DNA of 60,709 nucleotides. Origin: Deltaproteobacteria bacterium (GTDB lineage Bacteria > Myxococcota > JACPTQ01). Every line of letters starts with the position of its first letter. Within the stretch, counting starts at the first letter, position 1. The notes below the pieces were generated by a model. The model did no database searches. It was not told where the DNA came from and worked only from the letters and a program-made list of their open reading frames with translations. The stretch is from contig JACPTQ010000061.1 in NCBI GenBank assembly GCA_016192705.1, positions 1-60,709 of the forward strand, read 5' to 3'. The position numbers and the translations under genes were made by a program. Below, piece by piece: positions 1 through 60,709 of this stretch.

Positions 1-101
1 CCCCAAGTCTCTCAACCGCTGTTCCACGCAAACGGCTGGTTTCTGGTTGGGCGGGCGGGGTTTGGGCAAGCGGAGGCTCGCGTATTCTGTGAGCAATAGT
101 T

Positions 102-120
102 GGCAAGCCTGTGGCTTGCC
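102..120. other. Short perfect hairpin, GGCAAGCC stem
   Basis: An 8-bp perfect stem (GGCAAGCC / GGCTTGCC) with a TGT loop lies about 270 bp upstream of the thioesterase gene. No T-tract follows, so it is not a convincing intrinsic terminator. Its role is unknown. Confidence 0.35.
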
Positions 121-171
121 GACGCGAACAGAATCGCGACGGCGACGGAACGGAGCCGAAGCGCACCTTTG

Positions 172-337
172 CGCAGGGGATGAGGTGCCGGTTGGGCGTG
201 GCATTGCCGTTCTCATGATGTTTGATTCATTTCGTGCACACTCGCATTTTATGTCAGACCCGAGGACTTTCGCGAGCCGGAGCGCGCCCAGACCCCGCCC
301 GCCCCACGCAAATCTTGCCTGTTATCCGGGAATCAGG
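172..337 (+). repeat. Terminal 166-bp repeat, left copy
   Basis: This block matches the reverse complement of the last 168 bases of the window almost base for base, including the landmarks ATGATGTTTGATTCATTTCG, TCAGACCCGAGGACTTT and GTTATCCGGGAATCAGG. It ends about 55 bp upstream of the thioesterase start; the right copy likewise sits about 75 bp upstream of its gene, so both have the same orientation relative to a downstream gene. A weak promoter-like pair (TTGATT, 17 bp, CATTTT) lies inside. The repeat may be a shared upstream regulatory block or a dispersed repeat that ended the assembly. No coding potential was recognised. Confidence 0.8.
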
Positions 338-391
338 ACATCCCTCACTCTCACACTCCTTTAATCGAAACTGTGAAATAATCCAACGTCG

Positions 392-811
392 ATGAGTGGA
401 CACGACGCAAGGTTTGTAGAGATTCTTGATTTTGAATTTGTTCGAGACCCGGGCAAACCCGTGGTCGTCAGCGTTACCGTCACCGAAAAGCACCGCAACG
501 CGAATAGCGTCGTGCACGGCTCGGTGATCCACGCGCTTCTCGACACGGTGATGGGATTCGAGGCGTACCTCGCGCACGGCCCGGTCGCAACCGCCGAAAT
601 GTCGATTCGCTTCCTCGAGCCGGTTTTCGATGGGCGACTCGACGCAACCGCGCGAATCCTCAAAGCGGGCAAGCGTCTTGTCGTGATCGAGAGCGAAGTG
701 CGGCGTAACGGCGTCGTCGTGGCGGTCGGCCAAGGAACGTTTGCGCGTGTTCGCGATCCGCGGGCGCCTCGCGTCGAGGGCGACGCCCCAAACCCCACGG
801 ATCCCCGCTAA
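392..811 (+). CDS. PaaI-like hotdog-fold thioesterase
   Basis: A 139-residue single-domain protein, the usual size for PaaI/YbgC-type acyl-CoA thioesterases. The hallmark helix region reads VHGSVIHALLDTVMG at residues 41-55, matching the family pattern N..G.VHGG...LAD...G with Ser in place of the second Gly and the conserved Asp at 51. The second half (TAEMSIRFLEPV) fits the core strand that follows. Members hydrolyse acyl- or aryl-CoA thioesters in the cytoplasm, usually as tetramers; the substrate cannot be read from sequence. The ATG has no clear ribosome site. The gene stands alone between the left repeat and dedA. Family assignment is confident, function generic. Confidence 0.85.
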   Translation: MSGHDARFVEILDFEFVRDPGKPVVVSVTVTEKHRNANSVVHGSVIHALLDTVMGFEAYLAHGPVATAEMSIRFLEPVFDGRLDATARILKAGKRLVVIESEVRRNGVVVAVGQGTFARVRDPRAPRVEGDAPNPTDPR

Positions 812-881
812 CCACGCGGATTCGTTCGACACGGACGTCGAGATCCGTTACGCTTCGGCTCGAGATTCACGGGAGAACGAG

Positions 882-1562
882 ATGGACCATATTCTTAATG
901 TCTTTGGCTTCAAGGATTTGCAGCACCTCGTCCAGTGGTGCGGCTACGTCGGCCTCATCGTCATCGTCTTCGCGGAGACCGGCCTCCTCATCGGCTTTTT
1001 CTTGCCGGGCGATTCACTTCTCGTTACGGCGGGATTGTTTGCGTGGCAGGGAACGTTTGACATTTTTTTGTTGAACGCCTTCCTCATCCCCGCAGCGATC
1101 ATCGGTGACGCGGCCGGGTACTGGTTCGGGAAAAAGACGGGGCCGAAACTGTATGAGCGCAAAGACTCGCGGTTCTTTAAGCAATCCCATTTACAAGCGG
1201 CGAAATCGTTTTATGAAAAGCACGGCGGGAAGACGATTGTCATCGCTCGATTCATGCCGTTCGTGCGGACGTTTGCGCCGATCGTCGCGGGCATCGCGCA
1301 AATGACCTATCGGCGATTTGCGATGTTCAACATATGGGGTGGCGCCGCGTGGGTCCTTTCGATGACGCTGACAGGATTCTTGCTGCCGCGCGCCATTCCC
1401 GGAAGTGAAAAGCACGTCGAGAAAGTGATCATCATCGTTGTGCTGCTTTCAATTGCGCCGGGGATTTATGCGGCGACGAAAAAATGGCTTTCGAACCGCA
1501 AGCAAAGGCGGGAAGCCGCAGCCACTGCGCGTGGCAGCGCGCCATCGGTCGCAAAGGACTAA
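882..1562 (+). CDS. DedA family inner-membrane protein
   Basis: 226 residues from the ATG preceded by GGGAGAACGAG; the open frame extends 47 codons further upstream but that part is charged, overlaps the thioesterase gene and lacks membrane character. The sequence shows the SNARE-associated/DedA pattern: an ETGLLIGFFLPGDSLL re-entrant loop, GDAAGYWFGKKTG and RFMPFVRTFAPIVAGIAQM, plus several hydrophobic segments and a basic C-terminus. DedA proteins are polytopic membrane proteins involved in proton-dependent transport or lipid-carrier recycling and envelope homeostasis. The gene ends 10 bp before the convergent PHP gene. The specific substrate is unknown. Confidence 0.92.
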   Translation: MDHILNVFGFKDLQHLVQWCGYVGLIVIVFAETGLLIGFFLPGDSLLVTAGLFAWQGTFDIFLLNAFLIPAAIIGDAAGYWFGKKTGPKLYERKDSRFFKQSHLQAAKSFYEKHGGKTIVIARFMPFVRTFAPIVAGIAQMTYRRFAMFNIWGGAAWVLSMTLTGFLLPRAIPGSEKHVEKVIIIVVLLSIAPGIYAATKKWLSNRKQRREAAATARGSAPSVAKD

Positions 1563-1571
1563 CGGCACGCT

Positions 1572-2483
1572 CTACGGGGCGGCCCGCCGCCAAAAAAGCG
1601 ACGACACCAAAAACAAAACCAGAATCCAGGCGATCGCTTGCGCCGATGCGGAGGCGGTCGCGTAGCTGTGTCGCGATGGTCGCGGCAAATACCCGGACCG
1701 ACTGAGGAGATCCAGCCATTCCGGATTTCCTTCGAGCGGCATCCCATGACACGCCGCAACGCTACGCCCCGCACGAATGGCGTCAAGGATTGCGACCTGC
1801 GATTTCTCGCGCGCGAGAACGATCGACCGGCAAAACCCCATCATCGATAACGCGTGAAAATCAGACCCGCCAAGTGCGGCGAGTGGGCGCTTGGTCCGCG
1901 CTGACGCGTCGATCCAGAATTGCGCGATGTCCTCGCCACGAAACGAACTCCCCGGCCGGCTCGTGAACGCGCGAACGGGGTGCATTACTTCGACACCATC
2001 GAGCATTCCAAGATCGACCTTTTCGTGAAACAGCGGCCACGTCTTGCGCGTGGGATGCGCGGCAACGGCAACACCGCCCTGTTTACGAATCTCCGCGATC
2101 ACATCGCCCATCGGGCGCGCCGCATCGATCGATCGCGTGAGCCCGATCGCCAGCAGGTGGTATCGCTTCGTCGTAATCTCTTCAGAGGGGATGACGACAA
2201 CCTCGGGCGCGAGCCTGCGGGCAATCGCCGCCGTCAGGGGTGCACCCGCGAGCGATTGGTGTTCAACGACAGCGATGAAGTCGAGTTTTTGCCGCCGCGC
2301 GAGGAGGGCGAGATCGACGGGCGTCGGAAACGCGGCCGCGACGATCGAGTGTGTGTGGATGTCGCCCTCAAGCGCCACGAAATCTCCGACGCGCGCCGGT
2401 TCCCAAGCGCGATCGCGATCGAGCAGACTCGAAAGGGCCGCGAGGAGAATCGCCACGCCGGGAATAATGAGTTCTCGCTTCAC
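1572..2483 (-). CDS. Membrane-anchored PHP-domain phosphoesterase-like protein
   Basis: 303 residues. An N-terminal hydrophobic segment (about residues 6-20) is followed by a PHP metal-dependent hydrolase domain: DIHTHS near residue 41, a VVEHQS motif, VIPSEEIT, VAAHPTRKTWP and GGSDFHAL, the His/Asp/Glu clusters that bind three metals in the family. A C-terminal hydrophobic helix ending in RRAAP suggests a second membrane anchor. PHP proteins hydrolyse phosphoesters; the substrate here is not predictable. The GTG start overlaps the stop of the upstream Yip1-like gene in a GTGA junction, implying translational coupling as the third gene of an operon with endonuclease V. Confidence 0.85.
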   Translation of the reverse strand: MKRELIIPGVAILLAALSSLLDRDRAWEPARVGDFVALEGDIHTHSIVAAAFPTPVDLALLARRQKLDFIAVVEHQSLAGAPLTAAIARRLAPEVVVIPSEEITTKRYHLLAIGLTRSIDAARPMGDVIAEIRKQGGVAVAAHPTRKTWPLFHEKVDLGMLDGVEVMHPVRAFTSRPGSSFRGEDIAQFWIDASARTKRPLAALGGSDFHALSMMGFCRSIVLAREKSQVAILDAIRAGRSVAACHGMPLEGNPEWLDLLSRSGYLPRPSRHSYATASASAQAIAWILVLFLVSSLFWRRAAP

Positions 2484-3118
2484 GGCGCTCCCGCGGGAAG
2501 CGGCCAGAGGGAAAACGCGGAAATGTAGAGCGTGACGAGCCCGGCAAATCCGAAGGCGTACGCAAGCGTCGCGGCGAGCGCGACGAGACGGCGCCGTCCG
2601 GGCGCAGCTTCGCGAAACATCACATAGGTGAGGACCGACGACGCGATGAATGTGGCACCGAGTGCACCGGGCAACGCAAATGAGAAAATAAGCGGCGCGA
2701 TGAGTTCGTACGGGTCAGGCGCCACAACAAAGAGCCCGAGGAGCGCGGTGTAGAACAGTTCGTACGGAAAATAGGTGAGCGCAAAGGCGCGCACGAGCGG
2801 CCTCGCGGGACGGCGGAGGAAGAAGCGCGCGATTCCTGCGACGAGAACGGCCTGAATGCCAAAAAACACCGCGTAGGCGATGAAGTTGGCGGCGAAGTGT
2901 CCGAGCGTGACGGCGCCGACGTAAGAAAACGAAAAGAACGCCGCAAGGACCGTGAGGGGTAGCGCATAGGCCGCGAATATCGCAATGGCCGGCGCTGGTG
3001 CCGCGACGATACGCGCGAAGACAGCGCCGGGGCGAACGACGAGCTCGATCGATTCAGGGATTCGTCGACGGCTACGCACGACCGGGGATCCACTTCGCGA
3101 CACCCGAGAATCATACAT
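2480..3118 (-). CDS. Yip1-like polytopic membrane protein
   Basis: 212 residues from the ATG that overlaps the end of endonuclease V (GATGTATGA). A longer in-frame start exists upstream but lies wholly inside the endonuclease gene. After a basic N-terminus, residues 33 onward contain five or six hydrophobic helices (IAIFAAYALPLTVLAAFF, FIAYAVFFGIQAVLVAGIA, LVALAATLAYAFGFAGLVTL), and YFPYELFYTALLGLF resembles the conserved Yip1-domain region. Bacterial Yip1 proteins are uncharacterised inner-membrane proteins. Overlaps on both sides (with nfi and with the PHP gene) indicate one tightly coupled operon. Confidence 0.72.
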   Translation of the reverse strand: MYDSRVSRSGSPVVRSRRRIPESIELVVRPGAVFARIVAAPAPAIAIFAAYALPLTVLAAFFSFSYVGAVTLGHFAANFIAYAVFFGIQAVLVAGIARFFLRRPARPLVRAFALTYFPYELFYTALLGLFVVAPDPYELIAPLIFSFALPGALGATFIASSVLTYVMFREAAPGRRRLVALAATLAYAFGFAGLVTLYISAFSLWPLPAGAP

Positions 3119-3908
3119 CGTGCGGTCCGCTCGCTTTCGCGCGCTTTGAAAGTTGGTCGGCGAGGCGCGTTGGCTCGGGGAGGCGAAAGCGCGCTGCGCA
3201 CTTGAGAACGAGGCGTGTCGCGCTCGCAAAGTCGATCCGATGCCCGGGCGAGACGAATACCGGTTTCACGTTTGTTCGCGTTCGCACGACCGATCCGATG
3301 ACTTCACCATCGTCGACAAGTCGAACCTGGGCGCCGCGATCTTGGGGAAGATCGGCGTGGGTTCCAATGAGCCGCGATTTTGCGCAGCCAACCGATGGGA
3401 TGTCGAGCCAGAGGCCGACGTGGCACGCGAGCCCAAAGCGTCGCGGATGAGCAATCCCTTGGCCATCGAAAATGGCGGCGTCGGGGCGCGTTGAAAGCGC
3501 GGAAAATGCTTCGAGCAGCGTCGGCGCCTCGCGAAACGAAAGAAGACCCGGAATGTACGGAAACCGCGTCTCGCCAATTCTCGTGGCTGTCTCGACGACG
3601 GCGCGCGTTTCGGCGTCCCAAACGACAACCGCCGCGAAAACCCGAGTCGGTGTCGCATCCGCCGACACGCGTCCGCGCGCGAAGCGGAGCGAACCACTGG
3701 GCGACACCGCGACGTCAGCGCCCGCAATGAAGCGCGGCTCGCCGCCAAGAGAATCAAGCCGAACGAGCTTAGAAAGTCCGCGCTGAACGGCCTTCGCTTC
3801 GTTCAGGTCGAGGTCCCATTTGTGAAGCCGATTGATTCGCACACCCGATTTCCTTTGCGGCGCGACTTTATCAGAAGGAGCTGACCTCTTGACGCGTGGG
3901 GCGCTCAT
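3111..3908 (-). CDS. nfi: Endonuclease V (deoxyinosine 3' endonuclease)
   Basis: 265 residues, slightly longer than typical Nfi because of a basic N-terminal extension of about 30 residues. Signature motifs are intact: AGADVAV with catalytic Asp65, FPYIPGLLSFREAP (115-128, the wedge and Glu126) and DGQGIAHPRRFGLACHVG (from 147, Asp147). The enzyme nicks DNA one base 3' of deoxyinosine during deamination repair. The ATG is preceded by a strong AAGGAG Shine-Dalgarno sequence. It is the first gene of a minus-strand operon with the Yip1-like and PHP genes; the intergenic region to the left end of tRNA-Asn (52 bp) should hold promoters for both directions. Confidence 0.95.
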   Translation of the reverse strand: MSAPRVKRSAPSDKVAPQRKSGVRINRLHKWDLDLNEAKAVQRGLSKLVRLDSLGGEPRFIAGADVAVSPSGSLRFARGRVSADATPTRVFAAVVVWDAETRAVVETATRIGETRFPYIPGLLSFREAPTLLEAFSALSTRPDAAIFDGQGIAHPRRFGLACHVGLWLDIPSVGCAKSRLIGTHADLPQDRGAQVRLVDDGEVIGSVVRTRTNVKPVFVSPGHRIDFASATRLVLKCAARFRLPEPTRLADQLSKRAKASGPHDV

Positions 3909-3960
3909 CTGGTCTCCTTAAAGTTGCCTCGCGTGTGCGGGGTTCTTTTTTTTGCCTTGG

Positions 3961-4035
3961 TCCTCGGTAGCTCAGGGGTAGAGCGACCGGCTGTTAACCG
4001 GTTGGTCGGGGGTTCAAATCCCTCCCGAGGAGCCA
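3961..4035 (+). tRNA. tRNA-Asn (GTT)
   Basis: Full cloverleaf: acceptor stem TCCTCGG/CCGAGGA, D-arm with GCTCAGGGGTAGAGC, anticodon stem ACCGG/CCGGT enclosing CTGTTAA with anticodon GTT at 3993-3995, T-loop TTCAAAT, discriminator G and genomically encoded CCA. Seventy-five bases including CCA. There is no sign of an integrated element at its 3' end; the convergent SDR gene ends 13 bp away. Confidence 0.97.
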
Positions 4036-4048
4036 TTCTTGCTCTTGG

Positions 4049-4813
4049 CTAAAAGTAGTTCGACGTAATCCCACCATCGACGACCAGCGCCGCGCCGTTC
4101 ACCCAAGTCGCTTCGTCGCTCGCGAGGAAAAGTGCGAGGTTGACGATGTCATCGGTGCGGCCGAACCGCCCCATCGGGATACGGTTGAGCCGCTTCGCCT
4201 TCTCACCCGGCTCCTTGAGCAGCCACTCCGCGAGAAGCGGCGTCTCGATCGGCCCCGGGCAGATCGCGTTGGTGCGGACACCCCGCGGCCCAAACTGCAC
4301 CGCCATCGATTTCGTCAGCGCGACAACCGCGCCCTTGCTCGCCGTGTACGCATCCTGCGGCACCGAACACCCCACAAGCGCCACAAACGACGCGACATTA
4401 ATCACCGCGCCACCGCCCCGCTCGATGATTCGCGGCACCGCGTACTTCGCGCAAAACGCGACCCCCTTGACGTTCACACTGAACACGCGATCCCAAACTT
4501 CCTCGCCCGTGTCGACAACCGAATGATCCGCCTCGGGAAAAATCCCGGCGTTGTTGTAAAGCACGTCGACGCCACCAAACGCAGCGACCGCCGCGCCGAT
4601 CAGCCGCTCACAATCGCGCTCGCGCGCAACGTTCATGCAAACAAACTCCGCCTTCCCGCCGCGCGCTCGAATCTCGTCGACAACCCCTGCAGCCTTATCA
4701 TCAACATCCGCCGCAATCACGCTCGCGCCCTCCGCGGCAAACCGCACCGCCGCCTCGCGCCCCATCCCGCGTCCCGCGCCCGTTATCACAACAACCTTGT
4801 CCTTCAACCGCAT
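4049..4813 (-). CDS. Short-chain dehydrogenase/reductase
   Basis: 254 residues, classical SDR length. Cofactor motif TGAGRGMG at 11-18, acidic residue ADVDD after strand 2 suggesting NAD preference, NNAG at 87-90, Ser142, and the catalytic YTASK (Tyr156, Lys160); the C-terminus carries the IPMGRFGRTDDI and LFLASDEATWVNGAALVVDGG blocks typical of FabG/glucose dehydrogenase-like enzymes. It oxidises or reduces an unknown alcohol/ketone in the cytoplasm. It follows the glutamine-synthetase-like gene by 66 bp on the same strand, so the two are probably cotranscribed. The gap contains a partial copy of the window's palindromic repeat. Confidence 0.93.
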   Translation of the reverse strand: MRLKDKVVVITGAGRGMGREAAVRFAAEGASVIAADVDDKAAGVVDEIRARGGKAEFVCMNVARERDCERLIGAAVAAFGGVDVLYNNAGIFPEADHSVVDTGEEVWDRVFSVNVKGVAFCAKYAVPRIIERGGGAVINVASFVALVGCSVPQDAYTASKGAVVALTKSMAVQFGPRGVRTNAICPGPIETPLLAEWLLKEPGEKAKRLNRIPMGRFGRTDDIVNLALFLASDEATWVNGAALVVDGGITSNYF

Positions 4814-4825
4814 CTTTTCCCCCTT

Positions 4826-4872
4826 CTCCGCGCACCGTCCGTGTTTCGGTGCCTCCGTGGTTTCTCTTTTCT
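4826..4872. repeat. Repeat family A, partial copy (right arm)
   Basis: The GS-SDR gap contains GTTTCGGTGCCTCCGTGG followed by TTTCTCTTTTC, matching the right arm of the family A palindromes further along the window. Only one arm is recognisable. Confidence 0.55.
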
Positions 4873-4879
4873 ATTGTCC

Positions 4880-6241
4880 CTAAATCCTCTCAAAATCCCG
4901 CACCCGCTCCCAACACGTCACCGCCCGATCAAACGCCGCCTGCTCGTGCCGCGCATGTGTCACGAGGTAATTCACGACGCGCTCTCCAAACGCCCGCACA
5001 GCAACTTCACACTGCGCAAATTCGCCAACCGCCTCGCGGAGCGACGCGGGCACGCGCGAAACGGCGTCGCCGCTCTCATACGCGTTACCCCGAAACTCGG
5101 CCACCGGCTCGATCCGCCGTTCAATCCCGTCGAGCATCGCCGCAATCGCCGCGGCCATCGCCACGTAAGGGTTCGCATCGGCACCCGGCAAACGATTCTC
5201 GATTCGACACGACGCGCCCGAGCCCACCACACGAAACCCACACGTTCGATTGTCGTGCGCCCAAGCAACGCGCGTCGGTGCCCACGACGCCGCTTGATAA
5301 CGCTTGAACGAATTGACCCGCGGCGCGTAAAGCAGTGCGAACGGCCGCGCCGCTGCCATCAACCCCGCAAGCGCGTGCCGCATCGTCGCGCTCTCCACAC
5401 CGTCTCGCGAAAATGCGTTCTCGCGCGCACTCAAATCCCAAAGGCTCGCGTGCAGATGAAAGCTGCTCCCGGCTTCCTTCTCGTCGACTTTCGCCATAAA
5501 CGTTGCCGCACGCCCCGCCGCGCCCGCGATCTCCTTGACCGCGTTTTTGTAAATCGTCACGCGGTCTGCCATCTCGAGCGCCGGTGCGTACCGCGTGTTG
5601 ATCTCATGTTGACCGCATCCCCACTCGCCCTTCGAGCATTCGATCGGAACCCCGGCCGCCTCGAGCCCTGCGCGGATCGCCCCAATCACCGGCTCGTCGC
5701 GCGTCGTCTGCAGCACATGATAGTCCTCGCGGTACGCGGCGCTCGGCGTCAGGCCGTGGTAGTTTTTCGCGCGCGCCACGTCGTAACTCTCTTTGAACAA
5801 ATAAAATTCGAGCTCCGCGCCCATCATCGCCGTAAATCCTGCGTTCCGAAGTCTTTCGATCTGCCGCTTCAAGATCGACCGCGGCGCCTCTTCAACCGGT
5901 CGGCCGTCTGCACCAAATAGATCGCACAGCACGAGCGCCGTTCGCGGCACCCATGGAACAATTCGCAGCGTCGCAAGATCAGCCGTCGCATGAAAATCGC
6001 CGTACCCTTTGTCCCAACTCGCGAGCTCAAACCCCGGCAGCGGCTCCATCTCCATGTCAACGGTCAGCAGATAATCGCACGCGTGAAATCCGTGCCGCAC
6101 GACCTCATCGAGGAAAAACCGCGCGGCGAAGCGCTTCCCCACGAGCCGCCCGAGGTGATCGGGAAACGCGGCGACAACGGTATCGATGTCCCCCAACTTC
6201 GCACGCTCTTCCAACGACGCGAGTCCCAATCCGTTCGTCAT
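4880..6241 (-). CDS. Glutamine synthetase family protein (GS-like gamma-glutamyl ligase)
   Basis: 453 residues from the ATG at MTNGLG; the open frame continues 152 codons upstream but that part is antisense to the MshEN gene. Catalytic-domain motifs are present: GAELEFYLF (141-149), GQHEINTRYAP (210-220), GSSFHLHASL (258-267), and NRTCGFRVVGSG..CRIENRLPGADANPY. The length and the short N-terminal beta-grasp resemble the GlnA3/PuuA type rather than dodecameric GlnA (about 470 residues), so the acceptor may be an amine or polyamine rather than ammonia. That is inference from family resemblance. It lies first in a probable operon with an SDR. The adenylylation-site region of GlnA is not evident. 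Confidence 0.85.
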   Translation of the reverse strand: MTNGLGLASLEERAKLGDIDTVVAAFPDHLGRLVGKRFAARFFLDEVVRHGFHACDYLLTVDMEMEPLPGFELASWDKGYGDFHATADLATLRIVPWVPRTALVLCDLFGADGRPVEEAPRSILKRQIERLRNAGFTAMMGAELEFYLFKESYDVARAKNYHGLTPSAAYREDYHVLQTTRDEPVIGAIRAGLEAAGVPIECSKGEWGCGQHEINTRYAPALEMADRVTIYKNAVKEIAGAAGRAATFMAKVDEKEAGSSFHLHASLWDLSARENAFSRDGVESATMRHALAGLMAAARPFALLYAPRVNSFKRYQAASWAPTRVAWAHDNRTCGFRVVGSGASCRIENRLPGADANPYVAMAAAIAAMLDGIERRIEPVAEFRGNAYESGDAVSRVPASLREAVGEFAQCEVAVRAFGERVVNYLVTHARHEQAAFDRAVTCWERVRDFERI

Positions 6242-6341
6242 GCCGCAAAGCGTAGCAACGGCGCCCAGCAGCTTCAATGACTCGCCCAACCCACGGAGGT
6301 CGCGCCTACCGTTTCCCTTCCTCCGGTTGTATGTTCGTCGC

Positions 6342-7094
6342 ATGCCGACGCCAACGCGACGCAAACCCAAGATTGGCGAATTTCTTGTATCACGGGGTCT
6401 CATCACAGCCGACCAGCTGAAGGTCGCGCTCATCGAGCAGCAGCGATGGGGCGGTCGCCTCGGCCGCACGCTCATCGAGCTCAAGTTCCTCACGGAGCCC
6501 GTTCTCACCAAGGCGCTTTCGCAACTCCACGGTTTTCCAATTTTCGATTTCGTCGCATCGCGCGGCGCGATTCCCCACGACGCGCTGCTCGTGCTCCCGC
6601 CCGAGACCTGCGAGAAATACGACTGCATCCCCGTCGACCTCGACCGCAAACGCAGGACCCTGGCTGTCGCGATGGCCGAACCGATGAACCTTCGCACCCT
6701 CGACGAGCTCGCGTTTCGCTCGGGTCACAAGATTGAGCCGTTCATCGCGAGCTTGACCGACGTTGCGCGCGAGATTCGGCGCCACTATTACGGTGAAAAC
6801 GTGGATGCGCAACCCGTCGGCCAGGTTGGAAGCGTCGCGAACTACAATGAGAAAGTTTTCTCGTTCGTGGGCCCCCGTCCGCAGCTGACCGGCGAAGCCG
6901 CGCTCGCGCCAAGCGCCGCCATCGCGAAGGGCGAATCGTCGCCCTCTATTTCAACGGTGGAGCTCGACAGAGAAATCCGTCGCCAACTCGCCGCGCTCAA
7001 AACGCTCGTGAACCTTCTCATCGAGAAAGGTGTTCTCACGCGCGACGAATTTCTCGATCGTTTAAAGCACGGCGGCGACGATTTCAGCCGTTGA
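6342..7094 (+). CDS. MshEN (GspE N-terminal) domain protein
   Basis: 250 residues from MPTPTRRKPK. Residues 9-145 match the type II secretion/pilus ATPase N-terminal fold: KIGEFLVSRGLITADQLKVAL, LGRTLIELKFLTEPVLTKALS and the strand-rich CIPVDLDRKRRTLAVAMAEPMN. There is no ATPase domain. MshEN domains bind cyclic-di-GMP in some systems; here the two RLG-like motifs are only approximate. The C-terminal 90 residues are low in conservation and end in a helix resembling a coiled coil. Divergent from the GS-like gene with a 100 bp shared upstream region. A regulatory or adaptor role is plausible. Confidence 0.75.
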   Translation: MPTPTRRKPKIGEFLVSRGLITADQLKVALIEQQRWGGRLGRTLIELKFLTEPVLTKALSQLHGFPIFDFVASRGAIPHDALLVLPPETCEKYDCIPVDLDRKRRTLAVAMAEPMNLRTLDELAFRSGHKIEPFIASLTDVAREIRRHYYGENVDAQPVGQVGSVANYNEKVFSFVGPRPQLTGEAALAPSAAIAKGESSPSISTVELDREIRRQLAALKTLVNLLIEKGVLTRDEFLDRLKHGGDDFSR

Positions 7095-7123
7095 AGAGCG
7101 AGATCCGTAACAGATTGCCGGAA

Positions 7124-8200
7124 TTACGACCCTAAGCAGATCTTGTTCGTGCCGACGGTCGCGCACGTTGTGCCAAGGGCGCAATCGGCGTTCGATTGAC
7201 ACGTCTTCATACACGAAGGCCGCGTGCATTTGCCCTGCGTGCACTCCTCGTCCGCGTTGCAATTCGCAGCCGCAGTGCACGTGCGCGTCGAATAAACAAT
7301 TCCAACGCACGACGGGGCGCCCGCATCACTCGGGTACGCCGGACACTGCGCGTTCTTACACGTTGGCGCACACGCGCCGCCCGCCGTTTGCGAAAGCCCC
7401 TCGATACAATCGCCGGCGGTCGCGCCACACGACGTCGTCGCCGTCGGCGTTCCGCCCGACTCGCGACACGCGCCATACGCCGCGACGTTTCCACGCGGCG
7501 CCTCGGGAACACACGCCCCCGCTCGCGGAGCTGGGACCGGCGTCCCATTCGCCTGTGAAAAGTTGAGTCCCGCGCACCGCGACGGATGTCCACTCGGTGA
7601 ACCGCATGCCGGGCTTGCCGTGTTGCACCGCTCGACGCAGCGATTCCGTTCGACGAACGCGCCGCCGTCGCCGACTTCCGTCACGCCCACGCAAACGAGG
7701 CACGGGGCGTTGCATTCCCCGTCGCACTCACGCCCAAGCTCGGCTGGCCAATTTCCGCCGCACCCTCGCCACGCATCGCAGCCACCCGCAGTCGCGGAGA
7801 GTTGATTATTGACGACGCCCGGCAAACACGCATCGTCGGGTCCGTGACACGTCCACGTCGTCGACGCCGTCGTCGGGCTACAGGCCTCTTTACATCGTCC
7901 GCTTGCGCCGCCGTCAACGGGCAAGCACGTGAGGCACGAATTGCCGCACGACGCCGCGTTCGTTGCGGTGCACGTGTTGCCAAGCCCCGCGGGCGACGCC
8001 CCGCAACCGCCCGCCGTCGGTCCCGCGTCAACAGCCGACGTTGGTCCCGCATCGAGCGCCGGGCCCGGTCCCGCATCGGCCGGCGTCGCTGGCGGCGTTG
8101 GGTTCGGGCTTCCACCATTTCCACCACCATCGCTCTTCGAACACGAAGCCACCGCCGCGCACGCGAGCAACGTCACCATGCTTGCCATTCGATTTTTCAT
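7124..8200 (-). CDS. Cys-rich surface lipoprotein
   Basis: 358 residues from the ATG preceded by GGAGGGACAACG; an alternative ATG lies 14 codons upstream without such a site. The signal peptide ends in a lipobox AAVASC, followed by a Gly/Asn/Pro/Asp-Ala-Gly linker. The remaining 290 residues hold dozens of Cys in repeats of the type CNADEECTQGKCT and CQSNADCALGTTC, the dickkopf-like disulfide pattern common in myxobacterial secreted proteins. No catalytic domain is recognisable. Predicted outer-membrane or surface anchored; function unknown. It lies 75 bp downstream of the stop of the PEGA kinase on the same strand. Confidence 0.8.
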   Translation of the reverse strand: MKNRMASMVTLLACAAVASCSKSDGGGNGGSPNPTPPATPADAGPGPALDAGPTSAVDAGPTAGGCGASPAGLGNTCTATNAASCGNSCLTCLPVDGGASGRCKEACSPTTASTTWTCHGPDDACLPGVVNNQLSATAGGCDAWRGCGGNWPAELGRECDGECNAPCLVCVGVTEVGDGGAFVERNRCVERCNTASPACGSPSGHPSRCAGLNFSQANGTPVPAPRAGACVPEAPRGNVAAYGACRESGGTPTATTSCGATAGDCIEGLSQTAGGACAPTCKNAQCPAYPSDAGAPSCVGIVYSTRTCTAAANCNADEECTQGKCTRPSCMKTCQSNADCALGTTCATVGTNKICLGS

Positions 8201-8275
8201 CGTTGTCCCTCCGCCTCTCATAGCGACAAAGGGCAAGAACATACGCCAAATCGTTCAAAAAAGTCAATCAGATTG

Positions 8276-10285
8276 CTAACGCTTCTTGAACTCGACGAAC
8301 TTCTTCGTCAACACGCCGTCCGAAATCGTGAAATCGACCTTCTGCTCGTCGTTCAGCTCTTCGCACTTGAGGTGAGCCGTGTATTTTCCAACCCGAAATT
8401 TCTTCGCGTTAATCGGGACCGGATAACTTTTGCCGTCGATCACCGCGAATTCGGCACACGGCGAAAACATCGACAACGTCCCGAACCGAAACGGGGTGAG
8501 GTTGGCGTGTACGTTATGCGGCGCCGAGTCTCTCACGTTGAGCGACTCCGTTTTCCCCTCGTGCTCCGCGAGTTTGAACTTGAAAATGTAACTGCTCGCA
8601 CCCAAGGCCGAAAACGTGCGCGGCGTCTTAAACGTTTCGCCGCCAACCGTCACGCTCGCACCCGAAGGATTCGACGTCACCTCAACGGAGAATTTGAGCC
8701 TTTCTAAGGTGAGCGCCACGTCGCGCGATTTACCAGCCTCAACTTCGACCGATTGCAACGCGGGCTTGTACCCCGCGAGCCTCGCCTCAACGCGGTGCGG
8801 ATACCCCGACGAAACTCCCGAGACCACGACGCGTTTCCCACGCCCACGTTCATTGCCATCAACAAACACCACGGCCCCGGCCGGCTTCGTTTTTACGACG
8901 AGAGTTCCGCTTTGCGCCACGTCAGGCGGACGAACCGCCGCAGCGCCCGCGTCGACATCGCCCCGCACGGCCGGATTCGCCGGCAACTGGCCGTCACGCC
9001 TCGGCGCTGTCGTCCCATCCCGCGCCCCCGCTGTTTCGGCATTTTTCGCCCGCGCCGGCTCCCCCCGCGCGCCCCCCACGCCTTCATTCACCGCAACAGG
9101 CGCTAACGGTGCCGGAGCCGCGCGATCACCCCTCGACAAACCGATGGCGATCGAAACGCCCGCAACCACCAGCGCCGACGCCGCAATCGCCGGCGTCATC
9201 CAGCGTCGCGACGACGCGATCGACGTCGCCCCCGTCGCCTCGCCCGCGACCGTCGCCGGACCCGCGGCCGTCTCGGCGGTCCACTCCGTGTCTTGGCCAT
9301 GCTCCGCGGCCTTGCGCCATTCGTTTTCCGCAAGCTCGTCCGCGCGCTGCCGCTCATCTTCCGCTTTTACCTCAACATCGAACAGCTCGCGCACAAAGTG
9401 TGACAGCCGATTGTTCGTGTACGCGGGCTCGATCGTGTGCAAAATCCGCGTCAGTTCGACCTGCAACGCGCGCGCGTCGGAATACCGCTCCTCGCGATCG
9501 CGCGCGAGCGCCTTCATCACGACGCCTTCGAGGTTGGGCGGCAACTCCGGCGCAACGCGACTGAGCGGCGGCACCTGCGCCTCCTGGATGAGCCGCAACG
9601 TCACAACGTTTGAATCGGCGTGAAAAAGGCGCCGCAGCGTCAGCATCTCGTAAATCAAAATCCCGAGCGAAAAAATATCGCTGCGGTTATCGAGATCGTG
9701 GCCGGCGGCTTGTTCGGGCGACATGTAGCCGACCTTACCCTTGAGCACGTCGGCCTGCGTTTTGAGGATTTTGTTCGCCGCGCGCGCAATTCCAAAATCG
9801 ACGATTTTCGCTTCGCCCGTGTAGGAGATGATGAGGTTTTGCGGACTCACGTCGCGGTGCACGATGTGAAGCGGGTTGCCGAGATCGTCCGCGCGGGCGT
9901 GCGCATACGCAAGCCCCTTCGCCGCGCCAATCGCGATGTACAGCGCGTGCTCAAGCGGAAACGGGGCCTTGTTGACAACGCAGCGACGCAAGATTTTCCC
10001 GAGATCCTTGCCGCGCACATATTCCATCGCGATGTAGTGTTGGTTTTTCACGCGCCCGTAATCGAAGACCTGCACGACGTTTTCGTGCGTCATCGTGACC
10101 GCGATGCGCGCCTCGTCCGCGAGCATCTTGATGAACTCGTCCTCATCGCTGAAATTCTCGAGAATGCGCTTGAGCGCAACGAGCTTCGTGAACCCGCCTT
10201 CGCCAATGAGCTTCGCGCGGTAAATCTCGGCCATTCCACCGTGGCCAATTTTCTCAAAGAGAACGTATTTTCCGAATCGTTCCAC
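8276..10285 (-). CDS. Ser/Thr protein kinase with PEGA domain
   Basis: 669 residues. N-terminal Hanks-type kinase: GHGGMAEIYRA glycine loop (14-24), Lys39, HRDVSPQN with catalytic Asp145 (SPQN replaces KPxN, a common myxobacterial variant), DFGIAR with Asp163, and GYMSPEQ. A hydrophobic helix near 365-385 (PAIAASALVVAGVSIAIGL) separates the cytoplasmic kinase from an extracytoplasmic part with an Ala/Pro-rich linker and a PEGA repeat (TKPAGAVVFVDGNERGRGKR) plus a second PEGA-like unit. Expected to be a membrane sensor kinase autophosphorylating on Ser/Thr. The upstream neighbour on the same strand, ending 55 bp away, is the PKD lipoprotein, a possible partner. Confidence 0.94.
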   Translation of the reverse strand: MERFGKYVLFEKIGHGGMAEIYRAKLIGEGGFTKLVALKRILENFSDEDEFIKMLADEARIAVTMTHENVVQVFDYGRVKNQHYIAMEYVRGKDLGKILRRCVVNKAPFPLEHALYIAIGAAKGLAYAHARADDLGNPLHIVHRDVSPQNLIISYTGEAKIVDFGIARAANKILKTQADVLKGKVGYMSPEQAAGHDLDNRSDIFSLGILIYEMLTLRRLFHADSNVVTLRLIQEAQVPPLSRVAPELPPNLEGVVMKALARDREERYSDARALQVELTRILHTIEPAYTNNRLSHFVRELFDVEVKAEDERQRADELAENEWRKAAEHGQDTEWTAETAAGPATVAGEATGATSIASSRRWMTPAIAASALVVAGVSIAIGLSRGDRAAPAPLAPVAVNEGVGGARGEPARAKNAETAGARDGTTAPRRDGQLPANPAVRGDVDAGAAAVRPPDVAQSGTLVVKTKPAGAVVFVDGNERGRGKRVVVSGVSSGYPHRVEARLAGYKPALQSVEVEAGKSRDVALTLERLKFSVEVTSNPSGASVTVGGETFKTPRTFSALGASSYIFKFKLAEHEGKTESLNVRDSAPHNVHANLTPFRFGTLSMFSPCAEFAVIDGKSYPVPINAKKFRVGKYTAHLKCEELNDEQKVDFTISDGVLTKKFVEFKKR

Positions 10286-10339
10286 GCTCAGCGTCGATTA
10301 TTGATGAAGCTGCGAGGGGGCGCAAGGCGCGGGCCAAAA

Positions 10340-12916
10340 TCAAGGGTTGACGCCGACAGCACCAGCCTTCGGCGATTCCCAGTCGATGCGCGGCGTACAA
10401 CCTGGCGTGCTTCCGCTGTCGGTGATTGAGACGGGAATGGGCGTATTGTCCGATACCGCCCCCGACCAATCCTCGGCGACCGCGGCGACAGCCGCTGGCC
10501 CAGCCCCGCTGGCCGGGTACGAAACGACCCAACGACTCGAAAAGGCGATCGACGCAGACTGACGCCATCGCCCGTAGTTGTCGCGGCACATCCCGAGGTA
10601 GCACGTCTGGGTCGGCTCGCATCCAAAAAACTTTCCCGACTTTCGCGCAAAACCGACCGTCGGATCGGCGCTGGCACCGACGGCGCGCAATTCGTCACCA
10701 TCGTCCAAATTCGGCGCCGACGCGTAATCGGCGATGACGTCGCCCGCCATGACCGCATGACAATTAACGGCGTCGCACGCGGTCCACTCGTTCACGGGGT
10801 TAATGTCGTGTCGCGGAGCCGGCGGCTTTCGGTTCAGAATATGGACGTCCAAAGCAACCGTCGCCGTCTCGCCAAACAGATCGACGGCGGTGACGCTGAG
10901 CCCGACCTTCCCCTCAAACGGCCCGGCGCCAAATCGAAACGAGCCGGCCTCACGGATCTGAAATGCGGCGCCAACCTTCGTGGCCGAGAAGGCGTGGCCT
11001 TGTGCGGACGCGACGGCGTACAGCACGTCGGGTGTATCGCCGTCGTCGTCGATCGCGGAATGCGGCGTCAACTCAACGTCGACCCAGCACTCGTGTCGAA
11101 CACCGATCGCGACGCAGTGCCGAAAAGCGGGACGGGCAACCGATGGCGTCAATGCGAAGCGCGGCGCGCGATTGACGACCGCGAGGTTGATGGCCGCCGT
11201 CTTGGTTTGGTCGTTGATGTCGGTCGCTTGAAGCTCAAGGGTGTAATCGTTCGACACGAATTGTTTGAGCTGCATCAGATCGCTTGACGTCATCGAAATC
11301 GTCACCGACGTCGCCGGGCTCGTGGGCGTGTTCATCGTTACGGTCGCACCCTGCGGCGCCTTGGCGACGCGCCACGCCGTTGATTTGAGGCCATTTTCCG
11401 GGTCTGTCACCGTCGCGCTGACCGAGGTGGTCGCCGTTAAGGTCCACTTCGTCGGCACCTCCGCGCCTCGCGTGGCGCTGTAATTCAACGTCCCGGGCGC
11501 GATCACGGTGACGATGGGCGCTTCATTCTTCACGACCGCCGCAATCTCGAGACTCCGCGACTCCCCGAACGAGTCGGTCACTTTCGCTTCGAACGTGTAA
11601 TTCCCCGCAATCGCCGGCGCTGGGTCGCTTGCACGCGCACCGGCCGTTTCGATCGTCACGGCGCACGAAACGTTCGTCCACATCGGCCGCTGACTCGCGA
11701 TCACGGTCGGCGCCCCGCAGAATGTCGCGACGACTTTCGCGTTCGGCGCACTCTTCAACGTAAACGCCACCGACAGGTCACGATCGTCCGAATCAAAAAC
11801 GTTCACCGCGAGCCGCGTTGTCGCGGTGCACCGATTCCCAGCGCACCGATGCGCGATTTCTGCCGGCCCTGCGCTGCCATCGTCAATTCCAGGTGCCGCG
11901 TTGTACGGCGTGATTCGCATGACAGCGATCGACTCCGCAACGCCATCGCTCACCTTCACACGAACCTCGTACAGCCCAAGCGCATCGACAACAAACGACG
12001 TCTCGCGCGCGGTCGGGTTGTCGATGGTCGCCGCTGACCCCGAGGGCTTCGAAACAAAATCCCAAACAAACGTCAGCGCATCACCGTCCTTGTCCGTCGC
12101 GGTCACCGAAAGCGGAATTGTTTTCGAATGAACGCTGCGATCGACGATTCCAGACAGCTCGGGCGGCGAATTCTTTACGCGCACAACCACGTCGTCGCTC
12201 GCACTCGCGTGCATTCCGTCGTTAACGACAAGCGCAAATCGATACGTCGCATGTGGAAGACTCGCTGTAAACTGCGGTCGCGTGCCGTGTTCATCGAAAC
12301 CGGGCAACGCGCCCCCTTCGAGCACGGTCCAACTAAACGTCAGCGGGTCGCCATTCGGATCGTGCGAGCCGGCGCCGTCGAGCGTAACGACCGTTCCCAG
12401 AGCGACTTCCTGGTCGACGCCAGCATTCGCTATGGGGCGCACCGCGGTGTCGTCGGCCTCAACCATCGCCTCAGCCGGATTGCTATCGACGCCGCTTTCC
12501 GTAACAACAAGCGTGACGCGGTATCGACCGCGCGTCAGAAACCGCGCGACCGCTTTCGCCTTCGCGTGATCGCGAAGCGAGAATCGCCCGTCGTTGTCAA
12601 CCGGCGTAACGCGCCACGCGAAAGTGAGCTCCGCGTCGCCCGTGCTCGCCGACGTCGAGCCGTCGAGTGTCACTTCATCGCCGGCGTTCACGAGAGTGGG
12701 AACGCTGACCCTCGCAACAGGCTTCTCGTTCGGGGCCGACCGCGCGCTCGCATCGCTGTTCGCATCGCGCGAAACAGCCGGAGCATCGCCCGCGTCGGCC
12801 GCATAATCGTCGGGCTCGTCGCTCGCGCCAGATGGGCCACGAAGCGGATGTGCGTTGCCGCACGCAACGGTGACAGCAAAAACAGCAACAAATCCAATGC
12901 AGTGCGAATGTTTCAT
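10340..12916 (-). CDS. PKD-repeat lipoprotein
   Basis: 858 residues from MKHSHC; a start 15 codons upstream is possible but the chosen one gives a standard signal peptide with lipobox VTVACG and is preceded by GGGAGATACCC. Downstream are several immunoglobulin-like PKD repeats, recognisable from repeating blocks such as VTLDGSTSASTGDAELTFAWRV, VTLDGAGSHDPNGDPLTFSW and DKDGDALTFVWDF. PKD domains mediate protein or polysaccharide interactions on the cell surface. A Cys-bearing C-terminus (CEPTQTCYLGMCRDNYGRW) is unassigned. It sits directly upstream of the PEGA kinase, suggesting co-expression. Confidence 0.9.
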   Translation of the reverse strand: MKHSHCIGFVAVFAVTVACGNAHPLRGPSGASDEPDDYAADAGDAPAVSRDANSDASARSAPNEKPVARVSVPTLVNAGDEVTLDGSTSASTGDAELTFAWRVTPVDNDGRFSLRDHAKAKAVARFLTRGRYRVTLVVTESGVDSNPAEAMVEADDTAVRPIANAGVDQEVALGTVVTLDGAGSHDPNGDPLTFSWTVLEGGALPGFDEHGTRPQFTASLPHATYRFALVVNDGMHASASDDVVVRVKNSPPELSGIVDRSVHSKTIPLSVTATDKDGDALTFVWDFVSKPSGSAATIDNPTARETSFVVDALGLYEVRVKVSDGVAESIAVMRITPYNAAPGIDDGSAGPAEIAHRCAGNRCTATTRLAVNVFDSDDRDLSVAFTLKSAPNAKVVATFCGAPTVIASQRPMWTNVSCAVTIETAGARASDPAPAIAGNYTFEAKVTDSFGESRSLEIAAVVKNEAPIVTVIAPGTLNYSATRGAEVPTKWTLTATTSVSATVTDPENGLKSTAWRVAKAPQGATVTMNTPTSPATSVTISMTSSDLMQLKQFVSNDYTLELQATDINDQTKTAAINLAVVNRAPRFALTPSVARPAFRHCVAIGVRHECWVDVELTPHSAIDDDGDTPDVLYAVASAQGHAFSATKVGAAFQIREAGSFRFGAGPFEGKVGLSVTAVDLFGETATVALDVHILNRKPPAPRHDINPVNEWTACDAVNCHAVMAGDVIADYASAPNLDDGDELRAVGASADPTVGFARKSGKFFGCEPTQTCYLGMCRDNYGRWRQSASIAFSSRWVVSYPASGAGPAAVAAVAEDWSGAVSDNTPIPVSITDSGSTPGCTPRIDWESPKAGAVGVNP

Positions 12917-13011
12917 GGGTATCTCCCTCATAGGGCGTCCAAAACACGCGGGCGCCGTCACAAGGGTTATCGGCAGAACAGCGGATTTGTTGCGGTGCGG
13001 CGACGTTTAGT

Positions 13012-13911
13012 TTAGCCGAGGGCTGAAGCCGCGGGCGTCGTTGAAACCGAACGCGTCGCCGTCGTTTCCGCGGGCCGTGGCTGCCCTCGAATCACGAACG
13101 TACCCGCGATGAGGTCGTGGACGGCGCGACGCTCGACGTCAAATGCGGCCCAGAGGAAACCCATTCCAAAGCAAAGCCCCGACGGAATGTACGCAAGCGT
13201 GCGAATGAAAGCTCGAATCGGCCCAATTTTGCGCCCCTTGGTGTCTATGACGCGAAGGCCAACGAGGAGTTTGCCGGGCGTGCGCCCCAAAAACACGAGG
13301 TGGAAGTAAACGTACGCGAAGCAGAGGCAGAGGTTCGCGATTATCGCCGGAAGGATGACCTTTGAGTGACGAAGAATGACTTCGGCGATCTGGTCGAACC
13401 ACGTCAGGTTGAGGTCGGGGAGTTTTGTCGTCGAAAACGGGCCAACCGACGCGCGGTTGAGCGCAAACGCGACGAGGCCGACGATTGCGGCGTCGACGAG
13501 AAACGCGATGAGCCGGTGCCAAAAACCAGCGGCCTTGATATGAACTGCGCCGTCGGGAGCGGGAGTTTGACGCAAAGGCGCAGAGGCGCCAAGCGAAGAG
13601 GTCTCTTTCTTGGCGTCTTTGCTCCTTTGCGACTTTGCGTTGAAATCCCCGGCGGATTCGGGCGCGGGCGCACCGCCGGCTGCGGCATCGACGGCTGTCG
13701 GTCGGCCGTCCACTTCTTCGGGCACGACCCGCGTCGCGCTCACTTCGGCGCTATCGGCACTCGGCTCAGTTGGGCGAGCGCCTCGCTTCACGAGGTGCGG
13801 CGCGTGCGCACCGTCGGAGATGAGAAAATCGGGGGTCGCCCCACACACGCGACACGCCGGCGCATCGCGCTCGAGCGCAACGCCACACGTTGAACAAACC
13901 GCAGGTTCCAT
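13012..13911 (-). CDS. RDD family membrane protein with N-terminal zinc ribbon
   Basis: 299 residues. The N-terminus has a CSTCG...CRVCG zinc-ribbon pair (residues 6-24). A long disordered linker follows; residues about 89-115 are encoded by a palindromic repeat (family B) also found near 59.3 kb. The C-terminal half is an RDD domain: GFWHRLIAFLVDAAIVGLV, LVFLGRTPGKLLVGLRVID and RAFIRTLAYIPSGLCFGMGFLWAAFD with AVHDLIAGTFVI. RDD proteins are small polytopic membrane proteins, some linked to Na+/H+ transport; here function is unknown. Divergent neighbours are not coupled; RsmE lies 53 bp upstream on the same strand. Confidence 0.9.
   Translation of the reverse strand: MEPAVCSTCGVALERDAPACRVCGATPDFLISDGAHAPHLVKRGARPTEPSADSAEVSATRVVPEEVDGRPTAVDAAAGGAPAPESAGDFNAKSQRSKDAKKETSSLGASAPLRQTPAPDGAVHIKAAGFWHRLIAFLVDAAIVGLVAFALNRASVGPFSTTKLPDLNLTWFDQIAEVILRHSKVILPAIIANLCLCFAYVYFHLVFLGRTPGKLLVGLRVIDTKGRKIGPIRAFIRTLAYIPSGLCFGMGFLWAAFDVERRAVHDLIAGTFVIRGQPRPAETTATRSVSTTPAASALG
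13569..13646. repeat. Repeat family B palindrome inside RDD gene
   Basis: Two arms, ACGCAAAGGCGCAGAGGCGC and a diverged GCGTCTTTGCTCCTTTGCG, form an imperfect palindrome of about 78 bp. It is read in frame in the RDD gene as DFNAKSQRSKDAK...LGASAPLR. The same peptide and DNA recur at 59271-59348 in an unrelated gene. Confidence 0.8.
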
Positions 13912-13964
13912 GGGCCGGGAACCGTAGCGAGGTGTTCACCAAAACTCAAGTCGCGACGGGGCGT

Positions 13965-14711
13965 CTATCGAAGATCGCCGAGCAAATGCATTAATATTGA
14001 TGCGAAAACTATCCCCGCGGATTCGGCGCGAAACGTGCGCGGGCCCAAGGAAACTGCTTCAAACTTGTGCGCCCGCAGCAACTCTTTTTCAGCGCCCGAA
14101 AAACCTGACTCCGGGCCAATCGCTACGATGGCCCTCGCGCGCGGCGAGTCCGCGACTCGCTTCACAACCTCGCCGAGAGTACGGGCATCACGCGGTCGTG
14201 ACGGTTCGCCGAAAAACCGCAGCCCTGACGCCAGCTCCGTGTCGGCGGATTCTATCGCCGCCCGAAGGTCGCCAGCCTCGGCAATCGGCGGAACCACGCT
14301 CCGCCCGCATTGCTCCGCGGCCGCTTGGGCGATGCGAACGAGCCGTGGCACAACCACCCGCGATCGCACAGACCTTTCGCCCGGAAAAAAAACGACGCGC
14401 GCGACGCCAATCTCGACCAACTTCTCGACGAGCCACGACGCCTTTTCGCCGACCAGCGCCGCTTGAACAATCGTGAGCTCGAGCGGGTTTTCGTCTCGCA
14501 CCGCGCGACGCGCGACAACATCTAAAACGACGCGTCCGCTCTTCACGGCAACAATGACGGCGTCCGCTTCGACGCCAACCCCATCGAAGAGCGCCACCCG
14601 ATCGCCCGGCCCGAGCCGCAGCACGCGCGCAATGTGGTGCGCCTCCTTCCCGAAAAACGTAACGCGGGGCGCGAGAAGCAACTCGGGCGCGACGAAAAAC
14701 CGGGGCGTCAC
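13965..14711 (-). CDS. rsmE: 16S rRNA (uracil-1498-N3)-methyltransferase RsmE
   Basis: 248 residues, normal length. The N-terminal PUA-like part (HHIARVLRLGPGDRVALFDG) precedes a SPOUT methyltransferase domain with the knot motifs AIGPESGFSGAEKELL and SLGPRTFRAESAGIVFASIL, and the KLVEIGVARVVFF helix-strand. It methylates N3 of U1498 in 16S rRNA. The gene is divergent from the DUF4398-like lipoprotein; about 80 bp separates the two starts and should contain both promoters. Confidence 0.96.
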   Translation of the reverse strand: MTPRFFVAPELLLAPRVTFFGKEAHHIARVLRLGPGDRVALFDGVGVEADAVIVAVKSGRVVLDVVARRAVRDENPLELTIVQAALVGEKASWLVEKLVEIGVARVVFFPGERSVRSRVVVPRLVRIAQAAAEQCGRSVVPPIAEAGDLRAAIESADTELASGLRFFGEPSRPRDARTLGEVVKRVADSPRARAIVAIGPESGFSGAEKELLRAHKFEAVSLGPRTFRAESAGIVFASILMHLLGDLR

Positions 14712-14794
14712 GGGTCGGTTGTATCGACACCACGTGGGAGCATCAAGCGAAATCTTGACATCACCGCGAAATCTGAGGGAAAGTTGCGCTGCCG

Positions 14795-15163
14795 ATGCCT
14801 TATCGCACCCTTCTCATTTCAGCCGCCGCACTGGTCGCTGCGTGCGGCCCCATCGAATACACGTCGATGATCATGAAGGCCGACACCGCTCTCGAAAAAG
14901 CCGAACGCATGGGCGCGCCGAAGTATGCGCCTCTCGAGTACTGGCGTGCCAAAGCGTATTTCGACAAGGCGCGCGAAGAAACGGGCCGCAACGATTATGA
15001 CTTCGCGATCGACTACGCAACGCAAGCGTACCGCGATGCGAAAAAAGCACAGGACATCGTCGACGAGAAAAAAGAAAAGGAGCGCAAGGCGGCCAAAGAG
15101 AAGGCGAACGTTCCCGCGCCAGCGCCAGGTCCAGCCTCCGCGCCCGGGACGCCTCCAAGGTGA
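14795..15163 (+). CDS. DUF4398-like small lipoprotein
   Basis: 122 residues. Signal peptide with lipobox LVAACG (Cys17), then a helical region with alternating charged and Ala residues (KADTALEKAERMGAPKYAPLEYWRAKAYFDKAREETGRNDYDFAIDYATQAYRDAKKAQ) characteristic of the DUF4398 TPR-like family, and an Ala/Pro-rich C-terminus. Family members often precede OmpA-type peptidoglycan-binding lipoproteins, exactly as here: the OmpA/TSP3 gene starts 8 bp after its stop. A joint role in outer-membrane/peptidoglycan attachment is inferred. Confidence 0.85.
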   Translation: MPYRTLLISAAALVAACGPIEYTSMIMKADTALEKAERMGAPKYAPLEYWRAKAYFDKAREETGRNDYDFAIDYATQAYRDAKKAQDIVDEKKEKERKAAKEKANVPAPAPGPASAPGTPPR

Positions 15164-15170
15164 CGCGGTC

Positions 15171-16376
15171 GTGAATCGGGGCAATGACCTCTTCTCGCGA
15201 CCCTCGTGGCGGCGGTTCGCGTCGCTGCTCATTGCCGGCATCGCGTCATCGCTCGCGGCGTGCAGCGTCGGCACGAAACTCCGAAATGAAGCGTCGGTTC
15301 TGAAATCGGACCTCACGCCTCTCAAAGACGAAGCAGAGCGGTGCCAAGCGCTAAAGAGCTTCGCGCTCGCGTGGGCCGAGATCGATTTTGTACATGGCGA
15401 GCTTCGGCAGGGCGACCAGCCGCGCGCCAACGGGCACCTCGCAAATGCGCGCAAACACGTCAAGGACGTACAGAACCAGATTAAGAAATGCCCGGCCAAA
15501 GTCATCCCGGTGGTGGTTGTCCTCGCCGATCGCGACAAAGACGGCGTCCCCGATGTACAGGATCGTTGCCCAGATGTGCCGGGCGCCAAGGAGAATCAAG
15601 GATGCCCGGTCGACACGGATGGCGACGGCATCCCCGACAACCTCGACCGGTGCCCAAACGACCCAGGCCCATCGGAAAACGACGGCTGCCCCTGGGGCGA
15701 TCGCGACAAAGACGGCGTCAAGGACAACGAGGACAAGTGTCCCGACGTGCCGGGGCCGCGCGAGAATAAGGGATGCCCGTGGCCCGACACCGACGGCGAC
15801 GGCGTCACCGATAACGTTGACAAGTGCGTGAACGAGCCGGGGCCAAAGGAGAACGACGGCTGTCCATGGCCTGACCGCGACAAGGACGGCGTCGTCGACA
15901 AGGACGACAAGTGCCCAGACGTACCGGGCGTGCCCGAGCTGCAGGGGTGCCCGCGGCCCGTTTACAAGCTGATCAAAGTTGAAAAAAAGCGAATCAAACT
16001 GTCGCAAAAGATCTTCTTCGCTTACAACAAGGCGAAGATCGACCGGAAGTCGTTTGCCATGCTCGATGAGGTCGCGCAGGCGTTTCGAGATTTCCCGGCG
16101 ATCAAGTGCCGTATCGAGGGGCACACCGACAATCGTGGCAACAAGAAGCGGAACAAAAAGTTGTCGGGGCAACGCGCAGACGCGGTGCGAAACTTCCTGG
16201 TCGCGAAGGGCGTGACGGCGGATCGGCTGGTCGCGGTTGGCTTTGGTCCGGAGCGTCCGCTCGAGTCGAACAAGACCGCGAAGGGGCGCGAAGCGAATCG
16301 ACGCGTCGAGTTCAACATCGTCGACGAAGAGAAACCGCCAAACAAGGGGGGACCGAGCTCGCCCGGATTGCCCTGA
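15171..16376 (+). CDS. OmpA-domain lipoprotein with thrombospondin type 3 repeats
   Basis: 401 residues from a GTG 8 bp after the preceding stop; the open frame runs further upstream but overlaps the DUF4398-like gene. Lipobox LAACS near residue 24. A helical segment (residues 25-110) resembles DUF4398. It is followed by five Asp-rich calcium-binding TSP3 units (DRDKDGVPDVQDRCPDVPG, DTDGDGIPDNLDRCPNDPG and so on), then an OmpA/MotB peptidoglycan-binding domain with IEGHTDNRGNKKRNKKLSGQRADAV and GFGPERPLESNKTAKGREANRRVEF. Predicted to tether outer membrane to peptidoglycan. Second gene of a two-gene operon. Confidence 0.93.
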   Translation: MNRGNDLFSRPSWRRFASLLIAGIASSLAACSVGTKLRNEASVLKSDLTPLKDEAERCQALKSFALAWAEIDFVHGELRQGDQPRANGHLANARKHVKDVQNQIKKCPAKVIPVVVVLADRDKDGVPDVQDRCPDVPGAKENQGCPVDTDGDGIPDNLDRCPNDPGPSENDGCPWGDRDKDGVKDNEDKCPDVPGPRENKGCPWPDTDGDGVTDNVDKCVNEPGPKENDGCPWPDRDKDGVVDKDDKCPDVPGVPELQGCPRPVYKLIKVEKKRIKLSQKIFFAYNKAKIDRKSFAMLDEVAQAFRDFPAIKCRIEGHTDNRGNKKRNKKLSGQRADAVRNFLVAKGVTADRLVAVGFGPERPLESNKTAKGREANRRVEFNIVDEEKPPNKGGPSSPGLP

Positions 16377-16767
16377 TCGTCTGTCTCTCGGCCCTGTGCG
16401 AAGCATGGGCGATCGGGTGTACAAAGTCCGTTTAGGGTCACACCAATCCAGCGGCGAAATCCGAGGGAACGCGCTATCGATCCCACGCAGGGGCGGGTTG
16501 GGCGACAGCGAAGGCTTGCGTCCGGAGCGTCTGAGGTGCTCGCTGGACACTCGACTCCCGATTATCGCGCAGCTCGTGAATTCGCGAGCGCGCATTCTTG
16601 AATCAGACGCGAGGACGTCCGCAAGCCGAAGCGTTTCCCATCCCGCCCTTGTCGCTGGACTGGAGGCTGCACGTTGGCGGCGAATAAGCCGCACTTGCAA
16701 TGGTGCCGGCCGAGAGTGAATATAGGACTGGGCGGACGTTTGGGTTCGGTCGGCCGAGAGGAGAGCG
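16377..16767. other. 391-bp intergenic region with diverged third copy of terminal repeat
   Basis: No gene is recognised here. Around 16603-16640 the sequence AATCAGACGCGAGGACGTCC and the following GCAAGCCGAAGCG resemble the core of the 166-bp terminal repeat (TCAGACCCGAGGACTTTCG...AGCCGGAGCG), in the same orientation and, like both other copies, upstream of a gene (the small lipoprotein at 16768). Similarity outside the core is weak. GC content is as high as elsewhere. Confidence 0.5.
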
Positions 16768-17124
16768 ATGATGAAAAGGCGGTTGCTGCTCTGTTGCGTG
16801 GCGCTCGGGTTTTCGGTGGGGTGCGGCGTACAGGCGCCAACGGACGACGAGATTGAACGTGAAATTGCGACGGCGACGAACGAGCTGAGCAAAGGGCGCG
16901 GCGCGACGAACAAAGCGGCGGCGGCAGGCTTCGATCGCCAACGCGTGTTGAACGGGCTCACGCAAAGCGGAATCAAGGGGCAGGTCTTGGGGGGTAACAC
17001 GACCGGCACGACGTCGGGGTTCGGCGGTCAAACCACGTGGAAGCTCTGTGTTCGCTCGGCGGTCACGTCTGGCCTCAGTCTGTCGGGAATTCGCAACCAG
17101 TGTGATTCGCTGTTCGGTTTCTGA
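16768..17124 (+). CDS. Small Gly/Thr-rich lipoprotein
   Basis: 118 residues. Signal peptide MMKRRLLLCCVALGFSVGCG with a plausible lipobox at Cys19. The mature part has a charged helix (DDEIEREIATATNELSKG), then a GGNTTGTTSGFGGQTTW linker and a C-terminal segment with two Cys (CVRSAVTSGLSLSGIRNQC) that may form a disulfide. GGAGAGCG lies upstream of the ATG. No family recognised. It stands alone between the OmpA lipoprotein and gpmI. Confidence 0.65.
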   Translation: MMKRRLLLCCVALGFSVGCGVQAPTDDEIEREIATATNELSKGRGATNKAAAAGFDRQRVLNGLTQSGIKGQVLGGNTTGTTSGFGGQTTWKLCVRSAVTSGLSLSGIRNQCDSLFGF

Positions 17125-17175
17125 CTCCCCATCGCGATCGTTTCCCCGCGCGCGCGTGAGGAGTAGAATTCGCGC

Positions 17176-18684
17176 ATGCCGGAACGGCCCATTGTGCTCG
17201 TCATTTTTGATGGTTTTGGCGTGCGAGCGCCGGCGCCGGATAACGCGATTCATCTCGCGCGAAAACCGGTCCTCGACGCGCTGTACGCGAAATACCCGCA
17301 CGGGACGCTCGATTCGTCGGGGCACTGCGTCGGGCTCCCAGCGGGCCAAATGGGAAACAGCGAGGTTGGGCATCTCAACATCGGTGCGGGGCGCGTCGTT
17401 TATCAAGAGCTGACGCGGATCAATCGCGCGATCGCGTCAGGCGATTTCTTTGAGAACCGCGCGCTGTGCGATGCCGTCGATGCGGCGAAGGAGCGAACGC
17501 TTCATTTGTTTGGGCTCGTTTCGGACGGGTGCGTCCATGCGAGCCTCGACCATCTCGACGCACTTCTTGAGCTTGCGCGGCGCCGAGGCGCACGCGACGT
17601 CGCGCTCCACGCGTTCACCGACGGGCGCGATACGCCGCCGCGATCCGGCCCTGATTTTCTGCGCACCGTCGCCGCCAAAATGAAAAGCGTCGGCGTCGGT
17701 CGCATCGCGACGGTTTCGGGGCGATACTTCGCGATGGACCGCGACAAGCGTTGGAATCGCGTTCTGCGCGCCTTTAACGCCATCGCGTTCGGGCGAGGTC
17801 GCGCGGGCGACAGCTCGTTCGCGTTCACGGAAGGCGATGAGTTCGTCGAGCCAACGGTCATCGGCGCGGGCGCACCCGTTCAAGACGGTGATTCGATCGT
17901 CTTCTTTAATTTTCGCGCCGACCGCGCGCGCGAGTTGACGCGGGCGTTCACGGACGCGAAATTCAACGCCTTCCCCGTGAGCGGGCGTCCGGCAAACCTT
18001 CGGTTCACCACGATGACATCGTACGACGACAGCTTCGCGTTGCCCGTTGCGTTTCCACCGCAAAACTTGAGCGGCCTTCTCGGCGAAGTTGTTTCGGACG
18101 CCGGCCTCGCGCAGTTTCGCGTCGCCGAAACCGAGAAGTACGCGCACGTCACGTACTTCTTCAATGGTGGCCGCGAGGTGCCTTACGCGCATGAGGACCG
18201 CGTGCTCGTGCCTTCGCCGCGCGACGTCGCGACCTACGACTTGAAGCCGGAAATGTCAGCGGACGAAGTCACGCGTCAGCTCGCGGCGCGCATTTCAAGT
18301 GGGCGTTATCGGTTGTCGGTCGTTAATTTCGCAAACGGTGACATGGTCGGCCACACGGCCAACGTTCCCGCGTGCGTGCGAGCCGTCGAAACGCTCGACC
18401 GATCGCTCGGCGTTGTCGTCGAAGCGGCGCTCAAGGCGGGCGGCGCGGTTTACCTGACGGCCGACCACGGCAACATCGAGATGAACATAAACCCGGAGAC
18501 TGGGGAGCCGCATACGGCGCACACCATAAATCCAGTTCCGTTTCTCGCCATCGACCCTCGGCGTCTCGGCGCGCGAATTCGCGAAGGCGGCGTGCTCGCC
18601 GATATCGCACCGACTCTCTTACCGGCGCTCGAGCTCGCGCGACCGCCGGGATTCGAGGGTCGCTCGCTGTTCGAAGGCGACTGA
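17176..18684 (+). CDS. gpmI: 2,3-bisphosphoglycerate-independent phosphoglycerate mutase
   Basis: 502 residues, close to the usual 505-515. Alkaline-phosphatase-fold metal and catalytic motifs are present: LVIFDGFG (Asp12), MGNSEVGHLNIGAGR with nucleophile Ser62, TDGRDTPP, VSGRYFAMDRDKRW, NFRADRARE, and the C-terminal DMVGHT and TADHGNIEM. It interconverts 3- and 2-phosphoglycerate in glycolysis using two Mn ions. The stop overlaps the ATG of the downstream kinase gene (TGATG), so translation is probably coupled, which links a glycolytic enzyme and a signalling kinase in one transcript. Confidence 0.97.
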   Translation: MPERPIVLVIFDGFGVRAPAPDNAIHLARKPVLDALYAKYPHGTLDSSGHCVGLPAGQMGNSEVGHLNIGAGRVVYQELTRINRAIASGDFFENRALCDAVDAAKERTLHLFGLVSDGCVHASLDHLDALLELARRRGARDVALHAFTDGRDTPPRSGPDFLRTVAAKMKSVGVGRIATVSGRYFAMDRDKRWNRVLRAFNAIAFGRGRAGDSSFAFTEGDEFVEPTVIGAGAPVQDGDSIVFFNFRADRARELTRAFTDAKFNAFPVSGRPANLRFTTMTSYDDSFALPVAFPPQNLSGLLGEVVSDAGLAQFRVAETEKYAHVTYFFNGGREVPYAHEDRVLVPSPRDVATYDLKPEMSADEVTRQLAARISSGRYRLSVVNFANGDMVGHTANVPACVRAVETLDRSLGVVVEAALKAGGAVYLTADHGNIEMNINPETGEPHTAHTINPVPFLAIDPRRLGARIREGGVLADIAPTLLPALELARPPGFEGRSLFEGD

Positions 18685-20450
18685 TGTCGAACGAGTCCAC
18701 ACGCGCGGGCGGCGACGGCACCGAGGAAGGAACACGGTCGGGGCGACTCTTGGGCGGCCGTTACCGATTGGGTCGGCTCATCGGGCGCGGGGGAATGGGC
18801 GCGGTCTACGAGGCGGTGCAGGAAGGGCTCGGGCGACGCGTCGCGGTCAAAGTGCTTCACGATACGCTCGCCGAAGATCGCACGCTGCTCGAGCGTTTCC
18901 GGCGTGAGGCGGAATCGGCCGCGGCCCTCGGCCATCCGAACATCGTCCAAGTCACCGATTTCTCCGCCCAGCGCGGAGAGCCGGCCTTCATCGTCATGGA
19001 ATACCTCGTTGGCCGTTCGCTTCGCGCCGTCCTCAATGACGATGGTCGAATGGCACCCGAACGGATTGGGTTCATCGCGGCACAAGTGCTCAGCGCGCTC
19101 GGCGCCGCCCACCGCGCCGGCATCGTCCATCGAGATCTGAAGCCCGATAACATCTTTCTCACGGCGGTCGCCGGCGTCGATGACATCGCGAAGCTGCTCG
19201 ACTTCGGCGTTGCAAAACTCTCGCAGCCGGACGCGGGTGACGCGCGCCTCACGCAAACGGGCGGCCTCCTCGGCACCCCAGCCTACATGGCGCCCGAGCA
19301 GGCCCGCGGCGACGACGTCGATTCGCGGTCCGACCTTTACGCCTTGGGCGTCATCCTTTACCAGGCGCTCGCAGGCAAACTCCCACTTGATGCGGCAAAT
19401 CCAAACAAACTTCTCTTCGCCATCATTGAACAAACACCCGAATCGCTCGCCGCGGTCAGTCCCGAAACGCCGCCCGCGCTCGTTGCGGTTGTCGAGCGCG
19501 CCATGGCCAAGTCTCGCGACGCGCGGTTTCAGAGTGCGGCTGAAATGGCGGCGGCCGTCGCACCATGGTCGCGCGGAGCGGCGGCAGCTGCGGCGACGCC
19601 CTGTCGCATCGTCGTCCGTGACGGCGCAATCGACAGCGACCCGTTTTCGAGAACTGCGATTCCACCGCCGGTTGCGCAGGGGACGATCACCAGCGCGCCA
19701 ACCGAACTTTCGGGATCGGCGACGGCAAGACGAACGGGGCGCTCCCGTCTCGCGCTGGGGTTGGGTGTGTCGGTCGCTGTCATTGGCGCTATTGCGGTGA
19801 AGTTGGTTGTGACCCAAGGCAATGCGCCGGCGCCCGCACCCGCTTCCGCATCCGCGTCCGCTCCCGCACCCGTCACCGCACCCGCTCCGGCACCCGCTCC
19901 CGCGCCCGTCTCCGCTCCCGCAACCGTAACCGCTCCCGCGCCCGTCTCCGCTCCCGCGCCCGTCTCCGCTCCCGCGCCCGTCTCCGCTCCCGCTTCCGCT
20001 CCCACACCCCGCATCCGAGCCACCCCTCGATCTTCTCCGACCGCCTCTAAGCCTCGACGCCCCACAACACCGCGCGCCGCCACCGCGACGCCCGCTCGGC
20101 GTCCACTCGGCGGCACAAAACCGTATTACTCGGGCGGCGTCTTCACGAACGTCTTCACACCGCAGCACGCGCGCGAGCGGGTCGAATCGGTTTTGGGCAC
20201 CATCACCGGCTGCTACCGCGCATCAGAGTTTGAGCCACCCGACCACCAGTTCATGACGCTTCACATCTCCATCACGGCCGACGGCACCACAACCAAAATC
20301 GCGCCCGGAGGCGACATCGCGCTCTCCCCCCCGAAGCTCGTCGCGTGCCTCTCCAAAATCCTTCACCGCCTTCAATGGGGGCGAACCGATCATGGCGAAC
20401 CCGGAACCTTCATGCTGTTCCTGACGGCCCGCACCACTGACAACCCATAG
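18684..20450 (+). CDS. Ser/Thr protein kinase with Ala-Pro tract and AgmX-like C-terminal domain
   Basis: 588 residues from the ATG overlapping the gpmI stop. Hanks kinase: RLIGRGGMGAVYEA, Lys56, HRDLKPDN with Asp151, DFGVAK with Asp173, GTPAYMAPEQ. A transmembrane helix lies near 356-373. Residues 381-440 are an Ala-Pro tract encoded by 18-bp tandem repeats. The last 120 residues (GTITGCYRASEF...MTLHISITADGTTTKIAPGG...ACLSKILHRLQWGR) resemble the AgmX/PglI C-terminal domain, also seen in the lipoprotein at 33886. Expected topology is cytoplasmic kinase with periplasmic stalk and sensor or binding domain. Assignment of the C-terminal domain is by pattern only. Confidence 0.93.
   Translation: MSNESTRAGGDGTEEGTRSGRLLGGRYRLGRLIGRGGMGAVYEAVQEGLGRRVAVKVLHDTLAEDRTLLERFRREAESAAALGHPNIVQVTDFSAQRGEPAFIVMEYLVGRSLRAVLNDDGRMAPERIGFIAAQVLSALGAAHRAGIVHRDLKPDNIFLTAVAGVDDIAKLLDFGVAKLSQPDAGDARLTQTGGLLGTPAYMAPEQARGDDVDSRSDLYALGVILYQALAGKLPLDAANPNKLLFAIIEQTPESLAAVSPETPPALVAVVERAMAKSRDARFQSAAEMAAAVAPWSRGAAAAAATPCRIVVRDGAIDSDPFSRTAIPPPVAQGTITSAPTELSGSATARRTGRSRLALGLGVSVAVIGAIAVKLVVTQGNAPAPAPASASASAPAPVTAPAPAPAPAPVSAPATVTAPAPVSAPAPVSAPAPVSAPASAPTPRIRATPRSSPTASKPRRPTTPRAATATPARRPLGGTKPYYSGGVFTNVFTPQHARERVESVLGTITGCYRASEFEPPDHQFMTLHISITADGTTTKIAPGGDIALSPPKLVACLSKILHRLQWGRTDHGEPGTFMLFLTARTTDNP
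19828..20010 (+). repeat. Ala-Pro coding tandem repeats, 18-bp unit
   Basis: Tandem copies of GCTCCCGCGCCCGTCTCC, several of them perfect and adjacent between about 19896 and 20002, with degenerate hexamers GCTCCC/GCACCC on the left. They encode (Ala-Pro-Ala-Pro-Val-Ser)n in the kinase linker. Copy number is likely variable between strains. Confidence 0.8.
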
Positions 20451-20503
20451 GAATTGTGGTAATGAATGTCTACTGAATTTGTCCACATTGGGAATAACAA
20501 ATC

Positions 20504-21565
20504 GTGTTGAAGCTCATATCATCGTATTTTGAGAATTCGTTTCGAGCGAATTTCACCGACGATCGCGTGCTCCGCCCGATGGTCGCGACGTATTACGTCA
20601 CGGCGATGTGCAATTTCCGCTGCACCTACTGCGAGCACTATTCCGCCGATTTCAACGAGTTCGTCAAAGACAAGCAAGCGAACACCGAAGACGCGAAGCG
20701 GATCATCGACGTCATCGCCGAGGATTGCGACGTCCTCTATTTCACGGGCGGCGAGCCGCTCGTCCGCACCGACATCGTCGAAATCGTGCGCCACGCTTAC
20801 ATGCGCCGCATGGCGTACATCGGCATCAACACGAACGCGCTTCTCATCCCACGCCGCGAAGGGATCCTCGATTACATCAACAACCTCGTCGTATCACTCG
20901 ACTCGCTCGCCGACGCGAAATACGACGCGATGCTCGGCATGCCGCTCGGCACGGCCAAGAAAGTTCGCACCATCGTCGAGCGCTATTCGAAGCTGCAAAA
21001 AGAGCGAAACTTCACAATGACCGTTAACTGCGTCGTCTGCCCCGAGAACATCCAAGAGGCGGAAGACGTGATGAAGTTCTGCGAGGACCTCGACATCTGG
21101 TACACGATATCGCCCCAAAACGTCGGCCGACGACCGGCGTTCGAGATTCTCAATAACCCCGCCTATCGCGATTTTATGGATCGGCTGCTTGCGGCGAAGC
21201 GCCAGGGCAAGAAAATAAGCGGGGCCGACAGCTACTATGAAGGCGTTTCGCGCTTTAAACCGTTTCAGTGTTACCCGAACCTCACGGCGCGCATCGACCC
21301 GCTCGGCCATCTCGCCTACCCGTGCATTCCGCTCGGCGGTCAAGCGGGGAACATTCTTGAAAACGGGTCTCTGCTGCGCACGCTCCGGCGCGGCGAAGAG
21401 GAGCAAGGACCGCCGCCGCGGTGCATCGACCGATGCCACATGCGCTGCCATGCGGAGCTGTCGCTGCTCGTCAAAAACCCGTGGGAGCTGTTCACGGAGA
21501 CCTTCAACCACTTGCGTCGCCGAAATGGAAAAAACGCCCGCTCGATGACCGTCGTGCCCGAATAG
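20504..21565 (+). CDS. Radical SAM protein with C-terminal Cys cluster
   Basis: 353 residues from GTG. The [4Fe-4S]/SAM motif is CNFRCTYC (Cys36, 40, 43), followed by YFTGGEPLVR (from residue 80) for SAM binding. The C-terminal part (FQCYPNLTARIDPLGHLAYPC, then CIDRCHMRCHAELS) carries several additional Cys that resemble a partial SPASM-type auxiliary cluster site. It probably modifies a protein, peptide or lipid, but no substrate peptide gene is visible nearby. Neighbours are the kinase, ending 53 bp upstream, and the PEGA protein, 110 bp downstream, on the same strand. HpnH- or PqqE-like families are alternatives. Confidence 0.85.
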   Translation: MLKLISSYFENSFRANFTDDRVLRPMVATYYVTAMCNFRCTYCEHYSADFNEFVKDKQANTEDAKRIIDVIAEDCDVLYFTGGEPLVRTDIVEIVRHAYMRRMAYIGINTNALLIPRREGILDYINNLVVSLDSLADAKYDAMLGMPLGTAKKVRTIVERYSKLQKERNFTMTVNCVVCPENIQEAEDVMKFCEDLDIWYTISPQNVGRRPAFEILNNPAYRDFMDRLLAAKRQGKKISGADSYYEGVSRFKPFQCYPNLTARIDPLGHLAYPCIPLGGQAGNILENGSLLRTLRRGEEEQGPPPRCIDRCHMRCHAELSLLVKNPWELFTETFNHLRRRNGKNARSMTVVPE

Positions 21566-21676
21566 GCTCCGCTCATGGCTGTCGACTCTCGGCGGTTGAC
21601 TGTTCGCGGCCGCGAAATCTTTCCGAGGCGCGGATTCGTTTGACCGCCTTCGGGACCGCCCCCTACAATAAAAACG

Positions 21677-23011
21677 ATGGGGAAACGCCTGCTCGTGGCT
21701 TCCGTGGTGCTCGCCGAGACGTTCTCTGCGACCGCGCTTTGGGCCGACGCGCCGAAAATCAAGCCGGTCCAAGTGTTTGTGTTTGGCATCGAAGCGCGTG
21801 AACCGGCGGCGGCAAGCTTCGCGCGGTCCGTCAACGACGCGCTTGAAAGCGAGATGTACGGTTCTCCGGAGTGGGTACAAGCGCCCGACGAACCACTCAA
21901 GCGTGAACCGGTCGACGAGAGTCTGAAAATCGCCGAAACGCGGCGCTCACGCGGCGAAGCGCAACTCGCGGACGCGCTCGCAAGAATCGCCGCGCACGAC
22001 GACCGCGCGGCGCTCGACCGCTTGGCCGACGCGGAAGCCCATTTCACGGCGGCGCTGGCTGTGCTTGGCGACTTGACTCCGCTTGAAACGATTTTTCGCG
22101 AGCGGGCTCTTGCTTCGTTTCGCGAAGGCGAAGATCGCGCGGGGGAGAAGGCGCTCGAACGGCTCTTCGTTTTGAATCCCAAGGGACTCGCGACCGTGGC
22201 AAATCCGCCACCCGTCCTCGCGCGCATCGCTGAGCGCGTGCGCCGGCGCGTTGGCGAGCCGACAACGCTGCGCGTGGTCACGGAACCAGCGGGTGCGCAG
22301 GTCTTTATCGACGGAGTCCCGCGCGGCGTGGCCCCCGTGAGCGTGCCCAACCTGCTACCCGGCGTGCATACGTTTCGCCTTCTCAAGGATCGCTTCGCGG
22401 TCGCGGCCGGTGTCGTCAACCTCGATCGCAAGGGCGGCACGCTGACGTCGCGCCTCGTTCCGCTCACCGTGCCTCCGGGCCGATGGTATGGAATGCTCCT
22501 TCGCGCAAAACTGCGCCGTGGCACTTGGGACGACGAAGCGCGCAAGGCCGCCGTCGCCGTCGCGCGCGCGCTGCACGCCGATGCGCTCGTGGTCGGGGAC
22601 GCGGCCATCGTCGCGAAGACGCCGACCGTCACGCTGCGCCTCCTCGCGCTCAAAAAAAGCGTCCTCATCGATTTGGGCGAGATTCGCGCGGGTCCGGTTG
22701 CGGTCGCTAAGGCCGTCGTGCCGTTCATCGACAAGGTGCGCCGGGTCATCTTCCCGGGCGTTGGTGCGGGGGCGTCGGGGACCAGCGACAAAGAAGTTGG
22801 TCGGCTGGAGCGCGAGCTTGAGATCGAGGATTTGGCGCGAGCGGGCCGCACGGCGCCCCTGAACGGCGGATCGGCGTGGTATCGAAAATGGTGGGTGTGG
22901 ACGCTTGTTGGGATCGCGGCGGCGGCTGCAGGCACCGCGACGACCTTGCTTTTGACGCGGGACCGCGGCAGCCCGACCACGACGCTGAACGTGACCTGGA
23001 GCCCGCCCTGA
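21677..23011 (+). CDS. PEGA-domain secreted protein with C-terminal membrane helix
   Basis: 444 residues. Signal peptide (RLLVASVVLAETFSATALWADA), a helical region of about 150 residues with TPR-like features, a PEGA unit (TLRVVTEPAGAQVFIDGVPRGVAPVSVPNLLPGVHTFRL) near residues 197-235, a Rossmann-like region with VARALHADALVVGDAAIV, and a C-terminal transmembrane helix WYRKWWVWTLVGIAAAAAGTATTLLL. PEGA domains are surface-associated; the helix plus downstream short tail suggests membrane anchoring. The stop overlaps the likely start of the Kelch lipoprotein. Role unknown. Confidence 0.8.
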   Translation: MGKRLLVASVVLAETFSATALWADAPKIKPVQVFVFGIEAREPAAASFARSVNDALESEMYGSPEWVQAPDEPLKREPVDESLKIAETRRSRGEAQLADALARIAAHDDRAALDRLADAEAHFTAALAVLGDLTPLETIFRERALASFREGEDRAGEKALERLFVLNPKGLATVANPPPVLARIAERVRRRVGEPTTLRVVTEPAGAQVFIDGVPRGVAPVSVPNLLPGVHTFRLLKDRFAVAAGVVNLDRKGGTLTSRLVPLTVPPGRWYGMLLRAKLRRGTWDDEARKAAVAVARALHADALVVGDAAIVAKTPTVTLRLLALKKSVLIDLGEIRAGPVAVAKAVVPFIDKVRRVIFPGVGAGASGTSDKEVGRLERELEIEDLARAGRTAPLNGGSAWYRKWWVWTLVGIAAAAAGTATTLLLTRDRGSPTTTLNVTWSPP

Positions 23012-24552
23012 CAAGCCGGACCCCGAAGTCGCTTGTTACCTTCGTGTTGCCGCTTGCAATGGCGTGCAGCGGGCCACCGGTCACGAGCGTCGCGCTCAAC
23101 CTCTACGCGCCTTCCGGGCAAAGCCCGCTCACCGGCGTCACATGGCTCAACTTCACATTCTCGGGGCCGAATCTCGCAAGCCCAACGACAAAGCTCGTCG
23201 CGGCTTCTGGCGGCACCGCCGCGCTCACGGGGCTTCCCACGACATCCGATGTCACGGTTACCGTCGAGGGCCTCCCCGCGTTCGACCCAGCCACCGGCAC
23301 ACCCGCCGCACTCTCGCGAGGAAGCGCCGTCGCCGTCGACTTCGCGAAGCCCTCGACGCTTAACCTCTTCATCGCGCTCGTCGATCAGTTTGCGCTCGCA
23401 ACGTCGGCCACAGGGTCCGCACAAGCGCTCTCGGCGGCACGCGCTGGCCACACCGCAACGCTTCTCAAGGACGGGCGCGTCCTCATCGCCGGAGGCGGGA
23501 CATTCCTTGGCGCCGCGAGTGGAACCCCACTTCCATCGACCATCATCGGGTCGGTCGAGATCTTCGACCCACGCGATGGGTCAATCACCTCCATCGCCAC
23601 CCCATGCAGCGGCACGGGGACCGCGCTCTGTACGCCGCGCGCATACCACACGGCGACGCTTCTCAAAGATGGTCGCGTCGTCCTCGTTGGCGGCCTGACC
23701 TTCGCAACCGGCGGCGCACTCGTTTCAACGCGCGCGATCGAACTCTTCTCGCCAACAACAAACAGCTTCTCCGCGTCGTCCACCCAGCTCACCGAAAACG
23801 GCGACCGCGCGTACCACACCGCAACGCTGCGCGCGGACGGCACCGTCCTCATCGCGGGCGGCGCGCGCTACTCAAACCAAACGGCGACGCCGCTCGCGAC
23901 CGCCGACATCTACACTTCGTCACCCGAGCTGATTGCCGCCACCAGTACAACGCTCGCAACTGCGCGCCTCTTGCATTCAGCGACCACGCTCAAGGACGGT
24001 CGAATCCTCATTGCAGGCGGACAGGGCAGCAGCTCCGTGCTCTCGTCAACCGAGATCTTTGATTCAACGTTTTCACCCGGCCCGACGCTCGCAACCGCGC
24101 GCACCGCACACGCGGCCCTTCGGCTTGACGCGACGTACGTTGTGCTCATTGGCGGCTTCGCGACGCCCGCTGACCCCGGTTCGATCACGGGATCGATCGA
24201 ATTCTACAATCAGGATACGAGCGCTCTCGACGCAACGAAAACCATATCCCTCATCACACCGCGCGCGGCGCATGACATCGCGTTGACGTCCGGGGGTCGC
24301 ATTCTCGTTTCTGGCGGAGTCACGCGATCGGGCACCGACCAATGGAAGGTGATCGCCGCCGAAACGATCGAGGCGAATGGATCTGGTGGGTTTCGAAGTC
24401 GCGCAACAACAGCCGCCACGCTGCAAGGACGCTCATTTCACCGCGCGACGGCCCTCGCAAACTCTTTCGTTCTGCTGAGCGGCGGGCTGTCCGTCGATGG
24501 GGCCGCGACCTGGGTCACGCTTTCGCACGCCGAGCTTTACAACCCACCGTGA
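23008..24552 (+). CDS. Kelch-repeat lipoprotein
   Basis: About 514 residues. The signal peptide SLVTFVLPLAMAC ends in a lipobox; to include its basic n-region the start must lie upstream, and no ATG or GTG occurs at a suitable place. A CTG overlapping the preceding TGA (CTGA) gives the best peptide; an ATG at 22876 is the standard-codon alternative, a GTG at 23044 would leave too short a leader. Mature part: an Ig-like segment, then at least six Kelch blades of the form HTATLLKDGRVLIAGG, AYHTATLRADGTVLIAGG, LLHSATTLKDGRILIAGG. Kelch propellers are protein-interaction platforms, here predicted to sit on the cell surface. The start is uncertain. Confidence 0.82.
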   Translation: MTSRTPKSLVTFVLPLAMACSGPPVTSVALNLYAPSGQSPLTGVTWLNFTFSGPNLASPTTKLVAASGGTAALTGLPTTSDVTVTVEGLPAFDPATGTPAALSRGSAVAVDFAKPSTLNLFIALVDQFALATSATGSAQALSAARAGHTATLLKDGRVLIAGGGTFLGAASGTPLPSTIIGSVEIFDPRDGSITSIATPCSGTGTALCTPRAYHTATLLKDGRVVLVGGLTFATGGALVSTRAIELFSPTTNSFSASSTQLTENGDRAYHTATLRADGTVLIAGGARYSNQTATPLATADIYTSSPELIAATSTTLATARLLHSATTLKDGRILIAGGQGSSSVLSSTEIFDSTFSPGPTLATARTAHAALRLDATYVVLIGGFATPADPGSITGSIEFYNQDTSALDATKTISLITPRAAHDIALTSGGRILVSGGVTRSGTDQWKVIAAETIEANGSGGFRSRATTAATLQGRSFHRATALANSFVLLSGGLSVDGAATWVTLSHAELYNPP

Positions 24553-24697
24553 GAGGCCCGTCGCGAGGCGGACCTTTTTCCAGCACGACCGTGAAGATGC
24601 GACACGCTTGCCGCTGCGGCGACAACGAGATTCCCTAGGGATTTCATAGCCAATGGCCGGCACAGCCGTTGCTCAACTCTCGCTGCAAGGAGCCTTG

Positions 24698-24910
24698 ATG
24701 ACAATGCGGCGATTCTTGATTCGACTTGTTCTTTTGACCGGCCTCGCCGGCGCCGCCTGCTCATCGTTCGATCCGACCGTTCCAATCCGCCGCGACGCAT
24801 CCAATCGCGTGTGGCGCCCGGGCCATCGCGTCGGGTCAAAAGCGTGGTGCCCGGGTTACTGGGACGACGGGGGAACGCCAGTTCCGCACTGCCCATTGTC
24901 GAGGAGATAA
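24698..24910 (+). CDS. Small lipoprotein
   Basis: 70 residues. AAGGAGCCTTG precedes the ATG and fixes this start. Signal peptide MTMRRFLIRLVLLTGLAGAAC with lipobox Cys21, then a Pro/Trp/Arg-rich mature part with CPGYWDDGG and a terminal Cys. No family recognised. It lies 4 bp upstream of the beta-barrel gene, so both are likely cotranscribed. Confidence 0.65.
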   Translation: MTMRRFLIRLVLLTGLAGAACSSFDPTVPIRRDASNRVWRPGHRVGSKAWCPGYWDDGGTPVPHCPLSRR

Positions 24911-24914
24911 CGGA

Positions 24915-25559
24915 ATGCAGAGAGCACGACGCCCCATCGCTCTTACGGTCGCCGCCTTGACAACCGCCGGTCTCGCGCCACAAACCGCAACGGCACAGCA
25001 CGTCTCGATCGACCTCGCCGCCGGAATGCACGTTCCGTTTGGTTTCCCCGAGAACCCAGACCCCGCGCCCGGCTTCCACGCAACGCTTGGGTTCGGTGGG
25101 CGTCCCGGCCGCTCGAGCTTCGCGCTCTACTTCGTAATGGGTGTTTCGCGCGCCGACTTCGCGACCGACCGTGAGCTCTACGAAAGCCGCGGCCCGTTTC
25201 ACCTCTCACGCGCGTTGACCGACGTCACGGCGGGCCTTCGCGCGCTCATCCCCATCGTCCCATTTGTTCCGCGCCTTCGCCTCGAGCTCGAAGCGCGCGG
25301 CGGCATCTCGTTCCTCAACTCGTCGCTTCGACAACTCGACGTCGCGACGCTCGGCGACACCGAGCGCGCGGTTGCGATCACGGCGTCGATCGGCATCCAG
25401 TACCGTGCGTCTCGCTGGGCCTCGCTGTCGTTGAAGCACGAGTTCACAACGTACTTGAATCGCAATCACATTGATTACCCAGCCGAAGTGGCCGGCTATA
25501 CGACCGCGCCGAGCCGCGGCCAAAACGCAACCATAGCGTCGTTGCTCTTTCACTTCTGA
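24915..25559 (+). CDS. Outer-membrane beta-barrel-like protein
   Basis: 214 residues with an N-terminal signal peptide (LTVAALTTAGLAPQTATAQ). The mature part alternates hydrophobic/polar residues in strands with aromatic belts (FHATLGFGG, SFALYFVMGV, SLKHEFTTYLN) and ends in a terminal Phe (LLFHF), the signature recognised by the BAM complex. Probably a small, eight-stranded barrel with unknown role. It is between the small lipoprotein and the C-terminally anchored protein, the latter 7 bp downstream, so an envelope operon is likely. Confidence 0.8.
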   Translation: MQRARRPIALTVAALTTAGLAPQTATAQHVSIDLAAGMHVPFGFPENPDPAPGFHATLGFGGRPGRSSFALYFVMGVSRADFATDRELYESRGPFHLSRALTDVTAGLRALIPIVPFVPRLRLELEARGGISFLNSSLRQLDVATLGDTERAVAITASIGIQYRASRWASLSLKHEFTTYLNRNHIDYPAEVAGYTTAPSRGQNATIASLLFHF

Positions 25560-25566
25560 GGGAAGG

Positions 25567-26544
25567 ATGCAACGAAAGGGTCACAACACCCATTCACGAG
25601 ACGGCCGAGCCATCACAGTCTTGGCGATCTTGGGCCTTGTCGTGGCGCTCATCGGCCTTGCACGAAGCGCCGCTGCCGCGACGGGCTTCGACGCGCGTGG
25701 GCGTGCTCGTTATACGGTGTCAGCGGCCGCTTCGGGCGACGCGTTGACCCGGATCGACGACAAAGCACTTTTTGAGAGTGACGGCTCTTCGTCAACGGGC
25801 AACCTGGAAATCCTATCGCTCGGCTTCTCTCGGCAAGCCGGGGTCGAGGTGTTCCACCGACTTCTAATCAAGGTTCCGGCAACGCATCTCACTTCGCGCA
25901 TCGGCACGTCGATAGACATCGGCGCGACAGGGATCGCGGTCGACTACCTCGAGCGCACACGAGACGGCATCGCGTTTCAAGCGACCCGCGCGTCGGGAGC
26001 GATCCGCATTTCCGCGACCAGCACAGGCGGCGCGTCGGACCTCGTCAGCGGGAGCTTCGAGTTGCACGTTGAAGATGGAACGCGCGGAAGCGACGCACGC
26101 GAACTCAAGGCCGGGACCTTCACGACCGATGAGACGCCGAACACCGCGTCGTCGGGTCGCGAACTCTCGCCATCCGCGACGGGCGGCTCCGCGCTCGAAG
26201 ATCCTCCAACCGCTGGCTGCGGCGGCGAAGCGACGGTTTCGCACCAAACCGATTCGTCGGGCTGTGGCGGCACCGGAACCACAAGCGAACCGGAAGACGA
26301 GAAGGCGACCGAGAGCGGATGCAGCGGTGACTCGGCGCCGTCTGACGGCGATTCATCAGGCGGCTGCAAAGGCGACAGCGATTCTTCGGACGACAGCGGT
26401 AAATGCGCGCTCTCGCAAAACGGAAAGGTGCGTTCGCGCCCGCGCAGCTTCGCGACGCGCGTGGTTGGGTCGTTTGGACCGCCGTTCGTAGTTATCGTGA
26501 CGCTGGTCGCGCTTCGGCGTCGCCGACCGGTCAAAGCCTCTTAG
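25567..26544 (+). CDS. Secreted protein with Cys/Gly/Asp-rich stalk and MYXO-CTERM-like tail
   Basis: 325 residues. An N-terminal signal peptide (ITVLAILGLVVALIGLARSAAAA) precedes a domain of about 150 residues, rich in beta-strand pattern (YTVSAAASGDALTRIDDKALFES), that resembles no family I recognise. A disordered Ser/Gly/Glu stalk with CGG and SGCSGDS motifs follows, then a hydrophobic stretch VVGSFGPPFVVIVTLVALRRRRP at the very end. This Cys-containing stalk, helix and Arg cluster architecture is what MYXO-CTERM and related rhombosortase-type sorting tails look like. Predicted cell-surface protein. Overlaps the convergent hydrolase by 14 bp. Confidence 0.7.
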   Translation: MQRKGHNTHSRDGRAITVLAILGLVVALIGLARSAAAATGFDARGRARYTVSAAASGDALTRIDDKALFESDGSSSTGNLEILSLGFSRQAGVEVFHRLLIKVPATHLTSRIGTSIDIGATGIAVDYLERTRDGIAFQATRASGAIRISATSTGGASDLVSGSFELHVEDGTRGSDARELKAGTFTTDETPNTASSGRELSPSATGGSALEDPPTAGCGGEATVSHQTDSSGCGGTGTTSEPEDEKATESGCSGDSAPSDGDSSGGCKGDSDSSDDSGKCALSQNGKVRSRPRSFATRVVGSFGPPFVVIVTLVALRRRRPVKAS

Positions 26545-27406
26545 AAAGCCACTCCTCGATGTCGGCAAAAACGCGTTCGCGATCCGGGTCGTTGAACAGC
26601 TCGTGAAAGCCGCCGTCGTACTTTCGAAACTCCTTGTCGCGAAACCCAACAGCGTTGAACACGCGCTCTGTCGCCGCCGGGTCCGCGACGCGATCGTCGG
26701 TCCCCTGAACGATGAGCACCGGCACCCGCAGCTCGGGCGCCTGCAAAAGCGCGTCGTTCTGGGCCGCGAGCGCCTCCGTGAACCACCGCGCCGTCGCTGC
26801 GCGAATCACGAGCGGGTCGGCATCGTACGAGGCCGCGACCGCCGCATCGCGCGTCAAGTCGGTGCCGGGAATCCCCGTCTTCAGGGCCAGCGTGGGCCAC
26901 AACCCCGACAACGCTTTCGCGACGCCAACCTTGACCGCTGACACCTTTGCCTTCAAGCCGACGTATGGCGCTGACAACACGATGCCGTCGAGGCCCTCGG
27001 GATTTCGCGCCGCATATCGAAACGTTGCAAGCCCACCGTTCGAGTGCCCGACCAAGAACAACTTCTGCTCATGGGTCGACTGCGCAACGACATACCGAAC
27101 AAAGGTCGCAATGTCGTCGACGTATTCATCGTAATGAAAAACATGCGCGCGCCGACCGCCCGATTGCCCGTGCCCGCGCAAATCGCACGCGAACACCTCG
27201 AACCCGCGGTTCGAAAAATAGTCGACGGGAAACTGATACCGTCCCGAGTGCTCAAGATACCCGTGCACAATCGCGAGCGTCGCGCGCGGCGCACCACTCG
27301 GAATCCAGCGCTGGATATAAAGTTTGATGCCATCCGGCGTCGTCGTAAAACTCTCCGTGTGTTCGACCGTCGCCACCCGATTTCTCCTTGCCGTTTGTGT
27401 CGCCAT
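26531..27406 (-). CDS. Alpha/beta hydrolase, monoacylglycerol lipase-like
   Basis: 291 residues. Ser-hydrolase triad candidates are Ser122 in GHSNGG, Asp238 in QGTDDRVAD and His268 in GGFHELFND; the oxyanion block is VHGYLEHSGRY. This matches the lysophospholipase/monoacylglycerol lipase (PldB) family, which hydrolyses 2-monoacylglycerols and lysophospholipids. No signal peptide, so cytoplasmic. Divergent from hutH; a 65 bp gap separates the two starts. Overlaps the end of the plus-strand protein by 14 bp. Confidence 0.9.
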   Translation of the reverse strand: MATQTARRNRVATVEHTESFTTTPDGIKLYIQRWIPSGAPRATLAIVHGYLEHSGRYQFPVDYFSNRGFEVFACDLRGHGQSGGRRAHVFHYDEYVDDIATFVRYVVAQSTHEQKLFLVGHSNGGLATFRYAARNPEGLDGIVLSAPYVGLKAKVSAVKVGVAKALSGLWPTLALKTGIPGTDLTRDAAVAASYDADPLVIRAATARWFTEALAAQNDALLQAPELRVPVLIVQGTDDRVADPAATERVFNAVGFRDKEFRKYDGGFHELFNDPDRERVFADIEEWLSKRL

Positions 27407-27471
27407 GGCGCGGTTCTAGCGGTTCACCCGCCGTTTGACAAGCACCGGGAGCGAACGCTAAACGGTGCGCG

Positions 27472-29001
27472 ATGGCTGACCTAGGTCGCACCCTTTCGAT
27501 CGATGATGTCGTTGGCGTCGCGCGTGCGCGGGTTCACGTTCAACTTGACGAGATCGCGCGAGCTCGAATGATGGCGTCGCGCGCCGTGGTCGAACGGCTC
27601 GCCGCTCTGGACGCACCGGTTTACGGCATCAACACAGGTTTCGGCGCGCTCGCCGATGTTCGCGTGTCGAAGACGCAAATCCGAGCGCTCCAACAAAACC
27701 TCGTTCGGAGCCATGCGGCGGGCGTCGGCGATCCGCTGCCCGTGGACGCCGTGCGCGCCATGATGTTTCTGCGCGCAAATGTTCTCGCGCTTGGCGCGTC
27801 CGGTGTCCGACCAGCGGTCGTTGACAGCCTTGTCGCCCTCTTGAACGCCGGCATCCAACCGGTCATTCCGAGCCGTGGCTCCGTCGGCGCGTCGGGCGAC
27901 CTCGCCCCGCTTGCGCACCTTGCGCTCGCGCTCATCGGTGAAGGCGAAGTCACGGTCGGAAACAACACGACCCCCGTGCACGCGAGCGATGCCCTTCGCG
28001 GCGCCGGCGTCACGCCGCTTTCGCTCGAGGAGAAAGAAGGGCTCGCCCTTGTGAACGGCACGCAAGCGATGACCGCGCTGGGAACCCTGGCCATTCACGA
28101 CGCGGAGCGCCTCGCGCAAGCCGCCGACGTCGCGGGCGCCATGACCCTTGAAGCGCTCCTCGGAACCGCGTGCGCGTTCGATCCACGAATCCACGCGCTG
28201 CGCCCACACATCGGCCAAACGGCGAGCGCCAGCCACCTCGCAGAGATTCTTGCAACGACGCCCCACTCGCCGCACGCCGACTCAGAAATCGCGCGCTCGC
28301 ACGAGAATTGCGGCAAAGTGCAAGATCCGTATTCGCTCCGCTGCATGCCGCAAGTCCACGGCGCAACGCGAAATGCGCTCGCCCACGCGCGCGAGACGCT
28401 CACCTGCGAGTTGAACGCCGTGACCGACAACCCGCTCGTCTTCGCGGACACCGGCGAAATCGTCTCGGGCGGCAACTTTCACGGCCAGCCGATCGCCTTC
28501 GTCCTCGACTACGCCGCCATCGCGATGACCGCGCTCGCGAACATTTCCGAGCGCCGCATTGAGCAGCTCGTCAACCCACACCTCAACTCTGGCCTCCCAG
28601 CCTTTCTCGTCAACGAGAGTGGCCTCAACTCAGGCTTCATGCTCGCTCAAGTCACCGCCGCAAGCCTCGTCAATGAATGCAAAGTTCTCTCGACGCCCGC
28701 GTCGGTTGACTCCATCCCATCGTCTGCGAATCGCGAAGACCACGTCTCGATGGGCATGACGAGCGCGCTCAAACTCCGCGCCATCATTGAAAACGTACGC
28801 ACGGTTCTCGCCATCGAGCTTCTCGCCGCGGCACAGGGCATCGATTTCCGCCGGCCTCTTCGCACAACGGTCGCGCTCGAATCGGTTCACGCTCGGGTGC
28901 GCGCCGCAATCCCACGCCTCGACGCCGACCGCGTCCTCGCGCCCGACATCGCCGCGGCCACGCGTGGTCTCGTCGGCTGGACCGCCGAACGCCGCGCATA
29001 G
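27472..29001 (+). CDS. hutH: Histidine ammonia-lyase
   Basis: 509 residues, normal length. The MIO-forming Ala-Ser-Gly lies at 140-142 in SRGSVGASGDLAPLAHL. YGINTGFGAL near 51-60 supplies the catalytic Tyr region, and NFHGQPIAF and NLNSGLPAFLVNESGLNSGFM are also conserved. The enzyme converts L-histidine to urocanate, the first step of histidine catabolism. No hutU, hutI or hutG is in the window, so it is isolated from the remaining pathway. A PAL/TAL-type activity is possible but the HutH-type motifs favour histidine. Confidence 0.95.
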   Translation: MADLGRTLSIDDVVGVARARVHVQLDEIARARMMASRAVVERLAALDAPVYGINTGFGALADVRVSKTQIRALQQNLVRSHAAGVGDPLPVDAVRAMMFLRANVLALGASGVRPAVVDSLVALLNAGIQPVIPSRGSVGASGDLAPLAHLALALIGEGEVTVGNNTTPVHASDALRGAGVTPLSLEEKEGLALVNGTQAMTALGTLAIHDAERLAQAADVAGAMTLEALLGTACAFDPRIHALRPHIGQTASASHLAEILATTPHSPHADSEIARSHENCGKVQDPYSLRCMPQVHGATRNALAHARETLTCELNAVTDNPLVFADTGEIVSGGNFHGQPIAFVLDYAAIAMTALANISERRIEQLVNPHLNSGLPAFLVNESGLNSGFMLAQVTAASLVNECKVLSTPASVDSIPSSANREDHVSMGMTSALKLRAIIENVRTVLAIELLAAAQGIDFRRPLRTTVALESVHARVRAAIPRLDADRVLAPDIAAATRGLVGWTAERRA

Positions 29002-29011
29002 GCCTGGTGGC

Positions 29012-29806
29012 TCAGTTCGATTTCGTCCAATCGCTAAGGAGGGCCGGCCGAATCCGAACGTTCCCGAAGCCGACACCGCGCATCGGGTATCCCGGCGCCG
29101 ACGCAAACGTGAGGTAAACGTAAACGCGTTCCATCGCAAAGCCGTACCCCTCGCGCCGCACGACCTCGCGTCCCGCCTCCTTGAGGGCAAACTGTTTCGA
29201 ATCAAGGTAGAGCCAAAGGTCGAGCCTGCCGATGGGACGCCCGCGGCGCTCTGGCCAGCCTTCCCCTTCAATTTGCGTGAAGTTACCGCCCCGCTGCGTC
29301 GCGACCTGAAACCGCGACACCTTTGGGTCGGGAAGCCCGATGCACTCAAACATGAGCGCTTCGGTGAGCGACATCGGCGCGCGCCCCGAGCCGTCCGTCG
29401 ACACCGCGATTCCAGCCCGCGCGAGTGCCTTCAACTCGAGGGCGTCCCAGTAGAGCGTAAGCTCGATGACCGCGCCGCGCCCAACATCAATCGCCTTCGC
29501 CGTCCGCACACCGACCGTCTTCATCGTGCCCGGCGTCGCTCCGACCGTCTCCATCTCGAGCCACAGCTTCCCGTCGCGCGTCGAAACCGCCGCCTCACGC
29601 ATGTCGCCCTCGCGCACGAACGCCCACTTCGTTGCGTCGAGCCCCGGCGCGTCAAACCGATCGACGAGAATAGACGTCTCCGCCTCGCTGGTCGCCGCGC
29701 CCCCGTCCGCCACACCCCGTGCCGTCTCGTCGCAACCACGACACGCGCCTGCTCCAGCGCCCACTCCAACAGCCAACGCGAAACTCACGTGGAACCGCCT
29801 CCGCAT
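29012..29806 (-). CDS. Lipoprotein with jelly-roll-like domain
   Basis: 264 residues. Signal peptide VSFALAVGVGAGAGACRG with a lipobox at the Ala-Cys junction, a short Ala/Ser/Glu linker, then about 220 residues of predicted beta-sandwich (DRFDAPGLDATKWAFVREGD...KLWLEMETVGATPGTMKTVGVRTA) of the kind seen in concanavalin-like secreted proteins. No catalytic motif. Convergent with hutH (10 bp apart). Upstream is a diverged family A repeat region. Surface lipoprotein of unknown role. Confidence 0.72.
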   Translation of the reverse strand: MRRRFHVSFALAVGVGAGAGACRGCDETARGVADGGAATSEAETSILVDRFDAPGLDATKWAFVREGDMREAAVSTRDGKLWLEMETVGATPGTMKTVGVRTAKAIDVGRGAVIELTLYWDALELKALARAGIAVSTDGSGRAPMSLTEALMFECIGLPDPKVSRFQVATQRGGNFTQIEGEGWPERRGRPIGRLDLWLYLDSKQFALKEAGREVVRREGYGFAMERVYVYLTFASAPGYPMRGVGFGNVRIRPALLSDWTKSN

Positions 29807-29845
29807 CCGCTACCGCCCCAGCGCCCGCTTCCTTCTTCCCAAGTT

Positions 29846-29980
29846 TCTCCTTCTCCTCCGACCTCTGTGAACTCAGTGTCTGCGCGGCACTGCCGCGACG
29901 CCAACTTCGAACATCCCTATTCTTCAAATGCTTGGCGCTGTCCTGTCGGTTCTCCTCGAGTGTGGTTTCTCTTCTCTTCC
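29846..29980. repeat. Repeat family A, diverged copy
   Basis: Between the jelly-roll lipoprotein and the TonB receptor, the sequence CCGACCTCTGTGAACTCAG, a palindromic GCGGCACTGCCGCG, and GTGTGGTTTCTCTTCTC match pieces of the family A copies at 36.8 and 51.3 kb. The arms are badly diverged. Confidence 0.6.
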
Positions 29981-29985
29981 CATCT

Positions 29986-32322
29986 TCAAATCGCGAGCCG
30001 CAGCGTCGCAAGAATCTTACGTCCGACCTTCGTGTAGATCGGGTAATCGTAGTGCCGCCGGTCGAGCAGATTCTGTCCCACCAAGCCGATCTCCACGTGC
30101 TTTCCAATTCGCCCCGTGATGACGGCATCGAGCTGAACCCACGCCGCCGTCGCGTACGATGCGTCGAGCCTAAAGTCGTTCGTCGGCAACGTCTGAACGA
30201 GCTCATCGTAATTCGCGAACGCCGAAACGTAACGCACGTGCAATCCGCCCGACAGATGCGGAATCCACTTCGCGATGACACCCACGTTCGCCTTCGCATT
30301 CGGCGAACGCCGACTGTTGTGCGTCGCCGTGAAAAGACCGGCTGACCCCGACGCAAGGCTCTGCGTCACGCGCCCAAACGCCACCGACGCATTCGCGTAG
30401 TATCGAATCCACGGCGCCGGATCCCCCTCAAACTCCACCTCGCCCCCAACCTGCTCCAGCTTCGCGCGATTCACCGGCGTTGTTGTCGTCACGCCCTGTG
30501 GATCGCGAGACGCCTCTCGCTCAATCAGGTCCTGAATGATCTGTCCAAACGCGGTGACCGCGAACCGGTGATTCGCGAACCCGCGCGTCTCAAACTGCAG
30601 ATCGACGCCCTGCAACCGCTCCGCGTTGAGTGCCGAATTCCCCGCATAGGTGGTCGTCGCATTCGGCGACTCTGTGTATCGCTGCGCTATCACGTCGGGT
30701 CGCCGATACGCCATCCCACCCGACAAAACCACGCGACTCTTGCCAAACATAAAATTTGCCGCGACCCACGGCGCAATCTGCGCGCCCACATCCGAGAAAT
30801 ACTCGACCCCAAACGCACCCGTGAGGTCGAATCCCTTCGCCACGCCGATCGTATCGACCAGCCGCACGCCTCCGCCGTATGCGTTCTGCGTCGCCGACCC
30901 CGCGAGAACCGAAAAATCGCCGACCGACTCGACTGACCGCCAACTGAACGTCGTCGCCACGTGAAGGTGGTTCGCGCCGCTCGTCCAATCGACCCCGACA
31001 TCAACATCCGCGCGTCGCCCATGCAGCGCGAACCTCTGCGCGCGCGTCTCCGTCGCGCCGCTGTTCGTCACGCTTAAGTCTTGACGGTTCGCGATTGCGA
31101 ACGATTCGCCGAAAACAAGTTCGAGCCCCTTCGACAACGTTCGCCGATACCGCGCGCGATGCACCAGCGAAAACGTGTCGACGTCATCAATTGTCGTTTC
31201 CCCCGGAATCCAATTCTCGCCGCCGCGTCCCCACGACAGCGCGCCAAACAAATCGAACGTCGCCTTGCTGCCAAAATCCTTCTCCCACCGCACCGACGCG
31301 CTCGGCCCTTCAAAAGAATCTTTGCGATTGACGTTTTGAAGCGTGTAGTCGGTTTGCAGCTCCGTCCCGGCTGGAAAATATTTTTCGTTTTGCGTCCGCT
31401 TCCAACCGCTCGACAGCACGAGTCGCGACCCATCAAAATCCCAGGCCGCGCGCAAGCGATAGTCCTGCGTCCCGCGCTCGCCGTATGTGAGCTCGAGCTC
31501 CGCCACGCGCTCGTCGGGCCCTCGTGTCACGATGTCGATGACGCCAGACATCGCATCGGCGCCATACGCGTGAGACATCGGCCCGCGCACGACTTCGATC
31601 CGCTCGATGTCGAGGAGCCCGACTGGAAGCTCCGACCACGCAACACCGCCATGCGCCGGATTGTTGACCGGCTGCCCATCGATGAGCACCAACACCGCCG
31701 CTGTGCGATCCCGTGCCGTGCCTCGAATTCCGACGCCGAGCTCATTTTGTGTTTTAGAAAAAGCATCGACACCCGCAACCCGCTTCAACAGCTCTGGGAT
31801 GTTTGTTGCGCCCGAATGGACAATCGCGTCGCGATCGATAACGGTTTTGACTGCCGAACGCGGGAACCGCGATTTCACGGCCCGTTTTAGAATCGCACCT
31901 TCTTTTTTCCTACCCGCGTTTTTCTTCTCCCTCAAATCGCCATTCCTCTGCGTCTCTGTGGTTTCTCCCCTTCCCGCTCCCGCTTCAACCATCACCACGC
32001 GATGTGGCGCATCCGGCGTTCCAAAAAGCGCAATCGGCTTTCGCGCCGCATCGAGCCCAGCGATGACGTACTCAACCGCCGCGCCCTTCATCGCCTCCGC
32101 CGGAATCGCGCAGAGCCAGTCGTCGCCCTTCACATCGCAATCGGCCGTCGTGTACGCGTCTTCCGGGTCGATTCGATAGAGAATCGCGACCGCGCCGTCC
32201 GCAAAACGCGCCTTGAGCACCAGCTTCTCGCCTCGCGTCGCCTCGCGCGGCGCCTCGTGCTCAAGTGCCGCAGCCCCATTCATCATCAGAAGCGCATGGA
32301 GAAAAAGTGGCGTCCCGATCAT
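29986..32322 (-). CDS. TonB-dependent outer-membrane receptor
   Basis: 778 residues. Leader MIGTPLFLHALLMMNGAAAL, then an N-terminal beta-domain (25-112) of unknown type, a charged linker, a plug domain (from about 155, TNIPELLKRVAGVDAF, GIRGTARDRTAAVLVLIDGQPVNN, IERIEVVRGPMSHAYGADAMSGVIDI) and a barrel with terminal LATLRLAI. No TonB box was identified with certainty. The linker at 112-140 is encoded by family A repeat DNA and reads ETTETQR, so an insertion has been tolerated there. The ligand is not predictable; siderophore or vitamin uptake is typical. No TonB/ExbBD nearby. Confidence 0.9.
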   Translation of the reverse strand: MIGTPLFLHALLMMNGAAALEHEAPREATRGEKLVLKARFADGAVAILYRIDPEDAYTTADCDVKGDDWLCAIPAEAMKGAAVEYVIAGLDAARKPIALFGTPDAPHRVVMVEAGAGRGETTETQRNGDLREKKNAGRKKEGAILKRAVKSRFPRSAVKTVIDRDAIVHSGATNIPELLKRVAGVDAFSKTQNELGVGIRGTARDRTAAVLVLIDGQPVNNPAHGGVAWSELPVGLLDIERIEVVRGPMSHAYGADAMSGVIDIVTRGPDERVAELELTYGERGTQDYRLRAAWDFDGSRLVLSSGWKRTQNEKYFPAGTELQTDYTLQNVNRKDSFEGPSASVRWEKDFGSKATFDLFGALSWGRGGENWIPGETTIDDVDTFSLVHRARYRRTLSKGLELVFGESFAIANRQDLSVTNSGATETRAQRFALHGRRADVDVGVDWTSGANHLHVATTFSWRSVESVGDFSVLAGSATQNAYGGGVRLVDTIGVAKGFDLTGAFGVEYFSDVGAQIAPWVAANFMFGKSRVVLSGGMAYRRPDVIAQRYTESPNATTTYAGNSALNAERLQGVDLQFETRGFANHRFAVTAFGQIIQDLIEREASRDPQGVTTTTPVNRAKLEQVGGEVEFEGDPAPWIRYYANASVAFGRVTQSLASGSAGLFTATHNSRRSPNAKANVGVIAKWIPHLSGGLHVRYVSAFANYDELVQTLPTNDFRLDASYATAAWVQLDAVITGRIGKHVEIGLVGQNLLDRRHYDYPIYTKVGRKILATLRLAI
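31917..31985. repeat. Repeat family A copy inside the TonB receptor gene
   Basis: Read on the plus strand: CTCTGCGTCTCTGTGGTTTC followed by a GGGAGCGGG-type tract; on the coding strand it is in frame and translated as GRGETTETQRNGDLREKKN. Only one arm is well preserved. Confidence 0.7.
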
Positions 32323-32395
32323 CGACGCAACTTATCACACCTGCGATACCTTCTCATATCCTCGCCGCGACACGAATCGCACGCATTCGTCTCGC

Positions 32396-33550
32396 TCAAC
32401 GTTTTCGCGGAATGAGGCGAAGCCGCCGAAGAAGTGTGTCCAGGTTGACCATCTCGATCCTAGGGCGGAGCGCGACCGGCTCCTCCGTCATGCTGACGAT
32501 ATACGCTGTTTCAATCCCGAGGTCGCGCATGCAAGTCTCGATGGCGGTTGTCGGCGGCGGCGTCACGCCGAGCTTGACCTCAATCGCGACGAGCTTTCCG
32601 CGAAGGCGCAGCACGAGATCGACTTCGACGCCCGTCTGCGTGCGGTAGTAGTACGCCTCGGCGCGCGGGTCGGCGAGTCGCGCGTGGGCGATGATCTGCT
32701 CGATGCAAAACGTCTCAAAGCTCGCGCCCACCTTGGGATGGCCGTAGAGCGCCTTTTTCGTAAATTCGACGCCAAGAAGGGCGTGGAGAATCCCGGTGTC
32801 GCGAAGATAGAGCTTGGGGCTCTTCACGAGGCGCTTGCCGATGTTCGCGTAAAAGGGTCGTAGGCGGCGCACGAGAAAGACGCCGTCGAGAAGGTCAAGA
32901 GTGTCGGCGACGGTGTGGTAGGTAACGCCGAGCGACCCCCCGAGTTCGCTCAGGTTGCAAACGCCCCCCTGGCCGTGCGCAATCATCGTAAGGAGATTCC
33001 AGAGTCGCAGGGCCGGCAGGCGATACCCAAGCTGCGGGATGTCTTGCTCGAGCACGGACCGGAGATAGGCGCTGTACCACTCGGCCGGATTGGGCCGCGG
33101 GCGCGCCCAGTGAATTCGCGGAAACGAGCCGCGCACCCAAAGCGCCGCGGCATCTTCCTCAAGAATTGAAACGCCCGAAAGATCGAAAAACGTCACGCGC
33201 CCCGTGAGCGATTCTGAGATGCCGCGAAAGAGCGACGGCGAGGCCGACCCGAGGAGCACGATGCGCGACTTTGGGTTTCGGTCGATGTGGACGCGGAGCG
33301 CCGGAAAGAGCGCGGGGAGTCGCTGCGCCTCGTCGAGAACGATGCGACTGTGCTCTGCGAGAATGAAGACCGGGTCCGCGGCTATTCGATCAAAGTCACG
33401 TTGGTCCTCGAGATCGAGGAAATGAAAGTCGGGGAACGCCATCCGCGCGAGCGTCGATTTTCCGCTTTGGCGCGGACCGAGTATTGCGACCGCCGGCGAC
33501 CGCCCAAGCTGGGCCCGCAGCGTCTCGGCACAAACCCGCATTTTCGCCAT
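32396..33550 (-). CDS. DUF4143-family ATPase
   Basis: 384 residues. Walker A GPRQSGKST at 25-33, Walker B-type RIVLDEAQRL, and LLGSASPSLF as a sensor-like segment; a winged-helix-like region (NLSELGGSLGVTYHTVADTLDLL) and a C-terminal nuclease-like YYRTQTGVEVDLVLRLRGKLVAIEVK, the pattern of the DUF4143 module (PD-(D/E)XK remnant). These proteins are widespread in bacteria and archaea and of unknown function. It stands alone, and its upstream region contains the CCTGGACCT palindrome. Confidence 0.85.
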   Translation of the reverse strand: MAKMRVCAETLRAQLGRSPAVAILGPRQSGKSTLARMAFPDFHFLDLEDQRDFDRIAADPVFILAEHSRIVLDEAQRLPALFPALRVHIDRNPKSRIVLLGSASPSLFRGISESLTGRVTFFDLSGVSILEEDAAALWVRGSFPRIHWARPRPNPAEWYSAYLRSVLEQDIPQLGYRLPALRLWNLLTMIAHGQGGVCNLSELGGSLGVTYHTVADTLDLLDGVFLVRRLRPFYANIGKRLVKSPKLYLRDTGILHALLGVEFTKKALYGHPKVGASFETFCIEQIIAHARLADPRAEAYYYRTQTGVEVDLVLRLRGKLVAIEVKLGVTPPPTTAIETCMRDLGIETAYIVSMTEEPVALRPRIEMVNLDTLLRRLRLIPRKR

Positions 33551-33885
33551 GCTTGAATATTAGAACACAGCCTTCTATTTTTCAACCAACCCCCCCGGGC
33601 GGGGCGCGTCTTTTATTCGTTCATGCGAAGGGCCAATCCGTGGTGAGCACAAGTCAACCTGGTCCTGGACCTAAACCTGGACCTGGTCGTGGACCATTAG
33701 GAGTCCAGGTCCAAGTCGAGGTCCAGGTTCAGAAAAGATCGCACCTAACGTCCCCTGTCCGATCCCGAGCCCGCATCCGCCGGCACGAAAACAAGAACAG
33801 AAAAAAGATGCGCCTCCCGGACGCGTCTCTGATGCGTTCTTTCGTGGGCGTGGCCGATCTTCACGAAGTTCGACGACGCAGCCAA
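33551..33885. other. 335-bp intergenic region with CCTGGACCT palindrome
   Basis: No gene recognised. Positions 33655-33731 carry tandem and inverted AACCTGGACCTGG-type units; left arm about 33674-33695 and right arm 33702-33727 around a short ATTAGGA centre form an imperfect hairpin. The rest is GC-rich and featureless. It lies upstream of the ATPase and downstream of the metallopeptidase gene. Confidence 0.7.
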
Positions 33886-35184
33886 TCAGAACTCCGACAT
33901 CTTTTTCTGGATCGCTTGGAGGTAATCGAAATAAAGCGCGCGATTCGCCGCAAACTTGCTTTCCAGATCGAGCAATCGTTTCCAGAGCTTTGGGTGAGCG
34001 CCTTTGACACTCCACGGTCCGGGGGCAACCTTACCGTGCGCGGCGTTGACGTACCGGATGGACTGCGGCGTAAACTGCAGGGCCGAATAGATGGGTACCA
34101 TCTGGAGATACAGGTCCCACGGCGAGCCTTTCGTTAAGATCGGCTTGGCCAAGAGCCGCTCCAAAGTCCCTTCAATCTCCGCGAGCTTCTCAGCGTGCGA
34201 TACCTTCTTCTCGCTTACCAGGTAAAGGGTACGGGCGATTTCCATGTCGTGCCCCAGCATGCCGATGGAGAAAGATCGGAACCCATCCTCGCGAAGACTC
34301 GCTTCGAGAAAGCGCTCGAATGGGGTCGGGTCATAACGAGAGTTCTTCAGGATGTAGTCCCTCACAAACTCCGCCTCAATAATGTACGCATCGCGTTCAT
34401 AGAGGTAACGCTCCAACGAGTTTTTCTTGTCTTTGAAACCTGCCGGCGAGATCGCGTAACTGCGCGCGTGCTGCATTTCATGCACAATCGCGGAGAGGAC
34501 GATCGAAGGGCGCCTCGCATGGATATCAACGACATAGGGTGAGATGGAAATCACACCATATTCGCGATCCTTGTCACGCACGACGTCGAAGACGACGCCC
34601 TCAAAAACACTGGGGGGCAGAGTCATTAAGACGCGCACCTTGATCCGGGCTTTCTTTATCTCCGCCAAGGTATCGGCGATGGCGCGGTACACCCGTGAAT
34701 TGCGCGGACTGGGTGTCTTGACTACGAGTTCTTCAAGGTCCGCGTAAATCTGGTTCGCGGCGGAAAGAAGAGATGCCTCGTCCTTGAAAACAAAGGGGAA
34801 TGTGATATCGGAGCGACGAGCGGCCCGCGGGAAACGCCAGCCTGTAACTTCGCGCTTCACGCATTCTTCGAACTCTTTGATTCCCATGCCGCTCGACGTG
34901 ACGGCTGACTGACTCACGCCGCCATCGGCTTCGATCATCCATCTGATGTTGATTTCAAAGGGAATCGCCGGGTTTCGCGCCAACCCCTTCCTGTGACAAG
35001 CTGAGATTTCCTTCACACGAGGTACGACGACTTCGCGTACTTGCTCTTCCGTGAGTCCATTCTTGTCACCACACCGCGGTTGCGCGTCCGTGCGAAGCGC
35101 GGCGCCCGTCGTGGCCGCTTTCATGCACGCGCTCCCCAACAAGGTCGTGGCGAGCATGATCGTCAAGGGAGAATTGATTCGCAT
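33886..35184 (-). CDS. AgmX-like domain fused to putative zinc metallopeptidase, lipoprotein
   Basis: 432 residues. Lipobox LLGSACM (Cys20). Residues 44-130 resemble the AgmX/PglI C-terminal domain: EVVVPRVKEISACHRKGL, FEINIRWMIEADGGVSQ and CVKREVTGWRFPRA. The remainder contains HEMQH at 235-239, an HExxH zinc site, with a downstream ERDAYIIEAEFVRDY segment near residue 263 that could supply a third ligand. A surface protease in the family of uncharacterised Myxococcota lipoproteins is inferred; activity is not shown. Three bp downstream of the outer-membrane protein gene, so last in a five-gene operon. GGGAGAAT precedes the ATG. Confidence 0.75.
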   Translation of the reverse strand: MRINSPLTIMLATTLLGSACMKAATTGAALRTDAQPRCGDKNGLTEEQVREVVVPRVKEISACHRKGLARNPAIPFEINIRWMIEADGGVSQSAVTSSGMGIKEFEECVKREVTGWRFPRAARRSDITFPFVFKDEASLLSAANQIYADLEELVVKTPSPRNSRVYRAIADTLAEIKKARIKVRVLMTLPPSVFEGVVFDVVRDKDREYGVISISPYVVDIHARRPSIVLSAIVHEMQHARSYAISPAGFKDKKNSLERYLYERDAYIIEAEFVRDYILKNSRYDPTPFERFLEASLREDGFRSFSIGMLGHDMEIARTLYLVSEKKVSHAEKLAEIEGTLERLLAKPILTKGSPWDLYLQMVPIYSALQFTPQSIRYVNAAHGKVAPGPWSVKGAHPKLWKRLLDLESKFAANRALYFDYLQAIQKKMSEF

Positions 35185-35187
35185 GAT

Positions 35188-36906
35188 TCAATACCGCGCT
35201 TGGAACATGAGCGCGAAACCGAGGCGATACGGCTCTTCGAAGACGCGCGTCGCGATGCCTGTCGTGGCGTCATCTTTGAGGCGCGTCGAATTGTTGTCGA
35301 TCTTGTAAAACACCTCGGACAAGAGCGCGAGGTATTCGCCGATATCCCAGCGGAGCGTCAACTTGAACGCGAGGATCGGCGTCGCCGTCGCGTTCTTCGG
35401 CAAGACCGTGAAGTCGCCCTGCTTTCGCACAACGACCGTGCGCGTCCCCGACGTATCGGGCTGCGAAACGCTCCCCGTCGTCGCCGACGTGATCTCCGCG
35501 GTGAACGTCGACGGCCACTGCACGCCGACAATGAATCCCGGCGTCAGCCGCGGCCCCTTGAAGTGGTAGTCGGCACCCACGCTAAAGAAAAATTCCGGCC
35601 GAACCGAAATCTTTTCGGTTTCAGGCGTGTTCGGGTTGTCGCGTGGGAAATCTTGGTACGGCACGAACGACGGCACGTTGTAGAGGATGTACGCGAGGTC
35701 TCGGTACACGACGTCCGAGAAGACGCGCAGATGGTTCCAGCGAAACTTCAGGTTGAAATCGCCCGCAAACGCGTTTTGCCGCACCGTTTGTCCCGACACG
35801 ACGGGGTCTTCAAGAACTTGCCAAATCCACGAAAACTCGGACGACGCCACAAACGACATCCCTGGGTCGTATTTTTGTGGCGCGAAGATGCGGTCGGTCG
35901 CGTTCGGGTCGTTCTTGTACAAACGAAAATCGACCGACGTTTGGATCGGCGCGCCAAGATGGTACGTAACCTGCGCCGACATCCCGCCCGCGGGGACGCT
36001 CTTCCCAAGCACAGCCGGCCTCGGATTCACGCCTTTGTCGAAATACCCTGCGCCAAATTCGACGCGCAACGAATCGAGAATGTCCCAACCGGCGCCACCC
36101 AAAACGCCCCAATAGATCTGCTGCTCGTTTATCTTCTCGTTCAAGATGACCGCGCTCTTTGCGCCGACGAAGGCGTAAAGTCGATCGTAGTCGAGATGAA
36201 GCCGCACGCCCGGCGCCGGTCCATCGCGCCGCGGAAAGATGTCGCCGCCCGCCCACGAAATCGCGTAACTGTAGCCGAGACGAAAGCGCTCGGTGTCAAA
36301 CGGAAAAAGCGTGAGCGACAATCCGCGACGGCGCACTCCTTCAGCCGCCTCGCGGAAATCGACGTTCAGCTTGATGTACGAGCCGTCGTCGTTGAATCGC
36401 TCGCCCGACAGCGACCCGATGACGTCGTACTTAATGACGAGCGCCGACTCGACCGTCAGCCGCTTAAAGAACGATGGGAATTTCTTATAGAGGACAAGGT
36501 GCGCGAGCGACTCCTGCCCGGAAAACTTCGTGTTGTAGTTGTCGAAAAAGAAAAGGTTTCCGGGTCGCAGCCCAAATCCCGGCCCCGGCGACGTCGGTGT
36601 TGTCTCGCCTGGCCCGTGCAGCACGTCGTCGTCCGAAAAAGTGAAGGTCAAGCGCGTGTCGACAAAATCGCCCGCGTACGCTCGATTCGAAAAAACAAAG
36701 AATAGGAGTAACCACACCAGAAAACCCAAAGACACCTTCGGCGCAAAACGTGGTTCGGGTGAAATGGTGTTGGTGTCGCGGCAGTGCCGCGCAGGCACAG
36801 AGTTAAAGAGGCCAGAGGAGAGATTTCTCAGTGGAAAAAGATTCCTCTTCCGACCTCTCCACCTCTGTGACTCTGTGGTTTCTCTTTTCTTCATCTTCTT
36901 CATCAT
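35188..36906 (-). CDS. Outer-membrane beta-barrel-like protein with repeat-derived N-terminal extension
   Basis: 572 residues from ATG. The N-terminus reads MMKKMKKRETTESQ and the first 45 residues or so are translated from family A repeat DNA; the conventional-looking signal peptide (SLGFLVWLLLFFVFSNRAYAG) comes after it. The rest alternates aromatic and polar residues in strands and ends with a terminal tyrosine (LGFALMFQARY), consistent with a large barrel. Residues are similar to no family I recognise. ATG is 8 bp after the upstream stop with a weak GGCGGGAAG. Because no ATG lies between the repeat and the signal, an export leader with an unusually long n-region is the simplest reading. 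Confidence 0.72.
   Translation of the reverse strand: MMKKMKKRETTESQRWRGRKRNLFPLRNLSSGLFNSVPARHCRDTNTISPEPRFAPKVSLGFLVWLLLFFVFSNRAYAGDFVDTRLTFTFSDDDVLHGPGETTPTSPGPGFGLRPGNLFFFDNYNTKFSGQESLAHLVLYKKFPSFFKRLTVESALVIKYDVIGSLSGERFNDDGSYIKLNVDFREAAEGVRRRGLSLTLFPFDTERFRLGYSYAISWAGGDIFPRRDGPAPGVRLHLDYDRLYAFVGAKSAVILNEKINEQQIYWGVLGGAGWDILDSLRVEFGAGYFDKGVNPRPAVLGKSVPAGGMSAQVTYHLGAPIQTSVDFRLYKNDPNATDRIFAPQKYDPGMSFVASSEFSWIWQVLEDPVVSGQTVRQNAFAGDFNLKFRWNHLRVFSDVVYRDLAYILYNVPSFVPYQDFPRDNPNTPETEKISVRPEFFFSVGADYHFKGPRLTPGFIVGVQWPSTFTAEITSATTGSVSQPDTSGTRTVVVRKQGDFTVLPKNATATPILAFKLTLRWDIGEYLALLSEVFYKIDNNSTRLKDDATTGIATRVFEEPYRLGFALMFQARY
36776..36900. repeat. Repeat family A palindrome at gene start
   Basis: About 125 bp, arms CAGGCACAGAGTTAAAGAGG and GACCTCTCCACCTCTGTGAC..TGTGGTTTCTC. 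Translated in frame in the outer-membrane protein gene as KKRETTESQ...SSGLFNS. A GGCAGTGCCGCG palindrome adjoins the left end, as it does in the copy at 29.9 kb. Confidence 0.85.
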
Positions 36907-36914
36907 CTTCCCGC

Positions 36915-38393
36915 CTACTTCGACAAATCCCGCGGGTCACGGGGTTCAATCACCCACCCAGGCTTTCCCGGCACGTCTCGCAACATCCCTTGCACGAACT
37001 TGATCACCGCCCCCAAGTTTTGCTTCGGGTCGAAATCTGGCACGGTGTCACGCGAATTGACGAGGATTGCGCTCCCACCCCCGCCCTCGAGGATCACTTT
37101 CCACTGCCCGTACTCTTTGTAATCGCACTCGCTCGAGCAGCTCACGTCGTTTTCGCAATCGCTCTCGCACTGCTCTTCCTGCTGAACCACCGAGTCGCAC
37201 GGCGTGCATGCACCGCCCACGCACGACTGGCCCGCCTTGGGGCAATCCGAATTCACGTCGCAATAGCCGCAAAACTCGCATTCCCCCGAGTTATTGAAGT
37301 CGCAGTTCTTAAAAATCGGCGACACCTTAACCTGGTCGACGCGCACAAACGACGACTCGCGCTTTTCCATTTCGGCGCTCGCATACGTGATGCCAATCGC
37401 ACTCGTCAAGACATCGGCCGCGGGCAACCAAGAGAGCGCTTGGCACGTTGTTCCCGAGCAAACCTCGCCCGGATTGCATTGACTCCCGCTTGTGCAGATA
37501 CGGTTCTGGCACAGCCCCGCGTCGGCGCTCGTGCAAAATGCACCCACATCGCACGTCTGGTTCCCGCACGATCGATCGACAGCCCACGACGGAAAATTCA
37601 CCTCGGTAAAGCCGTTCGACGTGTTGCGCGGAAACTCGACGACGCCGCCCGCCAAATACGTGAGCCGATCGCCGCGAAAGAGATCGTCGGGGCGACTGTG
37701 CGTGTACGCGAAAATATTTCCGTACGCCGACGTCGTTATATCGCCCACGTAAAAGCCGTCTTGCGTCACGTGCGTTACGATGAGCGTCCCCTGGTCGATG
37801 CGGACCGCCTTGCGAACAAAAGGCGAAAGGGTCGTTCCCTGAACTTCGGCAATCGACAAATTCGGGAAGTAGATCTGCTGCGACGAACCGATCGCGCGCG
37901 GCTTGAGCGGCGCATCGAGCGTTGCCGCCGACTGACAGTTGAATTCGCCGGTAAAGGCGTTGATCGTTGCACGCCCAAAGGCTCGCACGATCGTCACGAG
38001 CTGGCCGGTCAGCTGTCCGTTGATGAGAAACGCGCTGCACGGTGTCACTTCGCCCGGCGACCCTGTGAAAAAAATTGATTCGTTCGTGGTGTAGGGCAAA
38101 CCATCCGAACCGACCGCCTGAACGTCAACCGTGAAAGTCGCCGGCGTATTGGCCGCCGACGGCAACCGACTCGACAGCGACCCCGTCACACCTGCATCGC
38201 CGCGAATCGTGACTTGGAACGATTGCAAAAAAATCCCCTGCGGCGTCACGCGCACGTCGCATGCAGAAACCATTAGGAGTAACCACAGAGACGCAGAGTT
38301 AAGGAGGCCGGAGGAGGATTTTTCCAATAGGAAAATTTTTCTCTTCTGACCTCTCGATCTCTGTGCCTCTGTGGTTTCTCTTCTCTTCATCAT
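36915..38393 (-). CDS. Cys-rich lipoprotein with repeat-derived signal peptide
   Basis: 492 residues. The ATG at 38393 overlaps the stop of the 5'-nucleotidase gene (TGATG). The first 42 residues are translated from family A repeat DNA, and its right arm gives the hydrophobic core of the lipoprotein signal (SASLWLLLMVSAC, lipobox MVSAC). A TTG at 38327 inside the repeat, giving a 27-residue leader, is an alternative start. Mature domain: beta-rich region of about 250 residues, then Cys-rich motifs (SCGNQTCDVGAFCTS, CNPGEVCSGTTC, CEFCGYCDVNSDC). No catalytic motif recognised. Middle gene of a five-gene operon. Confidence 0.75.
   Translation of the reverse strand: MMKRRETTEAQRSRGQKRKIFLLEKSSSGLLNSASLWLLLMVSACDVRVTPQGIFLQSFQVTIRGDAGVTGSLSSRLPSAANTPATFTVDVQAVGSDGLPYTTNESIFFTGSPGEVTPCSAFLINGQLTGQLVTIVRAFGRATINAFTGEFNCQSAATLDAPLKPRAIGSSQQIYFPNLSIAEVQGTTLSPFVRKAVRIDQGTLIVTHVTQDGFYVGDITTSAYGNIFAYTHSRPDDLFRGDRLTYLAGGVVEFPRNTSNGFTEVNFPSWAVDRSCGNQTCDVGAFCTSADAGLCQNRICTSGSQCNPGEVCSGTTCQALSWLPAADVLTSAIGITYASAEMEKRESSFVRVDQVKVSPIFKNCDFNNSGECEFCGYCDVNSDCPKAGQSCVGGACTPCDSVVQQEEQCESDCENDVSCSSECDYKEYGQWKVILEGGGGSAILVNSRDTVPDFDPKQNLGAVIKFVQGMLRDVPGKPGWVIEPRDPRDLSK
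38277..38392. repeat. Repeat family A palindrome at gene start
   Basis: Best-preserved copy: left arm AACCACAGAGACGCAGAG, right arm CTCTGTGCCTCTGTGGTT, with an inner stem of purine-rich AGGAGGCCGGAGG against CTTCTGACCTC. Total about 115 bp. It lies at the junction of the nucleotidase and Cys-rich lipoprotein genes and is translated in the latter. Confidence 0.9.
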
Positions 38394-40441
38394 CACTGTG
38401 CCGTCACCGTCGTGATGCGGTTGTCGCTCGCGGGCGCGATGCACGGCGGGTACGACCCCGCGACGTTAAGCTGCGGATCGTCGCCACACGCGAGCTCGAC
38501 TCCCTTACACCGCTCCTGCAATTTGATGTGGTCCGACACCGCCGAGCGCAGCGTGATTCCCGTGTTCACCTGCGTCGTGTTTCGCTTCAGAACCTCGAAC
38601 CCGCTCCCACCCGCCGCAATGAAATCGTTCGTCGCCAGCTCGTACGAGAACTCGGGCTTAATCGGCGCCCGGCACGTCTTCGAATTGTTTTTGTCCCGCT
38701 GGTTCGTGCAAATCTCCCCGCGCGCCGCGCAATCGGTATCCGCGGAGCACGGATAACCGCTCCCGCCAATCGTGATGCGCTCGCCCTTCAGCGCCACGCA
38801 GTTCATGACAAACGTCGCCCCCGAGATTTGCACCTGCGAATCGCAACCGCGCTCGGCGCTTCGACACGTCACGTAATCAAACAGCTCCTGAACTTCGTTC
38901 CCCGACAAGAACATCTTCGTGATCGAATTCTCGAACGGCAGCACATTAAAGAGCACTTCGTCCGTGACCATCCCTTTGCTGAACACATCGCGAATCCCGA
39001 GCGAATTCGTCAGCGAAAAATCGGTCTCCACGCGAACGCGCCGCTGAATCGCCTCGGCCACGAAATTCCCAAGCGGGCTGTCACCCCCTGTTGTCGAGAA
39101 CCGCTCAACCCGCGTCGGCGCGTAACCCCAAACCCGCGTCAAGTTGAGCCGCCGATTCATCTCCTCGATGTACGGCTCCATGAGCCGCTCCATCTCGCCA
39201 TCGGTCGCCTTTTTCACGCCCACGCGACACGGGTCGCAGCACCCCCGGCAGTATGCCTTCGTCACCGTCCCGCCCGTCGCCATTCCCGCGTCGATCGACG
39301 CGCCCGTCACGTTCACGCAATCGCCCAGCCGGTCGTACCGCGTTCCGTCGGCCTGGCACGCCGCCGTCGCCTTCATCGTCGCATCACTCTCGAAATCGGC
39401 GCAGCTCTTGTCGGGATCCCAGTTGTCGATGGGGCGCAACTCGTACGAGTGCGAGACGATCTCTTTGTTCCGCACAACAACGTGCAAAACGCCAAGGTAT
39501 TTCAAAAACGCGCCCGAGTGCGTGAGCACCACCGGCCGATTGTCGAGGTCGTAGACGACTTTCGGCGGCATCGTCACGACGTGCAAATGCCCACCCATCA
39601 CGAGATCGATGCCGCGCGTCTTCTGAATGACTTGCTCGTCCTCGTCGTACGTCGGCTGTATGCACCCCGACTCGGAGTACGCGCTCGTTCCACCGCCCGA
39701 GAGCCCCATATGCGACAACAAAATCACGAGGTCGACCTGCGGCTGTAAGAAGTCGATGTAGTCCTGAAGCACCTGAACGTTGTCGATCGGCGTGAGCCCG
39801 AGCTTGTTTCCGCCCTCACCCACCGACAACATCGAGCTGAAGTTCGCGGCGCCGATAACGCCGAGCTTCAAGCCGTTGACGTTCAGGATGGTGTACGGCT
39901 GCGCGAGGTTTGCGAGCTGCGTGACACCCGGCACGCGAATGTCGTGGTAAATGTAGTTTGCCGCGAGCGACGGGAACTTCGCCCAGCGCGAAAGCTGCGT
40001 CGCGAGGTTCGCCGTGCCCTTGTCGAATTCGTGGTTTCCGATGACGACCGCATCGACGCCAATCTCAGACATGGCGCGGATTTCCGTCTCGCCGTTGAAG
40101 ATGTTGAAAATCGGTGCACCCTGAAAACAATCGCCCGAATCGAGGTGCGCGATGCGGTCGGCCTTGCCACGCTCCTCTTTAATCATCGCCGCCAGCCGCG
40201 CGACGCCGCCAAACGGTTGCTTCGACTGGTCGAGGCCAAGCCCCCTATCGGTCAAGATGACTTCGTTTGCCTTGTACGGAATGAGCCGCGAGTGCCAATC
40301 GCTCGTGTGCAAAATCGTGAGCTGGATGTCTTGGTCGCGAATGACAACCGTCTGCGACGTCGACGTGGTCGTGCAGGATAGGAAAAGGAGAAACCACAGA
40401 GACGCAGAGAAATGGAGGCCGGATGAGGGTCTCTTCAACAA
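38393..40441 (-). CDS. 5'-nucleotidase/metallophosphatase lipoprotein with repeat-derived signal peptide
   Basis: 682 residues from a TTG in the repeat, preceded by GAGGAGAGGAGCA, a good Shine-Dalgarno sequence; no in-frame ATG is available upstream. The leader reads LHFSASLWFLLFLSC, from family A repeat DNA, with Cys as lipobox. The metallophosphatase domain has the UshA motifs ILHTSDWHSRL, HLDSGDCFQG, IGNHEFDKG, LSHMGLSGGG and GGHLH. The C-terminal 5'-nucleotidase domain follows, with a Cys-rich insert (CRGCCDPCRVG). Members hydrolyse nucleotides or sugar nucleotides outside the cytoplasm; substrate uncertain. Confidence 0.88.
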   Translation of the reverse strand: MLKRPSSGLHFSASLWFLLFLSCTTTSTSQTVVIRDQDIQLTILHTSDWHSRLIPYKANEVILTDRGLGLDQSKQPFGGVARLAAMIKEERGKADRIAHLDSGDCFQGAPIFNIFNGETEIRAMSEIGVDAVVIGNHEFDKGTANLATQLSRWAKFPSLAANYIYHDIRVPGVTQLANLAQPYTILNVNGLKLGVIGAANFSSMLSVGEGGNKLGLTPIDNVQVLQDYIDFLQPQVDLVILLSHMGLSGGGTSAYSESGCIQPTYDEDEQVIQKTRGIDLVMGGHLHVVTMPPKVVYDLDNRPVVLTHSGAFLKYLGVLHVVVRNKEIVSHSYELRPIDNWDPDKSCADFESDATMKATAACQADGTRYDRLGDCVNVTGASIDAGMATGGTVTKAYCRGCCDPCRVGVKKATDGEMERLMEPYIEEMNRRLNLTRVWGYAPTRVERFSTTGGDSPLGNFVAEAIQRRVRVETDFSLTNSLGIRDVFSKGMVTDEVLFNVLPFENSITKMFLSGNEVQELFDYVTCRSAERGCDSQVQISGATFVMNCVALKGERITIGGSGYPCSADTDCAARGEICTNQRDKNNSKTCRAPIKPEFSYELATNDFIAAGGSGFEVLKRNTTQVNTGITLRSAVSDHIKLQERCKGVELACGDDPQLNVAGSYPPCIAPASDNRITTVTAQ

Positions 40442-40490
40442 TGCTCCTCTCCTCAGATCTCTCGAACTCAGTGCCTTTGTGGTTTCTCTT
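40382..40490. repeat. Repeat family A palindrome at gene start
   Basis: Arms AACCACAGAGACGCAGAG and ACTCAGTGCCTTTGTGGTT, with an inner GGCCGGATGAGGG/GCTCCTCTCCTC region. About 110 bp. Supplies Shine-Dalgarno, TTG start and signal peptide of the nucleotidase gene. Confidence 0.88.
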
Positions 40491-40502
40491 ATTCTTATGA
40501 AG

Positions 40503-41984
40503 TTACGGGCAATGGATGTCGGCGGCCGAGCGCGGCATCACGTCGAATCGCGTCGTTGAACCCGCGTCGGAGCTCTGCACGAACGACGACACAACGCCGA
40601 TAATCTCAGAGCAGTTTGCGCCGCTCGACAGCCCGGTTGGGTTGTAGAGCTTCGTCAAAAGCGTCACGTATTTCGAGGGGTCGCTCCCCGTACCCACCAC
40701 CGGTCGGCAGTTCTGCGTGCACCCCGCGGCTGGCCCCTTCACTTCGACATTCGCAAGCCGAACCAAGACGCCTTCATACTGCTCGCCGTTTCCGCCGTTC
40801 AAATCGAGCGGCGTCACGTTGAGCGGTGTCACATTCGCGGGCGTCGCCGAAACGATCGATACCGATTTCGCCTTGACCTGCGTGTTCGCAAAGTACTCCT
40901 CGACGTTTCCCGTCGCCGTGATCGTCTGCCCAAGCCCGATGTCGCCCGAGAAAACCGACGGCGGGTAAACAACCTTAACTGCCGCCCACGGCGCCGCGTT
41001 CGCGCTGTCCGCTGCGAACACGCCATAAAGCGATACGCCGCCATCGCTCCCACTCTCGACGAATCGCTGTGTCGTCGCGACCAGCGTCGCGAACGATTTT
41101 GGCGAAATGCAAGCCCCCGCGGGCGCTGAATTCGACGCCTGTTGCACCGCCTCGGCCGTCGCGCTCTCCGACGCCGCCGGCGACACCGCCCCAAAATCGT
41201 CCTTTGACCGCACGAGAAGCTTCGCCGCGCCAAAGCTGTAGTACGAAAACCCAACCATCGTCGCGAGCTTGTCGCCGCATGTCGCCGAATACCACTGCCC
41301 GCCCTGCGGCTTCAAAAGGTCGTCGACGACGAGCTTCCCATTGACCTGGAATTCGTTGTACTGGTCAGCCGGCTTCGTCACCGTGACATCCGTCAAACGA
41401 ACCAAAACCCCGTACAGCGCCTCCTCGCGCGCGCCGTTGTCGGCGATATCGGCCGCGTCGGTCAAATCAACGGCGTCAGGCGACGGCGCCGTCTGCCCCG
41501 TCTTCGTGATAACCGCCTCATTGACCTGGTCGGTCCCACGCCTGGCACCCTGCGCCTTATAGTTCTCCCACTTCCCCGCGACGTTTATGATTTCGCCGGG
41601 CGCGTAACTGATCGTGTTGTCTCGGAACCGTAAAAAGATCCCGCGCCATTCGCCACCCGCTTGGTCGCTCGCGAAAACCGCCTGCCACCCGTTCGACGAT
41701 TTGAACTTCGTCGACGTGACGATGAGGCTGTTCAGCGTCACGCGTGTCCCGTACGCGGGTTTGCTTGTGCTCGTCGGACTCCGAAGGTCAAAAACCGTAA
41801 GGGACTGCGTAGTTCCGCCACCACCACCGCCTCCGCCGCCTCCTCCGCCACCGCCACCACCCGCATCGACCTGCGAAGCCGGAGGTGTAGTGCCTGCGCC
41901 GTTATCGCGCACCGCTCCGCACGCAACCACCGCCGACAGAACCAACGTGAAACTCCAAGATGTCGCGCCCTTCGTTGTTGCCAT
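40503..41984 (-). CDS. Lipoprotein with OB-fold (DUF5689-like) repeats and polyglycine linker
   Basis: 493 residues from MATTKG, whose GGAGGAGAACCAG ribosome site decides the start over one nine codons upstream. Lipobox SAVVACG, then 16 consecutive Gly residues (mixed GGN codons). Two OB-fold-like units are visible: LTVFDLRSPTSTS...IFLRFRDNTISYAPGEIINVAGKWENY and KVVYPPSVFSGDIGLGQTITATGNVEEYF...EGVLVRLANVEVKG. Similar domains occur in extracellular nucleases and DUF5689 proteins and may bind nucleic acid or sugars. First gene of a five-gene minus operon with a 5'-nucleotidase next. Function is inferred from context. Confidence 0.8.
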   Translation of the reverse strand: MATTKGATSWSFTLVLSAVVACGAVRDNGAGTTPPASQVDAGGGGGGGGGGGGGGGGTTQSLTVFDLRSPTSTSKPAYGTRVTLNSLIVTSTKFKSSNGWQAVFASDQAGGEWRGIFLRFRDNTISYAPGEIINVAGKWENYKAQGARRGTDQVNEAVITKTGQTAPSPDAVDLTDAADIADNGAREEALYGVLVRLTDVTVTKPADQYNEFQVNGKLVVDDLLKPQGGQWYSATCGDKLATMVGFSYYSFGAAKLLVRSKDDFGAVSPAASESATAEAVQQASNSAPAGACISPKSFATLVATTQRFVESGSDGGVSLYGVFAADSANAAPWAAVKVVYPPSVFSGDIGLGQTITATGNVEEYFANTQVKAKSVSIVSATPANVTPLNVTPLDLNGGNGEQYEGVLVRLANVEVKGPAAGCTQNCRPVVGTGSDPSKYVTLLTKLYNPTGLSSGANCSEIIGVVSSFVQSSDAGSTTRFDVMPRSAADIHCP

Positions 41985-42251
41985 CTGGTTCTCCTCCAAC
42001 GTCCGAATCACCCTAAACTCGCGTTCCGATGCGCCAGCCCGAAACCCTCGACACGCTCCGTCCCCCGTGTTAGTTTTCGAGCCCTCCTACTAAAAAAGGC
42101 CTCTGAAACGAAAGGTGGGAGATTATACGACATGGGGCAATTTGTCAAGGTAGAATTGGGCTTTTTCGGCGCGTCGGAATAGCAGAGGGGCGCCGTTCGG
42201 TTTGTTTTTGTTAGACCAGCGCGGGAGCTGGTCGCGAGAGGGCGGTCAAAA
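41985..42251. promoter_or_regulatory. Divergent intergenic region between two operons
   Basis: 267 bp between the OB-fold lipoprotein (minus) and the triple-DsbA gene (plus). It is more AT-rich than its surroundings (AAAAAAGGCC, GAGATTATACGAC, TTTGTCAAGGTAGAATTGGG), so both promoters are likely here. No reliable -10/-35 pair can be fixed by eye. Confidence 0.45.
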
Positions 42252-44282
42252 ATGAAAAAGGAAACAGCGCTTGTCGGATTCATTTTGGTTGGAGTTGGGG
42301 CATTCCTCCTCGGCTACCTCATTAAGGGTGGTGGCTCGAGCCAGGAGGGCAAGGGGCCGGGCTCGAAGGAGGCGTTCGCCGCGCGGATCGACGTGCCGTC
42401 TGGGCAGGGACTCGGCGCGATACCGCCGACACAGCCACCGCCTGGACCGCGGCCGGCCGCGCCGCCCATTCCGAAAGACGTCTATAAGGTGTCGTATCCG
42501 CCAAACGCCCCCTTCAAGGGCCCGAAAGACGCGAAGGTCACGATTATCGAGTGGTCCGACTTCCAGTGCCCATTCTGCACGCGCGTCGTGCCGACGATGA
42601 ACCAAGTCGCGAAGGAGTACCCGAACGACGTCAAGATCGTGTTTCGCCACAACCCGCTGGGTTTCCACGACAAGGCGAAGCCGGCGGCGATCGCGACAAT
42701 GGCGGCGCACGAGCAGGGGAAGTTCTGGGAGATGCACGACAAGCTGTTCTCGAATCAACAGAAGCTCGGGCGCGACGATTTCGTTCAATACGCGCAGGAG
42801 CTTGGACTCAACATGGATAAATTCAAGGCCGACCTCGACAACCCGCGCATCGCGGCGTACGTCGACGCAGACCAGAAAGACGCCGAAAAGATCGGTGCGC
42901 GCGGGACGCCGGCATTTTTCGTAAACGGACGATTCGTCGCGGGCGCGTATCCTTATGAGAGCTTCAAGACAACGATCGACGAAGAGCTGCCCGCGGCCAA
43001 TGCGAAGCTGCAATCGGGCGTACCGCTCGCGAAACTTTACGAAGCGATCGTCGGTGGCGGCAAGACTGAGATTTCGCAACCGAAGCCGCGCGGTGGTGGC
43101 GGTGCCGACGAAAAGACGGTTTACAAAGTGCCGGCCGACAACGCGCCGTTCAAGGGCCCGAAAGACGCCAAGGTGACGATCGTCGAGTATTCGGATTTTG
43201 AATGCCCGTTCTGCGGGCGCGTGGTGCCGACGCTCGACCGAATCACCAAGGAATATCCGCAGGTGAAGGTCGTCTTCAAGCACAACCCGCTGCCTTTCCA
43301 TCCAAATGCGCCGCTCGCATCGCAGGCCGCGTGGGCCGCGTGGAAGCAGAACAAGTTCTGGGAGTATCACGACAAGCTGTTCACGAACTCGAAGGATTTG
43401 CAGCGGCCGACGCTTGAGCGCTATGCACAGGAGCTTGGCTTGAACATGGGGCGCTTCAAGAGTGACATCGACAGCCCGGCGGCAAAAAAGGCGGTCGACG
43501 ACAACAAGGCCGAGGCGGCAAACTTCAACGCGGGCGGGACGCCGCACTTCTTTATCAATGGGAAGCGATTCGTGGGCGCGCAGCCGTTCGAGAACTTCAA
43601 GACAAAGATTGAAGAGGAGCTGAAGGCGGCGGATGCGCTTGCGGCGAAGAAGATTCCGGTGGCGCGGCTCTATGCGGAGTTGACGAAAGAGGGGAAAACG
43701 AAGGCCGATGCTCCGGGTGGTGGTGGCAAAGACCCGGGACCGGGTGAAGATGACCACAAGCATTACAACGTGCCGGTGGGTGCAGCGCCGACAAAAGGAC
43801 CGCCGAATGCGCCGATCACGATCGTTGTGTTTAGCGATTTCGAGTGTCCGTTCTGCGGGCGCGTAAACCCGACGATCGACCAGGCGATGAAAGAGTATCG
43901 CGGAAAGGTGCGCGTCGCGTTCAAGCACTACCCGCTGCCGTTCCACCCGAACGCGCCGCTCGCATCGGAGGCGTCGATGGCGGCCAACGAGCAAGGGAAG
44001 TTCTGGGAGTATCACGACAAGCTGTTCGCGAATCGCAGTGCGCTGAAGCGTGACGATTTGGAGCGGTATGCGCAAGAGCTCGGGCTCGACGTGGGGCGAT
44101 TCAAGGCGGCGCTCGATTCGGGTAAGTACAAGGCGATTCTCGAGGCCGACAAGGGGCTCGCGGGACAACTCGGCGTCACGGGAACGCCGGCGTCGTTTAT
44201 CAACGGGCGAAAACTCGTGGGTGCGGTGCCGTTTGACAACTTCAAGCGGATCATCGACGAGGAGCTGAAGAAGAAGGGTTAG
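42252..44282 (+). CDS. Membrane-anchored triple DsbA-like thioredoxin-fold protein
   Basis: 676 residues. An N-terminal hydrophobic helix (7-24) ends in LIKGGG, so the protein is probably membrane-anchored with its bulk in the periplasm. Three tandem DsbA/thioredoxin domains follow, each with an intact CPFC: Cys106/109, Cys318/321, Cys532/535, and each with a cis-Pro GTP (219-220, 430-431 and later). The domains also share KFWEMHDKLF-type helices. DsbA-like domains exchange disulfides in secreted proteins; three in one chain is unusual. It precedes a second Dsb-like gene on the same strand. A long antisense open frame is a shadow. Confidence 0.93.
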   Translation: MKKETALVGFILVGVGAFLLGYLIKGGGSSQEGKGPGSKEAFAARIDVPSGQGLGAIPPTQPPPGPRPAAPPIPKDVYKVSYPPNAPFKGPKDAKVTIIEWSDFQCPFCTRVVPTMNQVAKEYPNDVKIVFRHNPLGFHDKAKPAAIATMAAHEQGKFWEMHDKLFSNQQKLGRDDFVQYAQELGLNMDKFKADLDNPRIAAYVDADQKDAEKIGARGTPAFFVNGRFVAGAYPYESFKTTIDEELPAANAKLQSGVPLAKLYEAIVGGGKTEISQPKPRGGGGADEKTVYKVPADNAPFKGPKDAKVTIVEYSDFECPFCGRVVPTLDRITKEYPQVKVVFKHNPLPFHPNAPLASQAAWAAWKQNKFWEYHDKLFTNSKDLQRPTLERYAQELGLNMGRFKSDIDSPAAKKAVDDNKAEAANFNAGGTPHFFINGKRFVGAQPFENFKTKIEEELKAADALAAKKIPVARLYAELTKEGKTKADAPGGGGKDPGPGEDDHKHYNVPVGAAPTKGPPNAPITIVVFSDFECPFCGRVNPTIDQAMKEYRGKVRVAFKHYPLPFHPNAPLASEASMAANEQGKFWEYHDKLFANRSALKRDDLERYAQELGLDVGRFKAALDSGKYKAILEADKGLAGQLGVTGTPASFINGRKLVGAVPFDNFKRIIDEELKKKG

Positions 44283-44352
44283 TCGCCGTGCGGTGGTCCG
44301 TTATTTCGCGAACAGTCGGCGCGAAACCCAGTGGGTTGAGCGCGTGAGCGAA

Positions 44353-45750
44353 ATGGGGAGCGCCTGTTTACAGAGCGCGAACCCTACCGTATTGTTGGCA
44401 ATCCGCTTCGTTTCAGCGCTGGTTGTCACAGGCCTTTTTCAGGCGCCTGCGTCGGCGAATACGGCCGAAAACAATGGAGATGAGTCGACGGGGGCGGATT
44501 CCGATGCCCCCGACTTCGTCCCAGAAGCGGAGCCAGAGACGCGCGCCGTCGAGCGTTTTCGCGTTCCGATCGCGAGCGACCGAGTTTATGTTGAATCCCC
44601 AAAAGACGCCGGGCCGGCCCGCGTTTGGATCGTCAGTTTCGTCGATCTCACGTGCGCCCCATGCCGTGCGCACGTTGCGCAACTTCTTGCCCTCAACGCG
44701 CGCCACAAGAGTCGATGGCCTGTTGAGGTTCAGTTTCGACAACTTCCGCTGGGGACATCCCCTGCATCACGCCAAATCGCCAACGCGATTGTTATCGCGC
44801 GACGATTGGGATTCGGGCGCGAGTTTCTTTCGAGAATCGTCGCGATTGGCGACTTGGACGCAGCCGGCGCACAGAGGTTATTGAGCGCAGATGGTTCAAG
44901 AAACGCTCTATTTCAAAAACTCCTCGTGAGAAGTGAGGTTGACGCCGACATTGCCGTTGCAAAAATGTTTGGTGTGTCGACCGCTCCAACTTTTTTTGTC
45001 AATGGCCGTCGGTTCTCGGGCTTTCAGTCGGACGAAGTGCTCGACACCATTGTCCTCAACGAAATCGGGTCTGCGATGCGCACCGCCGCCCAGCGAAAAA
45101 CCGCGAGCGACATTTACGCGGTCGTGACCGAGAGCGCGAAGACGCAAGCAAATGGACCAGCCCGCCGGCGATTTGACGACGCGAAACCTGGCGAGCTTCG
45201 GCCCGGGTCCTCACCGACGCGCGGCGCAGCGGGCGCCCCCATAACGCTGACCGTCTTCTCGGACCTCTATTGTTCGCACGGCGCCACCCATGCATCGGCA
45301 CTTAAACAACTCCTTGAAGAGTATGGCGGCAAGATTCGCGTTGTCTTCAAACATCGGCCGCTCCCGATCTTCCCAGCGTCGCGTACCGCCGCGTGTGCGA
45401 CCATCGCGGCACAAGAACAGGCAAAGTTCTGGGAGATGCACGACAAGATCGTTGGCGGCCTCGCACCCGGACACGCCCGCGACGACGGAGAAGCCGTGGC
45501 CGAGCAAAAATTACCGAAGCGACTTGTCGCGTACGCCTCCGAGATAAAGCTCGACACAGACGCGTTTCGGCTGGTGATGGACGGCGAGCGGTGCCAAAAA
45601 GAGATCGACGACGACCTCGCGCTCGCGGCGAAGCTCGGTGTCACGGGGGTGCCGACAACGTTTGTGAACGGGCGACGCGTTATTGGGGCTGCGTCGGCAA
45701 GCGTTTTTCGCAGCTTGATCGAGGACGAGCTAAGAAAGGTGAAGAAATAA
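44353..45750 (+). CDS. Double DsbA-like protein with degenerate second active site
   Basis: 465 residues from ATG at MGSACL; a GTG 20 codons upstream is possible but gives an overlong n-region. Signal peptide PTVLLAIRFVSALVVTGLFQAPASA. First thioredoxin-like domain has TCAPC (Cys101/104) and a VSTAPTFFVNG cis-Pro loop. The second has DLYCSHGATHAS: Cys307 is followed by Ser-His-Gly, so the second Cys of CxxC is lost, and GVPTTFVNG preserves its cis-Pro. The second domain therefore cannot form a CxxC disulfide and may act as an isomerase-like or binding domain. Its start lies 70 bp after the triple DsbA, and aroF is 3 bp downstream. Confidence 0.88.
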   Translation: MGSACLQSANPTVLLAIRFVSALVVTGLFQAPASANTAENNGDESTGADSDAPDFVPEAEPETRAVERFRVPIASDRVYVESPKDAGPARVWIVSFVDLTCAPCRAHVAQLLALNARHKSRWPVEVQFRQLPLGTSPASRQIANAIVIARRLGFGREFLSRIVAIGDLDAAGAQRLLSADGSRNALFQKLLVRSEVDADIAVAKMFGVSTAPTFFVNGRRFSGFQSDEVLDTIVLNEIGSAMRTAAQRKTASDIYAVVTESAKTQANGPARRRFDDAKPGELRPGSSPTRGAAGAPITLTVFSDLYCSHGATHASALKQLLEEYGGKIRVVFKHRPLPIFPASRTAACATIAAQEQAKFWEMHDKIVGGLAPGHARDDGEAVAEQKLPKRLVAYASEIKLDTDAFRLVMDGERCQKEIDDDLALAAKLGVTGVPTTFVNGRRVIGAASASVFRSLIEDELRKVKK

Positions 45751-45753
45751 GCG

Positions 45754-46770
45754 ATGCTAATTGTGATGTCGCCTGGCGCGTCGCGCGCTGAAATCGACGC
45801 TGTTCTTGGGCGCGTCAGGGACTTGGGGTTCGCGCCGCACGAGATTCCGGGTGCGCAGCGTGTCGCCATCGGCATCACCGGAAATGACGGGCCCGTCGAT
45901 GCGGACCGATTCGCCGATCTGCGCGGAGTCGCCGACGTCGTGCGCGTCTCGAAGCCGTACAAGCTCGTTGGGCGCGAGGCGAAACCCGACGACACGATCG
46001 TGAGCGTGGGCGGCGTCGCGATGGGCGGCGGGCACACGGCGATCATGGCGGGGCCATGCGCGGTTGAAAGTCGCGACCAACTCCTCGCGGTCGCGCGGGC
46101 GGTGAAGGCCGCGGGCGGGCACATCTTGCGGGGCGGCGCGTTCAAGCCGCGGACATCACCATACGCGTTTCAGGGGTTGAAGGAAGAGGGGCTCAGGCTG
46201 CTCGACGAGGCGCGACGCGAAACGGGGTTGCCCGTCATCACCGAAGTGAAAGACGTCGAGACGCTGCCGCTCGTTGAGAAGTGGAGCGACATTCTTCAAA
46301 TCGGCGCGCGCAATATGCAGAACTTTTCGCTCCTCGAGGCGGTCGGCGGAACGCGAAAGCCGGTCATGTTGAAGCGCGGTCTCAGCGCGACGATCGCCGA
46401 AATGCTGATGGCCGCCGAGTACATCATGTCGCGCGGCAACCATCAGATCATTTTGTGCGAGCGCGGCATTCGCACGTTTGAAACGGCGACACGCAACACG
46501 CTCGACCTGGGTGGCGTCGTTGTGCTCAGAGCGATGTCTCACCTCCCCGTCGTCGTTGACCCGTCGCACGGTGTCGGCCTTTGGTACGCGGTCGGCCCGC
46601 TCGCCCGCGCGGCCGTTGCGCTCGGTGCCGACGGCGTAATGATGGAAGTCCACCCCGATCCCGCGCACGCCCTCTCCGACGGCCCCCAATCGCTTCGCAT
46701 CGACCGCTTCACGTCGCTCATGGGTGAGCTTCGCCGAATCGCCGACGTCGTCGGCCGTGCGTGGGGATAA
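45754..46770 (+). CDS. aroF: 3-deoxy-7-phosphoheptulonate synthase (DAHP synthase)
   Basis: 338 residues: a ferredoxin-like N-terminal domain (1-70) and a TIM-barrel type I-beta catalytic domain like Thermotoga DAHPS. Conserved blocks: [70 protein letters not shown] and VDPSHGVG. It condenses phosphoenolpyruvate and erythrose-4-phosphate, the first step of aromatic amino acid biosynthesis; the N-terminal domain gives feedback regulation in relatives. Starts 3 bp after the double-DsbA gene, an unusual pairing with no obvious functional link. Confidence 0.96.
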
Positions 46771-46928
46771 AACCACGCCTCTTTGCCTATGGATTTGCAC
46801 GACAACAAGTGACTGCCCCAACGATGCGGGAGTCCTTTACTGCAACGGAGTCTCGGGCAGCAGTCTCAGAGGCTGTCGGCCAAATTAGATCTGACCAAAT
46901 TCAAGTTCGAAACGAACGCGTTTCACCA

Positions 46929-47150
46929 TCACGCCGGACGTCGTCCCTCGTGTACGGCCTTAACAATGTCGTCCTTCGAAACGCGAAGATTTACACCGTT
47001 CACGTCGAGGGGCGAGCCAGAGCGCCTCTCCGGTCGCAATACGAACACTTGCCCGTCGCGCCGCCGAATCCGCACGGAGCCATCCTGCCGCGCGCGTTCC
47101 AACAAGCTGGCGAGTCGCTGCCGCGCTTCGGAATAAGTGAACTCTTTCAT
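46929..47150 (-). CDS. Phd/YefM-type antitoxin
   Basis: 73 residues. The N-terminal MKEFTYSEARQRLASLLERA helix followed by a strand with GSVRIRRRDGQVFVLRP is typical of the Phd/YefM fold. The ATG overlaps the stop of the VapC-type toxin gene (ATGA) on the same strand, so the antitoxin is second in the operon, opposite to the usual order. Antitoxins of this fold bind the toxin and repress their own promoter. Confidence 0.85.
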   Translation of the reverse strand: MKEFTYSEARQRLASLLERARQDGSVRIRRRDGQVFVLRPERRSGSPLDVNGVNLRVSKDDIVKAVHEGRRPA

Positions 47151-47545
47151 TTCCGTGCCTCCATGAGTGCCACGCCAGCCGCCGACGCAACTCGCGCAAG
47201 GTCTCGATCCAACGTCAAGAGCGGCGCACGCTGTTCGAGCGCGCAGGCAACAAGATAAGCGTCGTATGCGTAGATGCCGTGCTCGCTCGCGACCTCCAAC
47301 GACAATGTCAGGTCAACATCGACGAGCCGAATAGGAATCGCGGCGTAGGCCGCGAGTGCGTTACGGACCTGCACGAGCGTAGCCCGACGACGCTTGAGAA
47401 GAGCACTCAGCGCGTTCCCAACTTCCCAATGCACCGAACCCGGAGCTACGAGAGCCGCGCCGCGCGTTACTCGAACCAATGCGGCCCGCTCCTCTTCATT
47501 GATGAGCACCGCAACCAGCGCAGAAGTATCGATGACCGCCAGCAC
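47147..47545 (-). CDS. PIN-domain toxin, VapC type
   Basis: 132 residues. PIN-domain acidic residues: Asp6 in VIDTSAL, Glu41 in WEVGNAL, Asp95 in YAYDAYLVA, and Asp113/Asp115 in LDRDLAR. Members are ribonucleases that cleave tRNA or rRNA. It precedes and overlaps its antitoxin gene by 4 bp. The nearest upstream DNA is a duplicated proB 3' fragment. Confidence 0.88.
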   Translation of the reverse strand: MLAVIDTSALVAVLINEEERAALVRVTRGAALVAPGSVHWEVGNALSALLKRRRATLVQVRNALAAYAAIPIRLVDVDLTLSLEVASEHGIYAYDAYLVACALEQRAPLLTLDRDLARVASAAGVALMEARK

Positions 47546-47634
47546 GATTTCTTAATTGTACAATTGTCTTATTTTGGCGTCAACTCAATGCGCCGTGGCC
47601 CTGAACATCGGCACACACCCTGATCGGCCGACTG

Positions 47635-47775
47635 TTATTCGCGCTCCATCGAAACAAGGTCGTCGCGGTGAACGACCTCGTCGGCCGTGCGCGTGCCGAG
47701 GATTCGCTCAATGTCGGTCGTTTTTTTCCCCGCGATGCGCGCGACATCGGCACTTGAATCGTTCACAAGGCCGGC
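47635..47775 (-). pseudogene. Duplicated 3' end of proB
   Basis: 141 bp nearly identical to the last 140 bp of proB (48436-48575). On the minus strand it still encodes AGKKTTDIERILGTRT and ADEVVHRDDLVSMERE then a stop, versus ADEVVHRDDLVTGER in proB. The similarity ends abruptly at GGCCTTGT. There is no start codon or rest of the gene. Together with the true 3' end it forms direct repeats flanking a 660-bp insert. Confidence 0.88.
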
Positions 47776-47796
47776 ACAAATTCCTATTGAGTCCGC

Positions 47797-48376
47797 TCAT
47801 TTGGTACCGTCGTACACGCATTTCATCTCGTACCTCGAGCGCCCAGAATCCGGTATTCGTAAACCGCTTGGCCAATTGGCGGGCTGCTGCGCTTGTCCGC
47901 GCGGCACGTCGATCGTCGCTCCGCGTTCGGCGTCCCGTTGACATTGCCTTGCAACGACAAGACATGCCTCTCCCTTCGCATTTCCGCGGACCTCAGCACA
48001 AAGAAAAGCAGAATGCTCTTTGAATATGTGTAGGTAATCACTGGCGAAGTGCCAGCCGAGCAAGGCGCCTGGCGCGGCTCCCAGGGCGATCAGAACGGGC
48101 ACCAACTTGGCGACGACTCCAAATGCGCCCGAGGCACTCGAATCCTTCGTCCGCCGATGCACTCTCCACACGATGACTAAGACCACGGTAGGCAGCACAC
48201 CAAAGGTCGCAATGTGAGGCCAGTCGCAGGCGGTCGGCCATTCGGCTCCGAGCACCAACCTCAGGAGCCACACCAACTCCCCCGCCAAAAATGCAGGCCG
48301 ATGCGACGATGTTAAGAACCGTCAGTCCCAGTGCCGTCCATCGTCTGGGGACATAACTCTGATCGGCGTTGGTCAA
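47797..48376 (-). pseudogene. Small membrane protein, possibly frameshifted
   Basis: From 48288 down to 47797 the frame encodes a 163-residue hydrophobic protein (TTG start, MAGELVWLLRLVLG), with a likely helix (PTVVLVIVWRV), another at VPVLIALGAAPGALLGW and a Cys-containing hydrophilic tail. Just upstream another frame, from a TTG at 48376, encodes RRWTALGLTVLNIVASACI, a good start of a first helix. Removing one T from the TTTTT run near 48294 fuses them into ASACILAGELVWLLRLVLG, a plausible 192-residue protein. So this is a membrane protein with a possible one-base frameshift, or an assembly error, or simply the shorter protein. No family recognised. Lies in the 660-bp insert next to proB. 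Confidence 0.5.
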
Positions 48377-48435
48377 GGCAACACCATCAACGAAGCAACC
48401 GCGGCCGAATGAAGACTCACGTGAATCCTCCCTAG

Positions 48436-49563
48436 TTACCGTTCACCCGTGACCAAGTCGTCGCGGTGAACGACCTCGTCGGCCGTGCGCGTGCCGAGGA
48501 TTCGCTCAATGTCGGTCGTTTTTTTTCCCGCGATGCGCGCGACATCGGCGCTCGCGTAGTTGACAAGGCCGCGCGCAAACTCAACGCCATCGGGGCCAAC
48601 GATGCGCACCGCGTCGCCCATTTCAAACGCGCCTTCGCAGCGCGTGATCCCCGACGGGAGGAGGCTTTTCTGCGCTTTGACCAGCGCGCGCTTCGCCCCC
48701 GCATCGACGTGAATCGTCCCGGCCGGACTCGCGCCGAAGGCAATCCAATGCTTTCGCGCACCGAGCGACCGCGCCGACGGCAGAACCACGGTTCCGACAT
48801 CGTCGCCAGCCAGCAGCCTTCGAATCGCATGCGGCTCGTGGCCATTTACGATCGCCGTCGCAACGCCAAACTCCGACGCTGTCTGCGCGGCCTCGAGCTT
48901 CGACGGCATCCCGCCGGTCCCGACGCGACTCTTCTTCCCAAAATCGATCGTCTTTACAACCTCACTGACGTCATGAACCACTGAAATTCGTTTCGCACCT
49001 GGCGCTGCCGGGTCACGATCGAAGACGCCATCGCAGTCCGTCAAGAGAACAAGGAGACCCGCCTCGACGACGTTCGTGACGAGCGCCGCCAACCGATCGT
49101 TGTCGCCAAACTGAATCTCTTCAAACGCGACCGTATCGTTTTCGTTGACGATTGGAATAACGCCCAACTCAAACAACTCCTGAAACGTTCGCCGCGCATT
49201 CAGGAACCGTCGCCGATCGCGAAGATCGTCGTGCGTAAGAAGCACCTGCGCGACCGTCATCCCGTGAACCGCGAACGCCTCCGCGTATTGGTGCATGAGC
49301 GCGCCCTGCCCGACCGCGGCCACCGCCTGCTTCGCGTGAATCGACACCGGACGCACCGCAAGCCCGAGCCGCGCGACCCCAAGCGCCACCGCACCCGACG
49401 ACACAACAACGACCAAGCGCCCCGTTGCTCGAACGCCGGCAACGTCCCGCGCGAGCGCGAAAAACGCCTCGTGAAAAACGGGCGCGTCGTCCCGCGACAG
49501 CACCGAGCTTCCAACTTTCAACACGATGCGTTTCGCCGACGCGATCTGCGCGCGCGTCTTCAT
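48436..49563 (-). CDS. proB: Glutamate 5-kinase
   Basis: 375 residues from MKTRAQ, whose ATG overlaps the stop of the FGE-like gene (ATGA). Amino acid kinase domain: RIVLKVGSSVLS, VVVVSSGAVALGVARLG, PIVNENDTVAFEEIQFGDNDRLAALV, LTDCDGVFDRDP and GTGGMPSKLEAAQTA; the C-terminal part (about 280-375) is a PUA domain with IHVDAGAKRAL. It phosphorylates glutamate as the first step of proline synthesis. proA is not in the window. Its 3' end is duplicated 660 bp further downstream. Overlap with the lipoprotein gene suggests coupled translation. Confidence 0.95.
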   Translation of the reverse strand: MKTRAQIASAKRIVLKVGSSVLSRDDAPVFHEAFFALARDVAGVRATGRLVVVVSSGAVALGVARLGLAVRPVSIHAKQAVAAVGQGALMHQYAEAFAVHGMTVAQVLLTHDDLRDRRRFLNARRTFQELFELGVIPIVNENDTVAFEEIQFGDNDRLAALVTNVVEAGLLVLLTDCDGVFDRDPAAPGAKRISVVHDVSEVVKTIDFGKKSRVGTGGMPSKLEAAQTASEFGVATAIVNGHEPHAIRRLLAGDDVGTVVLPSARSLGARKHWIAFGASPAGTIHVDAGAKRALVKAQKSLLPSGITRCEGAFEMGDAVRIVGPDGVEFARGLVNYASADVARIAGKKTTDIERILGTRTADEVVHRDDLVTGER

Positions 49564-51134
49564 CGGCAGCAGCGAAACCCGGCGAGCGCCGTCTTTGTCA
49601 CGTCCTTCACCTTCACGCGCGTACGACAGCGCGCCTTGGGCCCATCGCCCACCGCACCGCCCATCAAACAAAACGTCTCCGCGTCGCGATCGCGGTCCTT
49701 ACACGTCGTCCATTCGGCAACGTTCCCGGTCAAATCGTACACGCCCCATGTCGTCTTGCACTTAGGACTTGCGCCCGCGGCCTTGACCGCGCTTCCCTCT
49801 GAATTGCAGCTTTTCGGATCGTACCCCGAACCATACGGGTACAGCATATGCCTCTTGTCGCCGTTGCACGCCTTGCGAAACTCTTTGTCCGAGCAAAGCC
49901 GCTTCCCGATAGCTTTGCACCGCGTATCGGCCTCGCGCGCCTTGACCCCAACCGCTGGTGGCACGCCCTCGGCATTCGGAAACTCGAATCGATCGATGAG
50001 AAAATAGTCGATCTTCGACATCCCGAGGAGCCCAAACCGCTCGTTCTCGAGTCGCGGCCGCACGAGCGCCGGTTCGGCCTTGGGCGGCGTCAGCACCGGG
50101 TCCGCGCCAATACCGCGAACGTCGTATTTAAGTGACAGCTTCACGCGTTGCTTCTCGATCGGCTCAACCCGAAATCGTCGCCGCGTCAGCGAATCAACCG
50201 TGACGTCCGCCGCACCCGCGCTTGCCGCACCCGCTCTCGGTCCCGCTTCTACTTTCTTATCCCCTTTTTTCTTCTCTTCTCCGGGCCTCGCCGGATCGAC
50301 ATCCAGCGTTGCGTGCAACTCAGCCGCCGTAACAACCGCAAGCGCTTCATCAACGACCACATACCCACGCACCGCGACCGGCCGCTTTCGACCGCGCCAA
50401 CCGCGCCCCGGTGAATCGGGAATGAGCACTTTCGCGAGCGCCGGCGTGAGCGGTTTATCGCCCCCTTCCGCCTCCGATCCCGGAAGCCCGACCGCGAGTA
50501 GCGCCACGTCGAATCGCACCGCGCGTCGCCCCTCGCGCGTCTCAACGCGCCCCTTCGAAAACCCAAGCCGCCCACCCATTTCGTCAACGACCACGCGCAC
50601 CGGCCCCAATGCCCACGCGAGCCATCGCCGCTCATCCGCCGCGGAGTTCTCGCGATATCGAAACTCACCGCCCGGCAACTCGCGGTGGACCAGCGCCGTC
50701 CGCCTGACGCCTTCGATCTCGACCGCCGGAAACCAATACGCCTCAAACCCAGCGCCACCGTTCAACTCAAACGTCAAATGGACCGCCCCCGACTTCGCCG
50801 CTTCGACCTTCGCAGTTTCCGTTACCGTCTCGCGCCGCGTCCCGCTCTCCGACGCGACGATCCACGAGCGCTCGAGCCGAAACGCGCCGAGGCGCTTCGC
50901 GACCTCCTCCGAGTTCATCCGGACTATCTTCTCAACAACGATCGGGTCGTCCACCACCTTCGCTGGGGGCCCATCCGCCGAGGCCGCGGGCGCTTGCCCC
51001 TCAAGAAACTGCTTCTTCGCGGCGATATTCCGCTGGTCGTTTTGGCGCGCGCAGGAAAGTGAGAAGAGAAGAGAAAACACAGAGACACAGATGAATAGAG
51101 ATCTGAGGAGCGGAAAACAAAGTGAAATGAACAT
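49560..51134 (-). CDS. Lipoprotein with C-terminal formylglycine-generating-enzyme-like (SUMF1) domain
   Basis: 524 residues. Signal peptide SLFICVSVFSLLFSLSC, read from a family A repeat arm, with Cys as lipobox. Residues about 60-330 form an unassigned beta-rich domain with a Lys/Gly/Ala linker. The C-terminal 150 residues match the SUMF1/FGE-sulfatase-modifying fold: DYFLIDRFEFPN, GKRLCSDKEFRKAC, YGSGYDPKSCN, WGVYDLTGNVAEW and GFRCCR. Classical FGE oxidises Cys in sulfatases; a surface lipoprotein of this type is more likely a binding module. No sulfatase nearby. No SD is visible upstream of the ATG. Confidence 0.8.
   Translation of the reverse strand: MFISLCFPLLRSLFICVSVFSLLFSLSCARQNDQRNIAAKKQFLEGQAPAASADGPPAKVVDDPIVVEKIVRMNSEEVAKRLGAFRLERSWIVASESGTRRETVTETAKVEAAKSGAVHLTFELNGGAGFEAYWFPAVEIEGVRRTALVHRELPGGEFRYRENSAADERRWLAWALGPVRVVVDEMGGRLGFSKGRVETREGRRAVRFDVALLAVGLPGSEAEGGDKPLTPALAKVLIPDSPGRGWRGRKRPVAVRGYVVVDEALAVVTAAELHATLDVDPARPGEEKKKGDKKVEAGPRAGAASAGAADVTVDSLTRRRFRVEPIEKQRVKLSLKYDVRGIGADPVLTPPKAEPALVRPRLENERFGLLGMSKIDYFLIDRFEFPNAEGVPPAVGVKAREADTRCKAIGKRLCSDKEFRKACNGDKRHMLYPYGSGYDPKSCNSEGSAVKAAGASPKCKTTWGVYDLTGNVAEWTTCKDRDRDAETFCLMGGAVGDGPKARCRTRVKVKDVTKTALAGFRCCR
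51059..51116. repeat. Repeat family A, partial copy
   Basis: AAACACAGAGACACAGATG and following AGATCTGAGGAGCGG match one arm and half of the inner stem. On the minus strand it encodes the signal peptide of the FGE-like lipoprotein. Confidence 0.75.
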
Positions 51135-51187
51135 GCGGGGCGTATTCTGTGAGGCCGTCAGGGAAGCGTCAAGGTGAAAGGCAATAA

Positions 51188-53257
51188 CTATGGAGTTGGA
51201 AAAACGGGCAGAAACACCGACTGCGGCTTCTCGCTGTGCCGCGGCGCAGCAGTGGAGACCGTTGCCACCGCACCCGCTCCTCCTTCTATCCTACCCCCTT
51301 TTTCTTCCTCCTCAGATCTCTGTGTACTCAGTGTCTCTGTGGTTTCTCTTTTCTTCTCTTCATCCCCCGCTGGCGTCCCCGCGAGGTCAAACGCCCCCTG
51401 CCGCGCGTCGATCGCCGCCTCTTCATCCCCGGTCGGCCGCCAGCTCGTCACCGGCGCGTCGTTCGGCAACTCGAGATGCTGCCATTTCGCATAGACATCA
51501 TGCTTCCCGTGCTGCCGATACCAATCGGCCGTCGTCGCATTCATCATCATCTTCTCGATGATTTGCCGCCACCCGGCGCCCGTGTTGTACGCACAAAAAC
51601 TGATTTCACCGAGCTGCGTCCCATACGGAATGATGCACATCTCCGTCCGCCGAAAGTCGTAGTTGAACAGATCCTGAAACCACATCCCCGCGACAAACAG
51701 CGCGCGCCACTCAAACGCATCCGCATCGCGCTTCCCAAGCCCGTCCGAATTCGCCCCCATTTGCGACATCATCTGTTTGAGCAGCCTCGGCAATTCGAGC
51801 CCCTTGGGCGCCTTGTCGGCGTTGAAATTCCGCAAGACCGACAGAGCGAGCTGCGCCTTCGTCAGCTTTTCGCCGCGATTCGCGTCGGTAATTTCTTGGA
51901 TGTCCCTAAGGAGCTGCTCCATGTTCAGGATTTCCATGAGCGGCACCATCTCGCGCGTCTTCTTGTTGACGAAAAGAATCGTCCCAATCCCGCAGTTCGG
52001 GTGACACCCGCACTTCATCGATCCCCAATCCGCGTTCTCGCCTTGCAGCAAATCGACCAGGTCGCTAAACGGCCCAAGCGCCGACAGCGGAAACCAGTCG
52101 CGCATCGGCTCGGTGACACCGGTTTGCCGCTTCACGTCGTGCGCAAGGTGCGAGAGCGTGTAGCGTTGCGCCGCGCGCGTCTCGTTGTCGACGTCTTCGT
52201 CACGCCCCGTAAACGACACCGGTTGAAACGAAATCACCGTGACCTTATCGGGGTTCTTTACCGCGAAATCGAGGATCGGCCCGACCTGGTGGTTGTTAAC
52301 GCCGTTCACGACCGTGACGACGAGAACCACGTCGATCTTCGCCGCCGCCAAATTCTCGATCGCGCGCAGCTTCACATCGAACAAATTCCCGATCTTGCGG
52401 TGCATGTTCGCTTCGTTTGTCACCCCGTCGAACTGCAAGTACGCGATGCGAAGCCCAGCCGCGGCCGCCTCCTTCGCAAACTCAGGCTCCTGCGCGAATC
52501 GAATCCCGTTCGTCGCGGCCTGTACGCAAAAATACCCGACCTCCTTCGAGTACCGAATCGCATCCAAGAAAAATGGCGAAATCGTCGGCTCGCCCCCCGA
52601 AAACTGCACCGACAACTGTCGCCGCGGCTTAATTGAAACAGCGTTGTCTAGAATTTGCTTGACGTCGTCCCATTGCAGCTCGTGCACATATCCAACCTGG
52701 TTCGCATCCATGAAGCACGGGTCGCACATCATGTTGCAGCGGTTCGTGAGGTCGACCGTCAAGACCGATCCACGCCCAAACTGAATCGACGACGATCCGT
52801 GGTCGCGCAGATGCGTCGCCGGCGCTTTGTAGTCGCGCCCCGGATACAGCCGCTCGAGCCGCCGCATAAACGCCGGGTCGATCGACATCACGTCGCTCCA
52901 CTTCCCGTGCGCCGCGCACTCCTTCTCCATGACGATCTTCCCGTCGCGCTCGACGATCATCGCCTTGATTTCGCCCGGCTTGCCGTCGATGAGATAGCGC
53001 CAATCGCGTGCCCCGCTCAAAATCGCGTCGCGCGCCTCTTTTACACACTTTGGGCAGAGCGAGTCGGTCTCGCGCGGCCAGCCGAGCGGCGGGAATGTGC
53101 GCTCCTTCGACTTTAAGAGCGGCGCCGGCGCCCACTTTGGCTGAAACGGCTTCCCTTCCTTTATATGGTTAACCTTCTGAACGACCGGCCAAGCCATGTT
53201 TGCCGCTTTCGCCGCTGCCTTGGTCGCCGCTTTGGTTAATTTCGCCTTGAACTCCAT
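51188..53257 (-). CDS. Radical SAM enzyme of the Tes/MJ0619 type
   Basis: 689 residues from MEFKAK, preceded by GGGAGGATCTCGAG, which fixes the start. An N-terminal region has CPKC (68-71) and ECAAHG (from 113), a zinc-binding pattern. The radical SAM motif is CNMMCDPC (Cys174, 178, 181), followed by QFSGGEPTISPFFL. This CPxC zinc arrangement and the CNxxCxxCF motif resemble archaeal tetraether lipid synthase Tes and its bacterial homologues, so a role in joining membrane lipid chains is possible but unproven. A C-terminal MCIIPYGTQLGEISFCAYNTG may bind another cluster. The final 58 residues or so come from family A repeat DNA. Confidence 0.82.
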   Translation of the reverse strand: MEFKAKLTKAATKAAAKAANMAWPVVQKVNHIKEGKPFQPKWAPAPLLKSKERTFPPLGWPRETDSLCPKCVKEARDAILSGARDWRYLIDGKPGEIKAMIVERDGKIVMEKECAAHGKWSDVMSIDPAFMRRLERLYPGRDYKAPATHLRDHGSSSIQFGRGSVLTVDLTNRCNMMCDPCFMDANQVGYVHELQWDDVKQILDNAVSIKPRRQLSVQFSGGEPTISPFFLDAIRYSKEVGYFCVQAATNGIRFAQEPEFAKEAAAAGLRIAYLQFDGVTNEANMHRKIGNLFDVKLRAIENLAAAKIDVVLVVTVVNGVNNHQVGPILDFAVKNPDKVTVISFQPVSFTGRDEDVDNETRAAQRYTLSHLAHDVKRQTGVTEPMRDWFPLSALGPFSDLVDLLQGENADWGSMKCGCHPNCGIGTILFVNKKTREMVPLMEILNMEQLLRDIQEITDANRGEKLTKAQLALSVLRNFNADKAPKGLELPRLLKQMMSQMGANSDGLGKRDADAFEWRALFVAGMWFQDLFNYDFRRTEMCIIPYGTQLGEISFCAYNTGAGWRQIIEKMMMNATTADWYRQHGKHDVYAKWQHLELPNDAPVTSWRPTGDEEAAIDARQGAFDLAGTPAGDEEKKRETTETLSTQRSEEEEKGGRIEGGAGAVATVSTAAPRHSEKPQSVFLPVFPTP
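51270..51358. repeat. Repeat family A copy inside the 3' end of the radical SAM gene
   Basis: AGATCTCTGTGTACTCAGTG and TCTCTGTGGTTTCTCTTTTC form the right arm; a GGAGCGGGTGC-type tract adjoins it. On the minus strand it is translated as KKRETTETLSTQRSEEEE followed by GGAGAVATVS. Confidence 0.8.
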
Positions 53258-53496
53258 CTCGAGATCCTCCCAACGAGAACCAGTAACAAGTGAAACGCTT
53301 GCCCAAGGAGGCAGAGCAGTTCCCATTCCAATCGCGACACGGCGCGACCCATAAAATCGCCAATAGTTTCAACACTTTAATTCCAGAGCCTCCCAACGGT
53401 TGGCCGGATCTGCACATTCATGTGCGACAAGCGCACACAGATGTTCGCCGACAAATCAGCTTCAGTTTATTGAAATCGACGCGTCTATCCCCCATT

Positions 53497-54318
53497 ATGA
53501 AGGCCATGCTCAAAACAAACGTTCGTTGGTGGCTTCCGCTTGTCATCGCTTGCACGACGACCTCGACTAGGCCGGACGGAGGCACTATCGATGCGGGAGC
53601 GGATGCGGGAGCGGGAACCGATGCGGGAACGGATGTGGACGCGGGAACGGTTGCGGACGCGGGGACGGAGGCGGATGCGGGAGCGGGAGCGGATGCGGGA
53701 ACGGAGGCCGACGCGGGTGGTGATCTCGACGCGGGTTCCGGGCAAGATGCTGGCCCCGGACCAGATGCTTCGACCACAATGAGTTTCTTCGTGACGAGCG
53801 TCGGGACGGGTAATGCCGGCGGAAACCTCGGCGGACTCACGGGCGCCGACGCGAAGTGCGCGACGCTCATCCAAGCGGCGACAGTCCCAGCGTCGGTCAA
53901 AGCAAAAACGTGGCGCGCCTATTTGAGCACCACGACCGTCGCGGCGCGAACGCGCATCGGCGTGGGCCCTTGGTACAGTTTTGGCGGCGCTCTCGTCGCG
54001 CAAGACCTCAACACGCTTCATGATGCCGGGATTTCGTACGAGCTGATGCTGACTGAGCTCGGGACCACAGTGCCCTCAAACGACCACGACATCTTGACCG
54101 GCTCTGACGCGGACGGCGGCGTCTCCGACCCCGTCGCAACTTGCGGCGATTGGACAACGAACGACATCAGCTGGTACACGCAGGTTGGGCACTCCGATTG
54201 GAACAGCCCGTCGACCGCCGGCAACCCAAGTTGGAACGCATCGCACCTGACCACCTGCGATCAGGCTGGGCTTCAATCAACCGCTGGTAGCGGCCGAACC
54301 TACTGCTTCGCTCAGTAG
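53497..54318 (+). CDS. Lipoprotein with Asp-Ala-Gly tract and lectin-like C-terminal domain
   Basis: 273 residues from MKAMLK; a second ATG three codons on is equally plausible. Signal peptide WWLPLVIACTT with lipobox. Residues 25-85 are an Asp-Ala-Gly tract encoded by GCGGGAGCGG-type repeats. The C-terminal domain (FFVTSVGTGNAGGNLGGLTGADAKC, then KTWRAYLST) resembles the DUF1554/endostatin-type lectin fold found in secreted proteins. No transport or catalytic motif. Divergent from the Tes-like gene. Confidence 0.8.
   Translation: MKAMLKTNVRWWLPLVIACTTTSTRPDGGTIDAGADAGAGTDAGTDVDAGTVADAGTEADAGAGADAGTEADAGGDLDAGSGQDAGPGPDASTTMSFFVTSVGTGNAGGNLGGLTGADAKCATLIQAATVPASVKAKTWRAYLSTTTVAARTRIGVGPWYSFGGALVAQDLNTLHDAGISYELMLTELGTTVPSNDHDILTGSDADGGVSDPVATCGDWTTNDISWYTQVGHSDWNSPSTAGNPSWNASHLTTCDQAGLQSTAGSGRTYCFAQ
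53590..53725 (+). repeat. Asp-Ala-Gly coding low-complexity repeat
   Basis: Direct, imperfect repeats of GCGGGAGCGG and GATGCGGGAACGG over about 135 bp encode (Asp/Gly-Ala-Gly)n. The unit is the complementary-strand form of the one that encodes Ala-Pro in the kinase at 18684. Confidence 0.8.
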
Positions 54319-55175
54319 TTGACGACGACGACTTCGCGCACGGGCCCGCGCGCATCGGCCTTTGAATTGATCGCGCGGCGCACGTCGATGAGCTCCATGC
54401 GAAAGCCGCGGAGCGCTTGATAAAGCTCGACGACGAGCGGCGTGTACGAATTCGAAACCATGACGCGAATTCCGGCGTCCGAAAGCTCGGCCACGACCGC
54501 GGCAAGGCGCCGCTGCTCACGAACGCCGAAGCCTTCGCGATCGTATGCCGTAAAGTTCGACGTCGCCGAGACCGGCACGTACGGCGGGTCAAGGTAGACA
54601 AAGTCGCCTTCCTTTGCGCGATCGAGAACGGCCTCAAATGGCGCGACGCGCAAATCGACGCCGCGGAGCGCGCTCGCGACGGCGCGAAGATTCGGTGCAT
54701 CACAGATGCGTGGGTTCGTGTGGCGCCCAAACGGCACGTTGAACTCGCCGCGTGAATTGACGCGGTAAAGACCGTTCCATCCCACGCGGTTCAAAAAAAT
54801 GGTGCGCGCCGCTCGCTCGGCGGGCGAGAGGTAGCGGGGGTCGGCTTTGCGAACGACGTAAAAATGATCTTCGTCGTAGCGGTGCCCGGCGAGCGCCGTG
54901 ATGACGGCGTCGACGTTGTCACGGATCTGCGCGTAGCAGTGGATGAGCTCGGCGTTTGAATCGGACAGAACCGCGCACGCGGGGCGAAGGCCAAAAAAGA
55001 CCGCGGCGCTCCCGACGAACGGTTCGTGGTAGGTGCGAATCGAGTCGACGGCCGGAAAAAAATGCGCGTGCCCGCTGATGAGGTGCGTTTTTCCGCCCGC
55101 CCATTTAAGAAACGGCCGCGCGACGACGAGCCGCGCCGACGAACCGCGATGGTCGCAAGGGACCGTCGACGTCAA
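54312..55175 (-). CDS. DNA adenine methyltransferase (Dam/M.DpnII-like)
   Basis: 287 residues from a TTG that overlaps the stop of the upstream UXS gene (TTGA); no ATG or GTG lies between it and the first motif, and an ATG further upstream would overlap UXS by 96 bp. Class D12 motifs: FLKWAGGK (22-29) for AdoMet, HEPFVGSAAVFFGL, FLNRVGWNGLYRVNSRGEFNVPFG and catalytic DPPY (196-199). These enzymes methylate adenine, often in GATC. No restriction enzyme gene is adjacent, so it is probably solitary. Target specificity is inferred. Confidence 0.92.
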   Translation of the reverse strand: MTSTVPCDHRGSSARLVVARPFLKWAGGKTHLISGHAHFFPAVDSIRTYHEPFVGSAAVFFGLRPACAVLSDSNAELIHCYAQIRDNVDAVITALAGHRYDEDHFYVVRKADPRYLSPAERAARTIFLNRVGWNGLYRVNSRGEFNVPFGRHTNPRICDAPNLRAVASALRGVDLRVAPFEAVLDRAKEGDFVYLDPPYVPVSATSNFTAYDREGFGVREQRRLAAVVAELSDAGIRVMVSNSYTPLVVELYQALRGFRMELIDVRRAINSKADARGPVREVVVVNY

Positions 55176-56143
55176 ATCCGGAGCCTCGGCATCGGAATGC
55201 CCAGCTTCTCCGCAAAATACGGCAGCGTCCGGGCAAGCCCGTCGCGCAGCGAAACGCGCGGCTCCCAACCAAGTATCGCGCGCGCACGCGTCGTGTCGGG
55301 ACGGCGCACCTTCGGATCGCCCTCGGGAAGCGGGTGAAACGTGAACGCCGATTTCGAACCGACCAAGTCGCGAATTGTCTCGGCGAGATCGAGCATTGAA
55401 ACTTCAAACTGCGTCCCGAGATTCACGGGCATCGGCTCATTCGCCTCGAACAGCCGCACGAGGCCGTCGACCAAGTCGTCAACGAAACAAAGCGACCGCG
55501 TTTGCTTTCCATCACCGAAAATCGTCATCGCCTCGCCACGGAGTGCCTGACCCAAAAACGCTGGAATGACGCGCCCATCGGCGAGCCGCATGCGCGGCCC
55601 ATACGTGTTGAAAATGCGCGCGATGCGCGTGTCGACGCCATGAATACGCCGATACGCCATGACGATCGCCTCGCCGTAGCGCTTCGCCTCGTCGTAACAG
55701 CCGCGCGGCCCGACCGCATCAACGTTGCCCAGGTAACTCTCGGGCTGCGGATGAACGAGCGGGTCGCCGTAAACCTCACTCGTCGACGCGTGCAGAAATC
55801 GCGCACCCTTCGCGCGCGCGACCCGAAGCATATTCTCCGTGCCGATCGCGCCGACGCGAAGCGTCTCGATCGGGATCTTAAGGTAGTCGATGGGCGACGC
55901 GGGCGACGCGAAGTTAAGAACCCCCGTGATCGGGCCATCGATTTCAAGCGGCGTCGTGATGTCGTGAACAACGAACGAGAATCGCGGGTTATTCAGCAGG
56001 TGCGCGATGTTCGCGCGCGCGCCCGTCATGAGCGAGTCAACCGCGACGACCTCGTCACCGGCCGCGAGAAACCGTTCACACAAAAACGACCCGATGAACC
56101 CAGCGCCGCCCGTTATGACAACGCGCCCCACGTCGCGCCTCAC
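55172..56143 (-). CDS. UDP-glucuronate decarboxylase-like NAD-dependent epimerase/dehydratase
   Basis: 323 residues from a GTG that overlaps the upstream stop (GTGA). Extended SDR: TGGAGFIGS (11-19), NFASPASPIDY, HASTSEVYGDP and GPRGCYDEAKRYGEA with catalytic Tyr and Lys, and RIFNTYGPRM. This matches UDP-xylose synthase (UXS), which makes UDP-xylose for surface polysaccharides; dTDP-glucose dehydratases are the nearest alternative. Overlaps the Dam-like gene by 4 bp and the ribbon-helix-helix gene by 4 bp. Confidence 0.92.
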   Translation of the reverse strand: MRRDVGRVVITGGAGFIGSFLCERFLAAGDEVVAVDSLMTGARANIAHLLNNPRFSFVVHDITTPLEIDGPITGVLNFASPASPIDYLKIPIETLRVGAIGTENMLRVARAKGARFLHASTSEVYGDPLVHPQPESYLGNVDAVGPRGCYDEAKRYGEAIVMAYRRIHGVDTRIARIFNTYGPRMRLADGRVIPAFLGQALRGEAMTIFGDGKQTRSLCFVDDLVDGLVRLFEANEPMPVNLGTQFEVSMLDLAETIRDLVGSKSAFTFHPLPEGDPKVRRPDTTRARAILGWEPRVSLRDGLARTLPYFAEKLGIPMPRLRI

Positions 56144-56313
56144 GGGATGAAGGAGATCTGCCCCGGGATCTCCGCTTTGTGCTTGTCGAGGATGAGGTCG
56201 ATCCCCTGGCGAATAAATTCGGCAACCGGCACCTTCGTTTTCTTGTGCAGCGCCTTGAGCTTCTCCATCTGCTCCGGCGTGATGTAGATGGTCGTCGAGA
56301 TCATCTTTCGCAT
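56140..56313 (-). CDS. Ribbon-helix-helix DNA-binding protein
   Basis: 57 residues from MRKMIS, decided by GGGAGGCGCGCG upstream; longer starts exist but lack this. The fold is visible as a short strand TTIYITPEQ followed by helices MEKLKALHKKTKVPVAEFIRQGIDLIL. Such proteins are transcriptional repressors or antitoxins. It is the first gene of an overlapping operon with UXS and Dam, so it may regulate that operon. Its ORF overlaps UXS by 4 bp. Confidence 0.8.
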   Translation of the reverse strand: MRKMISTTIYITPEQMEKLKALHKKTKVPVAEFIRQGIDLILDKHKAEIPGQISFIP

Positions 56314-56394
56314 CGCGCGCCTCCCGATTGCACCGACCATAGGAGGCAATACGTGACGTGTCAATTTTGGAAGGGGCTGACAGTTTGCAATCGA

Positions 56395-56480
56395 CCGTTA
56401 ACAGTTATGAAGAAGAGTCACTGCGACTCATCGGTGTACCGATTTCTTAACTGTTAACTCTAAACTGTTAACTGTAAACT
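56395..56480. repeat. Nested AT-rich palindrome upstream of the methyltransferase gene
   Basis: Outer stem GTTAACAGTTATGA (56397-56410) against TCTTAACTGTTAAC (56445-56458). Between them are two further stems, GAGTC/GACTC (56415-56429) and the perfect ATCGGTGTACCGAT (56430-56443). Additional half-copies (ACTGTTAACTGTAAACT) follow to 56480. The AT-rich composition is foreign to the surrounding sequence. It lies in the divergent region between the RHH and Tam genes. Confidence 0.85.
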
Positions 56481-56489
56481 CTTCCCACA

Positions 56490-57260
56490 ATGCGTGACAC
56501 GTGGAACCCCGAACAGTACGAACGCTTCAAGCGCGAGCGCGCGCAGCCGTTTCACGACCTGATGTCGCTTGTGCGTTGGAAGCCGGCAATGCGCGTCGTT
56601 GACCTCGGGTGCGGCACCGGCGAATTTACGCGCATCCTCCACGAAAAGCTCGGCGCCGCTGAGACGCTCGGCATCGACAACTCCGACGCCATGCTAAAAA
56701 CATGCGACAAATACGCAACCGAAGGGCTCCGCTTCGAGAAGCGAGACATCAGCGATTTCAGCGCCGACGCGGCGTTTGACCTCGTTTTCTCGAGCGCGGC
56801 GATTCAGTGGCTTCCTGCGCACGAAACACTTCTCGCCGGCATTGCTCGGGCCGTCGCGCCCGAAGGCCAACTCGCGATTCACATGCCCGCGAACGACGAT
56901 CACCCGTCACACACCGCCGCCGTCGACGTCGCAAGCGAAGCGCCGTTTCGCGACGCACTTCGCGGATACACGCATCGCCCCCCGCTCCTTTCCGCGGAAC
57001 GCTACGCGGAAATCGTCGACGCGCTCGGTTTCTCAACGCAGCACGTCCGCCTTCAGGTTTACGTTCACCGCCTCCTGTCGCGCGATTCCGTCGTCGATTG
57101 GGTCAAAGGAACGCTTCTCACCGACTACGAGCGGCGCCTGCCCAAAGACCTCTTCGCGAAGTTCGTCGAACGCTACCGCGAGCGGCTCATTCCAAAACTT
57201 GCCGACAAGCGCCCATACTTATTCACGTTCCGGCGACTCCTCTTTTGGGCGACCCGCTGA
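56490..57260 (+). CDS. tam: Trans-aconitate 2-methyltransferase-like
   Basis: 256 residues, the normal length. AdoMet motif VVDLGCGTGEFT (36-47), IDNSDAMLKTCDKYA, and FDLVFSSAAIQWLPAHETLL; the N-terminal WNPEQYERFKRERAQPFHDL matches the family. The enzyme methylates trans-aconitate, a toxic citrate-cycle by-product. No Shine-Dalgarno sequence is visible and the nested palindrome lies just upstream. The next gene begins 2 bp after the stop. Confidence 0.9.
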   Translation: MRDTWNPEQYERFKRERAQPFHDLMSLVRWKPAMRVVDLGCGTGEFTRILHEKLGAAETLGIDNSDAMLKTCDKYATEGLRFEKRDISDFSADAAFDLVFSSAAIQWLPAHETLLAGIARAVAPEGQLAIHMPANDDHPSHTAAVDVASEAPFRDALRGYTHRPPLLSAERYAEIVDALGFSTQHVRLQVYVHRLLSRDSVVDWVKGTLLTDYERRLPKDLFAKFVERYRERLIPKLADKRPYLFTFRRLLFWATR

Positions 57261-57262
57261 TC

Positions 57263-58627
57263 GTGCGCGTCGCGCTCCTTAGTCTTTTCGCGGTTTCATG
57301 CGCCGCGCACAACGCATCACCCTCACAGAGACCCAGCGACCCAGCCGATACCGTCGAGCTCGCGCAATCGTTTCCAGCTGAGACGACGCTCGCCGACCCG
57401 TCCCTTCGCACCGCGCGCGAAGTTTGGCTCGAGATGATCCGCGGCGCAACCCGCACCATCGACATCGAGCAGTTTTACGTCGCATCAAAACCCGGCGAAT
57501 CGCTCGAGGCCGTGCTCGACGCGCTTAATTCCGCGGGGCGACGGGGCGTGCGTGTGCGCCTCATCGTCTCCAAAATGCTCGCCCACGAAGACCCGGCAAC
57601 GCTCGACCGCATCCGCCGCATCCCAGGCGCGTTGGTGCGCATCCTCGATCTCAAACCGCTCGTCGGCGGAATTCAGCACGCGAAGCTCTGGGTCGTTGAT
57701 GGCCGTCTCGCGTTTGTCGGAAGCCAAAACCTCGATTGGCGCTCGCTCACCCACATCCTCGAACTCGGTGTCCGCGTCAGCGAACCCGAGATTATCCGCC
57801 AGCTCAGCGAAATCTTCGAGGTCGATTGGGAGCTCGCCTTGCGCCCAACCGATCGCCCCGCATGGCCCGCCGTGACACGCCCGCGGCTCACCGGCCAACC
57901 GATCGAACTCGTCGCAAGCCCGCCTGGCATCACTCCGCCCGCGATTCGCCCCGCGCTCGACGCGCTCCTCGATCTCGTGCGCCACGCGCGCCGCCGCATC
58001 CGCTTTCAGCTGCTCTCGTACTCCATCGTCGGCAGAGCCAAAGGCACAACCTGGCGCGTCATCGACGACGCCCTGCGCGACGCGGCCAAGCGCGGCGTCA
58101 AAATCGACATAATCGTTTCCGACTGGAACACGACCCGCACCGACCTCCCGACGCTTCGCGCCTTGAGCGCCGTTCCGAACGTCACGCTTAAGGTCGCGTC
58201 GATTCCCCAGACCGCGCGTGGATTCATCCCGTTCGCGCGCGTCGTTCACAGCAAGTTCATGGTGGTCGACGACGCGATCCTCTGGCTCGGCACAAGCAAC
58301 TGGAGCGAAAAATACTTCACCGCCTCGCGCAACGTTGAGCTGATTTTCCGTCGCGTCGACCTGGCGACGAAAGCAAACGAAATCTTCGAACGCCTTGGGA
58401 GGAGCCCTTATGCGGCACCGTTCGATCCCGCAAAAGATTACGTTCCTCCGCGTCGCGCATCCGCGGCGCTGCTCAGCCGTCCTTCCCTTTATCCTTCTCT
58501 GGTTTCTTTCCGAGCGTTAACCCAAAAAACGTCGACTTCTTTTTCTCCTCTTTTCCGCGCATCGACAGCAGCCGAATCTCGCTCGCCGCCTCGTGCCCCT
58601 TCTGATTCACCTCGACCGCTTCCTTGA
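57263..58627 (+). CDS. Phospholipase D-like lipoprotein
   Basis: 454 residues from a GTG 2 bp after the tam stop. Lipobox LLSLFAVSC. Two HKD motifs: HAKLWVVDGRLAFVGSQN and HSKFMVVDDAILWLGTSN, as in the PLD3/vaccinia K4-like family. A catalytic PLD would act on phospholipids or nucleic acids outside the inner membrane. The last 52 residues (from about LLSRPSLYPSL) are antisense to the conserved end of the next gene, overlapping by 155 bp, and have no PLD character, which suggests a lost stop codon. Confidence 0.85.
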   Translation: MRVALLSLFAVSCAAHNASPSQRPSDPADTVELAQSFPAETTLADPSLRTAREVWLEMIRGATRTIDIEQFYVASKPGESLEAVLDALNSAGRRGVRVRLIVSKMLAHEDPATLDRIRRIPGALVRILDLKPLVGGIQHAKLWVVDGRLAFVGSQNLDWRSLTHILELGVRVSEPEIIRQLSEIFEVDWELALRPTDRPAWPAVTRPRLTGQPIELVASPPGITPPAIRPALDALLDLVRHARRRIRFQLLSYSIVGRAKGTTWRVIDDALRDAAKRGVKIDIIVSDWNTTRTDLPTLRALSAVPNVTLKVASIPQTARGFIPFARVVHSKFMVVDDAILWLGTSNWSEKYFTASRNVELIFRRVDLATKANEIFERLGRSPYAAPFDPAKDYVPPRRASAALLSRPSLYPSLVSFRALTQKTSTSFSPLFRASTAAESRSPPRAPSDSPRPLP

Positions 58628-60467
58628 ACTTTCGCAAGGCGAGGTCGTTTTTCCCAATCTGTTTGAAGTAGTACCCGAGATAAAGATACGCGTCGTAGTA
58701 TTGGCTGTTGAGCGCGATCGCATTCTCAAGCGCACCCTTAACCTTCGCGGACATCTCCCGTCCCTGCTCGACAGACCAAAGGTAAAGGTTCTTCGCAATC
58801 AGAAATTGATACTCAGCCGACTTATTGTTCGCGTCACCGGCCCGAACCAGATAAGCGTCGGCCCGCGCGTAAACTTTGTTTTTCATTAAGATATCGCCAA
58901 TCGTTGAATCGACCGCGGCCTTACCGGGCGTGTCGGCCAGCCGAAACGGCTCCTCCTTTTTCGAATCAAGGTGCGCGAGATATTGCGCCTTATACTTCGC
59001 GTCCTGGACGGTAACGAACGCCGTTGCCACATGCTCGACGAGTTGGAGCCCCAACTCGGCATCCGCGTCCTTATAGATCTGATCGAATCGATTGATATTG
59101 TGCGGCTTGAGCGCAGCGATGAGTCCATTCTTCAGCTCGAACGGCTGAAACTGGCGCCCCACGCCGAGCAATGCAAAAAAATCTTTCTCAGCAATTTGCG
59201 GGAACTTTTGGAAAAGCGGCGAAACTTTCTTCGCGGGCTTGGGTGGGGGAGTGGGAGCGGGAGAAGAAGTTAAACGCAAAGGCGCGGAGGCGCCGAGAAG
59301 AGAAGCTTCTGTCTTTGCGTCCTTGCGGCTTTGCGCCTTGGCGTTGAAGTCGACTGCTGGCGCGGGCTTCGAAACGCGCGCGGTCAGCGTTTGTCGCTGT
59401 GGGGCGAGCGGCCGCGTTGGAGATGGTGTCGGTTCGACGGGCAGCGACGGCGATTCTGTCTCGGGCGCGAGCGAAAAGTCGGCGTCGTTCGGCCGCTCGG
59501 GCATGGGCACCGCCTCCCCGCCGCCACCATACACGACACCTATTTCTTCGATCTCCTCGTCCAACGCTTCACCCTCGCCCGCGTCCGCATTCGCAATCGC
59601 TCCCGCGTCCATCCCCGCGCCCGCAAGCTCCTCAGGTGAAGGTCCGGGTGTCTCCAAGTCGGGTGGCACAACGCTATCCGGCGGCGACTCTAGCACCGCC
59701 CATTCCATCCCCTCGTCGCCCTCGGGTTGGCTTCGAACGCCGTGCTGCCGTTGTTCGGACGGTGTCGATTCCGCAACCTCAACAACGCCCAGCAATGACA
59801 AAGCGCAAACGAACCTGTGAATCACCCCCATCTCTTGAAAACCCTCGTCCCGAAGCGCCGCCAGCCGCTTCCCATCAACCCGCGACAGCCGATCCATTTC
59901 GGTTGGGCTCAACGTGAGATCCGAAAATCGCGAAATCTGATCGAAACGCACACGAACGACAACACCCGGCATGCTCGGACACTCTCGCTGAAGCGCATCA
60001 TCGCCGTAATGCGACGTTACGCCGTCGATAACAAGGCGCGCCGGCTCGATCCGAAAGAGCGGTACCCCCGTCGTGCTGGGAACTTCGCGACGCGCCATGC
60101 TCTCGGCGTCAAAACCGAACAGCGTCAGGAGCCTCGACCGAATCGCGGACTCAAGAACGCCGTACAGCTCGCCGCGCGACAAAACATCATCGAAAAACGA
60201 AAGATTCTGCTCCCACAACAAAGGCGCCGCGGGCAATGATGCGAGGAGCGTCATCGCCCGTGCCTCGGTGATTTGGTTGGCGTTCAACATGACCGACACG
60301 AGGTCGTTCACACCCGAATGCGGCGTCGCGTAAACCGGCATCCCCTCACGAAAAATCACCTCGTGCTCCACACCCAGCGTTTGGAGCCAAAGCGCGCACG
60401 ACGCCCCCTCGCGCGCGATTTGCGCGACCGCCCGTCCGAACGAGGTCAATGGGCTCTCGCCATCCAT
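58473..60467 (-). CDS. DUF4388/PATAN-like, J-like and TPR protein
   Basis: 664 residues. N-terminal region (1-230) resembles the DUF4388/PATAN domain found in bacterial regulators (REGMPVYATPHSG; LVIDGVTSHYGDDALQ). A disordered Asp/Glu/Pro/Ala linker follows, with a stretch of family B repeat DNA (DFNAKAQSRKDAK...LGASAPLR) at about residues 373-400. A J-domain-like segment (DFFALLGVGRQFQPFELKNGLIAAL, then HNINRFDQIYKDADAE) lacks the HPD tripeptide. C-terminal TPR units (YYDAYLYLGYYFKQIGKNDLALRKFKEAVEVN) end in a Lys-rich tail. Function unknown; adaptor or regulator inferred. Overlaps PLD at its 3' end. Confidence 0.8.
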   Translation of the reverse strand: MDGESPLTSFGRAVAQIAREGASCALWLQTLGVEHEVIFREGMPVYATPHSGVNDLVSVMLNANQITEARAMTLLASLPAAPLLWEQNLSFFDDVLSRGELYGVLESAIRSRLLTLFGFDAESMARREVPSTTGVPLFRIEPARLVIDGVTSHYGDDALQRECPSMPGVVVRVRFDQISRFSDLTLSPTEMDRLSRVDGKRLAALRDEGFQEMGVIHRFVCALSLLGVVEVAESTPSEQRQHGVRSQPEGDEGMEWAVLESPPDSVVPPDLETPGPSPEELAGAGMDAGAIANADAGEGEALDEEIEEIGVVYGGGGEAVPMPERPNDADFSLAPETESPSLPVEPTPSPTRPLAPQRQTLTARVSKPAPAVDFNAKAQSRKDAKTEASLLGASAPLRLTSSPAPTPPPKPAKKVSPLFQKFPQIAEKDFFALLGVGRQFQPFELKNGLIAALKPHNINRFDQIYKDADAELGLQLVEHVATAFVTVQDAKYKAQYLAHLDSKKEEPFRLADTPGKAAVDSTIGDILMKNKVYARADAYLVRAGDANNKSAEYQFLIAKNLYLWSVEQGREMSAKVKGALENAIALNSQYYDAYLYLGYYFKQIGKNDLALRKFKEAVEVNQKGHEAASEIRLLSMRGKEEKKKSTFFGLTLGKKPEKDKGKDG
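59271..59348. repeat. Repeat family B palindrome inside the J-like/TPR gene
   Basis: AACGCAAAGGCGCGGAGGCG and GTCTTTGCGTCCTTGCGGC.. form the palindrome. On the coding strand it encodes DFNAKAQSRKDAKTEAS followed by LLGASAPLR, matching the linker in the RDD protein. Confidence 0.8.
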
Positions 60468-60541
60468 TCGATCAAACCAACACTAGCGCAAACCTCGAAT
60501 GACGGCCATTCGCAAGGAGCCGCCCGCGCATCCGTGCGTTG

Positions 60542-60709
60542 CCCTGATTCCCGGATAACGAGCGAGATTTGCGTGGGGCGGTCGGGTTTGGGCTCGCTTC
60601 GGCTCGCAAAAGTCCTCGGGTCTGACATTAAGTGTGAGTCTGTACGAAATGAATCAAACATCATGAGAACGGCAATGCCACGCCCCATCGGCACCTCATC
60701 CCCTGCGGA
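60542..60709 (-). repeat. Terminal 166-bp repeat, right copy
   Basis: Reverse complement of 172-337 with scattered mismatches; the landmark TCAGACCCGAGGACTTTTG and TTGATTCATTTCG are retained. Homology reaches the window edge, so the copy may continue beyond. It lies upstream of the J-like/TPR gene. Confidence 0.8.

Follow-up and report, generated by a model that had tools for sequence, protein, structure and literature searches.

The window analysed is a stretch of 60,709 nucleotides from Deltaproteobacteria bacterium JACPTQ01, the source genome, labelled G000 here. Three imperfect palindromes lie in one of its operons, each between consecutive, co-directional minus-strand genes, and all of them form long hairpins (Table 1). 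The earlier note had placed three palindromes at three junctions of one operon in a common frame, and the nhmmer and open-frame checks bear this out: every copy can be read from end to end, without a stop, in the frame of the gene that follows it. The copy before the porin-like gene reads KKRETTESQ..LSSGLFNSVPA, the middle copy KRRETTEAQ..SSSGLLNSASLWLLL, and the copy before the 5'-nucleotidase RIRETTKAL..PSSGLHFSASLWFLLF.

Table 1. Genes, palindrome copies and predicted leaders in the window.
Feature	Position	Strand	Basis
Full palindrome copy, in-frame leader of 5'-nucleotidase	40383–40493	-	nhmmer 95.5 bits; open in gene frame; hairpin z -2.1
AGGAG, Shine-Dalgarno-like, within repeat, 7 nt before TTG	40449–40453	-	start/SD scan, score 5.0
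TTG start within repeat; second TTG directly after (40438)	40439–40441	-	start scan; ORF 38393–40441
Predicted lipoprotein leader MLKRPSSGLHFSASLWFLLFLSC; right arm = core SASLWFLLF	40373–40441	-	sequence reading
5'-nucleotidase/UshA-like gene (Metallophos + 5_nucleotid_C)	38393–40441	-	Pfam PF00149, PF02872; NCBIfam
Full palindrome copy, in-frame leader of gene 36915–38393	38274–38388	-	nhmmer 99.8 bits; hairpin -52 kcal/mol, z -8.1
Predicted lipoprotein leader MMKRRETTEAQRSRGQKRKIFLLEKSSSGLLNSASLWLLLMVSAC; start overlaps nucleotidase stop (GTGATGATG)	38259–38393	-	sequence reading
Predicted lipoprotein gene, no assigned family	36915–38393	-	Pfam search: no match
Third palindrome copy, before porin gene	36777–36897	-	nhmmer, sequence reading; hairpin z -4.7
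Porin-like gene; own signal VSLGFLVWLLLFFVFSNRAYA after repeat; start ATG 36906 or GTG 36735/TTG 36729	35188–36906	-	ORF, start scan
Right half-copy in leader MFISLCFPLLRSLFICVSVFSLLFSLSC of gene 49560–51134 (FGE-sulfatase domain)	51067–51113	-	frame, Pfam, start scan
Left half-copy, purine arm sense to minus-strand genes, near 3' end of radical SAM gene	51306–51351	-	
Left half-copy in frame in TonB-receptor gene (RGETTETQRNGDLR), upstream of plug domain	31930–31969	-	

For two of the three genes, the predicted signal ends in Cys and has the pyrimidine-rich right arm as its hydrophobic core, as had been proposed; no other core is available. Starts and cleavage sites of the predicted signals were called by eye and with a simple Shine-Dalgarno (SD) score. 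Between the upstream in-frame stop and the enzyme domain, the nucleotidase has no candidate start other than the two adjacent TTGs of the repeat, and no ATG or GTG lies in frame upstream of them. The suggestion that the repeat supplies both the SD sequence and the start codon of this gene is strengthened, as these TTGs are its only usable starts and AGGAG precedes them. The nucleotidase lipobox, FLSC, is non-canonical at -3 (consensus [LVI][ASTVI][GAS]C), and VSAC in the leader at 38274 fits. Orthologues of the nucleotidase, 39–48% identical, have unrelated, non-repeat lipoprotein leaders with the Cys at the same place, which is a form of support that the earlier note had asked for. The claim that the repeat extends the signal of the porin-like gene is not supported. 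The copy there has no hydrophobic arm because its outer right arm has been replaced by GCGGCAGTGCCGCG, which is another small palindrome; a normal signal follows, and it has possible later starts of its own, so that translation of the repeat is uncertain in this gene.

The palindrome is one of a large family. The genome (5.21 Mb) has 92 occurrences of the 14-mer CTCTGTGGTTTCTC with at most one mismatch, as against 5 of the reversed control, and in the searched stretches the copies and half-copies found by an nhmmer model number at least 77. Both arms are present in 13 of the 77, and the complete length is 104–117 nt. The repeat thus belongs to the ~100–150 nt class of dispersed imperfect palindromes, the size of the Rickettsia palindromic elements (RPEs). 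Like a MITE, it is a small multicopy element with terminal inverted repeats (arms GAGAAACCACAGAG and CTCTGTGGTTTCTC); we infer that it is MITE-like and mobile in G000. An Rfam scan of the window matched a tRNA alone, with no Rfam match at the repeats. The exact right arm has one match each in named genomes (Planctomycetota, Armatimonadetes and others), which were left out of the analysis because their context was ambiguous.

Across the genome, about 17 in-frame copies form predicted signal-peptide cores, in the two operon genes and about 15 more, and all three frames are used. The proteins concerned include the 5'-nucleotidase, the GspD secretin, BamA, BatD and ZnuA, together with FadL/TodX, DUF1302, the FGE-sulfatase lipoprotein and TPR lipoproteins, and all the families named act outside the cytoplasm. 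BamA and GspD must be exported. The gene bamA is a key one for assembly of the outer membrane, and the BamA in question is the only full-length one in the genome (TIGR03303, 607 bits; the next match, in a 445-aa frame, has 143 bits). Its sole possible signal is MGGWKRKSLTLFSSVLCGSVTLWFLLFFSPLARA, followed by DDEP; similarity to the solved BamA begins right after the repeat, at residue 43, and BamA orthologues have unrelated, non-repeat signals. Repeat leaders and orthologue leaders reach equal hydrophobic peaks (medians of 2.27 and 2.32, respectively), and several repeat leaders have unusually long n-regions of 26–30 residues. In five other genes, a purine arm places AGGAGG or GGAGGT 6–11 nt before an ATG. 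The repeat arm would send its proteins out of the cytoplasm, with export, cleavage and translation from these starts being predicted from sequence.

The two arms have different fates. Inside genes (ThrRS, ProRS, DnaE, UvrA), 22 copies are found in frame, and in 22 of 22 the purine-rich arm is in the sense orientation; the ThrRS insert is seen against 1qf6. Half-copies fall in signals in 11 of 16 cases when pyrimidine-sense and in 0 of 45 when purine-sense (Fisher 1e-8). The GRAVY values in the three frames are +1.34, +0.83 and +1.68 for the pyrimidine arm and -2.80, -2.46 and -1.93 for the purine arm, as compared with -0.69 for random sequence; the former is hydrophobic and the latter hydrophilic in every frame. 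Because the pyrimidine arm is hydrophobic in whichever frame it is read, insertions into leaders would survive; within genes, by contrast, only the hydrophilic arm is found.

Leaders with and without a palindrome can be compared, as the earlier note had asked, at empty and filled sites in genus g39, which is of another family and has a cognate, not identical, palindrome, the nearest relatives of G000 compared being of the same phylum. In gene 1, genomes G046 and G042 have a 135-nt in-frame leader, though the repeat sequence has diverged. The corresponding leader of G047 is 231 nt long, the additional 96 nt (3 x 32) keeping the frame, and those of G043, G044 and G045 are short and ordinary (empty sites). 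Gene 2 likewise has empty and filled leaders. In gene 2 of G046, a new ATG overlaps the TGA of the interrupted old frame (ATGA), which suggests translational coupling. Around the repeats of G046 and G047, most codon-score matches looked like frames antisense to GC-rich genes and were disregarded. Genome G013, which serves as a contrast, has more than 100 copies of a related palindrome, mostly upstream or intergenic, and signal use was not seen among them; G046 has two clear leader cases among ~40 repeat sites. Co-option is therefore not something that the superfamily shows as a rule.

We propose, with a probability of about 0.83, that a dispersed palindrome lands in leaders, where its right arm becomes the signal core, and that its hydrophilic half is tolerated within genes. 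The proposal draws on features read directly from the sequences: the copies, their frames, the arm polarity, the exported families, the single bamA, the orthologue leaders, and the empty and filled sites. The mechanism would be as follows. On either strand, the left arm is purine-rich and the right arm pyrimidine-rich; therefore, the hydrophilic half precedes the hydrophobic half in either direction of transcription. Transcription either way gives the purine half first, with the SD-like GGAGGAG, and then the pyrimidine half. Purine-half peptides are hydrophilic and often basic (RETTETQ, EKRNHRD or EEKPQRH), and those of the pyrimidine half hydrophobic in the three frames (SVSLWFLLF, LCVSVVSLLF or LCLCGFSS). 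A gene could survive a copy landing in or next to the leader of its exported protein as long as the frame remains open. The signal core would then come wholly or partly from the right arm, and the cleavage region or lipobox would still be the ancestral one; some copies would also bring in the ribosome-binding site and the start codon. Within genes, only the hydrophilic half would be tolerated, persisting as a linker-like insert.

The repeats might instead be non-coding intergenic elements, such as RNA-stability or terminator hairpins, whose open frames are due to chance and whose neighbouring genes start further downstream. Strong hairpins are indeed formed, intergenic copies of this palindrome and of related ones are numerous, and a later start is plausible for the porin gene. 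However, the two lipoproteins, BamA, GspD, ZnuA and others would be left with no hydrophobic segment if they began at a downstream start; all the starts of the nucleotidase that precede its domain lie in the repeat; the 22 internal copies lie in housekeeping ORFs; and in genus g39 the frame survives divergence and the 96-nt insertion. We consider the non-coding reading improbable. Hardly credible is the view that neighbouring operon genes came to share their leaders through local duplication or gene conversion; we rejected it on pairwise identities. On contig 47, two copies separated by 572 bp have 99% identity, and copies 36793 and 38289 share 80% identity over 106 nt, but the copy at 40383 is closest to one on contig C79 (0.77, with 0.75 and 0.60 for its own neighbours), and copies are dispersed over most contigs, both strands and all frames.

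The earlier note went further and saw exaptation. What stands is that the arm is the only available signal core in about 17 genes; as for a selected benefit, tolerance fits the data at least as well. Under selected domestication, the palindrome would have been recruited as a regulated module for export and translation initiation, its hairpin controlling initiation. The SD sequence and start of the nucleotidase within a hairpin, the same module at adjacent junctions of one operon, the SD sequences brought by purine arms before five other genes, and the coupling suggested by the ATGA overlap are consistent with such a role. The copies are diverse, however (60–77% pairwise identity), and give no indication that any leader feature other than hydrophobicity is conserved. 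Because very varied hydrophobic sequences can serve in signal peptides, neutral survival predicts the same pattern, and we regard selected domestication as unlikely. It is possible, if doubtful, that the strand-asymmetric palindrome is a ready-made N-terminal module (SD, start, n-region and core) whose selected recruitment rewires core genes of the bamA type. If so, either orientation and any frame would serve, and initiation and export of core genes would have been rewired repeatedly.

The survival of copies in leaders, the reading we prefer, has relatives among known systems. The RPEs are imperfect palindromes of ~100–150 nt found in frame in unrelated protein genes, to whose products they add a peptide (Ogata 2000, 2002, as summarised in PMC10969869 and PMC2229807). 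Here too, dispersed copies are inserted in frame into unrelated, conserved protein genes, as the 22 internal copies show. The present repeat, set apart by description, has a different host and apparently a different sequence, and its arms have separate fates, the purine half within genes and the pyrimidine half as signal peptides; use of RPEs as export signals is not reported in those two summaries. Among the enterobacterial MITEs YPAL/RU-2 of Yersinia and ERIC/RU-1 (Delihas 2007), a frame-shifted reading of RU-1 is hydrophobic, and a signal peptide partly derived from a mobile repeat was proposed earlier for Yersinia YPO1552 (PMC2759123). As in YPO1552, the repeat encodes part of the signal peptide in exported-type proteins (17 leaders), and orthologues have unrelated, non-repeat signals (nucleotidase, BamA, and genes 1 and 2 of g39). 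Yersinia offers one clear case and some weaker cases, the proteins being small and without a known function, whereas here a single genome has about 17 such genes, bamA, gspD and znuA among them, and a second lineage has congeneric empty and filled sites. PARCELs (palindromic amphipathic repeat coding elements) are translated palindromic DNA linked to membrane-targeted proteins (PMC2996958); they are tandem 25-residue domains, whereas here single insertions form the signal itself. Repeat-derived signals are thus known in kind, and the scale is unusual here.

The survival of leader insertions would explain in simple physical terms how a mobile palindrome can become a working protein part: the base asymmetry between its arms gives it a hydrophilic half and a hydrophobic half, whatever the frame. 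The origin of new signal peptides from non-coding repeats is thereby made testable, even for bamA, and N-termini encoded by the repeat (RETTETQ.., SVSLWLL..) should not automatically be taken for annotation errors when they are met in environmental genomes. Our literature search found no paper describing this repeat family or linking GxxExxY with repeats, and a part for GxxExxY in repeat mobility is only a guess. A GxxExxY gene (PDDEXK_3, TIGR04256) is flanked by ACCACAGAG-type palindrome arms in both G000 and G013, the palindromes being of the same type in the two genomes.

Three imperfect palindromes lie between four consecutive minus-strand genes of the window, and each stays open when read in frame with the gene downstream, giving RETT...SSGL...(SASLW), as the earlier note had described. 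It had also assigned the signal core of two genes to a repeat arm, and in the 5'-nucleotidase and the unclassified predicted lipoprotein a start placed downstream of the repeat indeed leaves no hydrophobic segment. For the nucleotidase, start inspection found no ATG or GTG in the in-frame stretch from the upstream stop to the enzyme domain; the only candidates are adjacent TTGs, 7 nt after AGGAG, and both lie within the palindrome, which would supply Shine-Dalgarno sequence and start as proposed. The predicted leader is MLKRPSSGLHFSASLWFLLFLSC. The lipoprotein gene, with predicted leader MMKRRETTEAQRSRGQKRKIFLLEKSSSGLLNSASLWLLLMVSAC, probably starts at GTGATGATG, overlapping the nucleotidase stop. 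The reading of the third, porin-like gene is doubtful: the palindrome is open in its frame, but a different small palindrome replaces the outer right arm, and a normal signal, with later starts possible, follows the repeat. The gene models, start codons and cleavage sites given here are inferred. In several copies, the element takes a composite form, in which a second small palindrome, GCGGCAGTGCCGCG(CAG), abuts the outer repeat arm or stands in its place.

An arm 14-mer occurs 92 times in the genome, versus 5 for the reversed control. A profile built from 11 full copies found 77 copies in the fetched stretches of this genome, 13 with both arms and 64 half-copies. These were classified with our own codon-usage ORF caller, followed by inspection of starts, and 17 of the 77 are predicted in-frame signal-peptide cores, drawing on all three arm frames (SVSLWFL, CVSVVSLL, LCLCGFS). 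Uniform placement would put 1.2 copies in signal peptides if, by our estimate, signals cover ~1.6% of the genome. Signal-core genes with a telling Pfam or NCBIfam family are of exported type, with no typical cytosolic enzyme among them. Full-length BamA is present once in the genome (TIGR03303, 607 bits); the sole other match, at 143 bits in a 445-aa frame, is confined to the C-terminal portion of the model. Similarity of the full-length protein to solved BamA starts directly after the repeat. The two palindromes upstream of gspD, 572 bp apart and 99% identical, are probably a recent local duplication.

Positions of features (G000, genome holding the window; C, its contigs, C65 being the window; G013 and G046, other genomes; L, stretches examined)
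Feature	Position	Strand
Operon palindrome	window ~36777-36897	
Operon palindrome	window ~38274-38388	
Operon palindrome	window ~40383-40493	
Gene without Pfam family (Pfam search)	window 40503-42011	-
5'-nucleotidase/UshA-like gene	window 38393-40441	-
Unclassified predicted lipoprotein gene	window 36915-38393	-
Porin-like gene	window 35188-36906	-
Second small palindrome	window 29880-29896, 36778-36794; C79:111150; C87:100818	
Signal-core copies, window contig	C65 38274, 40383, 51067	
Signal-core copy, GspD	C47 33043	
Signal-core copy, BamA	C80 14546	
Signal-core copy, BatD	C52 12579	
Signal-core copy, DUF1302	C84 31032	
Signal-core copy, FadL	C30 39392	
Signal-core copy, ZnuA	C4 37176	
Further signal-core copies	C58 54818; C82 3014; C43 175097; C10 64112; C9 112846; C81 7926; C27 91847; C45 56980	
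Paired palindromes upstream of gspD	L029/L030, G000:C47:33043, 33615	
AGGAGG or GGAGGT before ATG	C45:114115, C58:89536, C62:127515, C17:79751, C57:59374	
Internal copies running on into GCGGG(N)GCGG tracts	L011 ~1501, L043 ~2480, L052; compare window 19824-20003, 53564-53755	
GxxExxY gene with flanking arms	L019, G000:C31, arms 27182-27229 and 27611-27670	
GxxExxY gene with flanking arms	L124, G013:C288:10760-11342	
ATGA overlap	L073 ~1500-1600 (G046:C20)	
Tandem DsbA-like gene	window 42252-44282	
Fourth DsbA-like stretch	window 45388	
Contig-end inverted repeat	window 172-304, 60575-60707	

Orthologues with leaders of other sequence, which the earlier note had looked to for support, do exist. 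Nucleotidase orthologues of 39-48% identity, from 11 genomes of the phylum, for the most part carry a short, repeat-free lipoprotein leader whose Cys occupies the equivalent position, such as MRLVLVAGWCVSISAC, MKRLFCICLVTLTSC and ..LALTGTGC, and BamA orthologues have ordinary signals. Repeat-derived cores match orthologue leaders in hydrophobicity (median peak 2.27 versus 2.32).

Leaders with and without the repeat, a comparison that the earlier note had called for, could also be set side by side at filled and empty sites, found in relatives (g39, a genus of another family and an independent lineage) rather than in this genome. A cognate palindrome is present in three g39 genomes (G042, G046, G047); none was seen in four congeners. 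In the gene for a TolB-like propeller protein (..LDPRFVWETIETPHF), the leader is short in G043, G044 and G045 (for example, MRLFALLLLAGLPAVA), and the three carriers have the palindrome within the leader, open from GTG to the mature protein. This leader is 135 nt in both G046 and G042 despite divergence of the repeat, and 231 nt in G047, the excess of 96 being 3 x 32. In an outer-membrane beta-barrel gene (TIGR04565), G044 and G045 have MRT(L/F)..GAAAAQ, and G046 starts in the palindrome loop with MTLYKQTPCSPCLCGALLLFAASAAAQ. At one G046 site, the old frame's TGA overlaps the new ATG (ATGA) after insertion, which would allow translational coupling.

Outside signals, the interior of genes holds 22 in-frame copies, and many of these genes have cytosolic housekeeping roles (ThrRS, ProRS, PPDK-like, UvrC, DnaE, EngA, GrpE, GcvT, UvrA, CheA-like); the ThrRS insert of ~20 residues, EGKREEDEKSNHRDAELGRSEEKSQ, stands where E. 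coli ThrRS (1qf6) has SSENRE. The purine-rich arm is in sense in 22/22 (two-sided binomial p = 5e-7). Mean GRAVY, computed on 36 nt of every arm in three frames per sense, is +1.34, +0.83 and +1.68 in pyrimidine sense and -2.80, -2.46 and -1.93 in purine sense (random genome windows, -0.69). Among half-copies, 11/16 in pyrimidine sense versus 0/45 in purine sense are in signals (Fisher 1e-8), a contrast that is partly definitional because a signal needs a hydrophobic stretch; the polarity inside genes, unlike part of this contrast, is not. Many internal purine half-copies merge into a GCGGG(N)GCGG tract of low complexity, translated as KEEAGAGAGAGA, which suggests that a second repeat grows beside them. 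At five sites in this genome, the repeat puts AGGAGG or GGAGGT 6-11 nt ahead of ATG and may thus act as the ribosome-binding site of genes whose leader is not encoded by the repeat.

Domestication of the palindrome as an export signal, as the earlier note put it, divides into two claims: there is good support for its co-option as a signal peptide, and adaptive domestication is possible but unproven. Signal use was not seen in G013 for a related palindrome with >100 copies, and G046 has only two clear leader cases; such use is therefore a trait of certain elements and lineages. In-frame palindromes within genes are established for Rickettsia (PMC10969869, PMC2229807), a likeness to the present genome. 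As far as we could find, what is new is the scale of repeat-derived signal peptides, with bamA, gspD and znuA among them, a rule for arm polarity that has a simple cause in base composition, and the empty and filled sites among congeners.

In genomes of two different families, a gene of the GxxExxY nuclease family (PDDEXK_3, TIGR04256) has palindrome arms on either side, which raises the possibility of a link between this nuclease and mobility of the repeat. Elsewhere in the window, three DsbA-like thioredoxin-type repeats stand in tandem in a single gene, and the gene after it has a fourth stretch that resembles them. Close to each end of the contig lies one copy of an inverted repeat of 133 nt (89% complementary), probably a dispersed repeat that caused the assembly to break.
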